DNA from: Lepisosteus oculatus
Lineage: Eukaryota > Chordata > Actinopteri > Semionotiformes > Lepisosteidae
NCBI RefSeq assembly: GCF_040954835.1
Contig: NW_027167685.1
Location: forward strand, 1-64,000
Direction: 5' to 3'
DNA: 64,000 nt
The notes under the pieces were generated by a model that saw only the letters and a list, made by a program, of their open reading frames with translations, did not search any database and was not told where the DNA came from. The position numbers were made by a program, and so were the translations under genes. Below, in pieces: positions 1-64,000 of this stretch (positions within the stretch are counted from its first letter, which is position 1; every line of letters begins with the position of its first letter).

Positions 1-65
1 GCAGCGTCAGGCCTGGTTAGTACTTGGATGGGAGACTGCCTGGGAATACCAGGTGCTGTAAGCTT
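1..65 (+). rRNA. 5S rRNA gene, 3' part (cut by window start)
   Basis: This is the 3' half of a 5S gene from about nt 56 onward. It contains the conserved box C region (GGTTAGTACTTGGATGGGAG) and the end TGCTGTAAGCTT followed by a T run that serves as the Pol III terminator. It matches the complete gene at 22273-22392 apart from a few substitutions. The 5' half lies outside the window, so it is unknown whether this copy is whole or interrupted like the copy at 7816/14482. Confidence 0.95.
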
Positions 66-678
66 TTGCTCTCCCGGCCAGCAGGGGTCGCCGTTGGTGC
101 CGTAGGCTTTGGGAGGAAAACCTGCAGGATGGAAAGGTGATCTATAGCCTCATCTCTAGAGATGTTTTGTTGCTGTGGCATGTGTGTGACCCATATTCAA
201 AAAAAAAAACCCGTCTGTAAAACGAATATCGAAGCTGCCTCTAAATCTGCAAATGAAGATGAGTCGATAAACCACTCGTTTTTCGTATAACTAGACATAT
301 ATTCATTTGTTACCGATTTCATTCATTGAGCACGGATACAGTAGAGGTACAGCCATTCACTGTTTGACATGTCTGCACTGGTACAGAACCGAGCAATCAG
401 AAAACGGGTGAAACTGTCTTTAGACTCAGCATACAGTACCGAGGCCCCCCATGACCAAATAAAGGCTAACCTCGAAAATCAGCCTAAAGAACGCAGACTA
501 CAGCAAAACGACTGACTTTGAAAAGGGAATGAACGTCCGGAAGGAGTAGTGGAACTAGCTTGAGATGCTTCTCCGGACCCCTAACTAAAAGCCAGCGAGA
601 ACCAGCAGCGGCGTCCACTCCTGTCGAACCGGGATCCTTCCGCAGCCACGCAGCTCGTGGTGTCCTAACCCTCCCGTA
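66..678. other. 5S-U1 intergenic spacer, unit A
   Basis: This spacer lies between the 5S terminator and the U1 3' box and is repeated almost base for base at 14547-15159 and 22395-23005. It holds a run of ten A's near 199-208. The only longer open frame over it runs on into U1 sequence and is not coding. I see no further gene. Confidence 0.8.
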
Positions 679-692
679 TCTGATTTTGGACC
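679..692 (-). promoter_or_regulatory. U1 snRNA 3' box (3'-end formation signal), unit A
   Basis: On the minus strand this reads GGTCCAAAATCAGA. Its core fits the snRNA 3' box consensus AAARNNAGA exactly and starts about 9 nt past the U1 3' end at 701, the usual distance. It directs Integrator-dependent 3'-end formation of Pol II snRNAs. Its presence shows that the split gene next to it descends from a real U1 gene. Confidence 0.75.
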
Positions 693-700
693 AAGCACAT

Positions 701-826
701 CAGGGGAGAGCGCGAACGCAGTCCCCCACTACCAGAAATTATGCAGTCGAGATTCCCACATTTGGGGAATTCGCAGGGGTCAGCACAGCCGGAGTGCAAT
801 GGCCGAGCCTCGCCCTGGGTGAACCG
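701..826 (-). pseudogene. U1 snRNA gene, 3' segment (about nt 38-164), split by LINE, unit A
   Basis: Read on the minus strand, this follows vertebrate U1 from CGGTTCACCCAGGGCGAGG to the CCCCTG end. Seen in order are stem-loop II with the U1A-binding loop ATTGCACTCC, the stem III and AAATGTGGG region, a Sm-site-like AATTTCTGG, and the GGGGGACTGCG stem-loop IV. The first 32 nt of the same gene lie 5.15 kb away at 5977-6008, on the far side of the LINE. The Pol II snRNA signals (3' box here, octamer/SPH at 6218-6249) support descent from a true gene. This copy cannot make U1 while the LINE is present. Confidence 0.92.
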
Positions 827-1034
827 ATTTCGATTCGATTTTTAAGAACTTTATTTTCTTTTCACAAAAAATTACAGGAAATCACAAATCAGAAAGCTTT
901 ACATTAATATACATACTTAAAACAGTATATATGATCACATCTCATTACATTTTGACACGGTAACAGTTACATAGCAACAATTTTCTTTTTTTCTGGTGCA
1001 AATCACATTCTTTATTTAAACATGATAATGTTTT

Positions 1035-4000
1035 TCACAGTTTCTTGAGATATTGACCTATGCTCTCTATTTCCCACAGATTTTCTGCTTCCTCCCTCCC
1101 TTCTCTCCACAGATCTCTGAGGTAATAGTTCTCTCGGGTGATGAACAGGGCCAGGCTACCTGCTGCCTTGACTGGGACCTCGATGCCTTTGAACAGCCCC
1201 ATGTTCCTCACTCTCCACAGGGCGTCTTTCCCACTGTTCACCACGGCCCAGATCCTGTCAAACACGTCAGGAGGAAGTTTGACAGGAGAGATGCCGTATA
1301 TGATGAAAGCAGCGGTCAGGGTAAATTGGGGCGAGAGAGCCTGCAGCCAATCTTCAAACTGTGCCCAGAAGGCCTTAGCAAAAAAGCAGGACCACAGGAG
1401 ATGGGTCACAGTCTCCTCCTCGCCGCAGCCCACCCTAACGCAGCGAGGGCTGGGGGTGAGGCCCCTACGGTACAAGAAAGTTCGTACCGGTAAGCACTGG
1501 TGGACGACACTCCAGGCTAAATCTCTGTGAATGTTGCACAGAAATTTAGAGGATGTGTGTTTCCACACCTTCCTTGTTTGGGCTGATGTTAAAATGCCCA
1601 CAGGGGTCTGCCTATTGTTCTGGGGTGCTACGAAATCTTCCAGTTTTTGGACGCTGACATCTCGGAGGGGAATATGGCCAATTGGGTGAGATCTTAGAAA
1701 ACTTTTAACTGTCCCATAAATTGCAGGGCATGTGTCAGAGAGTGGGACGTCCAGCTTGGGTCTGACACCCCACACTCTGAACACCTCCCTACCTACCCAG
1801 AGCCTGGAAAAATAAGTCCAGGTACGCGCTGCAGGTGCTGTTGCAAAGCCTCTCAGCACAGAGGCCAGGAAAATGCACAGCAGCTTCGTAGCAATATCTG
1901 GGACAGACTTCCCCCCTGAGGGTAGCGGCCTGTACATTATTTCCCTTCTGAGTCTTTCCTGCTTCCCACCCCATAGAAATTGAAACATCAATCTCCTCAG
2001 CACCGCCGCAACACGGTGTGGGATTGGGAAGGTAGAAGCCAGAAAATTCAAGACAGGCAAGAGCTCGGCTTTGATGACCAGCACCTTCCCTGTCATGGTG
2101 AGGTCTCGGTCCTTCCATTGCATCAGTTTTTTGTTTAAGATTGGCAATTTGTTCTGCCAATTTACTGTTCCCATCTCTTCTCCAAAATACACCCCCAGGA
2201 CCTTAATTCTCTTCTCTTGCAGCCTGAGATCATGTCCTTCTTTTGGCTCCCTCCAGTTCTGATAAAAAATCTCACTCTTAGATGTGTTAATTTTTGCGGA
2301 GGAAGCCAAAGAGAACCGATCACAGCACTGCAGAGCTCTGCTAATTGAGGCATTGTCAGAGAGGAGCAGGGTGACGTCATCCATGTATAGAGATGTCTTT
2401 ACCTCTCCTCCCCCACTTCCAGGCACTGGTATCCCATTAATGGCCTGATCCTGGCGCAAGGCACAGGCTAAGGGCTCCATAGCCAAAACGAATAACAAGG
2501 GGGATAATGGGCAGCCCTGCCTCACCCCTGAACAGACTTCAAAGGTGCGTGATCTATTGCCATTAACCATGACTCTGCTGTTGCTACCTGTGTACAGCAG
2601 GTTAATCCACTTTCTCATGATGGGGCCAAACTTCATGTGCTCAAGTACCGATGTTAAGTACTGCCGGTTTAGGCGGTCAAAGGCCTTTTCTAGGTCTACA
2701 CCTAAAATGCACAGAGGGAGGGAGCGATCCTCAGAGTACAGACAGACATCCCTCAACAAGGCCAGGTTGTCGCTCATCAGGCGTCCTGCTATCCCACAAG
2801 TCTGTTCTTTCCCTACCAGTGAGGCCACTACATTTTGTAGGCGCAGGAAAAGGGCTTTGGACAGGATCTTAGTGTCCACGCCTAACAGGCTGAGGGGTCT
2901 CCAGTTCTTTATGTCATTTTTTGCTCCTTTCTTAAACAAGAGAGAGATAGTGCCTTCTCTTAAGGAGTCAGGCAGCAATTCTGTCTTGTAGCTTTCCTCG
3001 AATAGGAGCAGTAGCGGATCCTGAAGCAGATCCCAAAAGGTGCAATAAAATTCTTTAGGGAGCCCGTCAGCACCCGGAGTTTTCCCCTTCTGTAAGCTCT
3101 CCATAGCCTGTCTCAGCTCTTCTACTGTCAAATCCCTCTCAAGTACTTCCCTATCTTCTTCACTCAAAATGTTTTCTAGCTTTGAGGTAAAAAAATGAAT
3201 ATCTTCATCCTTTACCTCTGTAGAGCTGTACAGTCTTGAGTAGAAGGCCTCGGTGCAGGAGAGGATAGCACTCGGCTCTGTTCTCTCTCGTCCCTCCTCA
3301 TCAACTACACTTTCCATGACAGTCTTGGAGCCTACCACTTTCCTGAAAAAGAAGCGAGTACACTTCTCATTTTCTTCCAAGAACTGCACTCTGCTTCTTA
3401 ACAGCACTCCTCGACTACTTTCTTCGGCTATGCTCCGGATGTCCTTTTTTAAAAGGGCGATATCCTCGAGCACATCGAAGCCACTGTGCAGCATCGTGTA
3501 GAGACGCTGCAGCTGCCTCTGTTTCCTGGCTAGCACTCCTCTCCGTCTGGCAGCAGCCTTCCTTCCCTCAGCCATGAAAAAGGCCTTTGTCCTCACCTTC
3601 ACCTCCTCCCACCACTCTCCTACTGACCCGTACAGACACTGCAAGGACAGCCACTGTGATAGTTTCTCCTTGTAGCGGGATACTACCCCCTCGTTCTCTA
3701 GCAGCTTTGTGTTGAGTTTCCAGAGGCCTGGGCCAAAGACAGTCCCGCCCTGGAGTTCCACTCTACACCCTAAAGCCTGATGATCTGAGAAGAAGACAGG
3801 CTGAAGAGTGACCCCAACAACTTTCACTCTCTCTGAGACAAAGCAATAGTCAATTCTGGAGCTGCTATTCCTCCCTGACCATGTATATCCTGCTGTTGTG
3901 GGATATATACATCTATATGTGTCTGAGAGTTTAAAGTCTTGAACTAAGTTTTGCAGGGCCAGTGAGCTGGAATCCAATTTTATCGGCGAGCTAGACTGCC

Positions 4001-4493
4001 TGTCTGTGTGCTCTAAGATACAATTAAAATCCCCTCCCACTATCACGTCTGTGCTGCATAACAATAGGGGGGAGAGTGCCTTGAGTAGCTCCACCCTTCC
4101 TCCTACGTCAGTAGGGCAATACACATTGATTAGCCGCAGGTTAACGGTCCCCCATTCCACATCCACACACAGCAACCTGCCATCTATGACCCTCTGAATA
4201 CTTTTCAATTTGAATGCCCATCCTTTGAAAAGAATGGCCACGCCAGAGGCTCTGTTGTTATTGTCCCCTGACCAAACAGAAGGCCCTTTATCCCACCTAT
4301 CTTCAAAACTTTTATACCTCTCTTGATAGGCTAAAGCACACTCCTGCAACATCAACACATCTCCCTCTCTCTGCTGGAGGTAATCAAAGACAGACTGGCA
4401 TTTAACTCTGTCATTGATACCTCTTGTGTTAAGAGAAATTATGTTAAGAGCCATATTACATAAGAAAGTGGAACCAGTCTTTACAAAACACAT
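1035..4493 (-). CDS. LINE ORF2 protein: AP endonuclease plus reverse transcriptase, copy A
   Basis: This open frame of 1152 codons encodes the enzyme that would nick the target and prime reverse transcription there. The N-terminal endonuclease shows LNTRGI (about residue 21), QECA (50), GDFNCIL (154), SRIDY (212) and SDHQALG (236), which match the catalytic Asn, Glu, Asp and His motifs of AP-like LINE nucleases. The reverse transcriptase shows NWRPLSLL (530), LGVDLEKAFDRLN (597), GVRQGCPLSPLL (656) and YMDD (703). A C-terminal Cys/His cluster (CVRVGCGEEETVTHLLWSC, near 1050) resembles the L1/Tx1 zinc-binding tail. The ATG at 4491-4493 overlaps the ORF1 stop by 13 nt. A second ATG at 4454, just before the endonuclease domain, has a good context. 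The frame looks intact. Confidence 0.95.
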   Translation of the reverse strand: MCFVKTGSTFLCNMALNIISLNTRGINDRVKCQSVFDYLQQREGDVLMLQECALAYQERYKSFEDRWDKGPSVWSGDNNNRASGVAILFKGWAFKLKSIQRVIDGRLLCVDVEWGTVNLRLINVYCPTDVGGRVELLKALSPLLLCSTDVIVGGDFNCILEHTDRQSSSPIKLDSSSLALQNLVQDFKLSDTYRCIYPTTAGYTWSGRNSSSRIDYCFVSERVKVVGVTLQPVFFSDHQALGCRVELQGGTVFGPGLWKLNTKLLENEGVVSRYKEKLSQWLSLQCLYGSVGEWWEEVKVRTKAFFMAEGRKAAARRRGVLARKQRQLQRLYTMLHSGFDVLEDIALLKKDIRSIAEESSRGVLLRSRVQFLEENEKCTRFFFRKVVGSKTVMESVVDEEGRERTEPSAILSCTEAFYSRLYSSTEVKDEDIHFFTSKLENILSEEDREVLERDLTVEELRQAMESLQKGKTPGADGLPKEFYCTFWDLLQDPLLLLFEESYKTELLPDSLREGTISLLFKKGAKNDIKNWRPLSLLGVDTKILSKALFLRLQNVVASLVGKEQTCGIAGRLMSDNLALLRDVCLYSEDRSLPLCILGVDLEKAFDRLNRQYLTSVLEHMKFGPIMRKWINLLYTGSNSRVMVNGNRSRTFEVCSGVRQGCPLSPLLFVLAMEPLACALRQDQAINGIPVPGSGGGEVKTSLYMDDVTLLLSDNASISRALQCCDRFSLASSAKINTSKSEIFYQNWREPKEGHDLRLQEKRIKVLGVYFGEEMGTVNWQNKLPILNKKLMQWKDRDLTMTGKVLVIKAELLPVLNFLASTFPIPHRVAAVLRRLMFQFLWGGKQERLRREIMYRPLPSGGKSVPDIATKLLCIFLASVLRGFATAPAARTWTYFSRLWVGREVFRVWGVRPKLDVPLSDTCPAIYGTVKSFLRSHPIGHIPLRDVSVQKLEDFVAPQNNRQTPVGILTSAQTRKVWKHTSSKFLCNIHRDLAWSVVHQCLPVRTFLYRRGLTPSPRCVRVGCGEEETVTHLLWSCFFAKAFWAQFEDWLQALSPQFTLTAAFIIYGISPVKLPPDVFDRIWAVVNSGKDALWRVRNMGLFKGIEVPVKAAGSLALFITRENYYLRDLWREGREEAENLWEIESIGQYLKKL

Positions 4494-5908
4494 TTCTCTT
4501 CGGTCTCACCTGTTACCTTTTTCTTTTTCTTTTTCTTCTTACCAATTTCCTGCCAGCCATCCTCTGAATGAGCCTTCATCAGGGTGGCAGCAGTAAAAGC
4601 GTTCACAGAGTCCATTTCAAGGAAGGGGGTAGAGGGAGGGGTGGAGAGGTTCCAGCTGTCCCCATCGCCATGCTCTCCTTCCTCCTCGCTCGGGGAGAAA
4701 ACAGAGTCATTTTTTCTTTTCCTCAAGTCCAGCTCCTGGGAGCACTGAGGGGAAAGGGGTGCAGCCGATGCACCAGTCTCCTCTTCCCCCTCACCCACCA
4801 GCTGCTGCAGATCCTCCGTGATGGACTGGATGGAGGAGAGGAGGGCATCTGTAGCACTTGCAGAGTCTGAGAAAAGCAGCTCCGCTGAATCCTGGGTATC
4901 CTCGCTGGACCCGCTCCACCGGGGGGCCCCACACTGGCCCTCGTTCTGAGGAGCAGGAGTGGGGGAGGGGTCCTCGCTGTTCTCGGGGGTTTTCAAACCC
5001 TCGTGCTTGTCTGGTGCAGTCTGCGGTTGTGGGGGCGTAGTGGATTTCTCTTCCACCAGCCCCGGAGCCACAGCGGGACTGATCCTGGCTGGAGGCTGAG
5101 AGTCTTTGTCCAACAAGGGTTCTTTGTTTGACTTGTTGTTTGCTTTGGATTTTCGGGCTGGTTTGGCTGAAACAAGCACTGCCTCATCCTTTCTCATTTT
5201 GAGTTTATTGGCGTAGGCGTGAGGGCAGTTCTTAAAAACGTGTCCTTCCGAGCCACATAAATTGCACTTTGGCAGCATTGAACAGTCAGAGGCTAAATGT
5301 CCCTGTTTGCCACAGGTCTTGCAGCATTTCACAGTGCAGGACGATGCCAGGTGTCCCACAGCACCACAGCGCCGACACACCTTTGGTTGTCCCACATAAA
5401 ACACATAGCCATTGCAGGCGCCCAGCCGGATTGTAGAGGGCAGGTGCCTTAAGCCTCCATTTACGCTGTCCGGTAGCAAGCGAACCTCGAATTTCCTTGC
5501 TCCTGTTTTTATACCATCAACATCTCTAACCTCAGTTCCATGGTGGACGGTGCAGTACTGGTTAAGCCAGGTGTGAATGTCCTCCGTCTTTGCCAGTTCC
5601 GAGAACATAACAACATGCACCGTTTTCCTCTCTCTCTGTGTCAGAGGCTGCAAGTTGATCTTCTCAAGTGCAGGAACTTTGCCTCTTTTTGCCTCAAACA
5701 CATCCACGCATTGTTCAAACAGAGGATAGGTAGCAAATACAACCTCAAATGCTTTCTGACCTGGGAGAGCGAAGATGAAATCCAAGTGCCGAGGTTCAAA
5801 GCCAAGTTCCTTCTGTAACACTTTTCTGCTGAACTGCATACGATCCATGAAGAGGTCATCCAAGAGCTCAAAACGTACAGCATTCTTACGGGATCCAAAG
5901 GTTGCCAT
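4481..5908 (-). CDS. LINE ORF1 protein: nucleic-acid-binding, three CCHC zinc knuckles, copy A
   Basis: This is the RNA-binding, particle-forming partner of ORF2 typical of Tx1/L1-like LINEs. The first in-frame ATG is at 5908 (context GAAATGG), giving about 475 residues; the frame stays open upstream but has no ATG. The N-terminal half may fold as an RRM-like module, which is inference. Three knuckles follow: CRRCGAVGHLASSC, CKTCGKQGHLASDC and CNLCGSEGHVFKNC. The C-terminal third is low complexity (Ser/Pro/Glu rich) and ends with a run of lysines before VTGETEEKCVL. It ends in an 11-13-nt overlap with ORF2. Compared with copy B only a couple of residues differ. Confidence 0.92.
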   Translation of the reverse strand: MATFGSRKNAVRFELLDDLFMDRMQFSRKVLQKELGFEPRHLDFIFALPGQKAFEVVFATYPLFEQCVDVFEAKRGKVPALEKINLQPLTQRERKTVHVVMFSELAKTEDIHTWLNQYCTVHHGTEVRDVDGIKTGARKFEVRLLPDSVNGGLRHLPSTIRLGACNGYVFYVGQPKVCRRCGAVGHLASSCTVKCCKTCGKQGHLASDCSMLPKCNLCGSEGHVFKNCPHAYANKLKMRKDEAVLVSAKPARKSKANNKSNKEPLLDKDSQPPARISPAVAPGLVEEKSTTPPQPQTAPDKHEGLKTPENSEDPSPTPAPQNEGQCGAPRWSGSSEDTQDSAELLFSDSASATDALLSSIQSITEDLQQLVGEGEEETGASAAPLSPQCSQELDLRKRKNDSVFSPSEEEGEHGDGDSWNLSTPPSTPFLEMDSVNAFTAATLMKAHSEDGWQEIGKKKKKKKKVTGETEEKCVL

Positions 5909-5976
5909 TTCAAAAACCGCAAATCGAACACTGCTTCCAACAAAAGAAAAACAATCCAACTACTCCACCTACAGGC

Positions 5977-6008
5977 TGATCAAGGTATCTCCCCTGCCAG
6001 GTAAGTAT
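5977..6008 (-). pseudogene. U1 snRNA gene, 5' segment (nt 1-32), unit A
   Basis: On the minus strand it begins ATACTTACCTGGCAGGGGAG and runs through GATACCTTGATCA, which is U1 nt 1-32 with one substitution. ACTTACCT is the part of U1 that pairs with 5' splice sites. LINE sequence begins directly after nt 32. The U1 cap site would be position 6008, so a transcript from the U1 promoter would carry this 32-nt U1 head followed by the LINE. Confidence 0.92.
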
Positions 6009-6217
6009 GAGTTAAACAGGCCCCTGCAAGCGGCCCGCACCCACAGCACAAATCGCGCAGCCTAGGCCACCTCCTCGCCCCGCACGCCACCGCCTCCTGC
6101 TGGGCCCACTCTTTCACACACTCACACGCCACACTAACACTCAAAAGTGTGGGCAAAACGAGAAAACGAGCGCGCCGTTTCCTACACATCTGCAGTCGCC
6201 GTTGCGCATTCGCAGCA

Positions 6218-6249
6218 TGTCCCGGGATGCAATTCGGCCTCATTTGCAT
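6218..6249 (-). promoter_or_regulatory. U1 distal sequence element: SPH/ZNF143-like site plus octamer, unit A
   Basis: A perfect octamer ATTTGCAT (6242-6249) lies about 235 bp upstream of U1 nt 1, where vertebrate snRNA enhancers sit. Next to it, TCCCGGGATGCAATTC (about 6220-6235) resembles the SPH/Staf site bound by ZNF143. Octamer plus SPH is the standard make-up of an snRNA distal sequence element bound by Oct-1 and ZNF143. I could not pick out a convincing proximal element near -55. Confidence 0.7.
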
Positions 6250-6914
6250 AACTCCAGACCGGCAGATCGCCACGCAAGCTCGCGACGTGCGCCTGCCACA
6301 CACCGAACAAACCTTTTCAGCAATTTCCAAAAAACGGGCCTGCTCGCCTGCCCACAAGGCTCCGTCTCTTACCTGCTCTCCAGAGCCTGCTGCCTTCTGT
6401 GCTTTTCTCTCGGCACCGCTGCAGTGCACACAACTCCTGCAGCGGGAGGGGGGGAGAAAGTTCCCACGCTCCGCCGCAGGGAAGGCTCGCTCCGTGCGCA
6501 CACGTCCTTTCGATGCCAGTCCAACAAGTGCTCCGCATTAGCTGCGTCGGGGCTCCGGCGTGTCGCACCTCACCTCACCTCGCACTGCCCCCTCCTTGAA
6601 TGTCTGCCGCTGGGCATGCCCCGCTCTCCTCCGCCTTATCTTATCGCGTGTGAGCACCGACAATGGCCACAATGCCGGGGAATGGCACCTGTAAAGTGTT
6701 AATTGGGGCACAGGAACAGCCCGTCTCGTCTCGGGGGGGCCGGCTTCAGAGACAATACAGCAAACACAGCGGGGCGGGGGAAGAAGACGACACCACACAT
6801 GCGGGTACATTCAGCTCCGGCGGGAACGAGACATTTGTCGGTCTTTTCAAGTGCCGAGAGCCGAGCAATCCTTCACTTGTATCGTTTCTCCCCGGTGACT
6901 AGATCTGGCCCTGC
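6250..6914. other. GC-rich spacer between U1 enhancer and 5S-SINE, unit A
   Basis: This GC- and CpG-rich spacer contains several long overlapping open frames on both strands. None has a recognised domain, and the same frames recur in unit B only because the units are near copies. I see no gene. Confidence 0.6.
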
Positions 6915-7300
6915 GACTCTCGACTGGGCTCACCCCCGGGGCAGCCCAGCAGGTGTGAGCCTGGCCGGCACCCGGATGGGAGATTCCACCCCGGAAAAGC
7001 TCCGGTTGCTGCTGCTCCTGCAAGAGGTGTGACTGGGACCAGTAGGGAGCGCTCACCCTGCGGGCTGTGTGGCTCTCTTACGCCCCAGCCTCCTGATGGC
7101 GACACTCTGCTGCACAAACAGGCGCCGTCCTTCGGGGGAGGCGTCAAACCGAGGTCCCGACCCTCCTTGGCCATTAGACTACCCCAGGGCGTCTCTCAAA
7201 AAGAGACGCCGGGGGTGTCCCTCTGGTGTTAGTGCTCCCCTTTACCCATCAGTCGGGGTCTCCTCCTAATCCCCGTCTCACCTGTAACAATCAATGACGA
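6915..7300 (+). repeat. 5S-derived SINE (SINE3-like) fragment, unit A
   Basis: The head resembles the 3' half of 5S rRNA (AGCAGGTGTGAGCCTGG and CACCCGGATGGGAGATTCC). The body matches the common fish 5S-SINE in order: GGTTGCTGCTG, AAGAGGTGTGACTGGGACCAG, GGGAGCGCTCACCCTG, GGCGCCGTCCTTCGG, AAACCGAGGTCCCGACCCTC, CCCAGGGCGTCTCTC and TCCTCCTAATCCCC. The 3' tail of the family is not seen, so it is truncated or decayed. The assignment rests on memory of the family consensus, not on a search. Confidence 0.75.
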
Positions 7301-7815
7301 GGCCCCCCTGTCCGTGAGATTTAGTACTCGCGCAAGAGACCGGGGGCAGAGCGCGAACGCGGTCCCCCGCCCCCCACAAAGTGCGCGCTCCGGGTTCCCT
7401 CTCGGGGCCCTGCAACACAGCGGAAGGGCAGCGAGAAGGAGCCTCTTGCTCTGACGCCGCAAGGCCACAAAAGGGTGGAGGCGCCGCGCGCCCGGCCGAC
7501 GTGTTGGACCGGTGCGCTTTACGTGCTGAAATAAACACGCGAAAGCCCCGAAATGTTTCCAGAGTGCTGTGCACTGGAGGTTTTTGTCTGGTGAAGACTT
7601 GCCTGGTGCTCCTCCGTGCAGATTGTTTGTCCTCCTCCAGTGCGGGACGTGCCAACACAAGGGAGCGCATTCGCCAACATCCAGGCACGCAATGCGATTT
7701 GGAAAGCAGCTCCTTTCCAAAGAGTGGCACACGAACGATCCTTCAGTCCCGCTCGGGGGGCACGGAACCCCCGCCACACACAGCTTCAAGTAGCGAGTCA
7801 GGCGCCGGGGCTTTC
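7301..7815. other. Spacer upstream of 5S, unit A
   Basis: This spacer runs between the SINE and the 5S start. It is GC-rich with long chance open frames and has no recognised gene. It is near-identical to about 21758-22272. There is no clear TATA-like element close upstream of the 5S start. Confidence 0.6.
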
Positions 7816-7874
7816 GCTTATGGCCACACCACCCTGAACACGCCCGATCTCGTCTGATCTCGGAAGCTAAGCAG
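7816..7874 (+). pseudogene. 5S rRNA gene, 5' half, interrupted by an LTR element
   Basis: This is 5S nt 1-59, from GCTTATGGCCACACC to AAGCTAAGCAG. The gene resumes at 14482 after the 6.6-kb retroelement. GCAG is present on both sides as the 4-bp target duplication. The break lies inside the transcribed region, at the start of the internal control region. Apart from the interruption the sequence is close to the intact gene at 22273. Confidence 0.95.
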
Positions 7875-9350
7875 TGTAGATAAAACTGGTTCAGGGACGC
7901 CAAATAATGTAGATTAAGCCGGTTCAGGGACGCCAAATATGTAAGAAAAGTGGCTCTCTGAAGGCACCAGTTCTGTAAGGTTTGGGCATTTACTGAGACA
8001 ATTATTAATTGTAGCAGTAAATCACAAAGTTGATTCTTTTGATGGCTTTAGAATCCAACCATGCGACATAACTCAAACAACGCGCACACACAGGTACTAA
8101 TACACGAGGATACATTTATTAATACATAGAATATGCATGAAAAACTAACAGATCTTATCGAGAGGGTTATCAGAATACAAAAGATATATATTCAATCAGT
8201 TACAAAGTGTTACACATATCAAGAGGACATACGTTCAGTATATCATTCATTAAGACCGTTTCGTAAAGTGAACTTGGTTACAACTTCTACATTAGATACT
8301 CAAAACAAGTACATAACTCTTAGGAATTAAATTGATATCAACTGGTTTGGATAACAATTGAATTCTCGAGCTGTAATGCATTGAAGTTGAATACTCATCC
8401 AATCTTTGGGGATTCAGATCTCCTGCGGGCACAAAGAAACAGTTGCAGGCTGTTGCTGTCCAATCCGCGCTCTCTGGCTCCGTGCCAGGCTGTGCTGTGC
8501 GGCTTGCGACGGTGCGCTGCTGTTGCTCATTGTTGGCTTTAACTAGCAAAGTTTGTGCACAGGAGAAAAGATGATTGTGGGTCCCAGCAAGTCAGGAAGA
8601 GGACCAGTTCGTTCCTGATGAAGAGCTAGTTCTGAATAGTGATTCAGCTTTCCACAGTTCCGACCTGTTCATGAGGCCTGCTGCTGGTTACTCTCTGGCA
8701 ACCTCCGCTCTAGACTCTTAGAACAAAGGAAAGTTCTGGCACTCGGACACACTGGCCGTTCCGTGGTTGTCCGGGCTGAGTCTCAGGATGGTCAGGAGGC
8801 GCGCTGCGAGAATGTCCTGCCCTTGGGAGCCTTCTGCTCCTGGGCCGTCCTGCCCTGGAATTCTCCTTTGAATTCCCTTTAGAATCTTACTGAATCTTGT
8901 TGAATCTTCCCTTCTGAATCTGAATCTGAATCTGAATCTGAATCTCTCAGGCTCTCTGTGTTGCCTGTTTTTACCTGGAGGAACTTCAGCTCATTGATTG
9001 GCTGAAAGTTCCATGGGCATCAGAGTCCCACGTGGGTTACTCGGCCCTACCAGTCCCTGATTGGTTGATCAGGGTGAGATATGAGTCACTTAGTCCTGAC
9101 ACTTAGTAATGCAGTCCAGATGTCCAACTCGCACTCCCTAGACAGATAGGCACCAATGGATGACCATTGATCATGATAGCCAGGCTTAGCTAAGTGCATC
9201 CCCCTTTGGGAGCTGTCCTTATCAAAAGAAAACATCTTGCATGAATGGTTTCTCTGTGGCTGCACCACAGAGATGAACAGAGAAATGGGGCCTCATTTGG
9301 GAAGCTCAGAAACCCTTAATTCTGCCTTATTAATAAACCTCGCCGCTACA
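7875..9350 (-). repeat. 3' LTR of ERV-A
   Basis: This LTR of about 1476 bp begins TGTAGCGGCGAGG after a purine tract on the minus strand and ends in CTACA at 7875. Its outer end carries a 33-bp tandem duplication (7875-7907 and 7908-7940), each copy containing a TGGCGTCCCTGAACC stretch like the primer-binding site. A CTGAAT hexamer repeat sits at 8914-8944. Confidence 0.85.
8914..8944. repeat. (CTGAAT)n microsatellite in the LTR
   Basis: About five tandem copies of CTGAAT lie within the ERV-A LTR, next to related TGAATCTTGTTGAATCTT sequence. It is a simple repeat. Confidence 0.85.
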
Positions 9351-9841
9351 TATCCCCCCTTTTTGAAGGTCACGAGGTCCCGAGGCATTGTTGCCTTCAA
9401 AACAAAACAGAGTTAAGTGATGTCCCTTGCCATTAGAACATTAACCTTAAATGTCCACATTACTCCTCGAGAATTCATACCGGAACCAGCATTGGATACA
9501 AACAGGATGAATAACATCTGGAGTATGTATAAACACGGTAGGAGACATTATCTAAGTCTAGGAATTACACATCAGGAAGTTCACTGTCAATATCTGATAC
9601 CTCTGTAGTAGATATTTGGGGAGAAGTCACTTCCTTTCTTTTGACATGCTACCGTTGACTCATTCGTGCTACCCAGAGTACATCTTGATGTGAGAGTACA
9701 TCATTCAGAGTACACTGTCAGTCATGATCCAGCTACCTGGCAGTAGTGTTACAATAACAACAGTTCCTGTTCCCAGCCCCCCCCGATAAACCACAACACC
9801 TGTGTTGGGTATCTGCTAGGGTGGTTTGGAGGTTTGTTCCA
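9351..9841. other. ERV-A region between polypurine tract and env-like part
   Basis: This is internal retroelement sequence. The polypurine tract (AAAAAGGGGGGA on the minus strand) lies next to the LTR. The rest has no recognised coding content. Confidence 0.6.
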
Positions 9842-10900
9842 TTAAAGCAAACTAACTACCTGTACCTCTTCAGGGCTTACTGTTTCTTGGATTTCTATCC
9901 AATTCAATAGTGTGGCACCTGAAGGCATCCATGACCTCAAGTTTGGTCTTATGTTGTCTGGTTCTAGACAGTACAGTGTTAAGTTCAAGAGCACTATGGC
10001 CTCCTCGGGAACTTGCAGGAAAACTGTTTGATTAGGTAGCTGCATTGCGGTAGCTGTATCATGCCTGTCACAAGTCATGGTGTCAGTTAAATGTGGTGTG
10101 CTGACCAGCCATTTACTTCCCACCTGCTCTTCGTGGGGTTCATTAACCTCCCTCTGCTCATTAGTAGCTTTACACCCTTCATTGGTGAATCATTTAGACA
10201 CAGCCAATGGATAGCTTTGGTAGCCATACCCATCTCAAGATTTGGAACCGAATTCAATCTTGGATTGCCTTCTGGGTGAGCTATGAGCAATGGGGTTAAT
10301 GTCACATACTCCTCTACTGAGAAGAGTGGAATCAAGTGGGTTGGGAATTGTGCCATGGCTAGACTGGCTACAGTGGCACTAAGCTCCCTTAACAGGTCTT
10401 GTGTCAACATTCTGGCCTGTTGCACACAAGCATAAACCCACTGTATAACACCAACAATCATGTCCACTGGTTGGGGAATAAGGTTTAACCCTGTTGCATA
10501 GGAAGTTGCCTGTAGGGTTTCCCCTAAGCTTTCCAACTTTTGCTGCTGTTGATACAGTCTGTCACTACCCTCTGGCATTTCTGACACCTGCCTTCTTGGG
10601 GCAGTCGGGGTGAGAGTGCCAGTAGCACACAAACCTACCAGAAATAGCAAACGTGCAACAGTGGCGGCAGCAATCAGTCCTCCCAAAAGTCTTTTCGGGT
10701 GGCTGATCCCAGTCATCTCCTTCTGAGTGACTGTTGCCTTTCTAAGCTGGCGCAGCGTGTACATGGTGTCTTTCTCAGTATGCCATGTGGCATCTTGGGC
10801 ACCAACATCCTGGAAATCTGTGGAGATCTGACGCAGCTGCTGATGCTGCTCCTCCTTTTCCAGGGCATTTGCTTTTTCGATTTGTTCATGCCTGTGCTCT
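9842..10900 (-). pseudogene. ERV-A env-like region (fossil)
   Basis: The translated region shows a hydrophobic stretch ([20 protein letters not shown]) and a [22 protein letters not shown] segment that could be a heptad-rich part of a transmembrane subunit, plus NQTVF-type glycosylation motifs. Its position next to the 3' LTR fits env. No CX6CC motif was identified, so the assignment to env is moderate. Confidence 0.5.
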
Positions 10901-13332
10901 AGGAACCCTGCAGGGGGCGGTGCAGCGGTGGAGCATGCCTGACCCTCGGCTGAGTGGTCATCTGGAGCACCTGAGTGATCTGGGATTGTTACCCTATTCT
11001 CACTGTTCAGGTCCACCCTGCACACCTCCTGATTGAGGAATCCCTCTATCGGCATGTTTACAATCGTTCGCTGGGGGTAGGTGTAGGACACCTGCTCGCT
11101 CCCCCCTTCCCTCGCTAGGGGTTCAGGGAGCTGCCCCAGCAGTGGGATAGCTAGTTCACTGTCTTTGAACTTACTATCACTCACCAGGCCCATGTCAGTG
11201 CAGGCGGGGATTCTGACACCCCTCTTTGCGATGTTCTGCACTGGCAGGTGGGTGGCTTGACAATCCAGCTCCAGTCTGGCTGAACCACTGTTGGTCAGAC
11301 TCAGACTGACAGACTGAGCTGGTGGCTGTGAGAAAACCGGCTCGGCTTTCATTCCCTGTCCCTTCTGGGGGACTGGGTGTGTAGGCAACCCTGCCGTTGA
11401 GGCAGGAACAATCAGGTCAGTCTCACTCACTACCTGGTAGTTGTGAGAAATAATGTTACCTGACTGCAGGTTCCCTGGGTCACAGCAGAGGGAATCAGCA
11501 TCTGGGATCAGGTGTGTCCACAGCGCAGTAGTCTCAGCGTCCAGCTGGACCTCCTGTCTAACCTGTGAATGTTGCACCAGGGGCACCTGGCGGTGGCCCT
11601 GTGACAGCTGCTCAAGCAGATCCTCACTAATAGAGGACCTCTCAGGGCTAAGGGCGAGGGCTACATCACCAACCTGCTCTCCTGCCATCTGGATCCCTTC
11701 CACCACTGCGGGGTGGTGGTCCTGACCCCTCTTGGGTGCCAGGGTGCACAGGGAAAGCTCCTTTTCATCGCCAGGTGGGGAGATCAGCTCCTCTTTAGGG
11801 ATGTAAAAGGTGTGTGCTTTACCTGGTGGATCAGGCGGCTGCTCGGAGCACCGCTCCTGTGGCATGGAGGCTGTTGGGACCTTGGCTGGGGCACGACTTC
11901 CCTGTATATTCGGGGAACAAGAAAATATTTTTATTTCTTGTCCAGAGGGAACAGAAGGAATCTCCGCATGGGCTTCTGTGTTCGGTGGGCACTGTGTGAG
12001 CACAGTCTGCCTCTTGGCCCCCCTTTCCTTCTGTACAGAAGGCTTAGGAGCCTTGACCTGTTTCCACACCTTGCCTTTCTGGTGATCCACCAAAGGTTCC
12101 TCTCTGAGTCGCATGCCCTTTTCTTTTTCTACCCGTTTGAGCTTGCCGTGTGACATCAAACACCTCTCAACCTCAGTGTCAATCAGTGTCTCACTGTGTA
12201 AGACATCTCCCATGGCAGCCTTGAGGTAAAAGCTTCCTGCTTTTCCTCTGTGTTTTACTGCCTGCTCTGTGACTTCAGGGGTGGAGTCAGCACTCACTTG
12301 GGAGTGGCTGACCTCATCCAGGCAGGAACCCTTCCGCTCAATCAGATAGACTGAGGGAGGGAGAGGGGGCGGGTCTCCGCCTCCTCCAGTGGAGAGTATC
12401 AGCTCATTCACGCTTCCGGCAGCCTTGGGGAGCGGTTGTCCCTGTCCTAATAAAGCTTGTTCAAGCCTGGCCAGGCGGGCGGCTACTGAATCCTTTTGTT
12501 CAGCTTTTTCTAGCCCTTTCCCTCCCCCGGTGTTCTCATGGCACTTAGGACGCTGGGTGCGGTCCTGTGTGCCAGCTTTGGAACAGGGCTTAGCCAGCTC
12601 AGGAGCCTGTGCTCCTTCGAGCAGGAGGGAATTAACCCTGCTGGCTCTGACGGCGAACACAGTCGCTTTAACAGCTTTTTGCTCAGAGTGACTTTGGACA
12701 TCATACTCCCAGGCTTTCTGCACGAATCTCTTAATATCAGTCATTTTCATGGTCTGTGCATCTGTATGCATTAAGATCATCTTTCTGACTGACGGGTGGA
12801 GATTCGCAATGAATAAACCCTTGAAATGTGTGTTCTCTTCGCAACCCTCATCATTTCGCCCTGCAAAATAAGTTCGTCTAAGTCTCTCGTAATATTCGCG
12901 AGGGGACTCTGCTCTCTCGTGCTTAATGTTAAGAGCGGCGGCTATCGCAGCAGTCGGGTCAATAAACGCACTGTATTCTTCGATAAGTGCTTGACATAGC
13001 TGCTCAAAGTCATTACAGACTTCTTTCATCTGCCTAGCCATCCACTCATGTACAGCTCTGCTGGTAGTTTTCCTGACCAGAAACACTTTCTCCTGTTCTG
13101 TGGCGTTTGGCAGGTACTGCAGGTTATACCTGAGGTCCTGAATATAACTCTCGATATTATTCTCTGACACTGCCGGGTCAAATCTCTCTATGTCCTTCGC
13201 TAGCTCTCTCAGAGAATGGAGATTTATCCTAGCTTCTCCGCTGACGGAGATATGGAAGAGATCGTGGTCAGACCTGTCGCTGCTAGAGAGAGTGCTTAAT
13301 AGCGACTCGAATTCAGACCTTTTAGCAACCAT
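10900..13332 (-). pseudogene. ERV-A gag/protease-like region (fossil)
   Basis: The region starts with [15 protein letters not shown]. It carries a Gag-type capsid-like stretch including [50 protein letters not shown] and [12 protein letters not shown] degenerate aspartic-protease-like stretch (around HSETLID) follows within a long Pro/Ser/Gln-rich segment. The later part is collinear with the element at 33532-35580 (for example MPIEGF and NQEVCRVDL in both). No zinc knuckle was seen. Confidence 0.7.
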
Positions 13333-13571
13333 CGTTAAACTTAAAGAGTATTACTTTTATGTACAAAATCACAGTTTTACCACAGAAAACCACAAGATCA
13401 AGTATGCAATCAACCCGGTAGATCGCAAAAGATCAGAAAACAATCAAGCACTGCTTAAAGAGCAAGGGGAACTTTTTTTCTTTCGGCTTTCAGCACACTG
13501 TATTGTCGTGTATGAAACCCGCGGCGTTTTATATTGAATTATTCCGCTTGGTTGACTCATTTCAGTCTTGC

Positions 13572-13592
13572 CACGCCCGTGCCAGGGACGCC
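13572..13592 (-). other. ERV-A primer-binding site (tRNA-Asn type)
   Basis: Just inside the 5' repeat, the minus strand reads TGGCGTCCCTGG followed by divergent bases. Twelve bases match the complement of the 3' end of vertebrate tRNA-Asn (CCAGGGACG plus CCA). Confidence 0.65.
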
Positions 13593-13598
13593 AAATAA

Positions 13599-14481
13599 TG
13601 TAGGGAAAACCGGTTCAGGGACGCCAAATATGTAATCATAGTGGCTCTCTGAAGGCACCAGTTCTGTAGGGTTTGGGCATTTACTGAGACAATTATTAAT
13701 TGTAGCAGTAAATCACAAAGTTGATTCTTTTGATGGCTTTAGAATCCAACCATGCGACATAACTCAAACAACGCGCACACACAGGTACTAATACACGAGG
13801 ATACATTTATTAATACATAGAATATGCATGTAAACCTAACAGATCTTATCGAGAGGGTTATCAGAATACAAAAGGTATATATTCAATCAGTTACAAAGTG
13901 TTACACATATCAAGAGGACATACGTTCAGTATATCATTCATTTAGACTGTTTCTTTGTGCCCGCAGGAGATCTGAATCCCCAAAGATTGGATGAGTATTC
14001 AACTTCAATGCATTACAGCTCGAGAATTCAATTGTTATCCCAACCAGTTGATATCAATTTAATTCCTAAGAGTTATGTACTTGTTTTGAGTATCTAATGT
14101 AGAAGTTGTAACCAAGTTCACTTTACGAAACGGTCTAAATGAATGATATACTGAACGTATGTCCTCTTGATATGTGTAACACTTTGTAACTGATTGAATA
14201 TATACCTTTTGTATTCTGATAACCCTCTCGATAAGATCTGTTAGGTTTACATGCATATTCTATGTATTAATAAATGTATCCTCGTGTATTAGTACCTGTG
14301 TGTGCGCGTTGTTTGAGTTATGTCGCATGGTTGGATTCTAAAGCCATCAAAAGAATCAACTTTGTGATTTACTGCTACAATTAATAATTGTCTCAGTAAA
14401 TGCCCAAACCCTACAGAACTGGTGCCTTCAGAGAGCCACTATGATTACATATTTGGCGTCCCTGAACCGGTTTTCCCTACA
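13599..14481. repeat. Rearranged 5' terminal repeat of ERV-A: 349-bp perfect inverted repeat
   Basis: The arms are 13599-13947 and 14133-14481. They appear identical by eye and are separated by 185 bp that is itself LTR sequence in reverse. Both arms are the downstream (R-U5 side) part of the LTR. As a result the element's outer end at 14481 is an inverted copy of the U5 end, not the expected U3 start. The GCAG target duplication flanks this rearranged end exactly. Confidence 0.88.
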
Positions 14482-14546
14482 GCAGCGTCGGGCCTGGTTA
14501 GTACTTGGATGGGAGACAGCCTGGGAATACCAGGTGCTGTAAGCTT
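14482..14546 (+). pseudogene. 5S rRNA gene, 3' half, continuing from 7874
   Basis: This segment, beginning with the GCAG target duplication, continues 5S from GCAGCGTCGGGCC to the TGTAAGCTT end and its T run. It differs from the other copies at GAGACAGCC (others GAGACTGCC). It is non-functional as a gene while the LTR element lies between its halves. Confidence 0.93.
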
Positions 14547-15159
14547 TTGCTCTCCCGGCCAGCAGGGGTCGCCGTTGGTGCCGTAGGCTTTGGGAGGAAA
14601 ACCTGCAGGATGGAAAGGTGATCTATAGCCTCATCTCTAGAGATGTTTTGTTGCTGTGGCATGTGTGTGACCCATATTCAAAAAAAAAAACCCGTCTGTA
14701 AAACGAATATCGAAGCTGCCTCTAAATCTGCAAATGAAGATGAGTCGATAAACCACTCGTTTTTCGTATAACTAGACATATATTCATTTGTTACCGATTT
14801 CATTCATTGAGCATGGATACAGTAGAGGTACAGCCATTCACTGTTTGACATGTCTGCACTGGTACAGAACCGAGCAATCAGAAAACGGGTGAAACTGTCT
14901 TTAGACTCAGCATACAGTACCGAGGCCCCCCATGACCAAATAAAGGCTAACCTCGATAATCAGCCTAAAGAACGCAGACTACAGCAAAACGACTGACTTT
15001 GAAAAGGGAATGAACGTCCGGAAGGAGTAGTGGAACTAGCTTGAGATGCTTCTCCGGACCCCTAACTAAAAGCCAGCGAGAACCAGCAGCGGCGTCCACT
15101 CCTGTCGAACCGGGATCCTTCCGCAGCCACGCAGCTCGTGGTGTCCTAACCCTCCCGTA
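14547..15159. other. 5S-U1 intergenic spacer, unit B
   Basis: This is a near-exact copy of 66-678, with single substitutions only. I see no gene in it. Confidence 0.8.
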
Positions 15160-15173
15160 TCTGATTTTGGACC
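15160..15173 (-). promoter_or_regulatory. U1 snRNA 3' box, unit B
   Basis: It reads the same as at 679-692 (minus strand AAAATCAGA core) and starts about 9 nt past the U1 3' end at 15182. Confidence 0.75.
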
Positions 15174-15181
15174 AAGCACAT

Positions 15182-15307
15182 CAGGGGAGAGCGCGAACGC
15201 AGTCCCCCACTACCAGAAATTATGCAGTCGAGATTCCCACATTTGGGGAATTCGCAGGGGTCAGCACAGCCGGAGTGCAATGGCCGAGCCTCGCCCTGGG
15301 TGAACCG
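15182..15307 (-). pseudogene. U1 snRNA gene, 3' segment, split by LINE, unit B
   Basis: This is the same U1 portion as 701-826 with the same junction to the LINE (CGGTTCACCC). Stem-loop II, the Sm-site-like AATTTCTGG and stem-loop IV are present. It is split from its first 32 nt at 20453-20484. Confidence 0.92.
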
Positions 15308-15510
15308 ATTTCCGATTTTTAAGAACTTTATTTTCTTTTCACAAAAAAATACAGGAAATCACAAATCAGAAAGCTTTACATTAATATACATACTTAAAAC
15401 AGTATATATGATCACATCTCATTACATTTTGACACGGAACCAGTTACATAGCAACAATTTCTTTTTTTCTGGTGCAAATCACATTCTTTACTTAAACATG
15501 ATAATGTTTT

Positions 15511-18500
15511 TCACAGTTTCTTGAGATACTGTCCAATGCCCTCTATTTCCCACAGATTTTCTGCTTCCTCCCTCCCTTCTCTCCACAGATCTCTGAGGTA
15601 ATAGTTCTCTCGGGTGATGAACAGGGCCAGGCTACCTGCTGCCTTGACTGGGACCTCGATGCCTTTGAACAGCCCCATGTTCCTCACTCTCCACAGGGCG
15701 TCTTTCCCACTGTTCACCACGGCCCAGATCCTGTCAAACACGTCAGGAGGAAGCTTGACAGGAGAGATGCCGTATATGATGAAAGCAGCGGTCAGGGTAA
15801 ATTGGGGCGAGAGAGCCTGCAACCAATCTTCAAACTGTGCCCAGAAGGCCTTAGCAAAAAAGCAGGACCACAGGAGGTGGGTCACAGTCTCCTCCTCGCC
15901 GCAGCCCACCCTAACGCAGCGAGGGCTGGGGGTGAGGCCCCTACGGTACAAGAAAGTTCGTACCGGTAAGCACTGGTGGACGACACTCCAGGCTAAATCT
16001 CTGTGAATGTTGCACAGAAATTTAGAGGATGTGTGTTTCCACACCTTCCTTGTTTGGGCTGATGTTAAAATGCCCACAGGGGTCTGCCTATTGTTCTGGG
16101 GTGCTACGAAATCTTCCAGTTTTTGGACGCTGACATCTCGGAGGGGAATATGGCCAATTGGGTGAGATCTTAGAAAACTTTTAACTGTCCCATAAATTGC
16201 AGGGCATGTGTCAGAGAGTGGGACGTCCAGCTTGGGTCTGACACCCCACACTCTGAACACCTCCCTACCTACCCAGAGCCTGGAAAAATAAGTCCAGGTA
16301 CGCGCTGCAGGTGCTGTTGCAAAGCCTCTCAGCACAGAGGCCAGGAAAATGCACAGCAGCTTCGTAGCAATATCTGGGACAGACTTCCCCCCTGAGGGTA
16401 GCGGCCTGTACATTATTTCCCTTCTGAGTCTTTCCTGCTTCCCACCCCATAGAAATTGAAACATCAATCTCCTCAGCACCGCCGCAACACGGTGTGGGAT
16501 TGGGAAGGTAGAAGCCAGAAAATTCAAGACAGGCAAGAGCTCGGCTTTGATGACCAGCACCTTCCCTGTCATGGTGAGGTCTCGGTCCTTCCATTGCATC
16601 AGTTTTTTGTTTAAGATTGGCAATTTGTTCTGCCAATTTACTGTTCCCATCTCTTCTCCAAAATACACCCCCAGGACCTTAATTCTCTTCTCTTGCAGCC
16701 TGAGATCATGTCCTTCTTTTGGCTCCCTCCAGTTCTGATAAAAAATCTCACTCTTAGATGTGTTAATTTTTGCGGAGGAAGCCAAAGAGAACCGATCACA
16801 GCACTGCAGAGCTCTGCTAATTGAGGCATTGTCAGAGAGGAGCAGGGTGACGTCATCCATGTATAGAGATGTCTTTACCTCTCCTCCCCCACTTCCAGGC
16901 ACTGGTATCCCATTAATGGCCTGATCCTGGCGCAAGGCACAGGCTAAGGGCTCCATAGCCAAAACGAATAACAAGGGGGATAATGGGCAGCCCTGCCTCA
17001 CCCCTGAACAGACTTCAAAGGTGCGTGATCTATTGCCATTAACCATGACTCTGCTGTTGCTACCTGTGTACAGCAGGTTAATCCACTTTCTCATGATGGG
17101 GCCAAACTTCATGTGCTCAAGTACCGATGTTAAGTACTGCCGGTTTAGGCGGTCAAAGGCCTTTTCTAGGTCTACACCTAAAATGCACAGAGGGAGGGAG
17201 CGATCCTCAGAGTACAGACAGACATCCCTCAACAAGGCCAGGTTGTCGCTCATCAGGCGTCCTGCTATCCCACAAGTCTGTTCTTTCCCTACCAGTGAGG
17301 CCACTACATTTTGTAGGCGCAGGAAAAGGGCTTTGGACAGGATCTTAGTGTCCACGCCTAACAGGCTGAGGGGTCTCCAGTTCTTTATGTCATTTTTTGC
17401 TCCTTTCTTAAACAAGAGAGAGATAGTGCCTTCTCTTAAGGAGTCAGGCAGCAATTCTGTCTTGTAGCTTTCCTCGAATAGGAGCAGTAGCGGATCCTGA
17501 AGCAAATCCCAAAAGGTGCAATAAAATTCTTTAGGGAGCCCGTCAGCACCCGGAGTTTTCCCCTTCTGTAAGCTCTCCATAGCCTGTCTCAGCTCTTCTA
17601 CTGTCAAATCCCTCTCAAGTACTTCCCTATCTTCTTCACTCAAAATGTTTTCTAGCTTTGAGGTAAAAAAATGAATATCTTCATCCTTTACCTCTGTAGA
17701 GCTGTACAGTCTTGAGTAGAAGGCCTCGGTGCAGGAGAGGATAGCACTCGGCTCTGTTCTCTCTCGTCCCTCCTCATCAACTACACTTTCCATGACAGTC
17801 TTGGAGCCTACCACTTTCCTGAAAAAGAAGCGAGTACACTTCTCATTTTCTTCCAAGAACTGCACTCTGCTTCTTAACAGCACTCCTCGACTACTTTCTT
17901 CGGCTATGCTCCGGATGTCCTTTTTTAAAAGGGCGATATCCTCGAGCACATCGAAGCCACTGTGCAGCATCGTGTAGAGACGCTGCAGCTGCCTCTGTTT
18001 CCTGGCTAGCACTCCTCTCCGTCTGGCAGCAGCCTTCCTTCCCTCAGCCATGAAAAAGGCCTTTGTCCTCACCTTCACCTCCTCCCACCACTCTCCTACT
18101 GACCCGTACAGACACTGCAAGGACAGCCACTGTGATAGTTTCTCCTTGTAGCGGGATACTACCCCCTCGTTCTCTAGCAGCTTTGTGTTGAGTTTCCAGA
18201 GGCCTGGGCCAAAGACAGTCCCGCCCTGGAGTTCCACTCTACACCCTAAAGCCTGATGATCTGAGAAGAAGACAGGCTGAAGAGTGACCCCAACAACTTT
18301 CACTCTCTCTGAGACAAAGCAATAGTCAATTCTGGAGCTGCTATTCCTCCCTGACCATGTATATCCTGCTGTTGTGGGATATATACATCTATATGTGTCT
18401 GAGAGTTTAAAGTCTTGAACTAAGTTTTGCAGGGCCAGTGAGCTAGAATCCAATTTTATCGGCGAGCTAGACTGCCTGTCTGTGTGCTCTAAGATACAAT

Positions 18501-18969
18501 TAAAATCCCCTCCCACTATCACGTCTGTGCTGCATAACAATAGGGGGGAGAGTGCCTTGAGTAGCTCCACCCTTCCTCCTACGTCAGTAGGGCAATACAC
18601 ATTGATTAGCCGCAGGTTAACGGTCCCCCATTCCACATCCACACACAGCAACCTGCCATCTATGACCCTCTGAATACTTTTCAATTTGAATGCCCATCCT
18701 TTGAAAAGAATGGCCACGCCAGAGGCTCTGTTGTTATTGTCCCCTGACCAAACAGAAGGCCCTTTATCCCACCTATCTTCAAAACTTTTATACCTCTCTT
18801 GATAGGCTAAAGCACACTCCTGCAACATCAACACATCTCCCTCTCTCTGCTGGAGGTAATCAAAGACAGACTGGCATTTAACTCTGTCATTGATACCTCT
18901 TGTGTTAAGAGAAATTATGTTAAGAGCCATATTACACAAGAAAGTGGAACCAGTCTTTACAAAACACAT
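15511..18969 (-). CDS. LINE ORF2 protein: endonuclease plus reverse transcriptase, copy B
   Basis: This 1152-codon frame has the same motifs as copy A (LNTRGI, GDFNCIL, SDHQALG, GVRQGCPLSPLL, YMDD). The only residue difference I noticed is near the C terminus (EIEGIGQ here, EIESIGQ in copy A). Two intact copies so alike imply a recent duplication, recent gene conversion or recent activity. The start overlaps ORF1 exactly as in copy A; the alternative ATG is at 18930. Confidence 0.95.
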   Translation of the reverse strand: MCFVKTGSTFLCNMALNIISLNTRGINDRVKCQSVFDYLQQREGDVLMLQECALAYQERYKSFEDRWDKGPSVWSGDNNNRASGVAILFKGWAFKLKSIQRVIDGRLLCVDVEWGTVNLRLINVYCPTDVGGRVELLKALSPLLLCSTDVIVGGDFNCILEHTDRQSSSPIKLDSSSLALQNLVQDFKLSDTYRCIYPTTAGYTWSGRNSSSRIDYCFVSERVKVVGVTLQPVFFSDHQALGCRVELQGGTVFGPGLWKLNTKLLENEGVVSRYKEKLSQWLSLQCLYGSVGEWWEEVKVRTKAFFMAEGRKAAARRRGVLARKQRQLQRLYTMLHSGFDVLEDIALLKKDIRSIAEESSRGVLLRSRVQFLEENEKCTRFFFRKVVGSKTVMESVVDEEGRERTEPSAILSCTEAFYSRLYSSTEVKDEDIHFFTSKLENILSEEDREVLERDLTVEELRQAMESLQKGKTPGADGLPKEFYCTFWDLLQDPLLLLFEESYKTELLPDSLREGTISLLFKKGAKNDIKNWRPLSLLGVDTKILSKALFLRLQNVVASLVGKEQTCGIAGRLMSDNLALLRDVCLYSEDRSLPLCILGVDLEKAFDRLNRQYLTSVLEHMKFGPIMRKWINLLYTGSNSRVMVNGNRSRTFEVCSGVRQGCPLSPLLFVLAMEPLACALRQDQAINGIPVPGSGGGEVKTSLYMDDVTLLLSDNASISRALQCCDRFSLASSAKINTSKSEIFYQNWREPKEGHDLRLQEKRIKVLGVYFGEEMGTVNWQNKLPILNKKLMQWKDRDLTMTGKVLVIKAELLPVLNFLASTFPIPHRVAAVLRRLMFQFLWGGKQERLRREIMYRPLPSGGKSVPDIATKLLCIFLASVLRGFATAPAARTWTYFSRLWVGREVFRVWGVRPKLDVPLSDTCPAIYGTVKSFLRSHPIGHIPLRDVSVQKLEDFVAPQNNRQTPVGILTSAQTRKVWKHTSSKFLCNIHRDLAWSVVHQCLPVRTFLYRRGLTPSPRCVRVGCGEEETVTHLLWSCFFAKAFWAQFEDWLQALSPQFTLTAAFIIYGISPVKLPPDVFDRIWAVVNSGKDALWRVRNMGLFKGIEVPVKAAGSLALFITRENYYLRDLWREGREEAENLWEIEGIGQYLKKL

Positions 18970-20384
18970 TTCTCTTCGGTCTCACCTGTTACCTTTTTCT
19001 TTTTCTTTTTCTTCTTACCAATTTCCTGCCAGCCATCCTCTGAATGAGCCTTCATCAGGGTGGCAGCAGTAAAAGCGTTCACAGAGTCCATTTCAAGGAA
19101 GGGGGTAGAGGGAGGGGTGGAGAGGTTCCAGCTGTCCCCATCGCCATGCTCTCCTTCCTCCTCGCTCGGGGAGAAAACAGAGTCATTTTTTCTTTTCCTC
19201 AAGTCCAGCTCCTGGGAGCACTGAGGGGAAAGGGGTGCAGCCGATGCACCAGTCTCCTCTTCCCCCTCACCCACCAGCTGCTGCAGATCCTCCGTGATGG
19301 ACTGGATGGAGGAGAGGAGGGCATCTGTAGCACTTGCAGAGTCTGAGAAAAGCAGCTCCGCTGAATCCTGGGTATCCTCGCTGGACCCGCTCCACCGGGG
19401 GGCCCCACACTGGCCCTCGTTCTGAGGAGCAGGAGTGGGGGAGGGGTCCTCGCTGTTCTCGGGGGTTTTCAAACCCTCGTGCTTGTCTGGTGCAGTCTGC
19501 GGTTGTGGGGGCGTAGTGGATTTCTCTTCCACCGGCCCCGGAGCCACAGCAGGACTGATCCTGGCTGGAGGCTGAGAGTCTTTGTCCAACAAGGGTTCTT
19601 TGTTTGACTTGTTGTTTGCTTTGGATTTTCGGGCCGGTTTGGCTGAAACAAGCACTGCCTCATCCTTTCTCATTTTGAGTTTATTGGCGTAGGCGTGAGG
19701 GCAGTTCTTAAAAACGTGTCCTTCCGAGCCACATAAATTGCACTTTGGCAGCATTGAACAGTCAGAGGCTAAATGTCCCTGTTTGCCACAGGTCTTGCAG
19801 CATTTCACAGTGCAGGACGATGCCAGGTGTCCCACAGCACCACAGCGCCGACACACCTTTGGTTGTCCCACATAAAACACATAGCCATTGCAGGCGCCCA
19901 GCCGGATTGTAGAGGGCAGGTGCCTTAAGCCTCCATTTACGCTGTCCGGTAGCAAGCGAACCTCGAATTTCCTTGCTCCTGTTTTTATACCATCAACATC
20001 TCTAACCTCAGTTCCATGGTGGACGGTGCAGTACTGGTTAAGCCAGGTGTGAATGTCCTCCGTCTTTGCCAGTTCCGAGAACATAACAACATGCACCGTT
20101 TTCCTCTCTCTCTGTGTCAGAGGCTGCAAGTTGATCTTCTCAAGTGCAGGAACTTTGCCTCTTTTTGCCTCAAACACATCCACGCATTGTTCAAACAGAG
20201 GATAGGTAGCAAATACAACCTCAAATGCTTTCTGACCTGGGAGAGCGAAGATGAAATCCAAGTGCCGAGGTTCAAAGCCAAGTTCCTTCTGTAACACTTT
20301 TCTGCTGAACTGCATACGATCCATGAAGAGGTCATCCAAGAGCTCAAAACGTACAGCATTCTTACGGGATCCAAAGGTTGCCAT
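18957..20384 (-). CDS. LINE ORF1 protein: three CCHC zinc knuckles, copy B
   Basis: This is the same protein as copy A, with the first ATG at 20384 in the context GAAATGG. The three CCHC knuckles and the lysine-rich C terminus are intact. A clear residue difference from copy A is APGPVEEK here against APGLVEEK there. A second difference lies upstream of the ATG and is untranslated under this start choice. Confidence 0.92.
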   Translation of the reverse strand: MATFGSRKNAVRFELLDDLFMDRMQFSRKVLQKELGFEPRHLDFIFALPGQKAFEVVFATYPLFEQCVDVFEAKRGKVPALEKINLQPLTQRERKTVHVVMFSELAKTEDIHTWLNQYCTVHHGTEVRDVDGIKTGARKFEVRLLPDSVNGGLRHLPSTIRLGACNGYVFYVGQPKVCRRCGAVGHLASSCTVKCCKTCGKQGHLASDCSMLPKCNLCGSEGHVFKNCPHAYANKLKMRKDEAVLVSAKPARKSKANNKSNKEPLLDKDSQPPARISPAVAPGPVEEKSTTPPQPQTAPDKHEGLKTPENSEDPSPTPAPQNEGQCGAPRWSGSSEDTQDSAELLFSDSASATDALLSSIQSITEDLQQLVGEGEEETGASAAPLSPQCSQELDLRKRKNDSVFSPSEEEGEHGDGDSWNLSTPPSTPFLEMDSVNAFTAATLMKAHSEDGWQEIGKKKKKKKKVTGETEEKCVL

Positions 20385-20452
20385 TTCAAAAACCACAAAT
20401 CGAACACTGCTTCCAACAAAAGAAAAACAATCCAACTACTCCACCTACAGGA

Positions 20453-20484
20453 TGATCAAGGTATCTCCCCTACCAGGTAAGTAT
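20453..20484 (-). pseudogene. U1 snRNA gene, 5' segment (nt 1-32), unit B
   Basis: U1 nt 1-32 as in unit A, with one extra substitution (GGTAGGGG where unit A has GGCAGGGG). The 5' splice-site-pairing ACTTACCT is intact. LINE copy B begins immediately after it. Confidence 0.92.
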
Positions 20485-20693
20485 GAGTTAAACAGGCCCC
20501 TGCAAGCGGCCCGCACCCACAGCACAAATCGCGCAGCCTAGGCCACCTCCTCGCCCCGCACGCCACCGCCTCCTGCTGGGCCCACTCTTTCACACACTCA
20601 CACGCCACACTAACACTCAAAAGTGTGGGCAAAACGAGAAAACGAGCGCGCCGTTTCCTACACATCTGCAGTCGCCGTTGCGCATTCGCAGCA

Positions 20694-20725
20694 TGTCCCG
20701 GGATGCAATTCGGCCTCATTTGCAT
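20694..20725 (-). promoter_or_regulatory. U1 distal sequence element: SPH-like site plus octamer, unit B
   Basis: The octamer ATTTGCAT at 20718-20725 lies 234 bp upstream of U1 nt 1. The adjacent CCCGGGATGCAATTC is the SPH/ZNF143-like part. Both are identical to unit A, so the enhancer has been kept although the U1 it drives is split. Confidence 0.7.
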
Positions 20726-21389
20726 AACTCCAGACCGGCAGATCGCCACGCAAGCTCGCGACGTGCGCCTGCCACACACCGAACAAACCTTTTCAGCAAT
20801 TTCCAAAAAACGGGCCTGCTCGCCTGCCCACAAGGCTCCGTCTCTTACCTGCTCTCCAGAGCCTGCTGCCTTCTGTGCTTTTCTCTCGGCACCGCTGCAG
20901 TGCACACAACTCCTGCAGCGGGAGGGGGGGAGAAAGTTCCCGCGCTCCGCCGCAGGGAAAGCTCGCTCCGTGCGCACACGTCCTTTCGATGCCAGTCCAA
21001 CAAGTGCTCCGCATTAGCTGCATCGGGGCTCCGGCGTGTCGCACCTCACCTCACCTCGCCCTACCCCCTCCTTGAATGTCTGCCGCTGGGCATGCCCCGC
21101 TCTCCTCCGCCTTATCTTATCGCGTGTGAGCACCGACAATGGCCACAATGCCGGGGAATGGCACCTGTAAAGTGTTAATTGGGGCACAGGAACAGCCCGT
21201 CTCGTCTCGGGGGGGCCGGCTTCAGAGACAATACAGCAAACACAGCGGGGCGGGGGAAGAAGACGACACCACACATGCGGGTACATTCAGCTCCGGCGGG
21301 AACGAGACATTTGTCGGTCTTTTCAAGTGCCGAGAGCCGAGCAATCCTTCACTTGTATCGTTTCTCCCCGGTGACTAGATCTGGCCCTG
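20726..21389. other. GC-rich spacer, unit B
   Basis: This is the counterpart of 6250-6914 with a few substitutions. No gene was recognised. Confidence 0.6.
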
Positions 21390-21757
21390 CGACTCTCGAC
21401 TGGGCTCACCCCCGGGGCAGCCCAGCAGGTGTGAGCATGTCCGGCACCCGGATAGGAGATTCCACCCCGGAAAAGCTCCGGTTGCTGCTGCTCCTGCAAG
21501 AGGTGTGACTGGGACCAGTAGGGAGCGCTCACCCTGCGGGCTGTGTGGCTCTCTTACGCCCCAGCCTCCTGATGGCGACACTCTGCTGCACAAACAGAGG
21601 TCAAACCGAGGTCCCGACCCTCCTTGGCCATTAGGAAACCCCAGGGCGTCTCTCAAAAAGAGACGCCGGGGGTGTCCCTCTGGTGTTAGTGCTCCCCTTT
21701 ACCCATCAGTCGGGGTCTCCTCCTAATCCCCGTCTCACCTGTAACAATCAATGACGA
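21390..21757 (+). repeat. 5S-derived SINE fragment, unit B
   Basis: This is the same SINE as at 6915-7300, but it lacks about 22 bp covering the GCGCCGTCCTTCGG part of the body. The difference is one of the few structural changes between the two units. Confidence 0.75.
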
Positions 21758-22272
21758 GGCCCCCCTGTCCGTGAGATTTAGTACTCGCGCAAGAGACCGG
21801 GGGCAGAGCGAGAACGCGGTCCCCCGCCCCCCACAAAGTGCGCGCTCCGGGTTCCCTCTCGGGGCCCTGCAACACAGCGGAAGGGCAGCGAGAAGGAGCC
21901 TCTTGCTCTGACGCCGCAAGGCCACAAGAGGGCGGAGGCGCCGCGCGCCCGGCCGACGTGTTGGACCGGTGCGCTTTACGTGCTGAAATAAACACGCGAA
22001 AGCCCCGAAATGTTTCCAGAGTGCTGTGCACTGGAGGTTTTTGTCTGGTGAAGACTTGCCTGGTGCTCCTCCGTGCAGATTGTTTGTCCTCCTCCAGTGC
22101 GGGACGAGCCAACACAAGGGAGCGCATTCGCCAACATCCAGGCACGCAATGCGATTTGGAAAGCAGCTCCTTTCCAAAGAGTTGCACACGAACGATCCTT
22201 CAGTCCCGCTCGGGGGGCACGGAAGCCCTGCCACACACAGCTTCAAGTAGCGAGTCAGGCGCCAGGGCTTTC
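21758..22272. other. Spacer upstream of 5S, unit B
   Basis: This is the counterpart of 7301-7815. It holds only chance open frames and no recognised gene. Confidence 0.6.
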
Positions 22273-22392
22273 GCTTACGGCCACACCACCCTGAACACGC
22301 CCGATCTCGTCTGATCTCGGAAGCTAAGCAGCGTCGGGCCTGGTTAGTACTTGGGTGGGAGACTGCCTGGGAATACCAGGTGCTGTAAGCTT
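22273..22392 (+). rRNA. 5S ribosomal RNA gene, complete
   Basis: This 120-nt gene runs from GCTTACGGCCACACCACCC to TGCTGTAAGCTT, followed by a T run (22391-22394) that ends Pol III transcription. The internal control region is present: box A-like AAGCTAAGCAG, the intermediate element, and box C around GGTTAGTACTTGGGTGGGAG. It differs from its array neighbours at TTGGGTGGG (others TTGGATGGG), a change within box C. It is the only uninterrupted 5S gene in the window. Its product is a structural RNA of the large ribosomal subunit. Confidence 0.97.
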
Positions 22393-23027
22393 TTGCTCTC
22401 CCGGCCAGCAGGGGTCGCCGTTGGTGCCGTAGGCTTTGGGAGGAAAACCTGCAGGATGGAAAGGTGATCTATAGCCTCATCTCTAGAGATGTTTTGTTGC
22501 TGTGGCATGTGTGTGACCCATATTCAAAAAAAAAAACCCGTCTGTAAAACGAATATCGAAGCTGCCTCTAAATCTGCAAATGAAGATGAGTCGATAAACC
22601 ACTCGTTTTTCGTATAACTAGACATATATTCATTTGTTACCGATTTCATTCATTGAGCACGGATACAATAGAGGTACAGCCATTCACTGTTTGACATGTC
22701 TGCACTGGTACAGAACCGAGCAATCAGAAAACGGGTGAAACTGTCTTTAGACTCAGCATACAGTACCGAGGCCCCCCATGACCAAATAAAGGCTAACCTC
22801 GATAATCAGCCTAAAGAACGCAGACTACAGCAAAACGACTGACTTTGAAAAGGGAATGAACGTCCGGAAGGAGTAGTGGAACTAGCTTGAGATGCTTCTC
22901 CGGACCCCTAACTAAAAGCCAGCGAGAACCAGCAGCGGCGTCCACTCCTGTCGAACCGGGATCCTTCCGCAGCCACGCAGCTCGTGGTGTCCTAACCCTC
23001 CCGTATCTGATTTTGGACCAAGCACAT
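22393..23027. other. 5S-U1 intergenic spacer, unit C
   Basis: This is the third copy of the spacer seen at 66-700, including the U1 3' box sequence near 23006-23019. No gene was recognised. Confidence 0.75.
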
Positions 23028-23075
23028 CAGGGGAGAGCGCGAGTGAGTCCCCCACTTCTAGAAATTATGCAGTCG
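23028..23075 (-). pseudogene. U1 snRNA gene, last 48 nt, unit C
   Basis: On the minus strand, CGACTGCATAATTTC through to CCCCTG corresponds to U1 nt 117-164. Several substitutions surround the Sm-site region (AATTTCTAG) and stem-loop IV, so this copy is more decayed than those in units A and B. It stops abruptly at 23075, where retroviral sequence begins. Confidence 0.88.
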
Positions 23076-23990
23076 TTCTGAGGGCTACCATCTCATCATT
23101 AACAGCCTTCAGACTAGATGAGATAGAATTTGCTAATTCTTCTAAAGTCGAGGCCATTTGAATTAACTCTCGACTCAGAAAGTTCATGCCGGCTTGTGGA
23201 AATATTATACCTAAATAATATTTCCAATCAGCCAATTTTCTTTGTGGTCTGTGGTTAGGTCCGAAGGGGCTGTGGGTTTGAACACGGATATGAGGAACCA
23301 CATATCCTAAATAACATGAGCCAGACCACTGGGCTGGCAACCATGGGTAGGCTCGTTTTCCACAACTGAAATATGTTCCGTTTGGCGCTCCCCATGCCTC
23401 TGAAAATAAGAAGCTTATACCAAATTGTGGGGTGTGCCGATCCCATCCTGGAATTTGGAAGGTAGAGGTGGATATATTTGCAGCGATGGTAAGGTTGCAA
23501 CGACTCCATCCAACCAAGTGCAGACCATTAGTGTGCTGAAAACATATGTTTCCCTCACGTTCCTTATTTAGAGTCAGGTATGGTGGTGTATGGCTTCTGT
23601 TATATTTAGGAGCGTAAGAGCCTGTGAAACTCGTGGGCTCTAAGCCTCGCTCCTGTAGATATTGTAATGTTGTGCAGGTTAAAGTCGTGTTATGGCAACC
23701 CCCATAGTTTGTCATATAAAATCTCCTAAATTATCCCTCCAAATGATCATGCCTATGACTTCCTCGAGACGCCAAGGAATGGCCCCCATAGGAAGTCCTT
23801 CCTGTACATATTTGGGTAATGCGGCACACACCCAGCAGGCACTTTGGTTGGTTTTCTTAGCTGTCAGATAGGAGACGCCTAAAAAGGAATTAATTCCATG
23901 TTCTCCTTTGTGGGAGAGATGATCATTAATCCCTGCGGAACATAGTCCTACAGCAACAATTATCGTTATTGACAGAAATGATTTCATTCT
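23076..23990 (-). pseudogene. ERV-C env region, N-terminal part (fossil)
   Basis: The region starts with a signal-peptide-like stretch (MKSFLSITIIVAVGLCSAG). It has a CxxC motif (ACWVCAALP), as in surface subunits of gamma-type envelopes, and several N-glycosylation motifs. The position downstream of integrase fits env. The rest of the envelope is absent. Confidence 0.75.
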
Positions 23991-26900
23991 GAGTCTGTAA
24001 ATGGGGATGAGGCTCGTCGGCAGTGTGACGCGTGGATCCAGCGATCTTTTCCTTCCACTCGAACCGCAGACTCAGTTGTCAACAGGATCTGGTAGGGTCC
24101 GTCCCACCTGGGCTGGAGAACCTGTGAAGGAAATTTCCTGATCCACACCCACTCTCCTGGGATGAGGTCGTGCCCTCCTTCAGGTGGTGGTCCCCACGCC
24201 TCCAGGACCTGCTCGCGGGCTCCTTGGGTGGCCTCTGTCAGCAACTTGCAATACTGTAACAGAGAATCAGTTAGTATACTCAAGCCTACTCTGTCATGTC
24301 CTGGAGAGTCACTCAGTCTCATGGGACGCCCCGTGATCACCTCAAACGGGCTCAGCCCCACTATTCGATTTGTCCCAGCCCGGATGCTGCACAGTACGGC
24401 GGGCAATGCATCCACCCAGGGGATCCCTCCCAGGTGGTACTTTGTCAATTTAGCTTTCAAAGTCCGGTTCACCCGTTCCACCATGCCGGAGGACTGCGGG
24501 TGATGAGGGCAATGCAGGTCCCATTTGATCCCTAGTAGGTCTGCCACCACCTGACACACTTTTCCAGTAAAATGTGTGCCCTGGTCTGAGTCTATGCGAC
24601 ACGGGAGTCCCCATCGGGGAATTACTTCTGTCACGAGATATTTGGCAGTTGTCTGCGCAGTCTCTCGTTTGACAGGGACAGCCTCCACCCATCTAGAAAA
24701 CTGGTCCACCATCACTAGGAGACCTGTTTTCCCTTTACAGGGTGGCAGTGAACAATAGTCTATTTGCCAGTGTCTAAAGGGCCCCTCGGGTGCAGGACGT
24801 CGAAGATTAGGAGCCCGAACCGGCGGTGCTCCAGAGGCTTTTTGGCACTCGCCACAGCGTTGTACCACATCAGCTGCGAAGGGTTTCACGCCTGTGGTAC
24901 AACGCCTGTGCCCACCCAGCTCTGAGCAAAGTGTCGAGTCATTTGGCTAACACCTGGGTGCCCTGTGGAGTGTATTTGCTGTGCCAGGTAGGGCATTAGT
25001 TGCTTGGGACAGGCGGGTCTGCCTGTACGCTGGCACCTCCAGGTCCCATCCTTCTGCAGCCCCACATTGCGTTCCATCCAGGTCCATTTCTCAATCCTTA
25101 GGGCCTGGGCCTGGAGCTCGCTGAGCTGTTCCGTCCGGAGTGCCTGTATGTTCACTGTGCAAACTGAAATAATCTGAAGAGGTTTTTCTATAGCCCACTC
25201 CTCCCATTGCCCCAGGGCAGCTTGATGTGCTGTCCAGTCTGCCAGCTTATTGCCCCTGGCCTCGGGAGTGTCCTCTCTGCTGTGGCCCTTACATTTGACT
25301 ACAGCTACCTGCTTTGGGAGTTGGAGAGCCGCAAGCAGCTCAGACACCAGATCTGCATTCTTTACCGGAGTGCCAGCAGAGGTTAAAAAATCCCTATTAC
25401 TCCATAACCTTCCAAAGTCATGGCATACTCCAAATGCGTATCGTGAGTCTGTGTATATTATGGTGGTCTTGCCTTTTGCTAATTTACAGGCTTCCACCAA
25501 AGCTTTCAGTTCAGCTCACTGTGCTGACGTGGGTACCTCAAATCTTCCCCCACATTGGATATCATGTTCTGTAGTCACAGCCCAACCCGCTTTCCTCTCC
25601 CCACTAGAATTTGTGAATTAAGTTCCATCAGTGAAGAGGATGAGGTCTTCATTCCTTAGTGGTTGCTCGGCTATTTTGATGCCCTCATCTTCTCCCATTG
25701 CCCAAACATCACAGCTGTGTTCTAACATGTAGGCTTCTGATGGGTCAGGTAACAATGTGGCTGGATTTAGAGCTCCTTCACGTTCAATGGTAATATTTGG
25801 AGCCTCTAACAAGACCTGCCACTTGCTCCATCGTATCGCATTAACCTGACTGACCCGATTCAGGGACATGAGGGTGTGTACCGCATGTGGGCATCGAACA
25901 ATCAGTTGTTGATCTAGTACTATGTTATTGACTGCCTGTACTGCTAGACAGACGGCCTGAACGGCTCGTAGACATGGACCCCAGCCCCTGGCTACCTCGT
26001 CCAAGGATCCAGAGTAATACCCTACCGGGCGGTACCTACCCCCATGTTCCTGTGTTAGTACAGCTGTCCAAAATCCATTCTTTTCACTTACGTAGAGGTA
26101 GAATGGTTGATCTGTCTGAGGAAACCCCAATGCAGGAGCCTGTAACAGAGCTTGTTTTAAATCATTAAAAGCATGTTCAGCTTCAGGACTCCAAGCAATA
26201 GGATCAAGGGACCTCCCTCCCCCCTTTAATAGGTCTGTAAGTGGTTTGGCCCTTTCAGAAAAAGCATCAACCCAATTTCTATTGAAATTGCACAGAGATG
26301 ATCGGAGCTCTCTCACCGTATTGGGACTAGGGTGTGTTCGGATTGCCTAGGCCCGATCTTCTGTCAATTCCCTTTTTCCCTGACTAATCTTTTGTCCCAA
26401 GTAAATTACGGTGTCTAGGCATAACTGTGCTTTGCTATAACTAGCCTTGTGTCCTTTTTTAACCAGTTGGTTGAGAATAATTTGGAGGTCCTTCTTGTGG
26501 GTTTCCTCGTCAGGAGACGCGATTAAAATATCATCCACATATTGGATAACGACGGAGGACACTTGAGGCAGCTCCCGGAGATGCCTCCGAAGTGCCATGT
26601 GATACACGGTGGGGCTGTTATGAAACCCCTGTGGTAACCTGGTCCAAGTATATTGTTCTCCATCTACAACAAAAGCGAACCAATCTTGTAACTCTGGGTG
26701 TAGAGGAACAGACCAGAACCCATTAGCCATGTCAATTACTGAAAACACCTGGTGCTCAGGGGTCAGTAGTTGAAAAATAGCAGAGGGGTCTGCTACCAAG
26801 GGGGTGAGACGGTTGATGTGTTGATTAGCTTTTGAGTAATCAACTGTGAATCGCCATGCTCCGCTGGCTTTCTTTACGGGCCATATTGGACTGTTGCTTG

Positions 26901-27480
26901 TACTGTGTGTTTTTCGTACAATGCCTTGAGTCAATAGTTTTTGTATTACTGGTCGAACCCCTTCCTCCGCCTCTTTGTTGATTTTATATGGCTTTGTGTA
27001 TGGCGGGGATTTCCCAGTAAATGTGGCGGGTTCCATATCCAGAAGCCCGCATTCGTCCTTATCCATAGTCCAAATTGAATGCCCTTTTAGTTCGTCTTTT
27101 TGGAGGGACCAGATGTTTACCTCCACCCTCTCCTCATGTATGGTTAATGTAACCCCTTGTAGGTATTTCAGAGCATCCCATCCCAACAGATCTGGGGTAG
27201 ATCCTACCCACATGACAGCATTAAATGTTACCTCCCCATCTCCTAGTCTAATCTTGAGTTTTTGAGTTTCTCTGAGTGTTATTCGATTACCCCCTACACC
27301 AGTGGCCTCCAGCTCCCTCCCTGTGAACATGACACCACACCGTTTGGCTGACTGTTCAGATAAACACGATAATTGAGCCCCAGTGTCCCATAAAAGTGAC
27401 ATTTGAATCCCATTAATCGTGCATTGTAATTTGAGCTCTTTTTCACTCAGTTCCTGAGATAGGCGTAGGGAGGCCACTAG
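23984..27480 (-). pseudogene. ERV-C pro-pol region (fossil)
   Basis: In order from the 5' end, the aspartic protease shows LLWDTGAQLSCLS. The reverse transcriptase shows LPQGFHNSPTVY and YVDDILIAS. RNase H shows FTDGT and KCKGHSRED. Integrase has a zinc-binding N terminus near HSTGHPG and a catalytic core with QIDYCSLP, SDQGTHF and HPQSSGMVERVNR. A C-terminal part follows with WDGPYQILL. It is readable across its length but broken. Confidence 0.9.
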
Positions 27481-27488
27481 GGGGAGTC

Positions 27489-29042
27489 CTAGTTTAAAAG
27501 CTCCCTGATAGCGCGTTTGTCTGCTTCGCTCAAATCCTGTAATTGTGACAACAGGTTTTTTTGCCCCTCTCGATTTGAGGGATTGAAAGGGGGATCTCGG
27601 TATCTTCCAATCCTGCCCTCACTGGCTAATCGCTTTTTGCAATTCTTTTGCCAATGTCCGAAATTTTTACAATAATGGCACCGAGTTGTAATTTCGCCTT
27701 TTGGATTTAGTCGGGTGTCAGGGCCAGCTCCACCCTTCAGTATGGGGGGTGTCCACCCTGTTTGTATTGCCCGCACCTTAGCATACATATTTCTCTCGAT
27801 TTGCCGTGCCATTTTAACTATTTCCTCAAATTGTTTAGTCGTATCTTGCCCTATTTCGGGCTCTTTTAACTGAAGGGCTTTGGCTATATCAGGCTTAAGA
27901 CCGCCCAAATAAATTTGTTTAATCACAGCAGAGGCGTCGCTATTCACATCATCTTCGTCACTTAGTCCTGAGCATTCCAGCCAGAGTGTGACGAAGCGGT
28001 CAGTGAAGTCAGCCACATCCTCGCTTTCTTTTTGCTGACGCGCAGATATCTTTTTCCAATCTGTCTTTGGTGGATAATTTTGTTTAAGCCATCGCCAAAC
28101 CCATTCCCATCGCCCTCCCCTGCCGTTATCCTCACACAATTGTTTAAGTTCTCCGACACGCTTTTCCCCTGTCCTTCTGAGGATCATAGCGGCAGTCAGG
28201 GGGGAGATACCATAAGTATCTTTTAATTCCTGAAGCGCACTCCAGGTTCGCTGCATCCCTAATTTTGTGTGCGGTACTTCTCTAGCCCACCGGTCAATAT
28301 CCTCCGGTTTTGGATTTGATCGTATTGGGGATTCAGGGAAGGTAGGTGCGAGAACGGACCCCCTCGGCGGGGTGCGAGACGGAGCTAGAGTGGCGCTGTC
28401 ATCAACGGCGCCAGCCCCTGCTACATCAAGTCCTTTCCTACTTCGAGTGAGAGTACAGACCTACGGGCGCCCTCCCTCTAACAGGGGAGACTCTGATCCG
28501 TCTTTATCACACTCATACCAAGTGTTATCCCAATCCGACCCCCCATCTCCATATGGCCACTGTGGGAATTGATCCCAATTATTTTCGTTTCCTGCCTGTT
28601 TGTTCCCCTGTGGGAGAGCAGGATATAACTTAGTCGCCGGCTGTAGCACATTAACCAGTGCAGCGTGACCAGGAGTTAATTCCTTCTTTAGTTTCTCATT
28701 CTCCTGTACTCCCTCTTTTAGCTTTTTTTCTAGTACCTCTTTTGCCGCAAATAAATTATCTTTCCTCTCATTTAACGCTTTTATTTTTTCTGTGAACTCC
28801 TTCTCTTTTTTATCCCATTCTGATTTCTCCTTCATGCTAATCTGCCACCTCAGGTGTCGGCCGATCACCAGGGCTGCAGCTAAATCTTTGTTTTTGTTCC
28901 AATGTTCATACGCTTTTTTACAGGCATCTTCGCCCCAAACTCCTTCTGACAGACTCAGCTTCTTCCTATATTTCTCTTCCCTTTCAGTCAATTTACACTT
29001 TTCCGATATGTAATCAGATACTTCCACCACTTTCTCAAACAC
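27489..29042 (-). pseudogene. ERV-C gag region (fossil)
   Basis: The upstream part is a charged, coiled-coil-like matrix-side segment rich in Lys and Glu (for example KEKEFTEKIKALNERKDNL). The downstream part is capsid-like (ESEDVADFTDRFVTLWLE, IKQIYLGGLKPDIAKAL) and ends in one CCHC nucleocapsid knuckle, CHYCKNFGHWQKNC. In many retroviruses gag and pol are linked by read-through or frameshift; which applied here is not claimed. Confidence 0.85.
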
Positions 29043-30149
29043 CCAATTAGCACACGTTTGGTTTCTTTAAGATTTACTTTTGTCGTGTGTGAGGTAACAG
29101 CTCATTCAGTAGGGGGATGTTTTCACTTGGAAAAACCTGTGCATTACTGCACTCATTCAGCTAAGGGCGTCTGTTACCTCCAGATCTAAATGCCTCTCCG
29201 AGACTTTAGAGAGGGCTTACACCGCACTGTTCACAGGTAAGAAACGAGACCTCGAAAACCCCCTTTCTTGATCAGTAATTCACCATCCCCAGAACGCCAG
29301 CATCGCTGCTTTTGCCCCGGGGTGGACTTACGCACTGAGCTCAATCAGGGCGATTCTCGGGTCTCAACGTCCTTTAAATCCTGCTACTTAATGCTTTGCT
29401 CTTTTATTATGAGGTGTGTTTATGTTAGTGTCGTGCGTGTGTATATGTATTTCACAAACAAGGAAAACACCAAAAACATACATACATATATATATATATC
29501 TCTTCTACTCCTGTTTCCTTTAAAACAAAAAAACCACGCCACGCCAATCTGTGCACAATCAAGGCGTAGCTAATCTCAGGACCCCGGGCGCAATTAAGGC
29601 CCACACCAATCCTGGATTATACGTGCATTTAATGCACCACTCCAGAACCCCGGGCGCAATTAAGGCCCACACCGATCCCGAGCCACAGAACTCCGGGCGC
29701 AATTAAGGCCCACACCGATCCTGAGCCTCAGAACTCCGGGCGCAATTAAGGCCCAAACCAGTTCTGACCTTCAGAACTCCGGGCGCAATTAAGGCCCACA
29801 CCAGTCCTGAACTTCACGGTAAGGGTCCAAAACCCGTTCAAAAACTCCACGCGCAATTAAGGCATATACCAGCTTCGAACGCCTGTACACAATACCGCGG
29901 AACCCCTGCCAGACCAAATTCTGGGCTTACAGCAAACAACCCATTACATACACCGGTGTCTTCCCCGGGCCAGAGGAATTCAGAAACTCACGTTTACTCC
30001 GTCATCTCGGGCGATTCTCGCAGGGAGCAGAGATTTCCCAATCGGTCAGAGAGAGTCAGGACTTTTAAATAAAAGAGGAGTCCTTACCTCTTAGTTATGT
30101 GCGCGCTGACCATCTCTCCTGCCGATGGGAAGTTCTGCGCCTTCTGGAG
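29043..30149 (-). other. ERV-C leader region
   Basis: A leader of over 1 kb runs between the primer site and gag. It contains the 43-bp minisatellite (29580-29880), a TA/CA-rich run near 29475-29500 and no recognised coding content. Confidence 0.65.
29580..29880. repeat. 43-bp-period minisatellite in the ERV-C leader
   Basis: The core GGGCGCAATTAAGGCCC occurs at about 29586, 29652, 29695, 29738 and 29781, with a degenerate copy near 29850. Three consecutive intervals are 43 bp. The variable part reads CACACCRATCCTGAGCC and similar. Confidence 0.9.
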
Positions 30150-30167
30150 CATCCGCCGACTACGCCA
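30150..30167 (-). other. ERV-C primer-binding site (tRNA-Ser type)
   Basis: On the minus strand, TGGCGTAGTCGGC begins 4 nt inside the LTR edge and is the exact complement of the end of vertebrate tRNA-Ser (GCCGACTACG plus CCA). The next bases match after a one-base gap. Confidence 0.75.
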
Positions 30168-30171
30168 AATT

Positions 30172-30539
30172 TGTTGTAACAGAAGAAATAAGGTTCTTGA
30201 TCCCGAGATGAAGTAAAACAGATGAGTTTATTGCATGCAAGGAACAATAAAGCCGAAGTCTTGTTTCCCGCAAGAAACAACAAAACCGAAGTATTGTTCC
30301 CCGTACTGTTACAAACTTTTGGGTTATATAGTGTTTTCTTCTCCGTTTCTGACGTCACTCGGTCTGATGGTAAAGAGGGGGGTTCATGGTATTTGGCCAG
30401 TTTACGATGTTCTGGACAAATGGTCAGTTTAACATTACACCCAGGGGGGTTCCTAGCTTGCATCTGCAATCCTTATCAGTTAACCCCCCTTTCCTGCCAT
30501 AAACCCCAGCTTGTGACTTGAAAGTCTAAACCCCCTACA
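30172..30539 (-). repeat. ERV-C 5' LTR
   Basis: This 368-bp LTR reads TGTAGGGGG...ACAACA on the minus strand. A TATA box (ACTATATAACCC) lies near 30324-30331, and AATAAA lies at 30227-30232, about 55 bp before the LTR end. These are the expected U3/R/U5 signals in order. Confidence 0.85.
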
Positions 30540-30559
30540 GAAAGGATTAAATTCAAACC

Positions 30560-31141
30560 CCCGTCTCCACATCTTTCTTCAGTATCTTAATAAAGTGAAG
30601 GAGCTGCCCCTTCGCCAAGGCGGCGTGGGGCAGAATGGACAACATAATGCAACTCCTGGAAACGAATGCGGTGCTCAGCTACCAGTACATTCTGCTGGGG
30701 CTGGCACCTACCGGACTGGACAGGGGGACGCAGTTCCTGATGTGGCTGCTGCTGTCCCTCACAAAGAAAGGCCTGTGGGACGCGAGGAACAATCTCATCC
30801 GGCACAACAACAAGTGGGGAGCGAGGGAGCTGGAAGAGAGGATCCTGGCGGACCTCAGGAGGAGGATGAAGCGCGACGTTGCTAAATGGGGTTTCCCCAC
30901 GGCAAAGGAGCGCTGGAAAGGCCTATGGACCCTGTACAGGGATTAATGGTTTACAGCAAGCGGTAGGGTTTGGAGGGACTCTCATAATAGCGCAAATACG
31001 CCCACCCTTGCAAGGATTGATAACGGACAATCACCGCCGTTCCGCCGATGTTTTAATTTTGTGGAGTGTTATCGTGTGAGATGTTTCCTTTTGAGATGTG
31101 TTTTTTTTCGGAATAAAGTATATTTTATAAGAAAAAAAAAA
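30560..31141 (+). mobile_element. 5'-truncated LINE 3' end with poly(A) tail
   Basis: The 103-codon frame at 30635-30946 ends in a segment like the C terminus of Tx1/L1-type ORF2 (APTGLDRGTQFLMWLLL, KKGLWDARNNL, KERWKGLWTLYRD). It is followed by about 185 bp of 3' UTR, AATAAA at 31112-31117 and a poly(A) run at 31132-31141. This is a typical 5'-truncated insertion. It is a different subfamily from the U1 LINE, which lacks a plain poly(A) tail. The left boundary is uncertain. Confidence 0.72.
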
Positions 31142-31349
31142 GATTGTACCATAAAGATTTCCATGGAGAGGACTATGGTTTCCTGCAGGACTATGCCGGT
31201 AGGAGGACCAGGTTCCACAACTTCAAGGGGCTGTGTCGAGGCGATCCACAGTACTGTCAGGACCAGCCGTGGCAGTTTTAGGATTCCCATTCTGGAACAT
31301 AGATGAGGCACATGGTACAGTTCCACTATAATTTTGAATATATTTTCCT
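31142..31349. other. Unassigned segment between LINE tail and ERV-B
   Basis: Short open stretches exist in two + frames, but neither shows a domain I recognise. It may be old host or retroelement sequence. Nothing further can be supported. Confidence 0.5.
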
Positions 31350-33531
31350 AGCAGGACCTACAGTACAGTACCTAACTGCCTGCAGCTACAAAGGGGCACC
31401 CCCCTCTTTGATCGGGTTTGGACGTTTAACCCTATTCTGTGTTCTCCGGCGCCATTTGAGGTGGGCGATACAACCGGAGGTGGTTGCGATGCACCCACTT
31501 GTAGACCAGAGATTGCCTTCCCTTCTCAATCTGAATTCGATAAGCTACCGGTGATACCTTATCGACAATCTCGTGGGGTCCTGTCCAACTGGGTAAGTAC
31601 TTCCGGGCCACCCCTGTGGGTTTGGCAAATTGGAAGTACAGGACCTTGTCTCCTACTTGGAGTTCCTGGTTAACTGCCTTTCAGTCATAGTATGCTTTCC
31701 TACCCTCTGCACTCCTTCCCAGATTGTTCTGGGCAAAAGCAAAGGTTGCCTGCAGATGTGCTCGCAGGTCTGACACATACTGATGGGCCGTAGCAGCCCC
31801 CGTCGTGCTCAGGTCCTCCACCCCATAAAGACAGTGTAGGGGAAGAGTCATCTTCCGACTTGTCATCATCTCAAAAGGTGGGACCCCCGTAGAGCAATGG
31901 GGCGTAGCTCGGATGGCCATCAGAACCAGGGGCAGCTTAATGTCTCAGTCCCTACTGCTGTTGGAGACAAACTTTTTGAGCATACTAACCACCGTTCGGT
32001 TTGCCCTTTCTGCCTGGTCCGAGGATTGAGGGTGGTAGGAGATATGCAACTGGGTCTTGACCCCAAGCATATTCCACAGGGTTGCCATTACTGTAGCTGT
32101 GAAATGGGTTCCCCGATCCGAGACCATGGTCAGGGGGAATCCCCATCGACTGAACACATGGTTCACCAACAGCACTGCAGTTGTCTCTGCCGTGTCGTTG
32201 GGTGCTGGGAGGCACTCAATCCATTTTGTGAATGCACACGTAACAGTGAGGAAATATTTGTTCCCTCTGGATGACCTCACCAGCGGCCCCACCCAATCCA
32301 TTTGAAGATTGGACCAGGTGAATGTCATGCCCTTTTTCTGGAGTGGTGCACGGTGCAAGGGCCGTGATGGTTGGAACTGGCTACACGTCAGACACCCCTT
32401 TACATACGCGGCGATGTCTTGGCCCATGTGAGGCCAGAATGCCACCTGCTGGATAGTGTCGTATGTAGCCTTGATTCCCCGGTGACCCCCACAGGGTTCG
32501 TCATGAGCGTGTTGGATCATGACCCCCCGATGACAGTGGGGAACTACCCACTTTGGGACACCTTGTGCAACTGGTACACAAACCAACAACCCCTTTATAA
32601 TTTTTAGGTTGTCTTTCACCTCTGCCAGCTCCTTCAGCTCCAGAGACTGGCTCAGCACCTGCTCCGAAAGAGGTTGACGCACTGGGTCAGCGATATGCTG
32701 ATACATTTGCCCAATTGCTGGGTCCTGTTTCTGCATTTCCGCAAGATCGGTGTTAAAACCCTGTGACCCAAGCACTACAGATTGAGGGTCAGCTCCGACA
32801 TCCTGTCTAGCCCTGCTTCGGGTGACCGCCTTGACCTCAGCCACGAATTCTGGGGGTAGCCATTCCTGCTGGAACTGCCAGGGTTCACCCTCTAAGGCGC
32901 CAGATTTGGCCAACCGGTCGGCCTCATCATTCCCGTCTTTGTCGGGTCCCTTCACCTGGGAGTGTCCCTTCACCTTCCTCCAGTAAACCATCATTCCAGC
33001 CTCGGTCGTGAGCTTGTCACTGGCCAGGAACAACTCTTTGTTCTTTACTTCCTTGCCCCGGGCATTTTTCATGCCGTTACCCTTCCAATACGGAACGTGA
33101 GACACGAAGCTATGTCGGGCGTAGTTCGAGTCACTACAGATGACAAACTGTTTAAGGCCATGTGTCAGGGCCTGCTGGAGGGTGATCAGCACCCCAGCTA
33201 CTTCCGCATACTGACTAGTCTTTGGTCCTAGCTTATAGCGGGTCGGCCCACAGGGAGTATTGTCTTGCCAGACTACTCCTACCCCTGCTAGCACCTGCTG
33301 TTCGTGGCGAAAAGAGCAACCGTCAACATAGGCCATGGGTAAGCCCTGGCCCACGTTCTCATCGTAGTACCGATGATTGTTCGGTAGCTCAGCAGCGGGA
33401 ATTGTTTCTGGAGCTTCCATGTCAGTGTCACAGCCGTGACACACTTGGCCCAAAGCCAGGCCCTGTCCCAGGTACATTTTCTTGCTCTGTGCATAACGTA
33501 CCTCTATCTCATAGCCTTGTAGGGCCATCAT
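31350..33531 (-). pseudogene. ERV-B second RNase H and integrase region (fossil)
   Basis: The second RNase H shows [36 protein letters not shown] and [20 protein letters not shown]. Integrase shows [16 protein letters not shown] with CLTCSQFQ (zinc-binding), a core with [17 protein letters not shown] and [13 protein letters not shown], and a C-terminal module like GPY/F (SWTGPHEIV, near 31560-31620). Confidence 0.88.
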
Positions 33532-35600
33532 TCATGCCACAATCCTGCTATTTGACACCCTGCCCGCTTTCAGTCTCTGGCTATGCAGGAATGTCACAGG
33601 TTGGTGGCAGGTTTCGATGATGATCTTTTGTCCCCCAACATAACTACGGAAGTGTTCTACCGACCAGACCGTAGACAACAGGGCCTTCTCGCAGTCCAAG
33701 AACTTTTGCTCCACTGGGCTCAGGGCTCGACTGGCATATGCCACCACCCTTCGCTCTTGGTTATATTCCTGACTCAGAGCAGCCCCAAGGCAGTGCTCTG
33801 AGAACCCTGCTTCAAGGTAGAAGACCTTATTTTTGTCAGGGTAGGCCAAGCTCGGCGCACTACCGAGTCTGCGCTTCAGCTCCATCACAGCCTGTTCTGG
33901 GGAAGGCCCCCACTCAAAGGGCACGTCTTTCTGCAACAGCTTGTGGAGGGGCCTTGCTATTTCAGCGTAATCCTCAATGAACTGCTGGGAATAATTACAT
34001 ACTCCCAGAAAGCTGCGCAGTTCAGACAGGTTAGTGGGCGACTTCATATTCTGGATAGCTTGGACTCTGCTGGACTGTGGCTGTATGCCTTGGGCTCCAA
34101 CCAACAGTCCCACGTACTCCACTTGGGTCCTACACCACTGTCCCTTAGCCAGGGACAGTTTGGCCCCTGCACAGGAGAGCTGGGTCAACACATGCCTGAT
34201 CTCGGCCATGTGTTCTTCCCAGGTCTGACTCCTCATCAGAATATCGTCCACATAGACCAGGTTGCCCCTGGCGGCTGCATCACTCATGGCTTGGTGCAGA
34301 AATATGTTGAACTCCGCTGGGGAGTTGGAATACCCAAAGGGGCATCGATTCCAGGTGAACTGCCTGTTTCCAAAGGAAAAGGCCAGTTTGTACTGGTCTG
34401 TTGGTTCTACCTTAAGGGTCCAGAACCCATTGGCCACATCCACTGTGGTGAAATATTTCGCTGTTGTCACCTTGGCTAACTCCTGATCTAGGTAGATCAT
34501 TGGCCATCGTGACAAAGGAACCTGTTTATTCAGCTGCCGGTAGTCAATGGTCAGACGCCATTTACCATTGGGTTTCAGCACCGGCCACAGTGGGGAGTTA
34601 TAAGTGGAGTTACACTCCCTTATGATCTGACGCTCTAGTAGAGCATCCAACGTCTGCTTTATGGACTCGTATGCCGTGAGGGGAATGCGATACTGCCTGA
34701 CATAGGTTGGGCGGGCGCCAGGGGCCGTTGGAATGCGCACTGTGTTCAAATCCGTCACCCCGCAGTCATAGGCGTCCCGTGCAAACACTTCCCGGAAATC
34801 CTGGAAATTCTGACGCAGCTGCTGACGCTGGCTTTCCGTTTCCAGGGCATCTGCCTTGCCAACCTGTTCCTGTACCTGCTCTAGGAACCCCGCTTTTGAC
34901 GGCATGGCGGTATCCCGGGTCGTACTCTCGGCTGAGTGGTCCATCGGAACACCTGCGTGTACTGTGTACACAACCATCTCATCCTTATCGCTAAGGTCCA
35001 CCCTGCACACCTCCTGGTTGCAGAATCCCTCTATTGGCATAATTGCAATCATCCGCCGGGGGTAGGTGTAGTACACCTGCTCGGTTCCCCCCTCCCTGGC
35101 CAAGGGACCAGGGAGCTGCCCCAGTACTGGGATGGCCAGTTCGAAATCATAGAAACCATTGTCAATTACCAGTCCCATGTCAGTGCGAGCAGGGATTTTG
35201 ACATCTTGTTTTGCTATGTTCTGCACCAACAGGCAGGTGGCTCGGCCATTCCGTTCCAGTCTGGGGGTACAACAGACTGCTAGGTTCAGTCTGATAAACT
35301 GAGCTGATGGTTGGAAGAAAACCATCTCAGCGTCCATTCTCTGTCCCTTCTTTAGGACAAGGCGTACTGGAAACCCTGCTGTTGACACAGGAACGATCAG
35401 GTCCGATTCGTTTACTACCTGGCAGGCCTGAGGAATCGTCTGACCTGACCGAATGTTCTCGGGGTCACCGCTTAGAGAGTGGGCATCTGGGTCCACCCGT
35501 GTCCACAGCACACTGTTTACTGTGTCCAGCTGGGCGCCCAGTCGAACCAATAGGTACTTCCAATAGGAAGTAGTGAGCAAACTTCCTTTTTCCGATGGAG
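33532..35600 (-). pseudogene. ERV-B protease-linker, RT and first RNase H region (fossil)
   Basis: RT motifs in order include RQYRIPLTAYESIKQTLD, SPLWPVLKPNGKWRLTIDYR, FTTVDVANGFWTLKV, FGYSNSPAEFN and YVDDILM. An RNase H-like connection follows (FYLEAGFSEHCLGAALSQ, YASRALSPVEQKFLDCEK, VEHFRSYVGG). The upstream segment ([34 protein letters not shown]) aligns with ERV-A. Confidence 0.88.
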
Positions 35601-36172
35601 ATGGAAGCTACACAGCTTCCTTTGCTCCAAATGGACCTATGAGATGGGGGTGCCCACCACAGAACCTGTGACTGCGTCACCAGGGTCACCTGACAGCTTC
35701 GCGACAGGTCCTCGAACAGACCTTCACTGATTATGGACTTCTCAGAGCTGAGGCTAAGAATTACATCATCAACCTGCACTTCTGCCACCTGGACCCCCTC
35801 CCACCACCATGGGGTGGTAGTCCTGGACCCCCTGAGGTACCAGGGTGCACAGAAAGGACTCCCATTCATTACCGGACAGGGAGATCCACTCTTCTTCAGG
35901 GATGAAAAGGGGGTGTGCTTTACCTGGCGGGTCAAGCAGCTGCTTGGAGCACTGCTCCTGTAGTTGGGAGACCGTGGGAGTGCTGGCCTGGGCAGGACTT
36001 CCCTGTAGTTTTTGCCTTTCCTCTCATAAGACTTATGAGACTGTCAAAAATTGCTTTCGCCGATTGTATTGCAAACCGGCGGAAGCGGGGTATTGGGAAA
36101 AGTTTTCAACTAGCAATAATCGCGCCTCGGCTAAACCTCACAGGCTACGATACTGCCACTGCGCAAAGCTGA

Positions 36173-36189
36173 CGGTTGCCAGGCAACCG
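36173..36189. promoter_or_regulatory. X-box-like palindrome, one per array unit
   Basis: CGGTTGCCAGGCAACCG is a perfect inverted repeat that fits the RFX-family X-box pattern (GTTGCC, short gap, GGCAAC). The same site recurs in every unit at the unit period. Binding is inferred from sequence only. Confidence 0.45.
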
Positions 36190-36820
36190 CGGGGATCCTA
36201 TGGAAATCGTTATCGATCGTCTCATGGCATGTCGTTGCGGTAACGCTTCATATTTGTCGTCTTCTTCTTCTAGCTTGAGGTTTTGAAGAATTTCATGACA
36301 GACAAGGGCTCCGTTGGGAACAAAGGGCGTTGTGAGAAAACCGTTGCTTATTTTCAGCAGCAGAAATACAACCCTTTAAATACAAGATGACAGAACAATG
36401 ACGAAGGGCGTGCCGGGAGGAACTCATGCACTACAGAGGAAAGGGGGCGGGCACGTACAGTTCACATTCAAGCCACAAGTACTCTTCTCGGATGTTACAC
36501 AAACAAATCCTAACGTCTTGAAAGCATTGCAGCATGTTTGTGTCCCACTTCCCGTGGCTGCAGGACGACTGACACGAACGGACAAACACAATCTGTGGCG
36601 TTTAGCGTGACATAGTCTTGCAGGCATCGTGCTGTCTCACTGCAATACTATACCGCTGGAGGAAACAGTCCATCTGGCCATGAAACTCATTTGAACGTCT
36701 AGCTACAGCAACTAACAATATCATGATTTATTCAGGATGTGTGGAATCAGCACGTCCCGGAGACAGCTTCCGAAATCGTGAGCATTCTCTGGTGGTGTCC
36801 TGCAGGGCGCCTGTGGGCGT

Positions 36821-36892
36821 GCGTTGGTGGTATAGTGGTGAGCATAGCTGCCTTCCAAGCAGTTGACCCGGGTTCGATTCCCGGCCAACGCA
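36821..36892 (+). tRNA. tRNA-Gly(TCC), array unit 1
   Basis: This 72-nt gene has a perfect acceptor (GCGTTGG/CCAACGC), anticodon TCC in CTTCCAA, box B GGTTCGATTCC and discriminator A. It matches vertebrate tRNA-Gly(TCC) throughout and decodes GGA/GGG. A TTTT lies about 60 nt downstream (36952-36955). D-arm variant A (GTGGTGAGCAT). Confidence 0.97.
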
Positions 36893-38506
36893 GTGCCGAT
36901 TGGTTCCAAATGCTGTCATGAGCCTTGGATTGTGACTAGCAAAGCGAAGCCTTTTGAAAGAGCAAAACGGAATTGAAGGAGAATCTTACAGGGGATTCTG
37001 AGCGGTGTCTGCATACATGCAGTCCGATACGGGTGCTGAAAGCTTGAGCTACTCTCAATGTCATGCTGCCTTTCCCCGGAGTAAATCTGTTACATTGAAA
37101 GAATGCTTCTGGCAGGTTCAAAAAGGGACCCTTGTTAATAGGAGAAATCAATGATTTCGAATGAATTCTGTATGCGTTAAAAGACAGCTATACACAGAAA
37201 ACATGCCGGACACTGCTCATGATGTCTCAGTGCGTTTTTCCAAGCCATCTGACAAAGCCCGCCCACTGAAAACTGCAGCACATCGTGTAAAGACGTTCAA
37301 CTTTGTAACTACTGCACGCACAGGAAGCAGAATAAATTCCTCTTTTCAAACTGTCAAAGGTTTGCTTTGCGAACGCTGCAGGACATCGCACAATCTCTTT
37401 TGAACGGGGACAAACCATTTCTTATGGTGCGCAGTAAGTACAGACGTTTAAAAAGCTCCACTCATGCCGACGATGCAGCATGAAGAAGCGCAACCTAACG
37501 TTTGACAGACAAAAGCCGGGCGCCGCTACGAGCAATATGAAATCAAACTGACAGCACACGGCGTTTCGCGCTGACTCAAAAGTGATCTCGACAGACGCTG
37601 TTCTCTGCATAACGCTGAAAGAGCTAAAGAGCGTTTCTGTTGAAACGTAACAAGCTCGTTTCTTTCTACCATGATGTCACCATGACCAAATCTGTCTTTA
37701 AACACCTTGCTCAGTCTCTGACGAGACTGTCAAAAATTGCTTTCGCCGATTGTATTGCAAACCGGCGGAAGCGGGGTATTGGGAAAAGTTTTCAACTAGC
37801 AATAATCGCGCCTCGGCTAAACCTCACAGGCTACGATACTGCCACTGCGCAAAGCTGACGGTTGCCAGGCAACCGCGGGGATCCTATGGAAATCGTTATC
37901 GATCGTCTCATGGCATGTCGTTGCGGTAACGCTTCATATTTGTCGTCTTCTTCTTCTAGCTTGAGGTTTTGAAGAATTTCATGACAGACAAGGGCTCCGT
38001 TGGGAACAAAGGGCGTTGTGAGAAAACCGTTGCTTATTTTCAGCAGCAGAAATACAACCCTTTAAATACAAGATGACAGAACAATGACGAAGGGCGTGCC
38101 GGGAGGAACTCATGCACTACAGAGGAAAGGGGGCGGGCACGTACAGTTCACATTCAAGCCACAAGTACTCTTCTCGGATGTTACACAAACAAATCCTAAC
38201 GTCTTGAAAGCATTGCAGCATGTTTGTGTCCCACTTCCCGTGGCTGCAGGACGACTGACACGAACGGACAAACACAATCTGTGGCGTTTAGCGTGACATA
38301 GTCTTGCAGGCATCGTGCTGTCTCACTGCAATACTATACCGCTGGAGGAAACAGTCCATCTGGCCATGAAACTCATTTGAACGTCTAGCTACAGCAACTA
38401 ACAATATCATGATTTATTCAGGATGTGTGGAATCAGCACGTCCCGGAGACAGCTTCCGAAATCGTGAGCATTCTCTGGTGGTGTCCTGCAGGGCGCCTGT
38501 GGGCGT

Positions 38507-38578
38507 GCGTTGGTGGTATAGTGGTGCGCATAGCTGCCTTCCAAGCAGTTGACCCGGGTTCGATTCCCGGCCAACGCA
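38507..38578 (+). tRNA. tRNA-Gly(TCC), array unit 2
   Basis: Same as unit 1 but with D-arm variant C (GTGGTGCGCAT), a change at the likely conserved A21. Confidence 0.93.
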
Positions 38579-40190
38579 GTGCCGATTGGTTCCAAATGCT
38601 GTCATGAGCCTTGGATTGTGACTAGCAAAGCGAAGCCTTTTGAAAGAGCAAAACGGAATTGAAGGAGAATCTTACAGGGGATTCTGAGCGGTGTCTGCAT
38701 ACACGCAGTCCGATACGGGTGCTGAAAGCTTGAGCTACTCTCAATGTCATGCTGCCTTTCCCCGGAGTAAATCTGTTACATTGAAAGAATGCTTCTGGCA
38801 GGTTCAAAAAGGGACCCTTGTTAATAGGAGAAATCAATGATTTCGAATGAATTCTGTATGCGTTAAAAGACAGCTATACACAGAAAACATGCCGGACACT
38901 GCTCATGATGTCTCAGTGCGTTTTTCCAAGCCATCTGACAAAGCCCGCCCACTGAAAACTGCAGCACATCGTGTAAAGACGTTCAACTTTGTAACTACTG
39001 CACGCACAGGAAGCAGAATAAATTCCTCTTTTCAAACTGTCAAAGGTTTGCTTTGCGAACGCTGCAGGACATCGCACAATCTCTTTTGAACGGGGACAAA
39101 CCATTTCTTATGGGGCGCAGTAAGTACAGACGTTTAAAAAGCTCCACTCATGCCGACGATGCAGCATGAAGAAGCGCAACCTAACGTTTGACAGACAAAA
39201 GCCGGGCGCCGCTACGAGCAATATGAAATCAAACTGACAGCACACGGCGTTTCGCGCTGACTCAAAAGTGATCTCGACAGACGCTGTTCTCTGCATAACG
39301 CTGAAAGAGCTAAAGAGCGTTTCTGTTGAAACGTAACAAGCTCGTTTCTTTCTACCATGATGTCACCATGACCAAATCTGTCTTTAAACACCTTGCTCAG
39401 TCTCTGACGAGACTGTCAAAAATTGCTTTCGCCGATTGTATTGCAAACCGGCGGAAGCGGGGTATTGGGAAAAGTTTTCAACTAGCAATAATCGCGCCTC
39501 GGCTAAACCTCACAGGCTACGATACTGCCACTGCGCAAAGCTGACGGTTGCCAGGCAACCGCGGGGATCCTATGGAAATCGTTATCGATCGTCTCATGGC
39601 ATGTCGTTGCGGTAACGCTTCATATTTGTCGTCTTCTTCTTCTAGCTTGAGGTTTTGAAGAATTTCATGACAGACAAGGGCTCCGTTGGGAACAAAGGGC
39701 GTTGTGAGAAAACCGTTGCTTATTTTCAGCAGCAGAAATACAACCCTTTAAATACAAGATGACAGAACAATGACGAAGGGCGTGCCGGGAGGAACTCATG
39801 CACTACAGAGGAAAGGGGGCGGGCACGTACAGTTCACATTCAAGCCACAAGTACTCTTCTCGGATGTTACACAAACAAATCCTAACGTCTTGAAAGCATT
39901 GCAGCATGTTTGTGTCCCACTTCCCGTGGCTGCAGGACGACTGACACGAACGGACAAACACAATCTGTGGCGTTTAGCGTGACATAGTCTTGCAGGCATC
40001 GTGCTCTCACTGCAATACTATACCGCTGGAGGAAACAGTCCATCTGGCCATGAAACTCATTTGAACGTCTAGCTACAGCAACTAACAATATCATGATTTA
40101 TTCAGGATGTGTGGAATCAGCACGTCCCGGAGACAGCTTCCGAAATCGTGAGCATTCTCTGGTGGTGTCCTGCAGGGCGCCTGTGGGCGT

Positions 40191-40262
40191 GCGTTGGTGG
40201 TATAGTGGTGCGCATAGCTGCCTTCCAAGCAGTTGACCCGGGTTCGATTCCCGGCCAACGCA
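40191..40262 (+). tRNA. tRNA-Gly(TCC), array unit 3
   Basis: D-arm variant C; otherwise identical to unit 1. The surrounding unit is 2 bp shorter just upstream (GTGCTCTCAC where others have GTGCTGTCTCAC). Confidence 0.93.
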
Positions 40263-41876
40263 GTGCCGATTGGTTCCAAATGCTGTCATGAGCCTTGGAT
40301 TGTGACTAGCAAAGCGAAGCCTTTTGAAAGAGCAAAACGGAATTGAAGGAGAATCTTACAGGGGATTCTGAGCGGTGTCTGCATACATGCAGTCCGATAC
40401 GGGTGCTGAAAGCTTGAGCTACTCTCAATGTCATGCTGCCTTTCCCCGGAGTAAATCTGTTACATTGAAAGAATGCTTCTGGCAGGTTCAAAAAGGGACC
40501 CTTGTTAATAGGAGAAATCAATGATTTCGAATGAATTCTGTATGCGTTAAAAGACAGCTATACACAGAAAACATGCCGGACACTGCTCATGATGTCTCAG
40601 TGCGTTTTTCCAAGCCATCTGACAAAGCCCGCCCACTGAAAACTGCAGCACATCGTGTAAAGACGTTCAACTTTGTAACTACTGCACGCACAGGAAGCAG
40701 AATAAATTCCTCTTTTCAAACTGTCAAAGGTTTGCTTTGCGAACGCTGCAGGACATCGCACAATCTCTTTTGAACGGGGACAAACCATTTCTTATGGTGC
40801 GCAGTAAGTACAGACGTTTAAAAAGCTCCACTCATGCCGACGATGCAGCATGAAGAAGCGCAACCTAACGTTTGACAGACAAAAGCCGGGCGCCGCTACG
40901 AGCAATATGAAATCAAACTGACAGCACACGGCGTTTCGCGCTGACTCAAAAGTGATCTCGACAGACGCTGTTCTCTGCATAACGCTGAAAGAGCTAAAGA
41001 GCGTTTCTGTTGAAACGTAACAAGCTCGTTTCTTTCTACCATGATGTCACCATGACCAAATCTGTCTTTAAACACCTTGCTCAGTCTCTGACGAGACTGT
41101 CAAAAATTGCTTTCGCCGATTGTATTGCAAACCGGCGGAAGCGGGGTATTGGGAAAAGTTTTCAACTAGCAATAATCGCGCCTCGGCTAAACCTCACAGG
41201 CTACGATACTGCCACTGCGCAAAGCTGACGGTTGCCAGGCAACCGCGGGGATCCTATGGAAATCGTTATCGATCGTCTCATGGCATGTCGTTGCGGTAAC
41301 GCTTCATATTTGTCGTCTTCTTCTTCTAGCTTGAGGTTTTGAAGAATTTCATGACAGACAAGGGCTCCGTTGGGAACAAAGGGCGTTGTGAGAAAACCGT
41401 TGCTTATTTTCAGCAGCAGAAATACAACCCTTTAAATACAAGATGACAGAACAATGACGAAGGGCGTGCCGGGAGGAACTCATGCACTACAGAGGAAAGG
41501 GGGCGGGCACGTACAGTTCACATTCAAGCCACAAGTACTCTTCTCGGATGTTACACAAACAAATCCTAACGTCTTGAAAGCATTGCAGCATGTTTGTGTC
41601 CCACTTCCCGTGGCTGCAGGACGACTGACACGAACGGACAAACACAATCTGTGGCGTTTAGCGTGACATAGTCTTGCAGGCATCGTGCTGTCTCACTGCA
41701 ATACTATACCGCTGGAGGAAACAGTCCATCTGGCCATGAAACTCATTTGAACGTCTAGCTACAGCAACTAACAATATCATGATTTATTCAGGATGTGTGG
41801 AATCAGCACGTCCCGGAGACAGCTTCCGAAATCGTGAGCATTCTCTGGTGGTGTCCTGCAGGGCGCCTGTGGGCGT

Positions 41877-41948
41877 GCGTTGGTGGTATAGTGGTGCGCA
41901 TAGCTGCCTTCCAAGCAGTTGACCCGGGTTCGATTCCCGGCCAACGCA
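41877..41948 (+). tRNA. tRNA-Gly(TCC), array unit 4
   Basis: D-arm variant C; the rest is identical to unit 1. Confidence 0.93.
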
Positions 41949-43562
41949 GTGCCGATTGGTTCCAAATGCTGTCATGAGCCTTGGATTGTGACTAGCAAAG
42001 CGAAGCCTTTTGAAAGAGCAAAACGGAATTGAAGGAGAATCTTACAGGGGATTCTGAGCGGTGTCTGCATACACGCAGTCCGATACGGGTGCTGAAAGCT
42101 TGAGCTACTCTCAATGTCATGCTGCCTTTCCCCGGAGTAAATCTGTTACATTGAAAGAATGCTTCTGGCAGGTTCAAAAAGGGACCCTTGTTAATAGGAG
42201 AAATCAATGATTTCGAATGAATTCTGTATGCGTTAAAAGACAGCTATACACAGAAAACATGCCGGACACTGCTCATGATGTCTCAGTGCGTTTTTCCAAG
42301 CCATCTGACAAAGCCCGCCCACTGAAAACTGCAGCACATCGTGTAAAGACGTTCAACTTTGTAACTACTGCACGCACAGGAAGCAGAATAAATTCCTCTT
42401 TTCAAACTGTCAAAGGTTTGCTTTGCGAACGCTGCAGGACATCGCACAATCTCTTTTGAACGGGGACAAACCATTTCTTATGGGGCGCAGTAAGTACAGA
42501 CGTTTAAAAAGCTCCACTCATGCCGACGATGCAGCATGAAGAAGCGCAACCTAACGTTTGACAGACAAAAGCCGGGCGCCGCTACGAGCAATATGAAATC
42601 AAACTGACAGCACACGGCGTTTCGCGCTGACTCAAAAGTGATCTCGACAGACGCTGTTCTCTGCATAACGCTGAAAGAGCTAAAGAGCGTTTCTGTTGAG
42701 ACGTAACAAGCTCGTTTCTTTCTACCATGATGTCACCATGACCAAATCTGTCTTTAAACACCTTGCTCAGTCTCTGACGAGACTGTCAAAAATTGCTTTC
42801 GCCGATTGTATTGCAAACCGGCGGAAGCGGGGTATTGGGAAAAGTTTTCAACTAGCAATAATCGCGCCTCGGCTAAACCTCACAGGCTACGATACTGCCA
42901 CTGCGCAAAGCTGACGGTTGCCAGGCAACCGCGGGGATCCTATGGAAATCGTTATCGATCGTCTCATGGCATGTCGTTGCGGTAACGCTTCATATTTGTC
43001 GTCTTCTTCTTCTAGCTTGAGGTTTTGAAGAATTTCATGACAGACAAGGGCTCCGTTGGGAACAAAGGGCGTTGTGAGAAAACCGTTGCTTATTTTCAGC
43101 AGCAGAAATACAACCCTTTAAATACAAGATGACAGAACAATGACGAAGGGCGTGCCGGGAGGAACTCATGCACTACAGAGGAAAGGGGGCGGGCACGTAC
43201 AGTTCACATTCAAGCCACAAGTACTCTTCTCGGATGTTACACAAACAAATCCTAACGTCTTGAAAGCATTGCAGCATGTTTGTGTCCCACTTCCCGTGGC
43301 TGCAGGACGACTGACACGAACGGACAAACACAATCTGTGGCGTTTAGCGTGACATAGTCTTGCAGGCATCGTGCTGTCTCACTGCAATACTATACCGCTG
43401 GAGGAAACAGTCCATCTGGCCATGAAACTCATTTGAACGTCTAGCTACAGCAACTAACAATATCATGATTTATTCAGGATGTGTGGAATCAGCACGTCCC
43501 GGAGACAGCTTCCGAAATCGTGAGCATTCTCTGGTGGTGTCCTGCAGGGCGCCTGTGGGCGT

Positions 43563-43634
43563 GCGTTGGTGGTATAGTGGTGCGCATAGCTGCCTTCCAA
43601 GCAGTTGACCCGGGTTCGATTCCCGGCCAACGCA
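43563..43634 (+). tRNA. tRNA-Gly(TCC), array unit 5
   Basis: D-arm variant C; the last of the four consecutive C-variant units. Confidence 0.93.
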
Positions 43635-45248
43635 GTGCCGATTGGTTCCAAATGCTATCATGAGCCTTGGATTGTGACTAGCAAAGCGAAGCCTTTTGAA
43701 AGAGCAAAACGGAATTGAAGGAGAATCTTACAGGGGATTCTGAGCGGTGTCTGCATACACGCAGTCCGATACGGGTGCTGAAAGCTTGAGCTACTCTCAA
43801 TGTCATGCTGCCTTTCCCCGGAGTAAATCTGTTACATTGAAAGAATGCTTCTGGCAGGTTCAAAAAGGGACCCTTGTTAATAGGAGAAATCAATGATTTC
43901 GAATGAATTCTGTATGCGTTAAAAGACAGCTATACACAGAAAACATGCCGGACACTGCTCATGATGTCTCAGTGCGTTTTTCCAAGCCATCTGACAAAGC
44001 CCGCCCACTGAAAACTGCAGCACATCGTGTAAAGACGTTCAACTTTGTAACTACTGCACGCACAGGAAGCAGAATAAATTCCTCTTTTCAAACTGTCAAA
44101 GGTTTGCTTTGCGAACGCTGCAGGACATCGCACAATCTCTTTTGAACGGGGACAAACCATTTCTTATGGGGCGCAGTAAGTACAGACGTTTAAAAAGCTC
44201 CACTCATGCCGACGATGCAGCATGAAGAAGCGCAACCTAACGTTTGACAGACAAAAGCCGGGCGCCGCTACGAGCAATATGAAATCAAACTGACAGCACA
44301 CGGCGTTTCGCGCTGACTCAAAAGTGATCTCGACAGACGCTGTTCTCTGCATAACGCTGAAAGAGCTAAAGAGCGTTTCTGTTGAGACGTAACAAGCTCG
44401 TTTCTTTCTACCATGATGTCACCATGACCAAATCTGTCTTTAAACACCTTGCTCAGTCTCTGACGAGACTGTCAAAAATTGCTTTCGCCGATTGTATTGC
44501 AAACCGGCGGAAGCGGGGTATTGGGAAAAGTTTTCAACTAGCAATAATCGCGCCTCGGCTAAACCTCACAGGCTACGATACTGCCACTGCGCAAAGCTGA
44601 CGGTTGCCAGGCAACCGCGGGGATCCTATGGAAATCGTTATCGATCGTCTCATGGCATGTCGTTGCGGTAACGCTTCATATTTGTCGTCTTCTTCTTCTA
44701 GCTTGAGGTTTTGAAGAATTTCATGACAGACAAGGGCTCCGTTGGGAACAAAGGGCGTTGTGAGAAAACCGTTGCTTATTTTCAGCAGCAGAAATACAAC
44801 CCTTTAAATACAAGATGACAGAACAATGACGAAGGGCGTGCCGGGAGGAACTCATGCACTACAGAGGAAAGGGGGCGGGCACGTACAGTTCACATTCAAG
44901 CCACAAGTACTCTTCTCGGATGTTACACAAACAAATCCTAACGTCTTGAAAGCATTGCAGCATGTTTGTGTCCCACTTCCCGTGGCTGCAGGACGACTGA
45001 CACGAACGGACAAACACAATCTGTGGCGTTTAGCGTGACATAGTCTTGCAGGCATCGTGCTGTCTCACTGCAATACTATACCGCTGGAGGAAACAGTCCA
45101 TCTGGCCATGAAACTCATTTGAACGTCTAGCTACAGCAACTAACAATATCATGATTTATTCAGGATGTGTGGAATCAGCACGTCCCGGAGACAGCTTCCG
45201 AAATCGTGAGCATTCTCTGGTGGTGTCCTGCAGGGCGCCTGTGGGCGT

Positions 45249-45320
45249 GCGTTGGTGGTATAGTGGTGAGCATAGCTGCCTTCCAAGCAGTTGACCCGGG
45301 TTCGATTCCCGGCCAACGCA
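45249..45320 (+). tRNA. tRNA-Gly(TCC), array unit 6
   Basis: D-arm variant A, identical to the unit 1 gene; the 3' flank has ATGCTGTTAAG in place of ATGCTGTCATG. Confidence 0.97.
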
Positions 45321-46934
45321 GTGCCGATTGGTTCCAAATGCTGTTAAGAGCCTTGGATTGTGACTAGCAAAGCGAAGCCTTTTGAAAGAGCAAAACGGAA
45401 TTGAAGGAGAATCTTACAGGGGATTCTGAGCGGTGTCTGCATACACGCAGTCCGATACGGGTGCTGAAAGCTTGAGCTACTCTTAATGTCATGCTGCCTT
45501 TCCCCGGAGTAAATCTGTTACATTGAAAGAATGCTTCTGGCAGGTTCAAAAAGGGACCCTTGTTAATAGGAGAAATCAATGATTTCGAATGAATTCTGTA
45601 TGCGTTAAAAGACAGCTATACACAGAAAACATGCCGGACACTGCTCATGATGTCTCAGTGCGTTTTTCCAAGCCATCTGACAAAGCCCGCCCACTGAAAA
45701 CTGCAGCACATCGTGTAAAGACGTTCAACTTTGTAACTACTGCACGCACAGGAAGCAGAATAAATTCCTCTTTTCAAACTGTCAAAGGTTTGCTTTGCGA
45801 ACGCTGCAGGACATCGCACAATCTCTTTTGAACGGGGACAAACCATTTCTTATGGGGCGCAGTAAGTACAGACGTTTAAAAAGCTCCACTCATGCCGACG
45901 ATGCAGCATGAAGAAGCGCAACCTAACGTTTGACAGACAAAAGCCGGGCGCCGCTACGAGCAATATGAAATCAAACTGACAGCACACGGCGTTTCGCGCT
46001 GACTCAAAAGTGATCTCGACAGACGCTGTTCTCTGCATAACGCTGAAAGAGCTAAAGAGCGTTTCTGTTGAGACGTAACAAGCTCGTTTCTTTCTACCAT
46101 GATGTCACCATGACCAAATCTGTCTTTAAACACCTTGCTCAGTCTCTGACGAGACTGTCAAAAATTGCTTTCGCCGATTGTATTGCAAACCGGCGGAAGC
46201 GGGGTATTGGGAAAAGTTTTCAACTAGCAATAATCGCGCCTCGGCTAAACCTCACAGGCTACGATACTGCCACTGCGCAAAGCTGACGGTTGCCAGGCAA
46301 CCGCGGGGATCCTATGGAAATCGTTATCGATCGTCTCATGGCATGTCGTTGCGGTAACGCTTCATATTTGTCGTCTTCTTCTTCTAGCTTGAGGTTTTGA
46401 AGAATTTCATGACAGACAAGGGCTCCGTTGGGAACAAAGGGCGTTGTGAGAAAACCGTTGCTTATTTTCAGCAGCAGAAATACAAGCCTTTAAATACAAG
46501 ATGACAGAACAATGACGAAGGGCGTGCCGGGAGGAACTCATGCACTACAGAGGAAAGGGGGCGGGCACGTACAGTTCACATTCAAGCCACAAGTACTCTT
46601 CTCGGATGTTACACAAACAAATCCTAACGTCTTGAAAGCATTGCAGCATGTTTGTGTCCCACTTCCCGTGGCTGCAGGACGACTGACACGAACGGACAAA
46701 CACAATCTGTGGCGTTTAGCGTGACATAGTCTTGCAGGCATCGTGCTGTCTCACTGCAATACTATACCGCTGGAGGAAACAGTCCATCTGGCCATGAAAC
46801 TCATTTGAACGTCTAGCTACAGCAACTAACAATATCATGATTTATTCAGGATGTGTGGAATCAGCACGTCCCGGAGACAGCTTCCGAAATCGTGAGCATT
46901 CTCTGGTGGTGTCCTGCAGGGCGCCTGTGGGCGT

Positions 46935-47006
46935 GCGTTGGTGGTATAGTGGTGAGCATAGCTGCCTTCCAAGCAGTTGACCCGGGTTCGATTCCCGGCC
47001 AACGCA
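46935..47006 (+). tRNA. tRNA-Gly(TCC), array unit 7
   Basis: D-arm variant A, identical to the unit 1 gene. Confidence 0.97.
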
Positions 47007-48620
47007 GTGCCGATTGGTTCCAAATGCTGTCATGAGCCTTGGATTGTGACTAGCAAAGCGAAGCCTTTTGAAAGAGCAAAACGGAATTGAAGGAGAATCT
47101 TACAGGGGATTCTGAGCGGTGTCTGCATACACGCAGTCCGATACGGGTGCTGAAAGCTTGAGCTACTCTCAATGTCATGCTGCCTTTCCCCGGAGTAAAT
47201 CTGTTACATTGAAAGAATGCTTCTGGCAGGTTCAAAAAGGGACCCTTGTTAATAGGAGAAATCAATGATTTCGAATGAATTCTGTATGCGTTAAAAGACA
47301 GCTATACACAGAAAACATGCCGGACACTGCTCATGATGTCTCAGTGCGTTTTTCCAAGCCATCTGACAAAGCCCGCCCACTGAAAACTGCAGCACATCGT
47401 GTAAAGACGTTCAACTTTGTAACTACTGCACGCACAGGAAGCAGAATAAATTCCTCTTTTCAAACTGTCAAAGGTTTGCTTTGCGAACGCTGCAGGACAT
47501 CGCACAATCTCTTTTGAACGGGGACAAACCATTTCTTATGGGGCGCAGTAAGTACAGACGTTTAAAAAGCTCCACTCATGCCGACGATGCAGCATGAAGA
47601 AGCGCAACCTAACGTTTGACAGACAAAAGCCGGGCGCCGCTACGAGCAATATGAAATCAAACTGACAGCACACGGCGTTTCGCGCTGACTCAAAAGTGAT
47701 CTCGACAGACGCTGTTCTCTGCATAACGCTGAAAGAGCTAAAGAGCGTTTCTGTTGAGACGTAACAAGCTCGTTTCTTTCTACCATGATGTCACCATGAC
47801 CAAATCTGTCTTTAAACACCTTGCTCAGTCTCTGACGAGACTGTCAAAAATTGCTTTCGCCGATTGTATTGCAAACCGGCGGAAGCGGGGTATTGGGAAA
47901 AGTTTTCAACTAGCAATAATCGCGCCTCGGCTAAACCTCACAGGCTACGATACTGCCACTGCGCAAAGCTGACGGTTGCCAGGCAACCGCGGGGATCCTA
48001 TGGAAATCGTTATCGATCGTCTCATGGCATGTCGTTGCGGTAACGCTTCATATTTGTCGTCTTCTTCTTCTAGCTTGAGGTTTTGAAGAATTTCATGACA
48101 GACAAGGGCTCCGTTGGGAACAAAGGGCGTTGTGAGAAAACCGTTGCTTATTTTCAGCAGCAGAAATACAAGCCTTTAAATACAAGATGACAGAACAATG
48201 ACGAAGGGCGTGCCGGGAGGAACTCATGCACTACAGAGGAAAGGGGGCGGGCACGTACAGTTCACATTCAAGCCACAAGTACTCTTCTCGGATGTTACAC
48301 AAACAAATCCTAACGTCTTGAAAGCATTGCAGCATGTTTGTGTCCCACTTCCCGTGGCTGCAGGACGACTGACACGAACGGACAAACACAATCTGTGGCG
48401 TTTAGCGTGACATAGTCTTGCAGGCATCGTGCTGTCTCACTGCAATACTATACCGCTGGAGGAAACAGTCCATCTGGCCATGAAACTCATTTGAACGTCT
48501 AGCTACAGCAACTAACAATATCATGATTTATTCAGGATGTGTGGAATCAGCACGTCCCGGAGACAGCTTCCGAAATCGTGAGCATTCTCTGGTGGTGTCC
48601 TGCAGGGCGCCTGTGGGCGT

Positions 48621-48692
48621 GCGTTGGTGGTATAGTGGTGAGCATAGCTGCCTTCCAAGCAGTTGACCCGGGTTCGATTCCCGGCCAACGCA
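48621..48692 (+). tRNA. tRNA-Gly(TCC), array unit 8
   Basis: D-arm variant A, identical to the unit 1 gene; the 3' flank has ATGCTGTTATG. Confidence 0.97.
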
Positions 48693-50306
48693 GTGCCGAT
48701 TGGTTCCAAATGCTGTTATGAGCCTTGGATTGTGACTAGCAAAGCGAAGCCTTTTGAAAGAGCAAAACGGAATTGAAGGAGAATCTTACAGGGGATTCTG
48801 AGCGGTGTCTGCATACACGCAGTCCGATACGGGTGCTGAAAGCTTGAGCTACTCTTAATGTCATGCTGCCTTTCCCCGGAGTAAATCTGTTACATTGAAA
48901 GAATGCTTCTGGCAGGTTCAAAAAGGGACCCTTGTTAATAGGAGAAATCAATGATTTCGAATGAATTCTGTATGCGTTAAAAGACAGCTATACACAGAAA
49001 ACATGCCGGACACTGCTCATGATGTCTCAGTGCGTTTTTCCAAGCCATCTGACAAAGCCCGCCCACTGAAAACTGCAGCACATCGTGTAAAGACGTTCAA
49101 CTTTGTAACTACTGCACGCACAGGAAGCAGAATAAATTCCTCTTTTCAAACTGTCAAAGGTTTGCTTTGCGAACGCTGCAGGACATCGCACAATCTCTTT
49201 TGAACGGGGACAAACCATTTCTTATGGGGCGCAGTAAGTACAGACGTTTAAAAAGCTCCACTCATGCCGACGATGCAGCATGAAGAAGCGCAACCTAACG
49301 TTTGACAGACAAAAGCCGGGCGCCGCTACGAGCAATATGAAATCAAACTGACAGCACACGGCGTTTCGCGCTGACTCAAAAGTGATCTCGACAGACGCTG
49401 TTCTCTGCATAACGCTGAAAGAGCTAAAGAGCGTTTCTGTTGAGACGTAACAAGCTCGTTTCTTTCTACCATGATGTCACCATGACCAAATCTGTCTTTA
49501 AACACCTTGCTCAGTCTCTGACGAGACTGTCAAAAATTGCTTTCGCCGATTGTATTGCAAACCGGCGGAAGCGGGGTATTGGGAAAAGTTTTCAACTAGC
49601 AATAATCGCGCCTCGGCTAAACCTCACAGGCTACGATACTGCCACTGCGCAAAGCTGACGGTTGCCAGGCAACCGCGGGGATCCTATGGAAATCGTTATC
49701 GATCGTCTCATGGCATGTCGTTGCGGTAACGCTTCATATTTGTCGTCTTCTTCTTCTAGCTTGAGGTTTTGAAGAATTTCATGACAGACAAGGGCTCCGT
49801 TGGGAACAAAGGGCGTTGTGAGAAAACCGTTGCTTATTTTCAGCAGCAGAAATACAAGCCTTTAAATACAAGATGACAGAACAATGACGAAGGGCGTGCC
49901 GGGAGGAACTCATGCACTACAGAGGAAAGGGGGCGGGCACGTACAGTTCACATTCAAGCCACAAGTACTCTTCTCGGATGTTACACAAACAAATCCTAAC
50001 GTCTTGAAAGCATTGCAGCATGTTTGTGTCCCACTTCCCGTGGCTGCAGGACGACTGACACGAACGGACAAACACAATCTGTGGCGTTTAGCGTGACATA
50101 GTCTTGCAGGCATCGTGCTGTCTCACTGCAATACTATACCGCTGGAGGAAACAGTCCATCTGGCCATGAAACTCATTTGAACGTCTAGCTACAGCAACTA
50201 ACAATATCATGATTTATTCAGGATGTGTGGAATCAGCACGTCCCGGAGACAGCTTCCGAAATCGTGAGCATTCTCTGGTGGTGTCCTGCAGGGCGCCTGT
50301 GGGCGT

Positions 50307-50378
50307 GCGTTGGTGGTATAGTGGTGAGCATAGCTGCCTTCCAAGCAGTTGACCCGGGTTCGATTCCCGGCCAACGCA
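50307..50378 (+). tRNA. tRNA-Gly(TCC), array unit 9
   Basis: D-arm variant A, identical to the unit 1 gene; the last complete gene of the array. Confidence 0.97.
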
Positions 50379-51208
50379 GTGCCGATTGGTTCCAAATGCT
50401 GTCATGAGCCTTGGATTGTGACTAGCAAAGCGAAGCCTTTTGAAAGAGCAAAACGGAATTGAAGGAGAATCTTACAGGGGATTCTGAGCGGTGTCTGCAT
50501 ACACGCAGTCCGATACGGGTGCTGAAAGCTTGAGCTACTTTCAATGTCATGCTGCCTTTCCCCGGAGTAAATCTGTTACATTGAAAGAATGCTTCTGGCA
50601 GGTTCAAAAAGGGACCCTTGTTAATAGGAGAAATCAATGATTTCGAATGAATTCTGTATGCGTTAAAAGACAGCTATACACAGAAAACATGCCGGACACT
50701 GCTCGTGATGTCTCAGTGCGTTTTTCCAAGCCATCTGACAAAGCCCGCCCACTGAAAACTGCAGCACATCGTGTAAAGACGTTCAACTTTGTAACTACTG
50801 CACGCACAGGAAGCAGAATAAATTCCTCTTTTCAAACTGTCAAAGGTTTGCTTTGCGAACGCTGCAGGACATCGCACAATCTCTTTTGAACGGGGACAAA
50901 CCATTTCTTATGGGGCGCAGTAAGTACAGACGTTTAAAAAGCTCCACTCATGCCGACGATGCAGCATGAAGAAGCGCAACCTAACGTTTGACAGACAAAA
51001 GCCGGGCGCCGCTACGAGCAATATGAAATCAAACTGACAGCACACGGCGTTTCGCGCTGACTCAAAAGTGATCTCGACAGACGCTGTTCTCTGCATAACG
51101 CTGAAAGAGCTAAGGAGCGTTTCTGTTGAGACGTAACAAGCTCGTTTCTTTCTACCATGATGTCACCATGACCAAATCTGTCTTTAAACACCTTGCTCAG
51201 TCTCTGAC

Positions 51209-51960
51209 GAAACTGTCAAAAATTGCTTTCGCCGATTGTATTGCAAACCGGCGGAAGCGGGGTATTGGGAAAAGTTTTCAACTAGCAATAATCGCGCCTC
51301 GGCTAAACCTCACAGGCTACGATACTGCCACTGCGCAAAGCTGACGGTTGCCAGGCAACCGCGGGGATCCTATGGAAATCGTTATCGATCGTCTCATGGC
51401 ATGTCGTTGCGGTAACGCTTCATATTTGTCGTCTTCTTCTAGTTTGAGGTTTTGAAGAATTTCATGACAGACAAGGGCTCCGTCGGAAACAAAGGGCGTT
51501 GTGAGAAAACCGTTGCTTATTTTCAGCAGCAGAAATACAAGCCTTTAAATACAAGATGACAGAACAATGACGAAGGGCGTGCCGGGAGGAACTCATGCAC
51601 TACAGAGGAAAGGGGGCGGGCACGTACAGTTCACATTCAAGCCACAAGTACTCTTCTCGGATGTTACACAAACAAATCCTAACGTCTTGAAAGCATTGCA
51701 GCATGTTTGTGTCCCACTTCCCGTGGTTGCAGGACGACTGACACGAACGGACAAACACAATCTGTGGCGTTTAGCGTGACATAGTCTTGCAGGCATCTTG
51801 CTGTCTCACTGCAATACTATACCGCTGGAGGAAACAGCCCGGGTTCGATGAGCCTTGGAATGTGACTAGGAAAGTGAAACCTTTTGAAAGAGGTAAAACA
51901 CTGCTCAAAGGAACTGAGGGAGAATCTTACAGGGGATTCTGAGCGGTGTCTAAATAAATA
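51209..51960. repeat. Damaged tenth array unit
   Basis: This unit follows the others to about 51838 with more substitutions and loses one TTC in the TCTTCTTCT run. It then jumps from GGAAACAG to CCCGGGTTCGAT, keeping only 12 nt of the tRNA T-arm. A diverged 3' flank (about 51851-51952) follows. The gene is gone. Confidence 0.85.
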
Positions 51961-51961
51961 A

Positions 51962-52052
51962 ATTCTTCAGCGTCCGCGGATGGCATTTTGCAGCTGGAAA
52001 CAGATGTCGACGCTTTTTGAACAGAGCACCAAAAAAGCGTCTTTTTTGAAGG
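51962..52052. repeat. Dispersed repeat of about 91 bp, copy 1
   Basis: This segment (TTCTTCAGCGTCCGCGGATG ... AAGCGTCTTTTTTGAAGG) recurs in direct orientation at about 59550-59640 with few differences. Each copy lies a short distance from a tRNA gene or fragment. Family unknown. Confidence 0.8.
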
Positions 52053-52064
52053 TACAGGTATTGA

Positions 52065-52135
52065 GCATTGGTGGTTCAGTGGAAGAATTCTTGCCTGCCA
52101 AGTAAGAGGCTCGGGTTCGATTCCTGACCAATGCA
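52065..52135 (+). tRNA. tRNA-Gly(GCC)
   Basis: This 71-nt gene has acceptor GCATTGG/CCAATGC fully paired, anticodon GCC in CTGCCAA, and box B GGTTCGATTCC. It differs from the usual vertebrate gene at several stem positions that keep pairing (anticodon stem CTTGC/GTAAG) and in the D loop (GTGGAAG). It decodes GGC/GGT if active. It stands between two partial copies of the Gly(TCC) unit. Confidence 0.82.
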
Positions 52136-52147
52136 GTGGCTTTTGCA

Positions 52148-52407
52148 TGCTCACCACTATACCACCAACACACGCCCACAGGATCCCAGCAGGACACCAC
52201 CAGAGAATGCTCACGATTTCGGAAGCTGTCTCCGGGACGTGCTGATTCCACACATCCTGAATAAATCATGATATTGCTGTAGCTAGACGTTCAAATGAGT
52301 TTCATGGCCAGATGGACTGTTTCCTCCAGCGGTATAGTATTGCAGTGAGACAGCACGATGCCTGCAAGACTATGTCACGCTAAACGCCACAGATTGTGTT
52401 TGTCCAA
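52148..52407 (-). repeat. Inverted partial copy of the tRNA-Gly(TCC) unit
   Basis: The minus strand matches the array unit from its GGACAAACACAATCTGTGG region through the tRNA 5' flank into the first 24 nt of tRNA-Gly(TCC) (52148-52171), where it stops in the D arm. One base of the acceptor differs (GTGTTGG). It is a broken inverted copy next to the array end. Confidence 0.85.
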
Positions 52408-53340
52408 ATTTGAACTTTCACAAAAGCATGCTAGCAGACAAATGCGCCTCAGAGGACTTAAGGCTGGCTTCAAGTTGGAATGATAAAGTCTCCCCGTCCG
52501 GTTAGGAAAAGGGAACTTTGTTAGACAGAAAGAAGGAAGTAACAATAACGGAGAATTGTGTGCAAGGATTTTAGAAGCTGCGCAGCCCTGCAGTTTCAAT
52601 AGCCCTTTTATTCGTGTTAGATGCTGGAATTGCCTTTTTTGACGCTCTTACGAATGCGATGTCAACGAAAACAGAACAAAGCACAAAAAACCCTCAAGTC
52701 CTGCAGTTGGATAGTTGGATAGAATGCCGTTACGCGTCCAAGCCGTATTTTCAAGACGTGATTCCCTGAGTCCAAAAAATTTGTAAGTTCTTTGGATGAC
52801 CTGTGGACCGATCTTTCACGATGAAGAATTCCTTAAGAAGAATAGATCTCGGCCCACCATCCCAATGCCTCCATCTCAAAACAGCAACCTCCCACTGCCC
52901 TTAGTCTGCAAGGCAGTCCTTTCAAGTGCGATGATGACGCCGGGACCTTCGTTGCCTATTGTACGAGCTGAACTTTTGTGCTCATCAATTCAACGCTCTT
53001 TCCATCAACTCATCTTGTCTTTTGACGCTTCGTGTTTTGTGCTCCTTTGACTATCGGCATATCGGGTGACTGCAAACACTGAAGTTCTTGCTTACGGAGT
53101 GTGGAACAGTGTTTTCAAGTGATCGCTTTTCTGTCATGTTGACGCCGAGTGAATCTTTCTTTGGCAACATGGGCAGGCTGACAGCAAAAGTAATGGCAAA
53201 TTTCTTGACTTATTTCTGAATATGAATGTTCTTTAGAAAAGGGATGCGGCATTGCTTCTCCCCCGTGTAAAGGTCACGCATTCCAGACGTGGTTATGAGC
53301 GAACAGTTGCCGCAAGTGTTTGAAAAGAGCAAGCAGCCAT
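52408..53340. other. Intergenic sequence; 52410-52690 is an inverted relative of 58255-58530
   Basis: The first 280 bp match 58255-58530 in reverse with moderate divergence (shared ATTCGTGTTAGA, GGAATTGCCTTT, AAGGCTGGCTTCA, ATGATAAAGTC). The rest shows no recognised gene. Confidence 0.65.
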
Positions 53341-53412
53341 GCCCCGTGTGAGGATCAAACTCAGGACCTTCAGATAAAGAGACTGACGCGCTACCAACTA
53401 CGCCAACGAGGC
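53341..53412 (-). tRNA. tRNA with elongator-Met body but CTT anticodon
   Basis: The minus strand reads GCCTCGTTGGCGTAGTTGG and onward with the anticodon stem TCAGT/TCTGA of elongator tRNA-Met, but the loop is CTCTTTA where Met has CTCATAA. The anticodon is therefore CTT (Lys) and base 37 is T. The T loop is TTTGATC (C56 lost) and the outermost T-stem pair is mismatched. The acceptor GCCTCGT/ACGGGGC is nearly kept. It is either a diverged pseudogene or an anticodon-switched tRNA. Confidence 0.75.
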
Positions 53413-53826
53413 CAGCTGCAGTGCACAGCCGGAAAGTTTGCCTCATATGGATTTCAGTCGCCCGTTCCCTAATCTTCAGACGCCCTCTGCTGGATGTTGC
53501 ATTTGCCTTTTGATCTCACCGATACTTTTTTGGTCTGTTTCTGTTGCGAGTCCGTTTTTCAGATCTCACCTAGCACAAGTCTCTCTGGCTGAAGTGGCCT
53601 CTCTGCTTCAGCATCGTGCCCTCACTCAGCCATTAAAAACGTCACTCGGACTTCTGACATGCTGACATGAAATGTCAAGAGAGAGTGGCGGAGACGCTTA
53701 AGGCAGAGAGAAGATGAAGAGGGGGCGTGGCTGCGAAATGATTGACAGCTGCATGACGCTCTCCATGCAAGGTGTGACCACAGGCTAAAGGACACCTTTC
53801 AGCACATCAAGCTCTAAGCACACACC
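53413..53826. other. Intergenic sequence
   Basis: This runs between two minus-strand tRNA-like genes. No gene or repeat was recognised. Confidence 0.5.
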
Positions 53827-53899
53827 TGGAGGACGTGGGAAACGATCCCGCTACCTCTCGCATGCAAAGCGAGCGCTGTACCATGCAAGCTAAAGGTCT
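53827..53899 (-). pseudogene. tRNA-Ala(TGC)-like pseudogene
   Basis: The minus strand keeps AGCGCTCGCTTTGCATGCGA and GAGGTAGCGGGATCG of vertebrate tRNA-Ala, with anticodon TGC. The 5' acceptor strand (AGACCTT) no longer pairs with the 3' strand (GTCCTCC), and the T stem has a mismatch. It is probably inactive. Confidence 0.7.
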
Positions 53900-53972
53900 G
53901 ACTGGACGAGCGAATGACGCCTCTCCCCCGTCCTCAAGCTCGCTGACAGGATAAAATAGAAAGTGCTGCCGT

Positions 53973-54044
53973 GGCTCATTGGTTTAGGGGTATGATTCTC
54001 GCTTAGGGTGTGGGAGGTCCCGGGTTCAACTCCCGGCTGAGCCC
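53973..54044 (+). tRNA. tRNA-Pro(AGG)
   Basis: It reads GGCTCATTGGTTTAGGGGTA to GAGCCC with anticodon AGG in TTAGGGT and box B GGTTCAACTCC. The acceptor pairs except the innermost base pair, and the anticodon stem has wobble pairs. It resembles vertebrate tRNA-Pro closely enough to be active, decoding CCT/CCC. Confidence 0.85.
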
Positions 54045-54577
54045 TTGTGTGCTCTTTTTGTCCTCGTCCACAAGACTGAGAACTGATATCCACATCACCT
54101 TGCAGCATCTGCTTATAGCAAACGATGGAATGTGACTAATGACTGAACGAGCCTGGTGAATACTCATCACGTGGCACAATGAGAGCGTGCAGTCAGCTGT
54201 CCAAGGCAGCAACCTCATTGCTCGTTCAAAAGAACACGTACTGAAAACTCATCACCACTATGTCGTAAATGAGCACCGCAATCGCTTGTTGTCATGCGTC
54301 CTTACTTGGGAAATGCAGAAGCAAAAACTGCCCTCTCTCAGCCACCGAAACGTGTGCGGCTCGCCTTGCACTCTCTGCGCCTCGCATATTTATGGAGCTG
54401 TCTGCTCTTCTTTCTGTTGAAGTACGCAAGTTACGGGGCGTACTGCAGACTATGATGTGCTCAATGACAGCTTTCAAGATTTGAAAACTATGAGCTTGAT
54501 GGCTCAAGTCGAACGAATGTGGTTGTTACGCAATTGATGATCAAACGCACATATTCTAACGATTCGTGAGAGTATGT
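54045..54577. other. Intergenic sequence
   Basis: No recognised gene. The overlapping frames of about 70 codons have no supporting feature. Confidence 0.5.
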
Positions 54578-54612
54578 TCTAAAGGTCCCTGGCTCGATCC
54601 CGGGTTTCGGCA
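54578..54612 (+). pseudogene. tRNA-Phe 3' fragment
   Basis: TCTAAAGGTCCCTGGCTCGA through CCCGGGTTTCGGCA matches the 3' half of tRNA-Phe(GAA) with one T-loop change, then TTTT at 54613-54616. The 5' half and the anticodon loop are missing. Confidence 0.85.
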
Positions 54613-54721
54613 TTTTGTTTCATCGCTCCCTTTGTTCCTCTCTCCAGCGCCCCCTGCCTAAAATGACGCGTCCCTTTCTCAGCCCGAAACGCAAGCGATA
54701 CACCAGCAACAAACCGTACAG

Positions 54722-54794
54722 GTTTCCGTAGTGTAGTGGTTATCATGTTTGCCTAACATGCGAAAGGTCCCAGGTTCGAGACTGGGTGCAAACA
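54722..54794 (+). tRNA. tRNA-Val(AAC)
   Basis: This 73-nt gene begins GTTTCCGTAGTGTAGTGG, with anticodon AAC in CCTAACA and box B GGTTCGAGACT. One acceptor mismatch and a compensated T stem (CCCAG/CTGGG) differ from the usual gene. It decodes GTT/GTC if active. Confidence 0.88.
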
Positions 54795-55366
54795 GCCTCT
54801 TCTTGCACGCTCCTGCACTTCACAGAGGTCTTGAACCACCAGTCATTTGTTCCCAATGTACTTCCGGTGCGTTCATGCACTCTTGTACCAAACGCACGTT
54901 TTTTCTGTACCTGGAGCCGATCATTTGCAATTGGGCTGTCCCGACAGAACAAGACGAGCTGTCGGCTCAAAAGCAGCGCAACACCTGCGAGAACAACAGA
55001 AAGATTAGTACCCAGCGGGGGCCTCTTAGTGAGCCCAAAATCTAATCAAGAATCGACTCCAGCAACAGGGCTGGGCGCATTGTTCCATACTCCGACCACT
55101 CTTGGTGTAAACAGGTCCCTCCTGGTCTCTGCATGAAATGCACTTTCCTGCGTTTGCTTTGGTGTAACTGGCTTCCCCTGCATGGGCGAATGTGAAGAAG
55201 ATCCTTAGTAAGTCATTGAAGAAACCCGAGAAGAGGTCGGAGTGGCCTCTGTCGTTCATCAACGATCCAGTCAGGCAGTACTCCTCTGTAAAGCGCCGTT
55301 CGTTCACATCGATTGGCTTTTTTTTGCCTTCATTCATGCAAGTAGTAAAAGCAGACGCCCCTATTC
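54795..55366. other. Intergenic sequence
   Basis: This lies between tRNA-Val and tRNA-His. No recognised gene; the frames on both strands overlap tRNA sequence and are not coding. Confidence 0.5.
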
Positions 55367-55438
55367 TGCCGTGACCCAGATTTGAACCAGGGTTGTTGCG
55401 GCCACAACGCAAAGTACTGACCACTATACGATCACGGC
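55367..55438 (-). tRNA. tRNA-His(GTG)
   Basis: This 72-nt gene on the minus strand has acceptor GCCGTGA/TCACGGC fully paired, box A TCGTATAGTGGTCAGTAC, anticodon GTG in GTTGTGGC and T loop TTCAAAT. All stems can form, so it is probably functional. It decodes CAT/CAC. Confidence 0.92.
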
Positions 55439-55636
55439 GAGTTACCGATACACACGTGGCAGGGCGGAAAAGGCTGTGCTCTCTTCGTGTGACATAAACG
55501 GAAAAGTCCTGACGTTGCATTTCAACTGAGTCCCAGTATACATCGACCCTTCGACACTTTGAGTGACAACTCTCTTGCGTTTTCTCATATTTATGTAGTT
55601 TGCTTGCATGATGCCGGGAACAGGAGGGTTGTTCGC

Positions 55637-55708
55637 TGCCATATGGTCTAGTGGTTAGGATTCCTGGTTTTCACCCAGGCGGCCCTGGTTCGACTCCCGG
55701 TATGGGAA
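55637..55708 (+). tRNA. tRNA-Glu(TTC)
   Basis: It reads TGCCATATGGTCTAGTGG through TATGGGAA with anticodon TTC in TTTTCAC and box B GGTTCGACTCC. There is one acceptor mismatch (position 2-71) and one T-stem mismatch against the vertebrate gene. It is possibly active. Confidence 0.85.
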
Positions 55709-56160
55709 CGTGTCAGTTTTGCCTCCTGCTTTCCAAAAGATCAGCACCGTGTACGAAGGAGCCGCATTAAAACTACTCGAACGTGCAAAACGTGCGAGAA
55801 GAGGGGGCGCTTGTTTCCAGCCGAAACTTCTCGCGTGTGAGACCAGCTGACCATCGCTGCAGGAGGTGGGAGGGTTACTCTGGTAGACAGGGCTGACCTT
55901 CGGCAATAGGATCTATACTCTCCAAGATGATATTTGCACTTTCTGGAGAGGCGATTTTCTCCACGTCAGCAGCCCGATTTCGTCGATTGCGTGGAGAGGG
56001 CTGTAGAATGTGACGCCGCCTTTCCTGCTCCGTCCATGACAGGCGTGCTGGTCTCTGGAGAGAGAGCACGGTCCATCAGCGCACTCCAATAAAGGCACTG
56101 GAAGCAGCTGAATCGCATTGGCGAAGCTCAGCACTGGGCCGCTGGGCATGTCTTACCACC
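55709..56160. other. Intergenic sequence
   Basis: This lies between tRNA-Glu and tRNA-Val(CAC). No gene was recognised. Confidence 0.5.
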
Positions 56161-56233
56161 GTTTCCGTAGTGTAGTGGTTATCACGTTCGCCTCACACGC
56201 GAAAGGTCCCCGGTTTGAAACCGGGCGAAAACA
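56161..56233 (+). tRNA. tRNA-Val(CAC)
   Basis: It reads GTTTCCGTAGTGTAGTGG with anticodon CAC in CCTCACA. It is nearly identical to vertebrate tRNA-Val(CAC), except for a T loop TTTGAAA (C56 changed) and one acceptor mismatch. It decodes GTG if active. Confidence 0.88.
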
Positions 56234-56306
56234 GACTTCTTTTGTCGCCACGCACAAAAGGGGATTGGGGATTCGCCTAGCGCTGTGATCGAACAGACCC
56301 ACTCAC

Positions 56307-57756
56307 CTCTTAGTGTGGCGGGATCTGCACAGTGCATGTCGCAGCGCATCCTTCTTTCACTTCAATGCGCGTCCTGATGTACCCCGGTCTCCCGCGTGAC
56401 AGGTGGGGACAGGTGACAGGTCCTATAATAACGAGGAAGACATCGCTCTCTCCGACCCCCCGGCATCGTGTCCCGACCCACCGTGCTGGAAGCCGACGCG
56501 TGCTGTGATTCCTTTACGGAGCAGAAATGACAACCGAGGAGCCGAGAGATCATTTCAGCATTTCGCGTCTGAACGGAAAACACAAACGACCAACTCAGAA
56601 TGACTTGCCTTTGACGCTTTTCAAAGCGTTCTTTGTGCACGACGACTGCGCCGCCTAGCAGATACAAATGGGTTGTACAACTTTGAACTAGTAAATGGAA
56701 GAGGGCTAAGCCCCCTCTCTTTTAGCCCAGGTTCGATCTGTCTCCCAGAATCACCAGGGCGCACACACACACACCCGTGCCGTTGAAGTGCTCTGCTTCA
56801 TTTCTAAGGGCAACTCAACATTCACTCCTACCCCGAGTGCAGAAAAGACAGCGTCCGCAGCAACAACAGCTCAGGTCTCTGCACAGGAGCTAAGCTGCCC
56901 CCATCTCCTCTGCTCTGCGGCTCCTGCAGAGCGGAGTCCTGCCTGGAGCCGTGTTTGCAGGCGGCGGCTCCCCACGCTCTGTCTGTGCGTCGTGAAATTA
57001 ATTAATAACGTTAATAAATTTATAAAGTTAATAAAGTTATAAATTAGAAATTAATAACGATATAATTATATTCATGTACCGCAACACAAGAATAGTACAC
57101 GCTGTACATTGTCTGTCGATAATGTTTCTGTAGTGCTTTAGTGGGTTAGGTTCCTGACTTCCATGTCACACGGTCTATGATTGAATCCCATGGAACTATG
57201 ACTTTATTTTTTAACAAACATTTCTTTGAAAAAATGAAACGTTTCCCTTGGTCAGAGATTAAATAAAACCTCACTTTTTTAGGTTTTACTGTGCAGAGTG
57301 AGGTTTTACCTCACTTTTTTTGAGCAGAAGGTTTACTGTGACCTGAGAAGGGCCGGCATCCAATCACGGTGGTAAATACACACAAGCTCTCACTCATCTG
57401 AGCTACACGGCTACCAAGATGATCTCGGGTGCGCCGAGCTGGTACGGAACATATTGAACTGATCGATGGCGAATTGTCTCTCAGACAGGCTTTTCACCTC
57501 TAAGCTCCCTGACTGACAGTGATCAGCTAGGTAGTGAAACAGTCAGCTGCTTCTAAGCCTTAAACAGCTGCATCTCGGCGCTTCCACGGAGAGATGATTT
57601 TAAAGCCGAACATCACCCATTGGGAACACCTTACTATCACTAGTTTAAGAGACTCTTAAGGTCTTGCAGAGGTGCCTGTCTAATAGCATGCGCTTTGCAA
57701 GCTATAGGTGTTTAGGCTGAGGCAGAATGCCTGTTAACAAAATGTTTTTCTAAAGG
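56307..57756. repeat. Left arm of an inverted duplication of about 1.45 kb
   Basis: It matches 62514-64000 in reverse at high identity with several indels. The arm contains an AT-rich stretch (about 56996-57075), a (CA)n run near 56761-56774, GTGAGGTTTTA inverted repeats (about 57270-57330), and decayed tRNA-like pieces. These are GGTTAGGTTCCTGACTTCC near 57145-57165 and, on the minus strand, GTAGCTCAGATGAGTGAGAG near 57387-57407. No protein gene was recognised. Confidence 0.9.
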
Positions 57757-58629
57757 GGCCTCGCACTCTTTTCCAAGCAATGGTCACCATCCCCACAATG
57801 TAGTCATGTCCTAGGACGTCACCTGTTAGTCTCCATTTGTCTGCCACCAACATTTTAGGTTACGGGGTCACAACCGCACCCCGGAGAGCATAGGAGCCGT
57901 TGGCGTTCTGGCTGCGCAGATTGGGCTGAAGGTGGGGCGCTTGAATCTCGCTGTTGGAGGCCGTCTGAAACTGACCCAAGCCTTTCCCTTGAATTAAATG
58001 TAAATAAGAAATGAACCCCAGATGCACATGGAATCAATCACGTGTTTCCTTTGAGCCGTTTCAAAGACTGCTCCAGAGTTTACCTTGCACAGATGCGCAA
58101 AGATTAATGATGGGGGTGCACGCTTCCAGGCGCCTTACAACTGTAGGGACTGATTAGAGACAATTCGTAGCGTGTACTCATTTCTCTCTATTCCCCGTGT
58201 TGCAGTGGTAGGATGACATAAATTCCTGCTTCGACACGTAACGGCAATATAATCAAGTGCAGGAGCTGAGGGCTTTAGTTTTGTTTCGTTTTCCATGGCG
58301 TTCGTAAGCGCGCAAATCAAAGGCAATTCCTGCGTCTAACACGAATGTAAATGCTTTTGAAAGTGCAGTGTGGTGCAGCTTGTAAAAACCATTTGTGGTT
58401 TGTTGATGTTTTTTCTGTCTGCCAAAGTTGCATTTTGACATCCGGACTGGGGGACTTTATCATTTGAACGTGAAGCCAGCCTTAAACCCTCTGAGGCGTG
58501 TCTGTCTGCCGGCACGAATCTTGTGAAAGGTATTTTTTTTTTAACGGAGAGCGACTTTAAAAAGGTTTCCGCAGCCACCTCGCACTCCGTGTTAGATTAT
58601 AGGAGGAATGCGGCGGCAGCGAGCTCGCT
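57757..58629. other. Intergenic sequence with duplicated blocks
   Basis: About 57990-58270 recurs in direct orientation at about 62195-62470 (shared AGATGCACATGGAA, ATTAATGATGGGGGTGCAC, CCCCGTGTTGCAGTGGTAGG). About 58255-58530 recurs in reverse at 52410-52690. No gene was recognised. Confidence 0.7.
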
Positions 58630-58691
58630 TTTGTCGTGGCCGAGTGGTTAAGTGCGTTGGGGCTTCCCCGCGCAGGTTCGGAATTTACCGA
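58630..58691 (+). pseudogene. tRNA-Ser pseudogene without anticodon arm
   Basis: GTCGTGGCCGAGTGGTTAAG (acceptor and D arm) passes straight to TTGGGGCTTCCCCGCGCAGG (variable and T arm). The anticodon stem-loop is missing and an extra base lies in the T loop. The origin is a tRNA-Ser of the AGA/CGA/TGA group. It cannot decode. Confidence 0.82.
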
Positions 58692-59415
58692 CTCCGGCGT
58701 CTGCCGCACGTCGCCTTGTGCCTGCGCGGCAAAGGCAAAGTGCCGTTTCTCCTTTCCCGGTACTATAAAAACGCTAAATCGCTTGGACCCGCTGCCATTG
58801 AAAGCAATTCTTCAGATAACCACACATTTTGCGTTCGCACCTCTGGTGGCTTATGCCTTTGAAAACCTAATGAATAAAGCTGAAAGAACCGACACGATAT
58901 GTAGGTGCTCGTAAACCACGCAGTAAAGAACTGTTAACAGCAAGGGTTTCAGTGGGTTAACTGAGGAGAAGGCGTGATCGCTAATTGTTGACTTTTTATT
59001 TGGTGTTAGAAACACTCTTACTGTGCATGACGTGCAACAAATGTAGCCACAGAAATTGCATCACGCTTTCATGTATGCTATTGCAGACACCAACGTTGCC
59101 TAGATAGAAAACCGAAATAGCCGTGGGTTTGCTTGCTGGTCTGAAGGATCTCTCTTCGAATCTCTATCATTTGTCAATGGAAGTAAAAGGCGCTGAAATC
59201 TCATACGTTCAGAATCAAACCCGCAGCTGTTGTTCGACTTTATTTCTTGACTAATTACAACTGAGTGTCGCATGAGCAGTTACGTAAACTTGTCTGATAT
59301 ATTTGAACACAAATGCCGTTCTTCAATTAAAACTAACAGTACATTGTCAGGGACATTCAGTTCTATACAAACAAGAGACAGACAAGAGAACATTTAGTAT
59401 ATAATAGACAGAAAG
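58692..59415. other. Intergenic sequence
   Basis: No gene was recognised. A faint tRNA-Phe-like string (CCGAAATAGC ... GGTCTGAAGGATCT ... TTCGAATCTC, about 59118-59163) may be a remnant. Confidence 0.4.
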
Positions 59416-59438
59416 AGGTTCGAATCCTGCCGACTACG
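59416..59438 (+). pseudogene. tRNA-Ser 3' fragment
   Basis: GGTTCGAATCCTGCCGACTA followed by CG is the T arm and 3' acceptor of tRNA-Ser. Nothing of the 5' part precedes it. Confidence 0.8.
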
Positions 59439-59549
59439 TTGTCCACCTCCTGTCGTTGTGTTTCGGCGCAAGCAAAGAAGCGCCCCTGTTCGGTGTTCCT
59501 GGTGGTTTTAAAATGCCAAATTGCTTGTACCCGCTCCCTTGCAAATAAG

Positions 59550-59640
59550 TTCTTCAGCGTCCGCGAATGGCATTTTACAGCTGGAAGCAGATGTCGACGC
59601 TTTTTGCACAGAGCACCAAAAAAGCGTCTTTTTTGAAGGC
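59550..59640. repeat. Dispersed repeat of about 91 bp, copy 2
   Basis: Direct-orientation copy of 51962-52052 with a handful of substitutions. Confidence 0.8.
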
Positions 59641-59693
59641 CCGTAAGTAGCACAGACTGCTTAGGGAGTAGCCCGATGCGTTTAAAAACAACC

Positions 59694-59766
59694 CGAGCCA
59701 GGCAGGAGTCCAACCCGCAATCTCCTGATCCGTAGTCAGACGCGTTATTCATTGCGCCACTGGCCC
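59694..59766 (-). tRNA. tRNA-Arg(ACG)
   Basis: The minus strand reads GGGCCAGTGGCGCAATG with anticodon ACG in CTACGGA and a 3' end CTGGCTCG. The acceptor and anticodon stems are kept. The T loop has TTGGACT (C56 changed) and several T-stem substitutions. It decodes CGT/CGC if active, but may be decaying. Confidence 0.8.
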
Positions 59767-60292
59767 TGGTGTGACATTGCAGGACTGTAACCCAGTGAGA
59801 TCAGCACTGCAACTAGTAAAATATTACCCCCGGTTCATTCTTTTCTAAAAGTGAGAAACACCTGTTTTCTTCATTTTGTCTGTTTTAAAACCATATCTCT
59901 TTAAACCAAACCAAGAGTTTGTCTTTTGCACTGATATTCTGATTCATTTCGATTTCAAAGAAAAAAAAACATTATCTTCCAAAGCATCATAAAATTGTCC
60001 CTTCTTCCAGACTCTACTTCTCTCTTGTAGTAGTACAGCAGACCTTTCCAGGTGAGCAGATCACAGAGTCCGAAATGAGCTTCCTCCATCAAGCAAAGTA
60101 CCTGAACATGACTCTGTCTTCATAAAAGCGCCCCTGTAATAAAGACATTAAATCCGAAACCAAGAGGGCAGTTGCCTACTGAAGTTCAAGAAGTCATCAA
60201 TTTTAACCTAGCAACACATTAAAGGCTGCATCTATACAAGTACGATTCTAGAAATGCTCACCAGATTACATTTTAAGAAGGAACTGCGCTTC
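59767..60292. other. Intergenic sequence
   Basis: AT-rich sequence. No gene was recognised. Confidence 0.5.
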
Positions 60293-60364
60293 AGGTTCCG
60301 CCGAGATCTTAACTCGGATGGCAGGATTCAGAGTCCGGAGTGCGGACTGATGGCGCACGGAGGG
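60293..60364 (-). pseudogene. tRNA-Gln(CTG)-like pseudogene
   Basis: The minus strand keeps GCACTCCGGACTCTGAATCC (anticodon CTG) and ATCTCGGCGGAACCT of tRNA-Gln. The 5' acceptor and D arm are not recognisable, and the T loop reads TTAAGAT. Confidence 0.7.
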
Positions 60365-60937
60365 TCCACATACTGTGGATCCCTCAGTGATCTTCCGCGT
60401 GTTCAAACAGCCAGCGTGTGACTCCCCTGTCCCCGTGACCTCATTGCTCTGCTCTCGCCTCTGTGCAGCCGAGCCGGACTCATGGTAAAGTGGAAAAAAA
60501 TATGCCCTCAACGTGAGATTTACTCTGGAGCGAGGATAGACGTTACCTTTTTATCGTTGAACAGGATGTATGTGATGTGGCGACTAGGTTCAATTTTGTA
60601 TCCTCTTTAAAAGATTAAGGACTGGGGTGAGCGTGATTTACCACCCTTTCAGCTAAGAACCCGACGTGCGGACCGTTTAAGCTGCATAGACTCGGTCGTT
60701 TAACTCTTCTCCATTAGCAGGGTTAAGGTTAAAGAAAAAAACATTGCTGACTTCTTTTTTTTTTTTGCTAGCCGCAAGCGCTGATTAGGAAGGTTTGTAT
60801 TTCATGTTTTGCAAGTTGCATCCATTTTAAGAAAAACAAGTCGTTCAAGACAGGAAATGAATGCTTGCATTTAATTAAGTCTAGCCGAAGGCAGTTGTCC
60901 ATAATGACCAGTTCTGTTCGAGAAGACAGAACAAAAA
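60365..60937. other. Intergenic sequence
   Basis: No gene was recognised; a T-run lies near 60750-60767. Confidence 0.5.
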
Positions 60938-61011
60938 AGGCACCGCTGGGATTCTGAACTAGGGTTTCCTGTTTACTAGACAGGCGCCTTAAGCAACTAA
61001 GCCACGGCGTC
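60938..61011 (-). pseudogene. tRNA-Thr(AGT)-like gene, probably decayed
   Basis: The minus strand carries GCCGTGGCTTAGTTGCTTAA, the anticodon arm CCTGTCTAGTAAACAGG (anticodon AGT) and the end CCCAGCGGTGCCT, then a T6 terminator. The T loop has an inserted base (TTCAGAATC), the T stem is mismatched and one acceptor pair is lost. Its 5' part and flank (61001-61049) recur at 62467-62515. Confidence 0.75.
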
Positions 61012-61390
61012 CCAGGAAAGCTGTCCTTTTGCAGCCACTTGGACACACCACTCAGACACATCTGCATTCGGTGTGTGCTCCGCCTGCTCGCTGAGCAAGT
61101 TGCCACCTTTACATACAATAGCAACATCAACACCAAGAGAAAGGGTGACAAATGGCTTTTATCTGGAACTTTTCATGTCCAAGGAGCTCAATGTGCTTTC
61201 TGTGTACAACAGGGCCACTGAACTCCACACTGGCCACTGAACCACAGCAGTGGCTTGCTGGCTTGACATCTCCCAAGGAAAATGTTGAAATCGCATGTGG
61301 AACATGAAAATGACCCTCGAGTATGAGGGAAAAAAAAGAAAAAGATCATTTGGAGTGCGCCAACCCATGTCCGGACAGCCCAGTGTCGTT
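61012..61390. other. Intergenic sequence
   Basis: This runs between the Thr and Ser tRNAs. No gene was recognised. Confidence 0.5.
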
Positions 61391-61472
61391 GACGAGGTGG
61401 CCGAGTGGTTAAGGCGATGGACTGCTAATCCATTGTGCTCTGCACGCATGGGTTCGAATCCCATCCTCGTCG
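61391..61472 (+). tRNA. tRNA-Ser(GCT)
   Basis: This 82-nt class II tRNA has acceptor GACGAGG/CCTCGTC fully paired, anticodon GCT in CTGCTAA, a long variable arm (TTGTGCTCTGCACGC) and box B GGTTCGAATCC. It is essentially identical to vertebrate tRNA-Ser(GCT), decoding AGC/AGT, and is the best-preserved gene in this part of the window. Confidence 0.97.
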
Positions 61473-61928
61473 TTCTCCATGTCTGACACGTGTGCCCGTT
61501 CAGCGTTGGCACTCCTGTCGTTTGCTCAGGTTCTAGAGCCGTACATTTTCTAGCGGTGGCTGAACATGGTATAGTAGGCTAACGTCAGTCTCGAGCAGTA
61601 ACAGTAACGGTATTTACGTGCCGCTGCTGCCAAGTGGCTCTGGGTTGAGACTGCGGTTTCACTTACTCGCAACGCAAACGGAGAAAGCGGTTTTTGACAG
61701 TCTCTTGAGAGACTGCACTAGGTGTTTAGGGATAGACTTTGTCAGTTCCCCCTGGGATGGTGGCCTCTCAAATAGTTTGTGATTCCTCTAGACGTTTCTA
61801 CAGTAGAAGCCTGCTTCGTGGCTTAAATCCAAGCTAAGGAAACGAGTTAGAGGTCTGATGCAGAACTGCGAATTCAATGAAGGGGAACAATACAGTACAT
61901 TGCACTGTATGTGTGAGGAAAGCTGCCC
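61473..61928. other. Intergenic sequence
   Basis: No gene was recognised. Confidence 0.5.
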
Positions 61929-62016
61929 CCTTCAGTCCCTTGTTGACCGAACAGAGGACTGTAAAGGATACCGCCAAGAAACTTAAGGTTGCTGGTTGGA
62001 ATCCAGCTCCAAAGAA
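61929..62016 (+). pseudogene. tRNA-Tyr(GTA)-like pseudogene with intron-like insert
   Basis: AGAGGACTGTAA (anticodon arm with GTA) is followed by about 14-18 nt, then ACTTAAGGTTGCTGGTTGGA and ATCCAGCTCC. This is the tRNA-Tyr order with the usual intron one base past the anticodon. The T stem GCTGG/CCAGC is perfect. The acceptor and D arm are badly decayed. Confidence 0.6.
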
Positions 62017-62513
62017 GCCCCTTTGGGTGTTATGTCATCAAAAAGTAAGAACAGCGAATCTCCCTTTGATCAAAAGCGCAACAGAGCTGTTTTCCGTGGA
62101 GCAGGTTTCAGAGCCGTAGACCTGTTTTATTTGTAGGGCAGGGCGCATTCCCAAACGCGAATCTCCTGTTTTAGAAATGCTTTGGGCGGCGTGAAGTGAA
62201 AATAAGAAGTGGGCTCCAGATGCACATGGAAGCAATCAAGTGTTTCATCCGAGCTGTTTCAAAGACTGCCCAAGAGCTTTCCTTTCACAGAGGCGCAACG
62301 ATTAATGATGGGGGTGCACCCTTCAATGCGCCTTACGACTCTAGGGAGTGATTGAGACGATTCGTAGCGTGTGCTCATTTCTTTCTATTCCCCGTGTTGC
62401 AGTGGTAGGATGACGTAAATTACTGCTTTGACACGTATCGGCATTATAATCAAGTGCAGGAGCTGAGCCACGGCGCCCCAGGAGTGTTGTCCTTTTGCAG
62501 CCACTTGGACACA
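62017..62513. other. Intergenic sequence with duplicated blocks
   Basis: About 62195-62470 is the direct repeat of 57990-58270, and 62467-62515 repeats the tRNA-Thr 5' flank (61001-61049). No intact gene was recognised. Confidence 0.7.
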
Positions 62514-64000
62514 CCTTTAGAAAAACATTTTGTTAACAGGCATTCTGCCTCAGCCTAAACACCTATAGCTTGCAAAGTGCATGCTATTAGACAGGCACCT
62601 CTGCAAGACCTTAAGAGTCTCTTAAACTAGTGATAGTAAGGTGTTCCCAATGGGCGATGTTCGGCTTTCAAATCATCTCTCCGTGGAAGCGCCGAGATGC
62701 AGCTGTTTAAGGCTTAGAAGCAGCTGACTGTTTCACTACCTAGCTGATCACTGTCAGTCAGGGAGCTTAGAGGTGAAAAGCCTGTCTGAGAGACAATTCG
62801 CCGTCGATCAGTTCAATATGTTCCGTACCAGCTCGGCGCACCCGAGATCATCTTGGTAGCCGTGTAGCTCATATGAGTGAGAGCGTGTGTGTGTACCACC
62901 GTGATTGGATGCCGGCCCTTCTCAGGTAACAGTAAACCTTCTGCTAAAAAAAAGTGAGGTAAAACCTCACTCTGCACAGTAAAACCTCAAAAAAAGTGAG
63001 GTTTTATTTAATCTCTGACCAAGGGAAATTGTTTCATTTTTTCAAAGAAATGTTTGTTAAAAAATAAAGTCATAGTTCCATGGGATTCAATCATAGACCA
63101 TGTGACATAGAAGTCAGGAACCTAACCCACAGCGCCACCAGCACAGTCACATGCTGAGTGCTGAAAAAGCACTACAGAAACATTATCGACAGACAATGTA
63201 CAGTGTGTACTATTCTTGTGTTGCGGTACATGAATATAATTATATCGTTATTAATTTCTAATTTATAACTTTATTAACTTTATAAATTAACTTTATAAAT
63301 TTATTAATTAATTTCACGACGCACAGACAGGGCGCGGGGAGCCGCCGCCTGCAAACACAGCTCCAGGCAGGACTCCACTCCGCAGGAGCCGCAGAGCAGA
63401 GGAGATGGGGGCAGCTTAGCTCCTGTGCAGAGACCTGAGCTGCTGTTGCTGCAGACACTGTCTTTTCTGCACGGGGTAGGAGTGAATGTTGAGTTGCCCT
63501 TAGAAATGAAGCAGAGCACTTCAACGGCACGGGTGTGTGTGTGTGCGCCCTGGTGATTCTGGGAGACAGATCGAACCTGGGCTAAAAGAGAGGGGGCTTA
63601 GCCCCTCTTCCATTTGCTAGTTCAAAGTTGTACAACCCATTTGTATCTGCTAGGCGGCGCAGTCGTCGTGCACAAAGAACGCTTTGAAAAGCGTCAAAGG
63701 CAAGTCATTCTGAGTTGGTCATTTGTGTTTTCCGTTCAGACGCGAAATGCTGAAATGATCTCTCGGCTCCTCGGTTGTCATTTCTGCTCCGTAAAGGAAT
63801 CACAGCACACATCGTTTTCCAGCACGGTGGGTCGGGACACGATGCCGGGGGTCGGAGAGAGCGATGTCTTCCTCGTTAGTATAGGACCTGTCACCTGTCC
63901 CCACCTGTCACGCGGGAGACCGGGGTACATCAGGACGCGCATTGAAGTGAAAGCAGGATGCGCTGCGACATGCACTGTGCAGATCCCGCCACACTAAGAG
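62514..64000. repeat. Right arm of the inverted duplication
   Basis: This is the reverse complement of 56307-57756 and runs to the window edge, so the true arm may be longer. It carries about 35 bp more than the left arm near 63133-63165 (GCGCCACCAGCACAG and following), next to the tRNA-like piece. Base changes and indels show it is not a very recent copy. Confidence 0.9.

Follow-up and report, generated by a model that had tools for sequence, protein, structure and literature searches.

A LINE of L1/Tx1 type within the U1 snRNA stem-loop I loop of Lepisosteus oculatus: a candidate U1-targeting retrotransposon

In the 64,000 nt of Lepisosteus oculatus DNA analysed here (contig NW_027167685.1, positions 1 to 64,000; hereafter, the window), the U1 gene is interrupted in the loop of its stem-loop I by an apparently full-length LINE that has the same orientation as the gene. 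It is found there in two copies, each of which sits in one 5S-U1 unit of a tandem array. The comparison of these copies suggests that an L1/Tx1-type element which targets U1 inserted independently on two or more occasions, a reading that is, in our judgement, fairly probable. A preliminary description of this DNA had already placed a complete two-ORF LINE in this loop and in this sense. The placement is confirmed by direct reading along with an Rfam U1 match, and the LINE appears to be complete, with ORF1 and ORF2 open in both copies. The parts of the two split genes are as follows.

5977 to 6008, minus strand: U1 snRNA nt 1-32 of copy 1, with TTGATCA at its end, in the stem-loop I loop
827 to 5976, minus strand: LINE copy 1, with open ORFs; its 3' boundary is uncertain, 826 to 833
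701 to 826, minus strand: U1 3' part of copy 1, from about nt 40 (or from nt 33, position 832); Rfam RF00003
20453 to 20484, minus strand: U1 snRNA nt 1-32 of copy 2, one base changed relative to copy 1
15308 to 20452, minus strand: LINE copy 2, both ORFs open (stop-to-stop frames 15511-18981 and 18957-20435)
15182 to 15307, minus strand: U1 3' part of copy 2, an Rfam U1 match identical to 701-826 of copy 1

Read directly on the minus strand, U1 nt 1-32 at 5977-6008 is ATACTTACCTGGCAGGGGAGATACCTTGATCA. The remainder of the gene in copy 1, with its 3' end at 701, is matched by the Rfam U1 model with 98.3 bits and an E-value of 8.6e-26. In the Rfam scan of the whole window, the split U1 copies score 94.4 and 96.9 bits, and in both of them the LINE has the orientation of the gene that it interrupts. 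The window was searched without success for an uninterrupted U1: Rfam at the gathering score returned the two split U1s only, and the pattern GATCACGAAG had zero matches. The junction and U1 patterns gave 0 matches each in viral_contigs.

It had also been claimed that the same junctions recur. On the 5' side this holds, for the break after U1 nt 32 is seen again at 20452/20453; next to nt 32, copy 1 has G where copy 2 has T. On the 3' side, the resumption of U1 is not fixed at nt 38, as first described, and falls at nt 33/34 or at nt 40. Unambiguous U1 restarts at GGTTCACCC, from position 825 downwards, the start of which we take to be nt 40 by human numbering. The 7 nt preceding it in copy 1 are CGAAATC (832-826). 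The junction reads AAAAATCGAATCGAAATC followed by GGTTCACCC in copy 1 and AAAAATCGGAAATC followed by GGTTCACCC in copy 2, and there is a 4 bp difference between the 3' tails of the two LINEs. Either U1 nt 33-39 were lost (7 nt), with an AATCG-like repeat as the tail of the LINE, or the array's own U1 nt 33-39 read CGAAATC and the insertion was a clean one. In favour of the loss, CGAAGGU is strongly conserved among vertebrate U1s. In favour of the clean insertion, by which the empty U1 would have exactly the canonical 164 nt, GAAATC is common to both copies while the bases before it are variable. When the U1 flanks are joined, their first 60 nt fold with -21.1 kcal/mol if the 7 nt are lost and with -15.9 kcal/mol if CGAAATC is kept, in which case a hairpin forms at the position of stem-loop I; this comparison does not decide the junction. 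No target-site duplication was seen at the LINE/U1 junctions.

As judged from its predicted proteins, the element is an L1-group LINE with an APE-type endonuclease. In copy 1, it is built as follows.

5909 to 5976, minus strand: 5' UTR of 68 nt, of the same length in both copies
4481 to 5908, minus strand: ORF1, 475 aa from ATG, with two ZCCHC3-type RNA-binding domains and a zinc knuckle (Pfam PF23057, PF23058, PF00098)
1035 to 4454, minus strand: ORF2, 1139 aa from ATG, with an APE-type endonuclease, a reverse transcriptase and a C-terminal zf-RVT (Pfam PF03372, PF00078, PF13966)
827 to 1034, minus strand: 3' UTR with a short AATCG-like tail, without a significant fold

The N-terminal APE-type endonuclease and the reverse transcriptase of ORF2, together with an RNA-binding ORF1, are those of the L1 group. 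Among 15 PDB matches, the best solved relatives of ORF2 are human LINE-1 ORF2 proteins; the endonuclease and reverse transcriptase of human ORF2p (PDB 8sxt) are homologous over query residues 17-872 with an E-value of 6.5e-91. Among the 15 matches, the name Tx1 is absent, save for one L1-endonuclease-like entry called LTX. What we take to be the catalytic positions of the L1 endonuclease (N14, E43, Y115, D145, N147, D205, D229 and H230) are all matched in the residue alignment of ORF2, and the reverse transcriptase motif is YMDD here vs FADD in L1. Zinc knuckles in ORF1 and a C-terminal zinc-binding motif in ORF2 are traits of the Tx1 clade, though not exclusive to it; the presence of PF00098 in ORF1 and PF13966 in ORF2 is thus weak evidence for a Tx1-like element. 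A site-specific LINE of the RLE type, such as R2 or Utopia, was considered and rejected, as the nicking domain is N-terminal and of the APE type and no restriction-like domain occurs among the Pfam matches. When ORF2 was compared with viral_contigs and genome_contigs, collections of viral and prokaryote sequences in which only close relatives would be detected, there were 4 and 6 pattern matches, none of them related. The fold of the ORF2 endonuclease region from the single sequence was unusable (pLDDT 31). Neither the 3' UTR (z -0.44) nor U1 nt 1-32 together with the 5' UTR (z -0.70) gave significant folding.

The two copies are carried by unit 1 (1-7874) and unit 2 (14482-22331), which share 99.1% identity over 7.9 kb. 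In the third unit, U1 is reduced to its final ~48 nt (23028-23075), and this unit is uninformative about the LINE. Two motifs flank the split gene of unit 1.

6242 to 6249, minus strand: octamer ATGCAAAT, ~234 bp upstream of U1 nt 1
679 to 691, minus strand: 3'-box-like GTCCAAAATCAGA, directly downstream of U1

The octamer is of the kind found in snRNA distal enhancers, and GTCCAAAATCAGA resembles the consensus of the snRNA 3' box. The 457 bp upstream of U1 (6009-6465) do not differ between units 1 and 2. With the octamer upstream, the 3'-box-like motif and these identical 457 bp, the split U1s look like array genes rather than retrocopies. A consensus scan of the region upstream of U1 for a PSE gave a best site of 10 matches at -148 and none that was convincing; as this site is off the expected position, no PSE is claimed. 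The Sm-site region of the split U1 reads AATTTCTGG, where the usual sequence is AATTTGTGG, so that these U1 genes are only possibly functional. The U1 3' end of unit 3 (23028-23075), when aligned with 701-749 of units 1 and 2, differs at five positions (four substitutions and one gap), and the 700-bp spacer beside this remnant has just two changes private to unit 3. The truncated U1 of unit 3 looks decayed.

The preliminary description had further proposed that the LINE targets U1. This is favoured by two observations, namely that the copies have diverged under amino-acid selection and that they differ at both junctions; nevertheless, the units are tandem and 99.1% identical, so that a single insertion, duplicated along with its unit, could account for the recurrence, and independence is not self-evident. 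After the start codons, 12 coding differences separate the copies (9 in ORF2 and 3 in ORF1), and 10 of the 12 are synonymous, with dS 0.0091, dN 0.0005 and dN/dS of ~0.06. Under 12 neutral mutation models, with a transition bias of 1-6 and a CpG weight of 1-10 (synonymous share 0.23-0.31), at least 10 synonymous changes of 12 have a probability of 1.5e-5 to 3.1e-4. If the cluster at ORF2 codons 1148-1151 is left out, 7 of 8 are synonymous (P 2e-4 to 1.7e-3). Amino-acid selection does not act on LINEs that are passive passengers of a duplicated unit, but it does act on those that descend from different active elements; the synonymous excess suggests the latter for these copies.

The divergence of the flanks is less one-sided. 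Substitutions between the copies number 19 in the 5145 positions of the LINE and 27 in the 2705 of both flanks (Fisher P 0.0009); this P becomes 0.013 when five changes near a 19-bp gap are omitted and 0.014 when CpG sites are. The source of the contrast is the right flank (23/1879 vs the LINE, P 0.00014), whereas the left flank (4/826) does not differ from the LINE (P 0.55), and the two flanks differ weakly from each other (P 0.09). In the spacer at 1-700, units 1, 2 and 3 form a star-like pattern in which each has two changes of its own, so that in this spacer units 1 and 2 are not each other's nearest relatives. Within the LINE, the 193 bp of its 3' end at 872-1064 hold 8 substitutions, whereas 11 are spread over the 4912 bp at 1065-5976; this crowding hints at distinct 3' ends or gene conversion.

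The chief rival is a single insertion into U1, by chance or by targeting. Unequal crossing-over would then have multiplied it together with the 5S-U1 unit, and subsequent mutation and gene conversion would account for the differences. Much in the array fits with this rival: all copies seen lie in this one array, the near-identical host units are adjacent, the junction is the same to within one base, and 701-826 of U1 as well as the proximal upstream region are identical, with one base differing in nt 1-32, while the U1 remnant of unit 3 differs from both units at five places. Further, the left flank has diverged much as the LINE has, and the silent-site divergence of the LINE (0.9%) resembles that of the flanks (1.0%), as co-duplication gives. 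The 4-bp change in the tail can arise by slippage, and the 8 of 19 LINE substitutions lying within 872-1064 are a hint of gene conversion. However, 10 synonymous changes among 12 are unexpected for passenger copies, and both the junction base and the tail differ between the copies. We regard the single insertion as the less likely reading, though it is the rival of most weight, and favour independent insertions by a U1-targeting element.

Two other explanations bear on whether the LINE entered a U1 gene at all. It is known that snRNA/L1 chimeric pseudogenes arise by template switching during reverse transcription, with no insertion into a gene, and the joining of U1 and LINE in the same sense would fit with such an origin. 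But U1 is present on both sides of the LINE; its 5' side runs on into the upstream region with the octamer, and its 3' side into the 3'-box-like motif and the 5S spacer common to unit 3. As the U1 flanks and the unit sequence extend on both sides, this explanation is rejected as hardly credible. An assembly artefact, in which LINE and U1 are falsely joined or units of the array misjoined, is conceivable in a repetitive array where a U1 fragment adjoins retroviral-like sequence at 23075. Against it, the copies differ at 19 positions plus indels with their ORFs open, both junctions recur, and the window is free of N; such an artefact is quite improbable.

The preferred reading is that a recently active L1/Tx1-type LINE integrates at one U1 site, after nt 32 and in the U1 sense, by target-primed reverse transcription, and this we consider probable. 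The ORF2 endonuclease would choose the site and lead target-primed reverse transcription at U1. The LINE may be transcribed from the U1 promoter, an idea that is attractive, though unproven, given the shared sense, the 68-nt 5' UTR, the octamer and the intact upstream region. The multicopy U1/5S arrays may serve the element as a safe harbour. More tentatively, and with some doubt on our part, there may exist a LINE lineage dedicated to the loop of U1 stem-loop I, the binding site of U1-70K, in a new spliceosomal-gene niche and possibly with a U1-headed transcript from the snRNA promoter.

In its mode of action, such an element may resemble those Tx1-clade LINEs that insert specifically into small-RNA genes. 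Among these is Keno, which resides in U2 snRNA genes. Compared by description, both are APE-endonuclease LINEs at one site of a spliceosomal snRNA gene, while the target is U2 in Keno and U1 here. Mutsu and Dewa, of the same clade, occupy 5S rRNA and tRNA genes, respectively; by description, they share with the present element the choice of multicopy small-RNA genes, but the LINE here is in U1, and the 5S gene of the same array holds an LTR-type element instead. Utopia also targets an snRNA gene (U2), though with a restriction-like endonuclease, whereas the ORF2 described here is of the APE type. U1 genes themselves are targets of some Dada DNA transposons, found in U1 and U6 genes; these, however, are DDE elements with target duplications of 6-7 bp, unlike the present LINE with none seen. 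Human LINE-1, for all the homology of its ORF2p, inserts at many sites, and differs also in that ORF1 here carries ZCCHC3-type domains and a zinc knuckle. We know of no LINE that targets U1.

How an endonuclease can be directed to a single gene may be learned from site-specific LINEs, which are also of interest for targeted insertion. If U1 is indeed the target, the known natural addresses would gain a new one, in a strongly conserved region of the gene for an abundant snRNA, and a dedicated use of it would form a niche beside those of the U2-targeting Keno and Utopia. It would also raise the question of how a promoter for a 164-nt RNA could yield the transcript of a 5-kb element.

Several other elements lie in the window. 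The LTR-type element at 7875-14481, within a 5S rRNA gene, has a 4-bp duplication (GCAG) and TGTAG...CTACA ends. It contains three LTR-like stretches, the last two being inverted arms of 355 bp (13599-13953 and 14127-14481) that are 99.7% identical; a Pfam search with its 1087-aa frame (10087-13350) gave no match. The stretch at 23076-36010 is retroviral-like, with pol domains in two sets (23984-27618 and 31945-35607), and lies between the U1 fragment (last ~48 nt) and a U4 gene, adjoining both. Its adjacency to the U1 fragment is either a real rearrangement or an assembly join. Beyond it, at 36022-51342, 10 U4 genes on the minus strand alternate with 9 tRNA-Gly(TCC) genes on the plus strand, with a spacing of mostly 1686 bp, and a mixed tRNA cluster follows.
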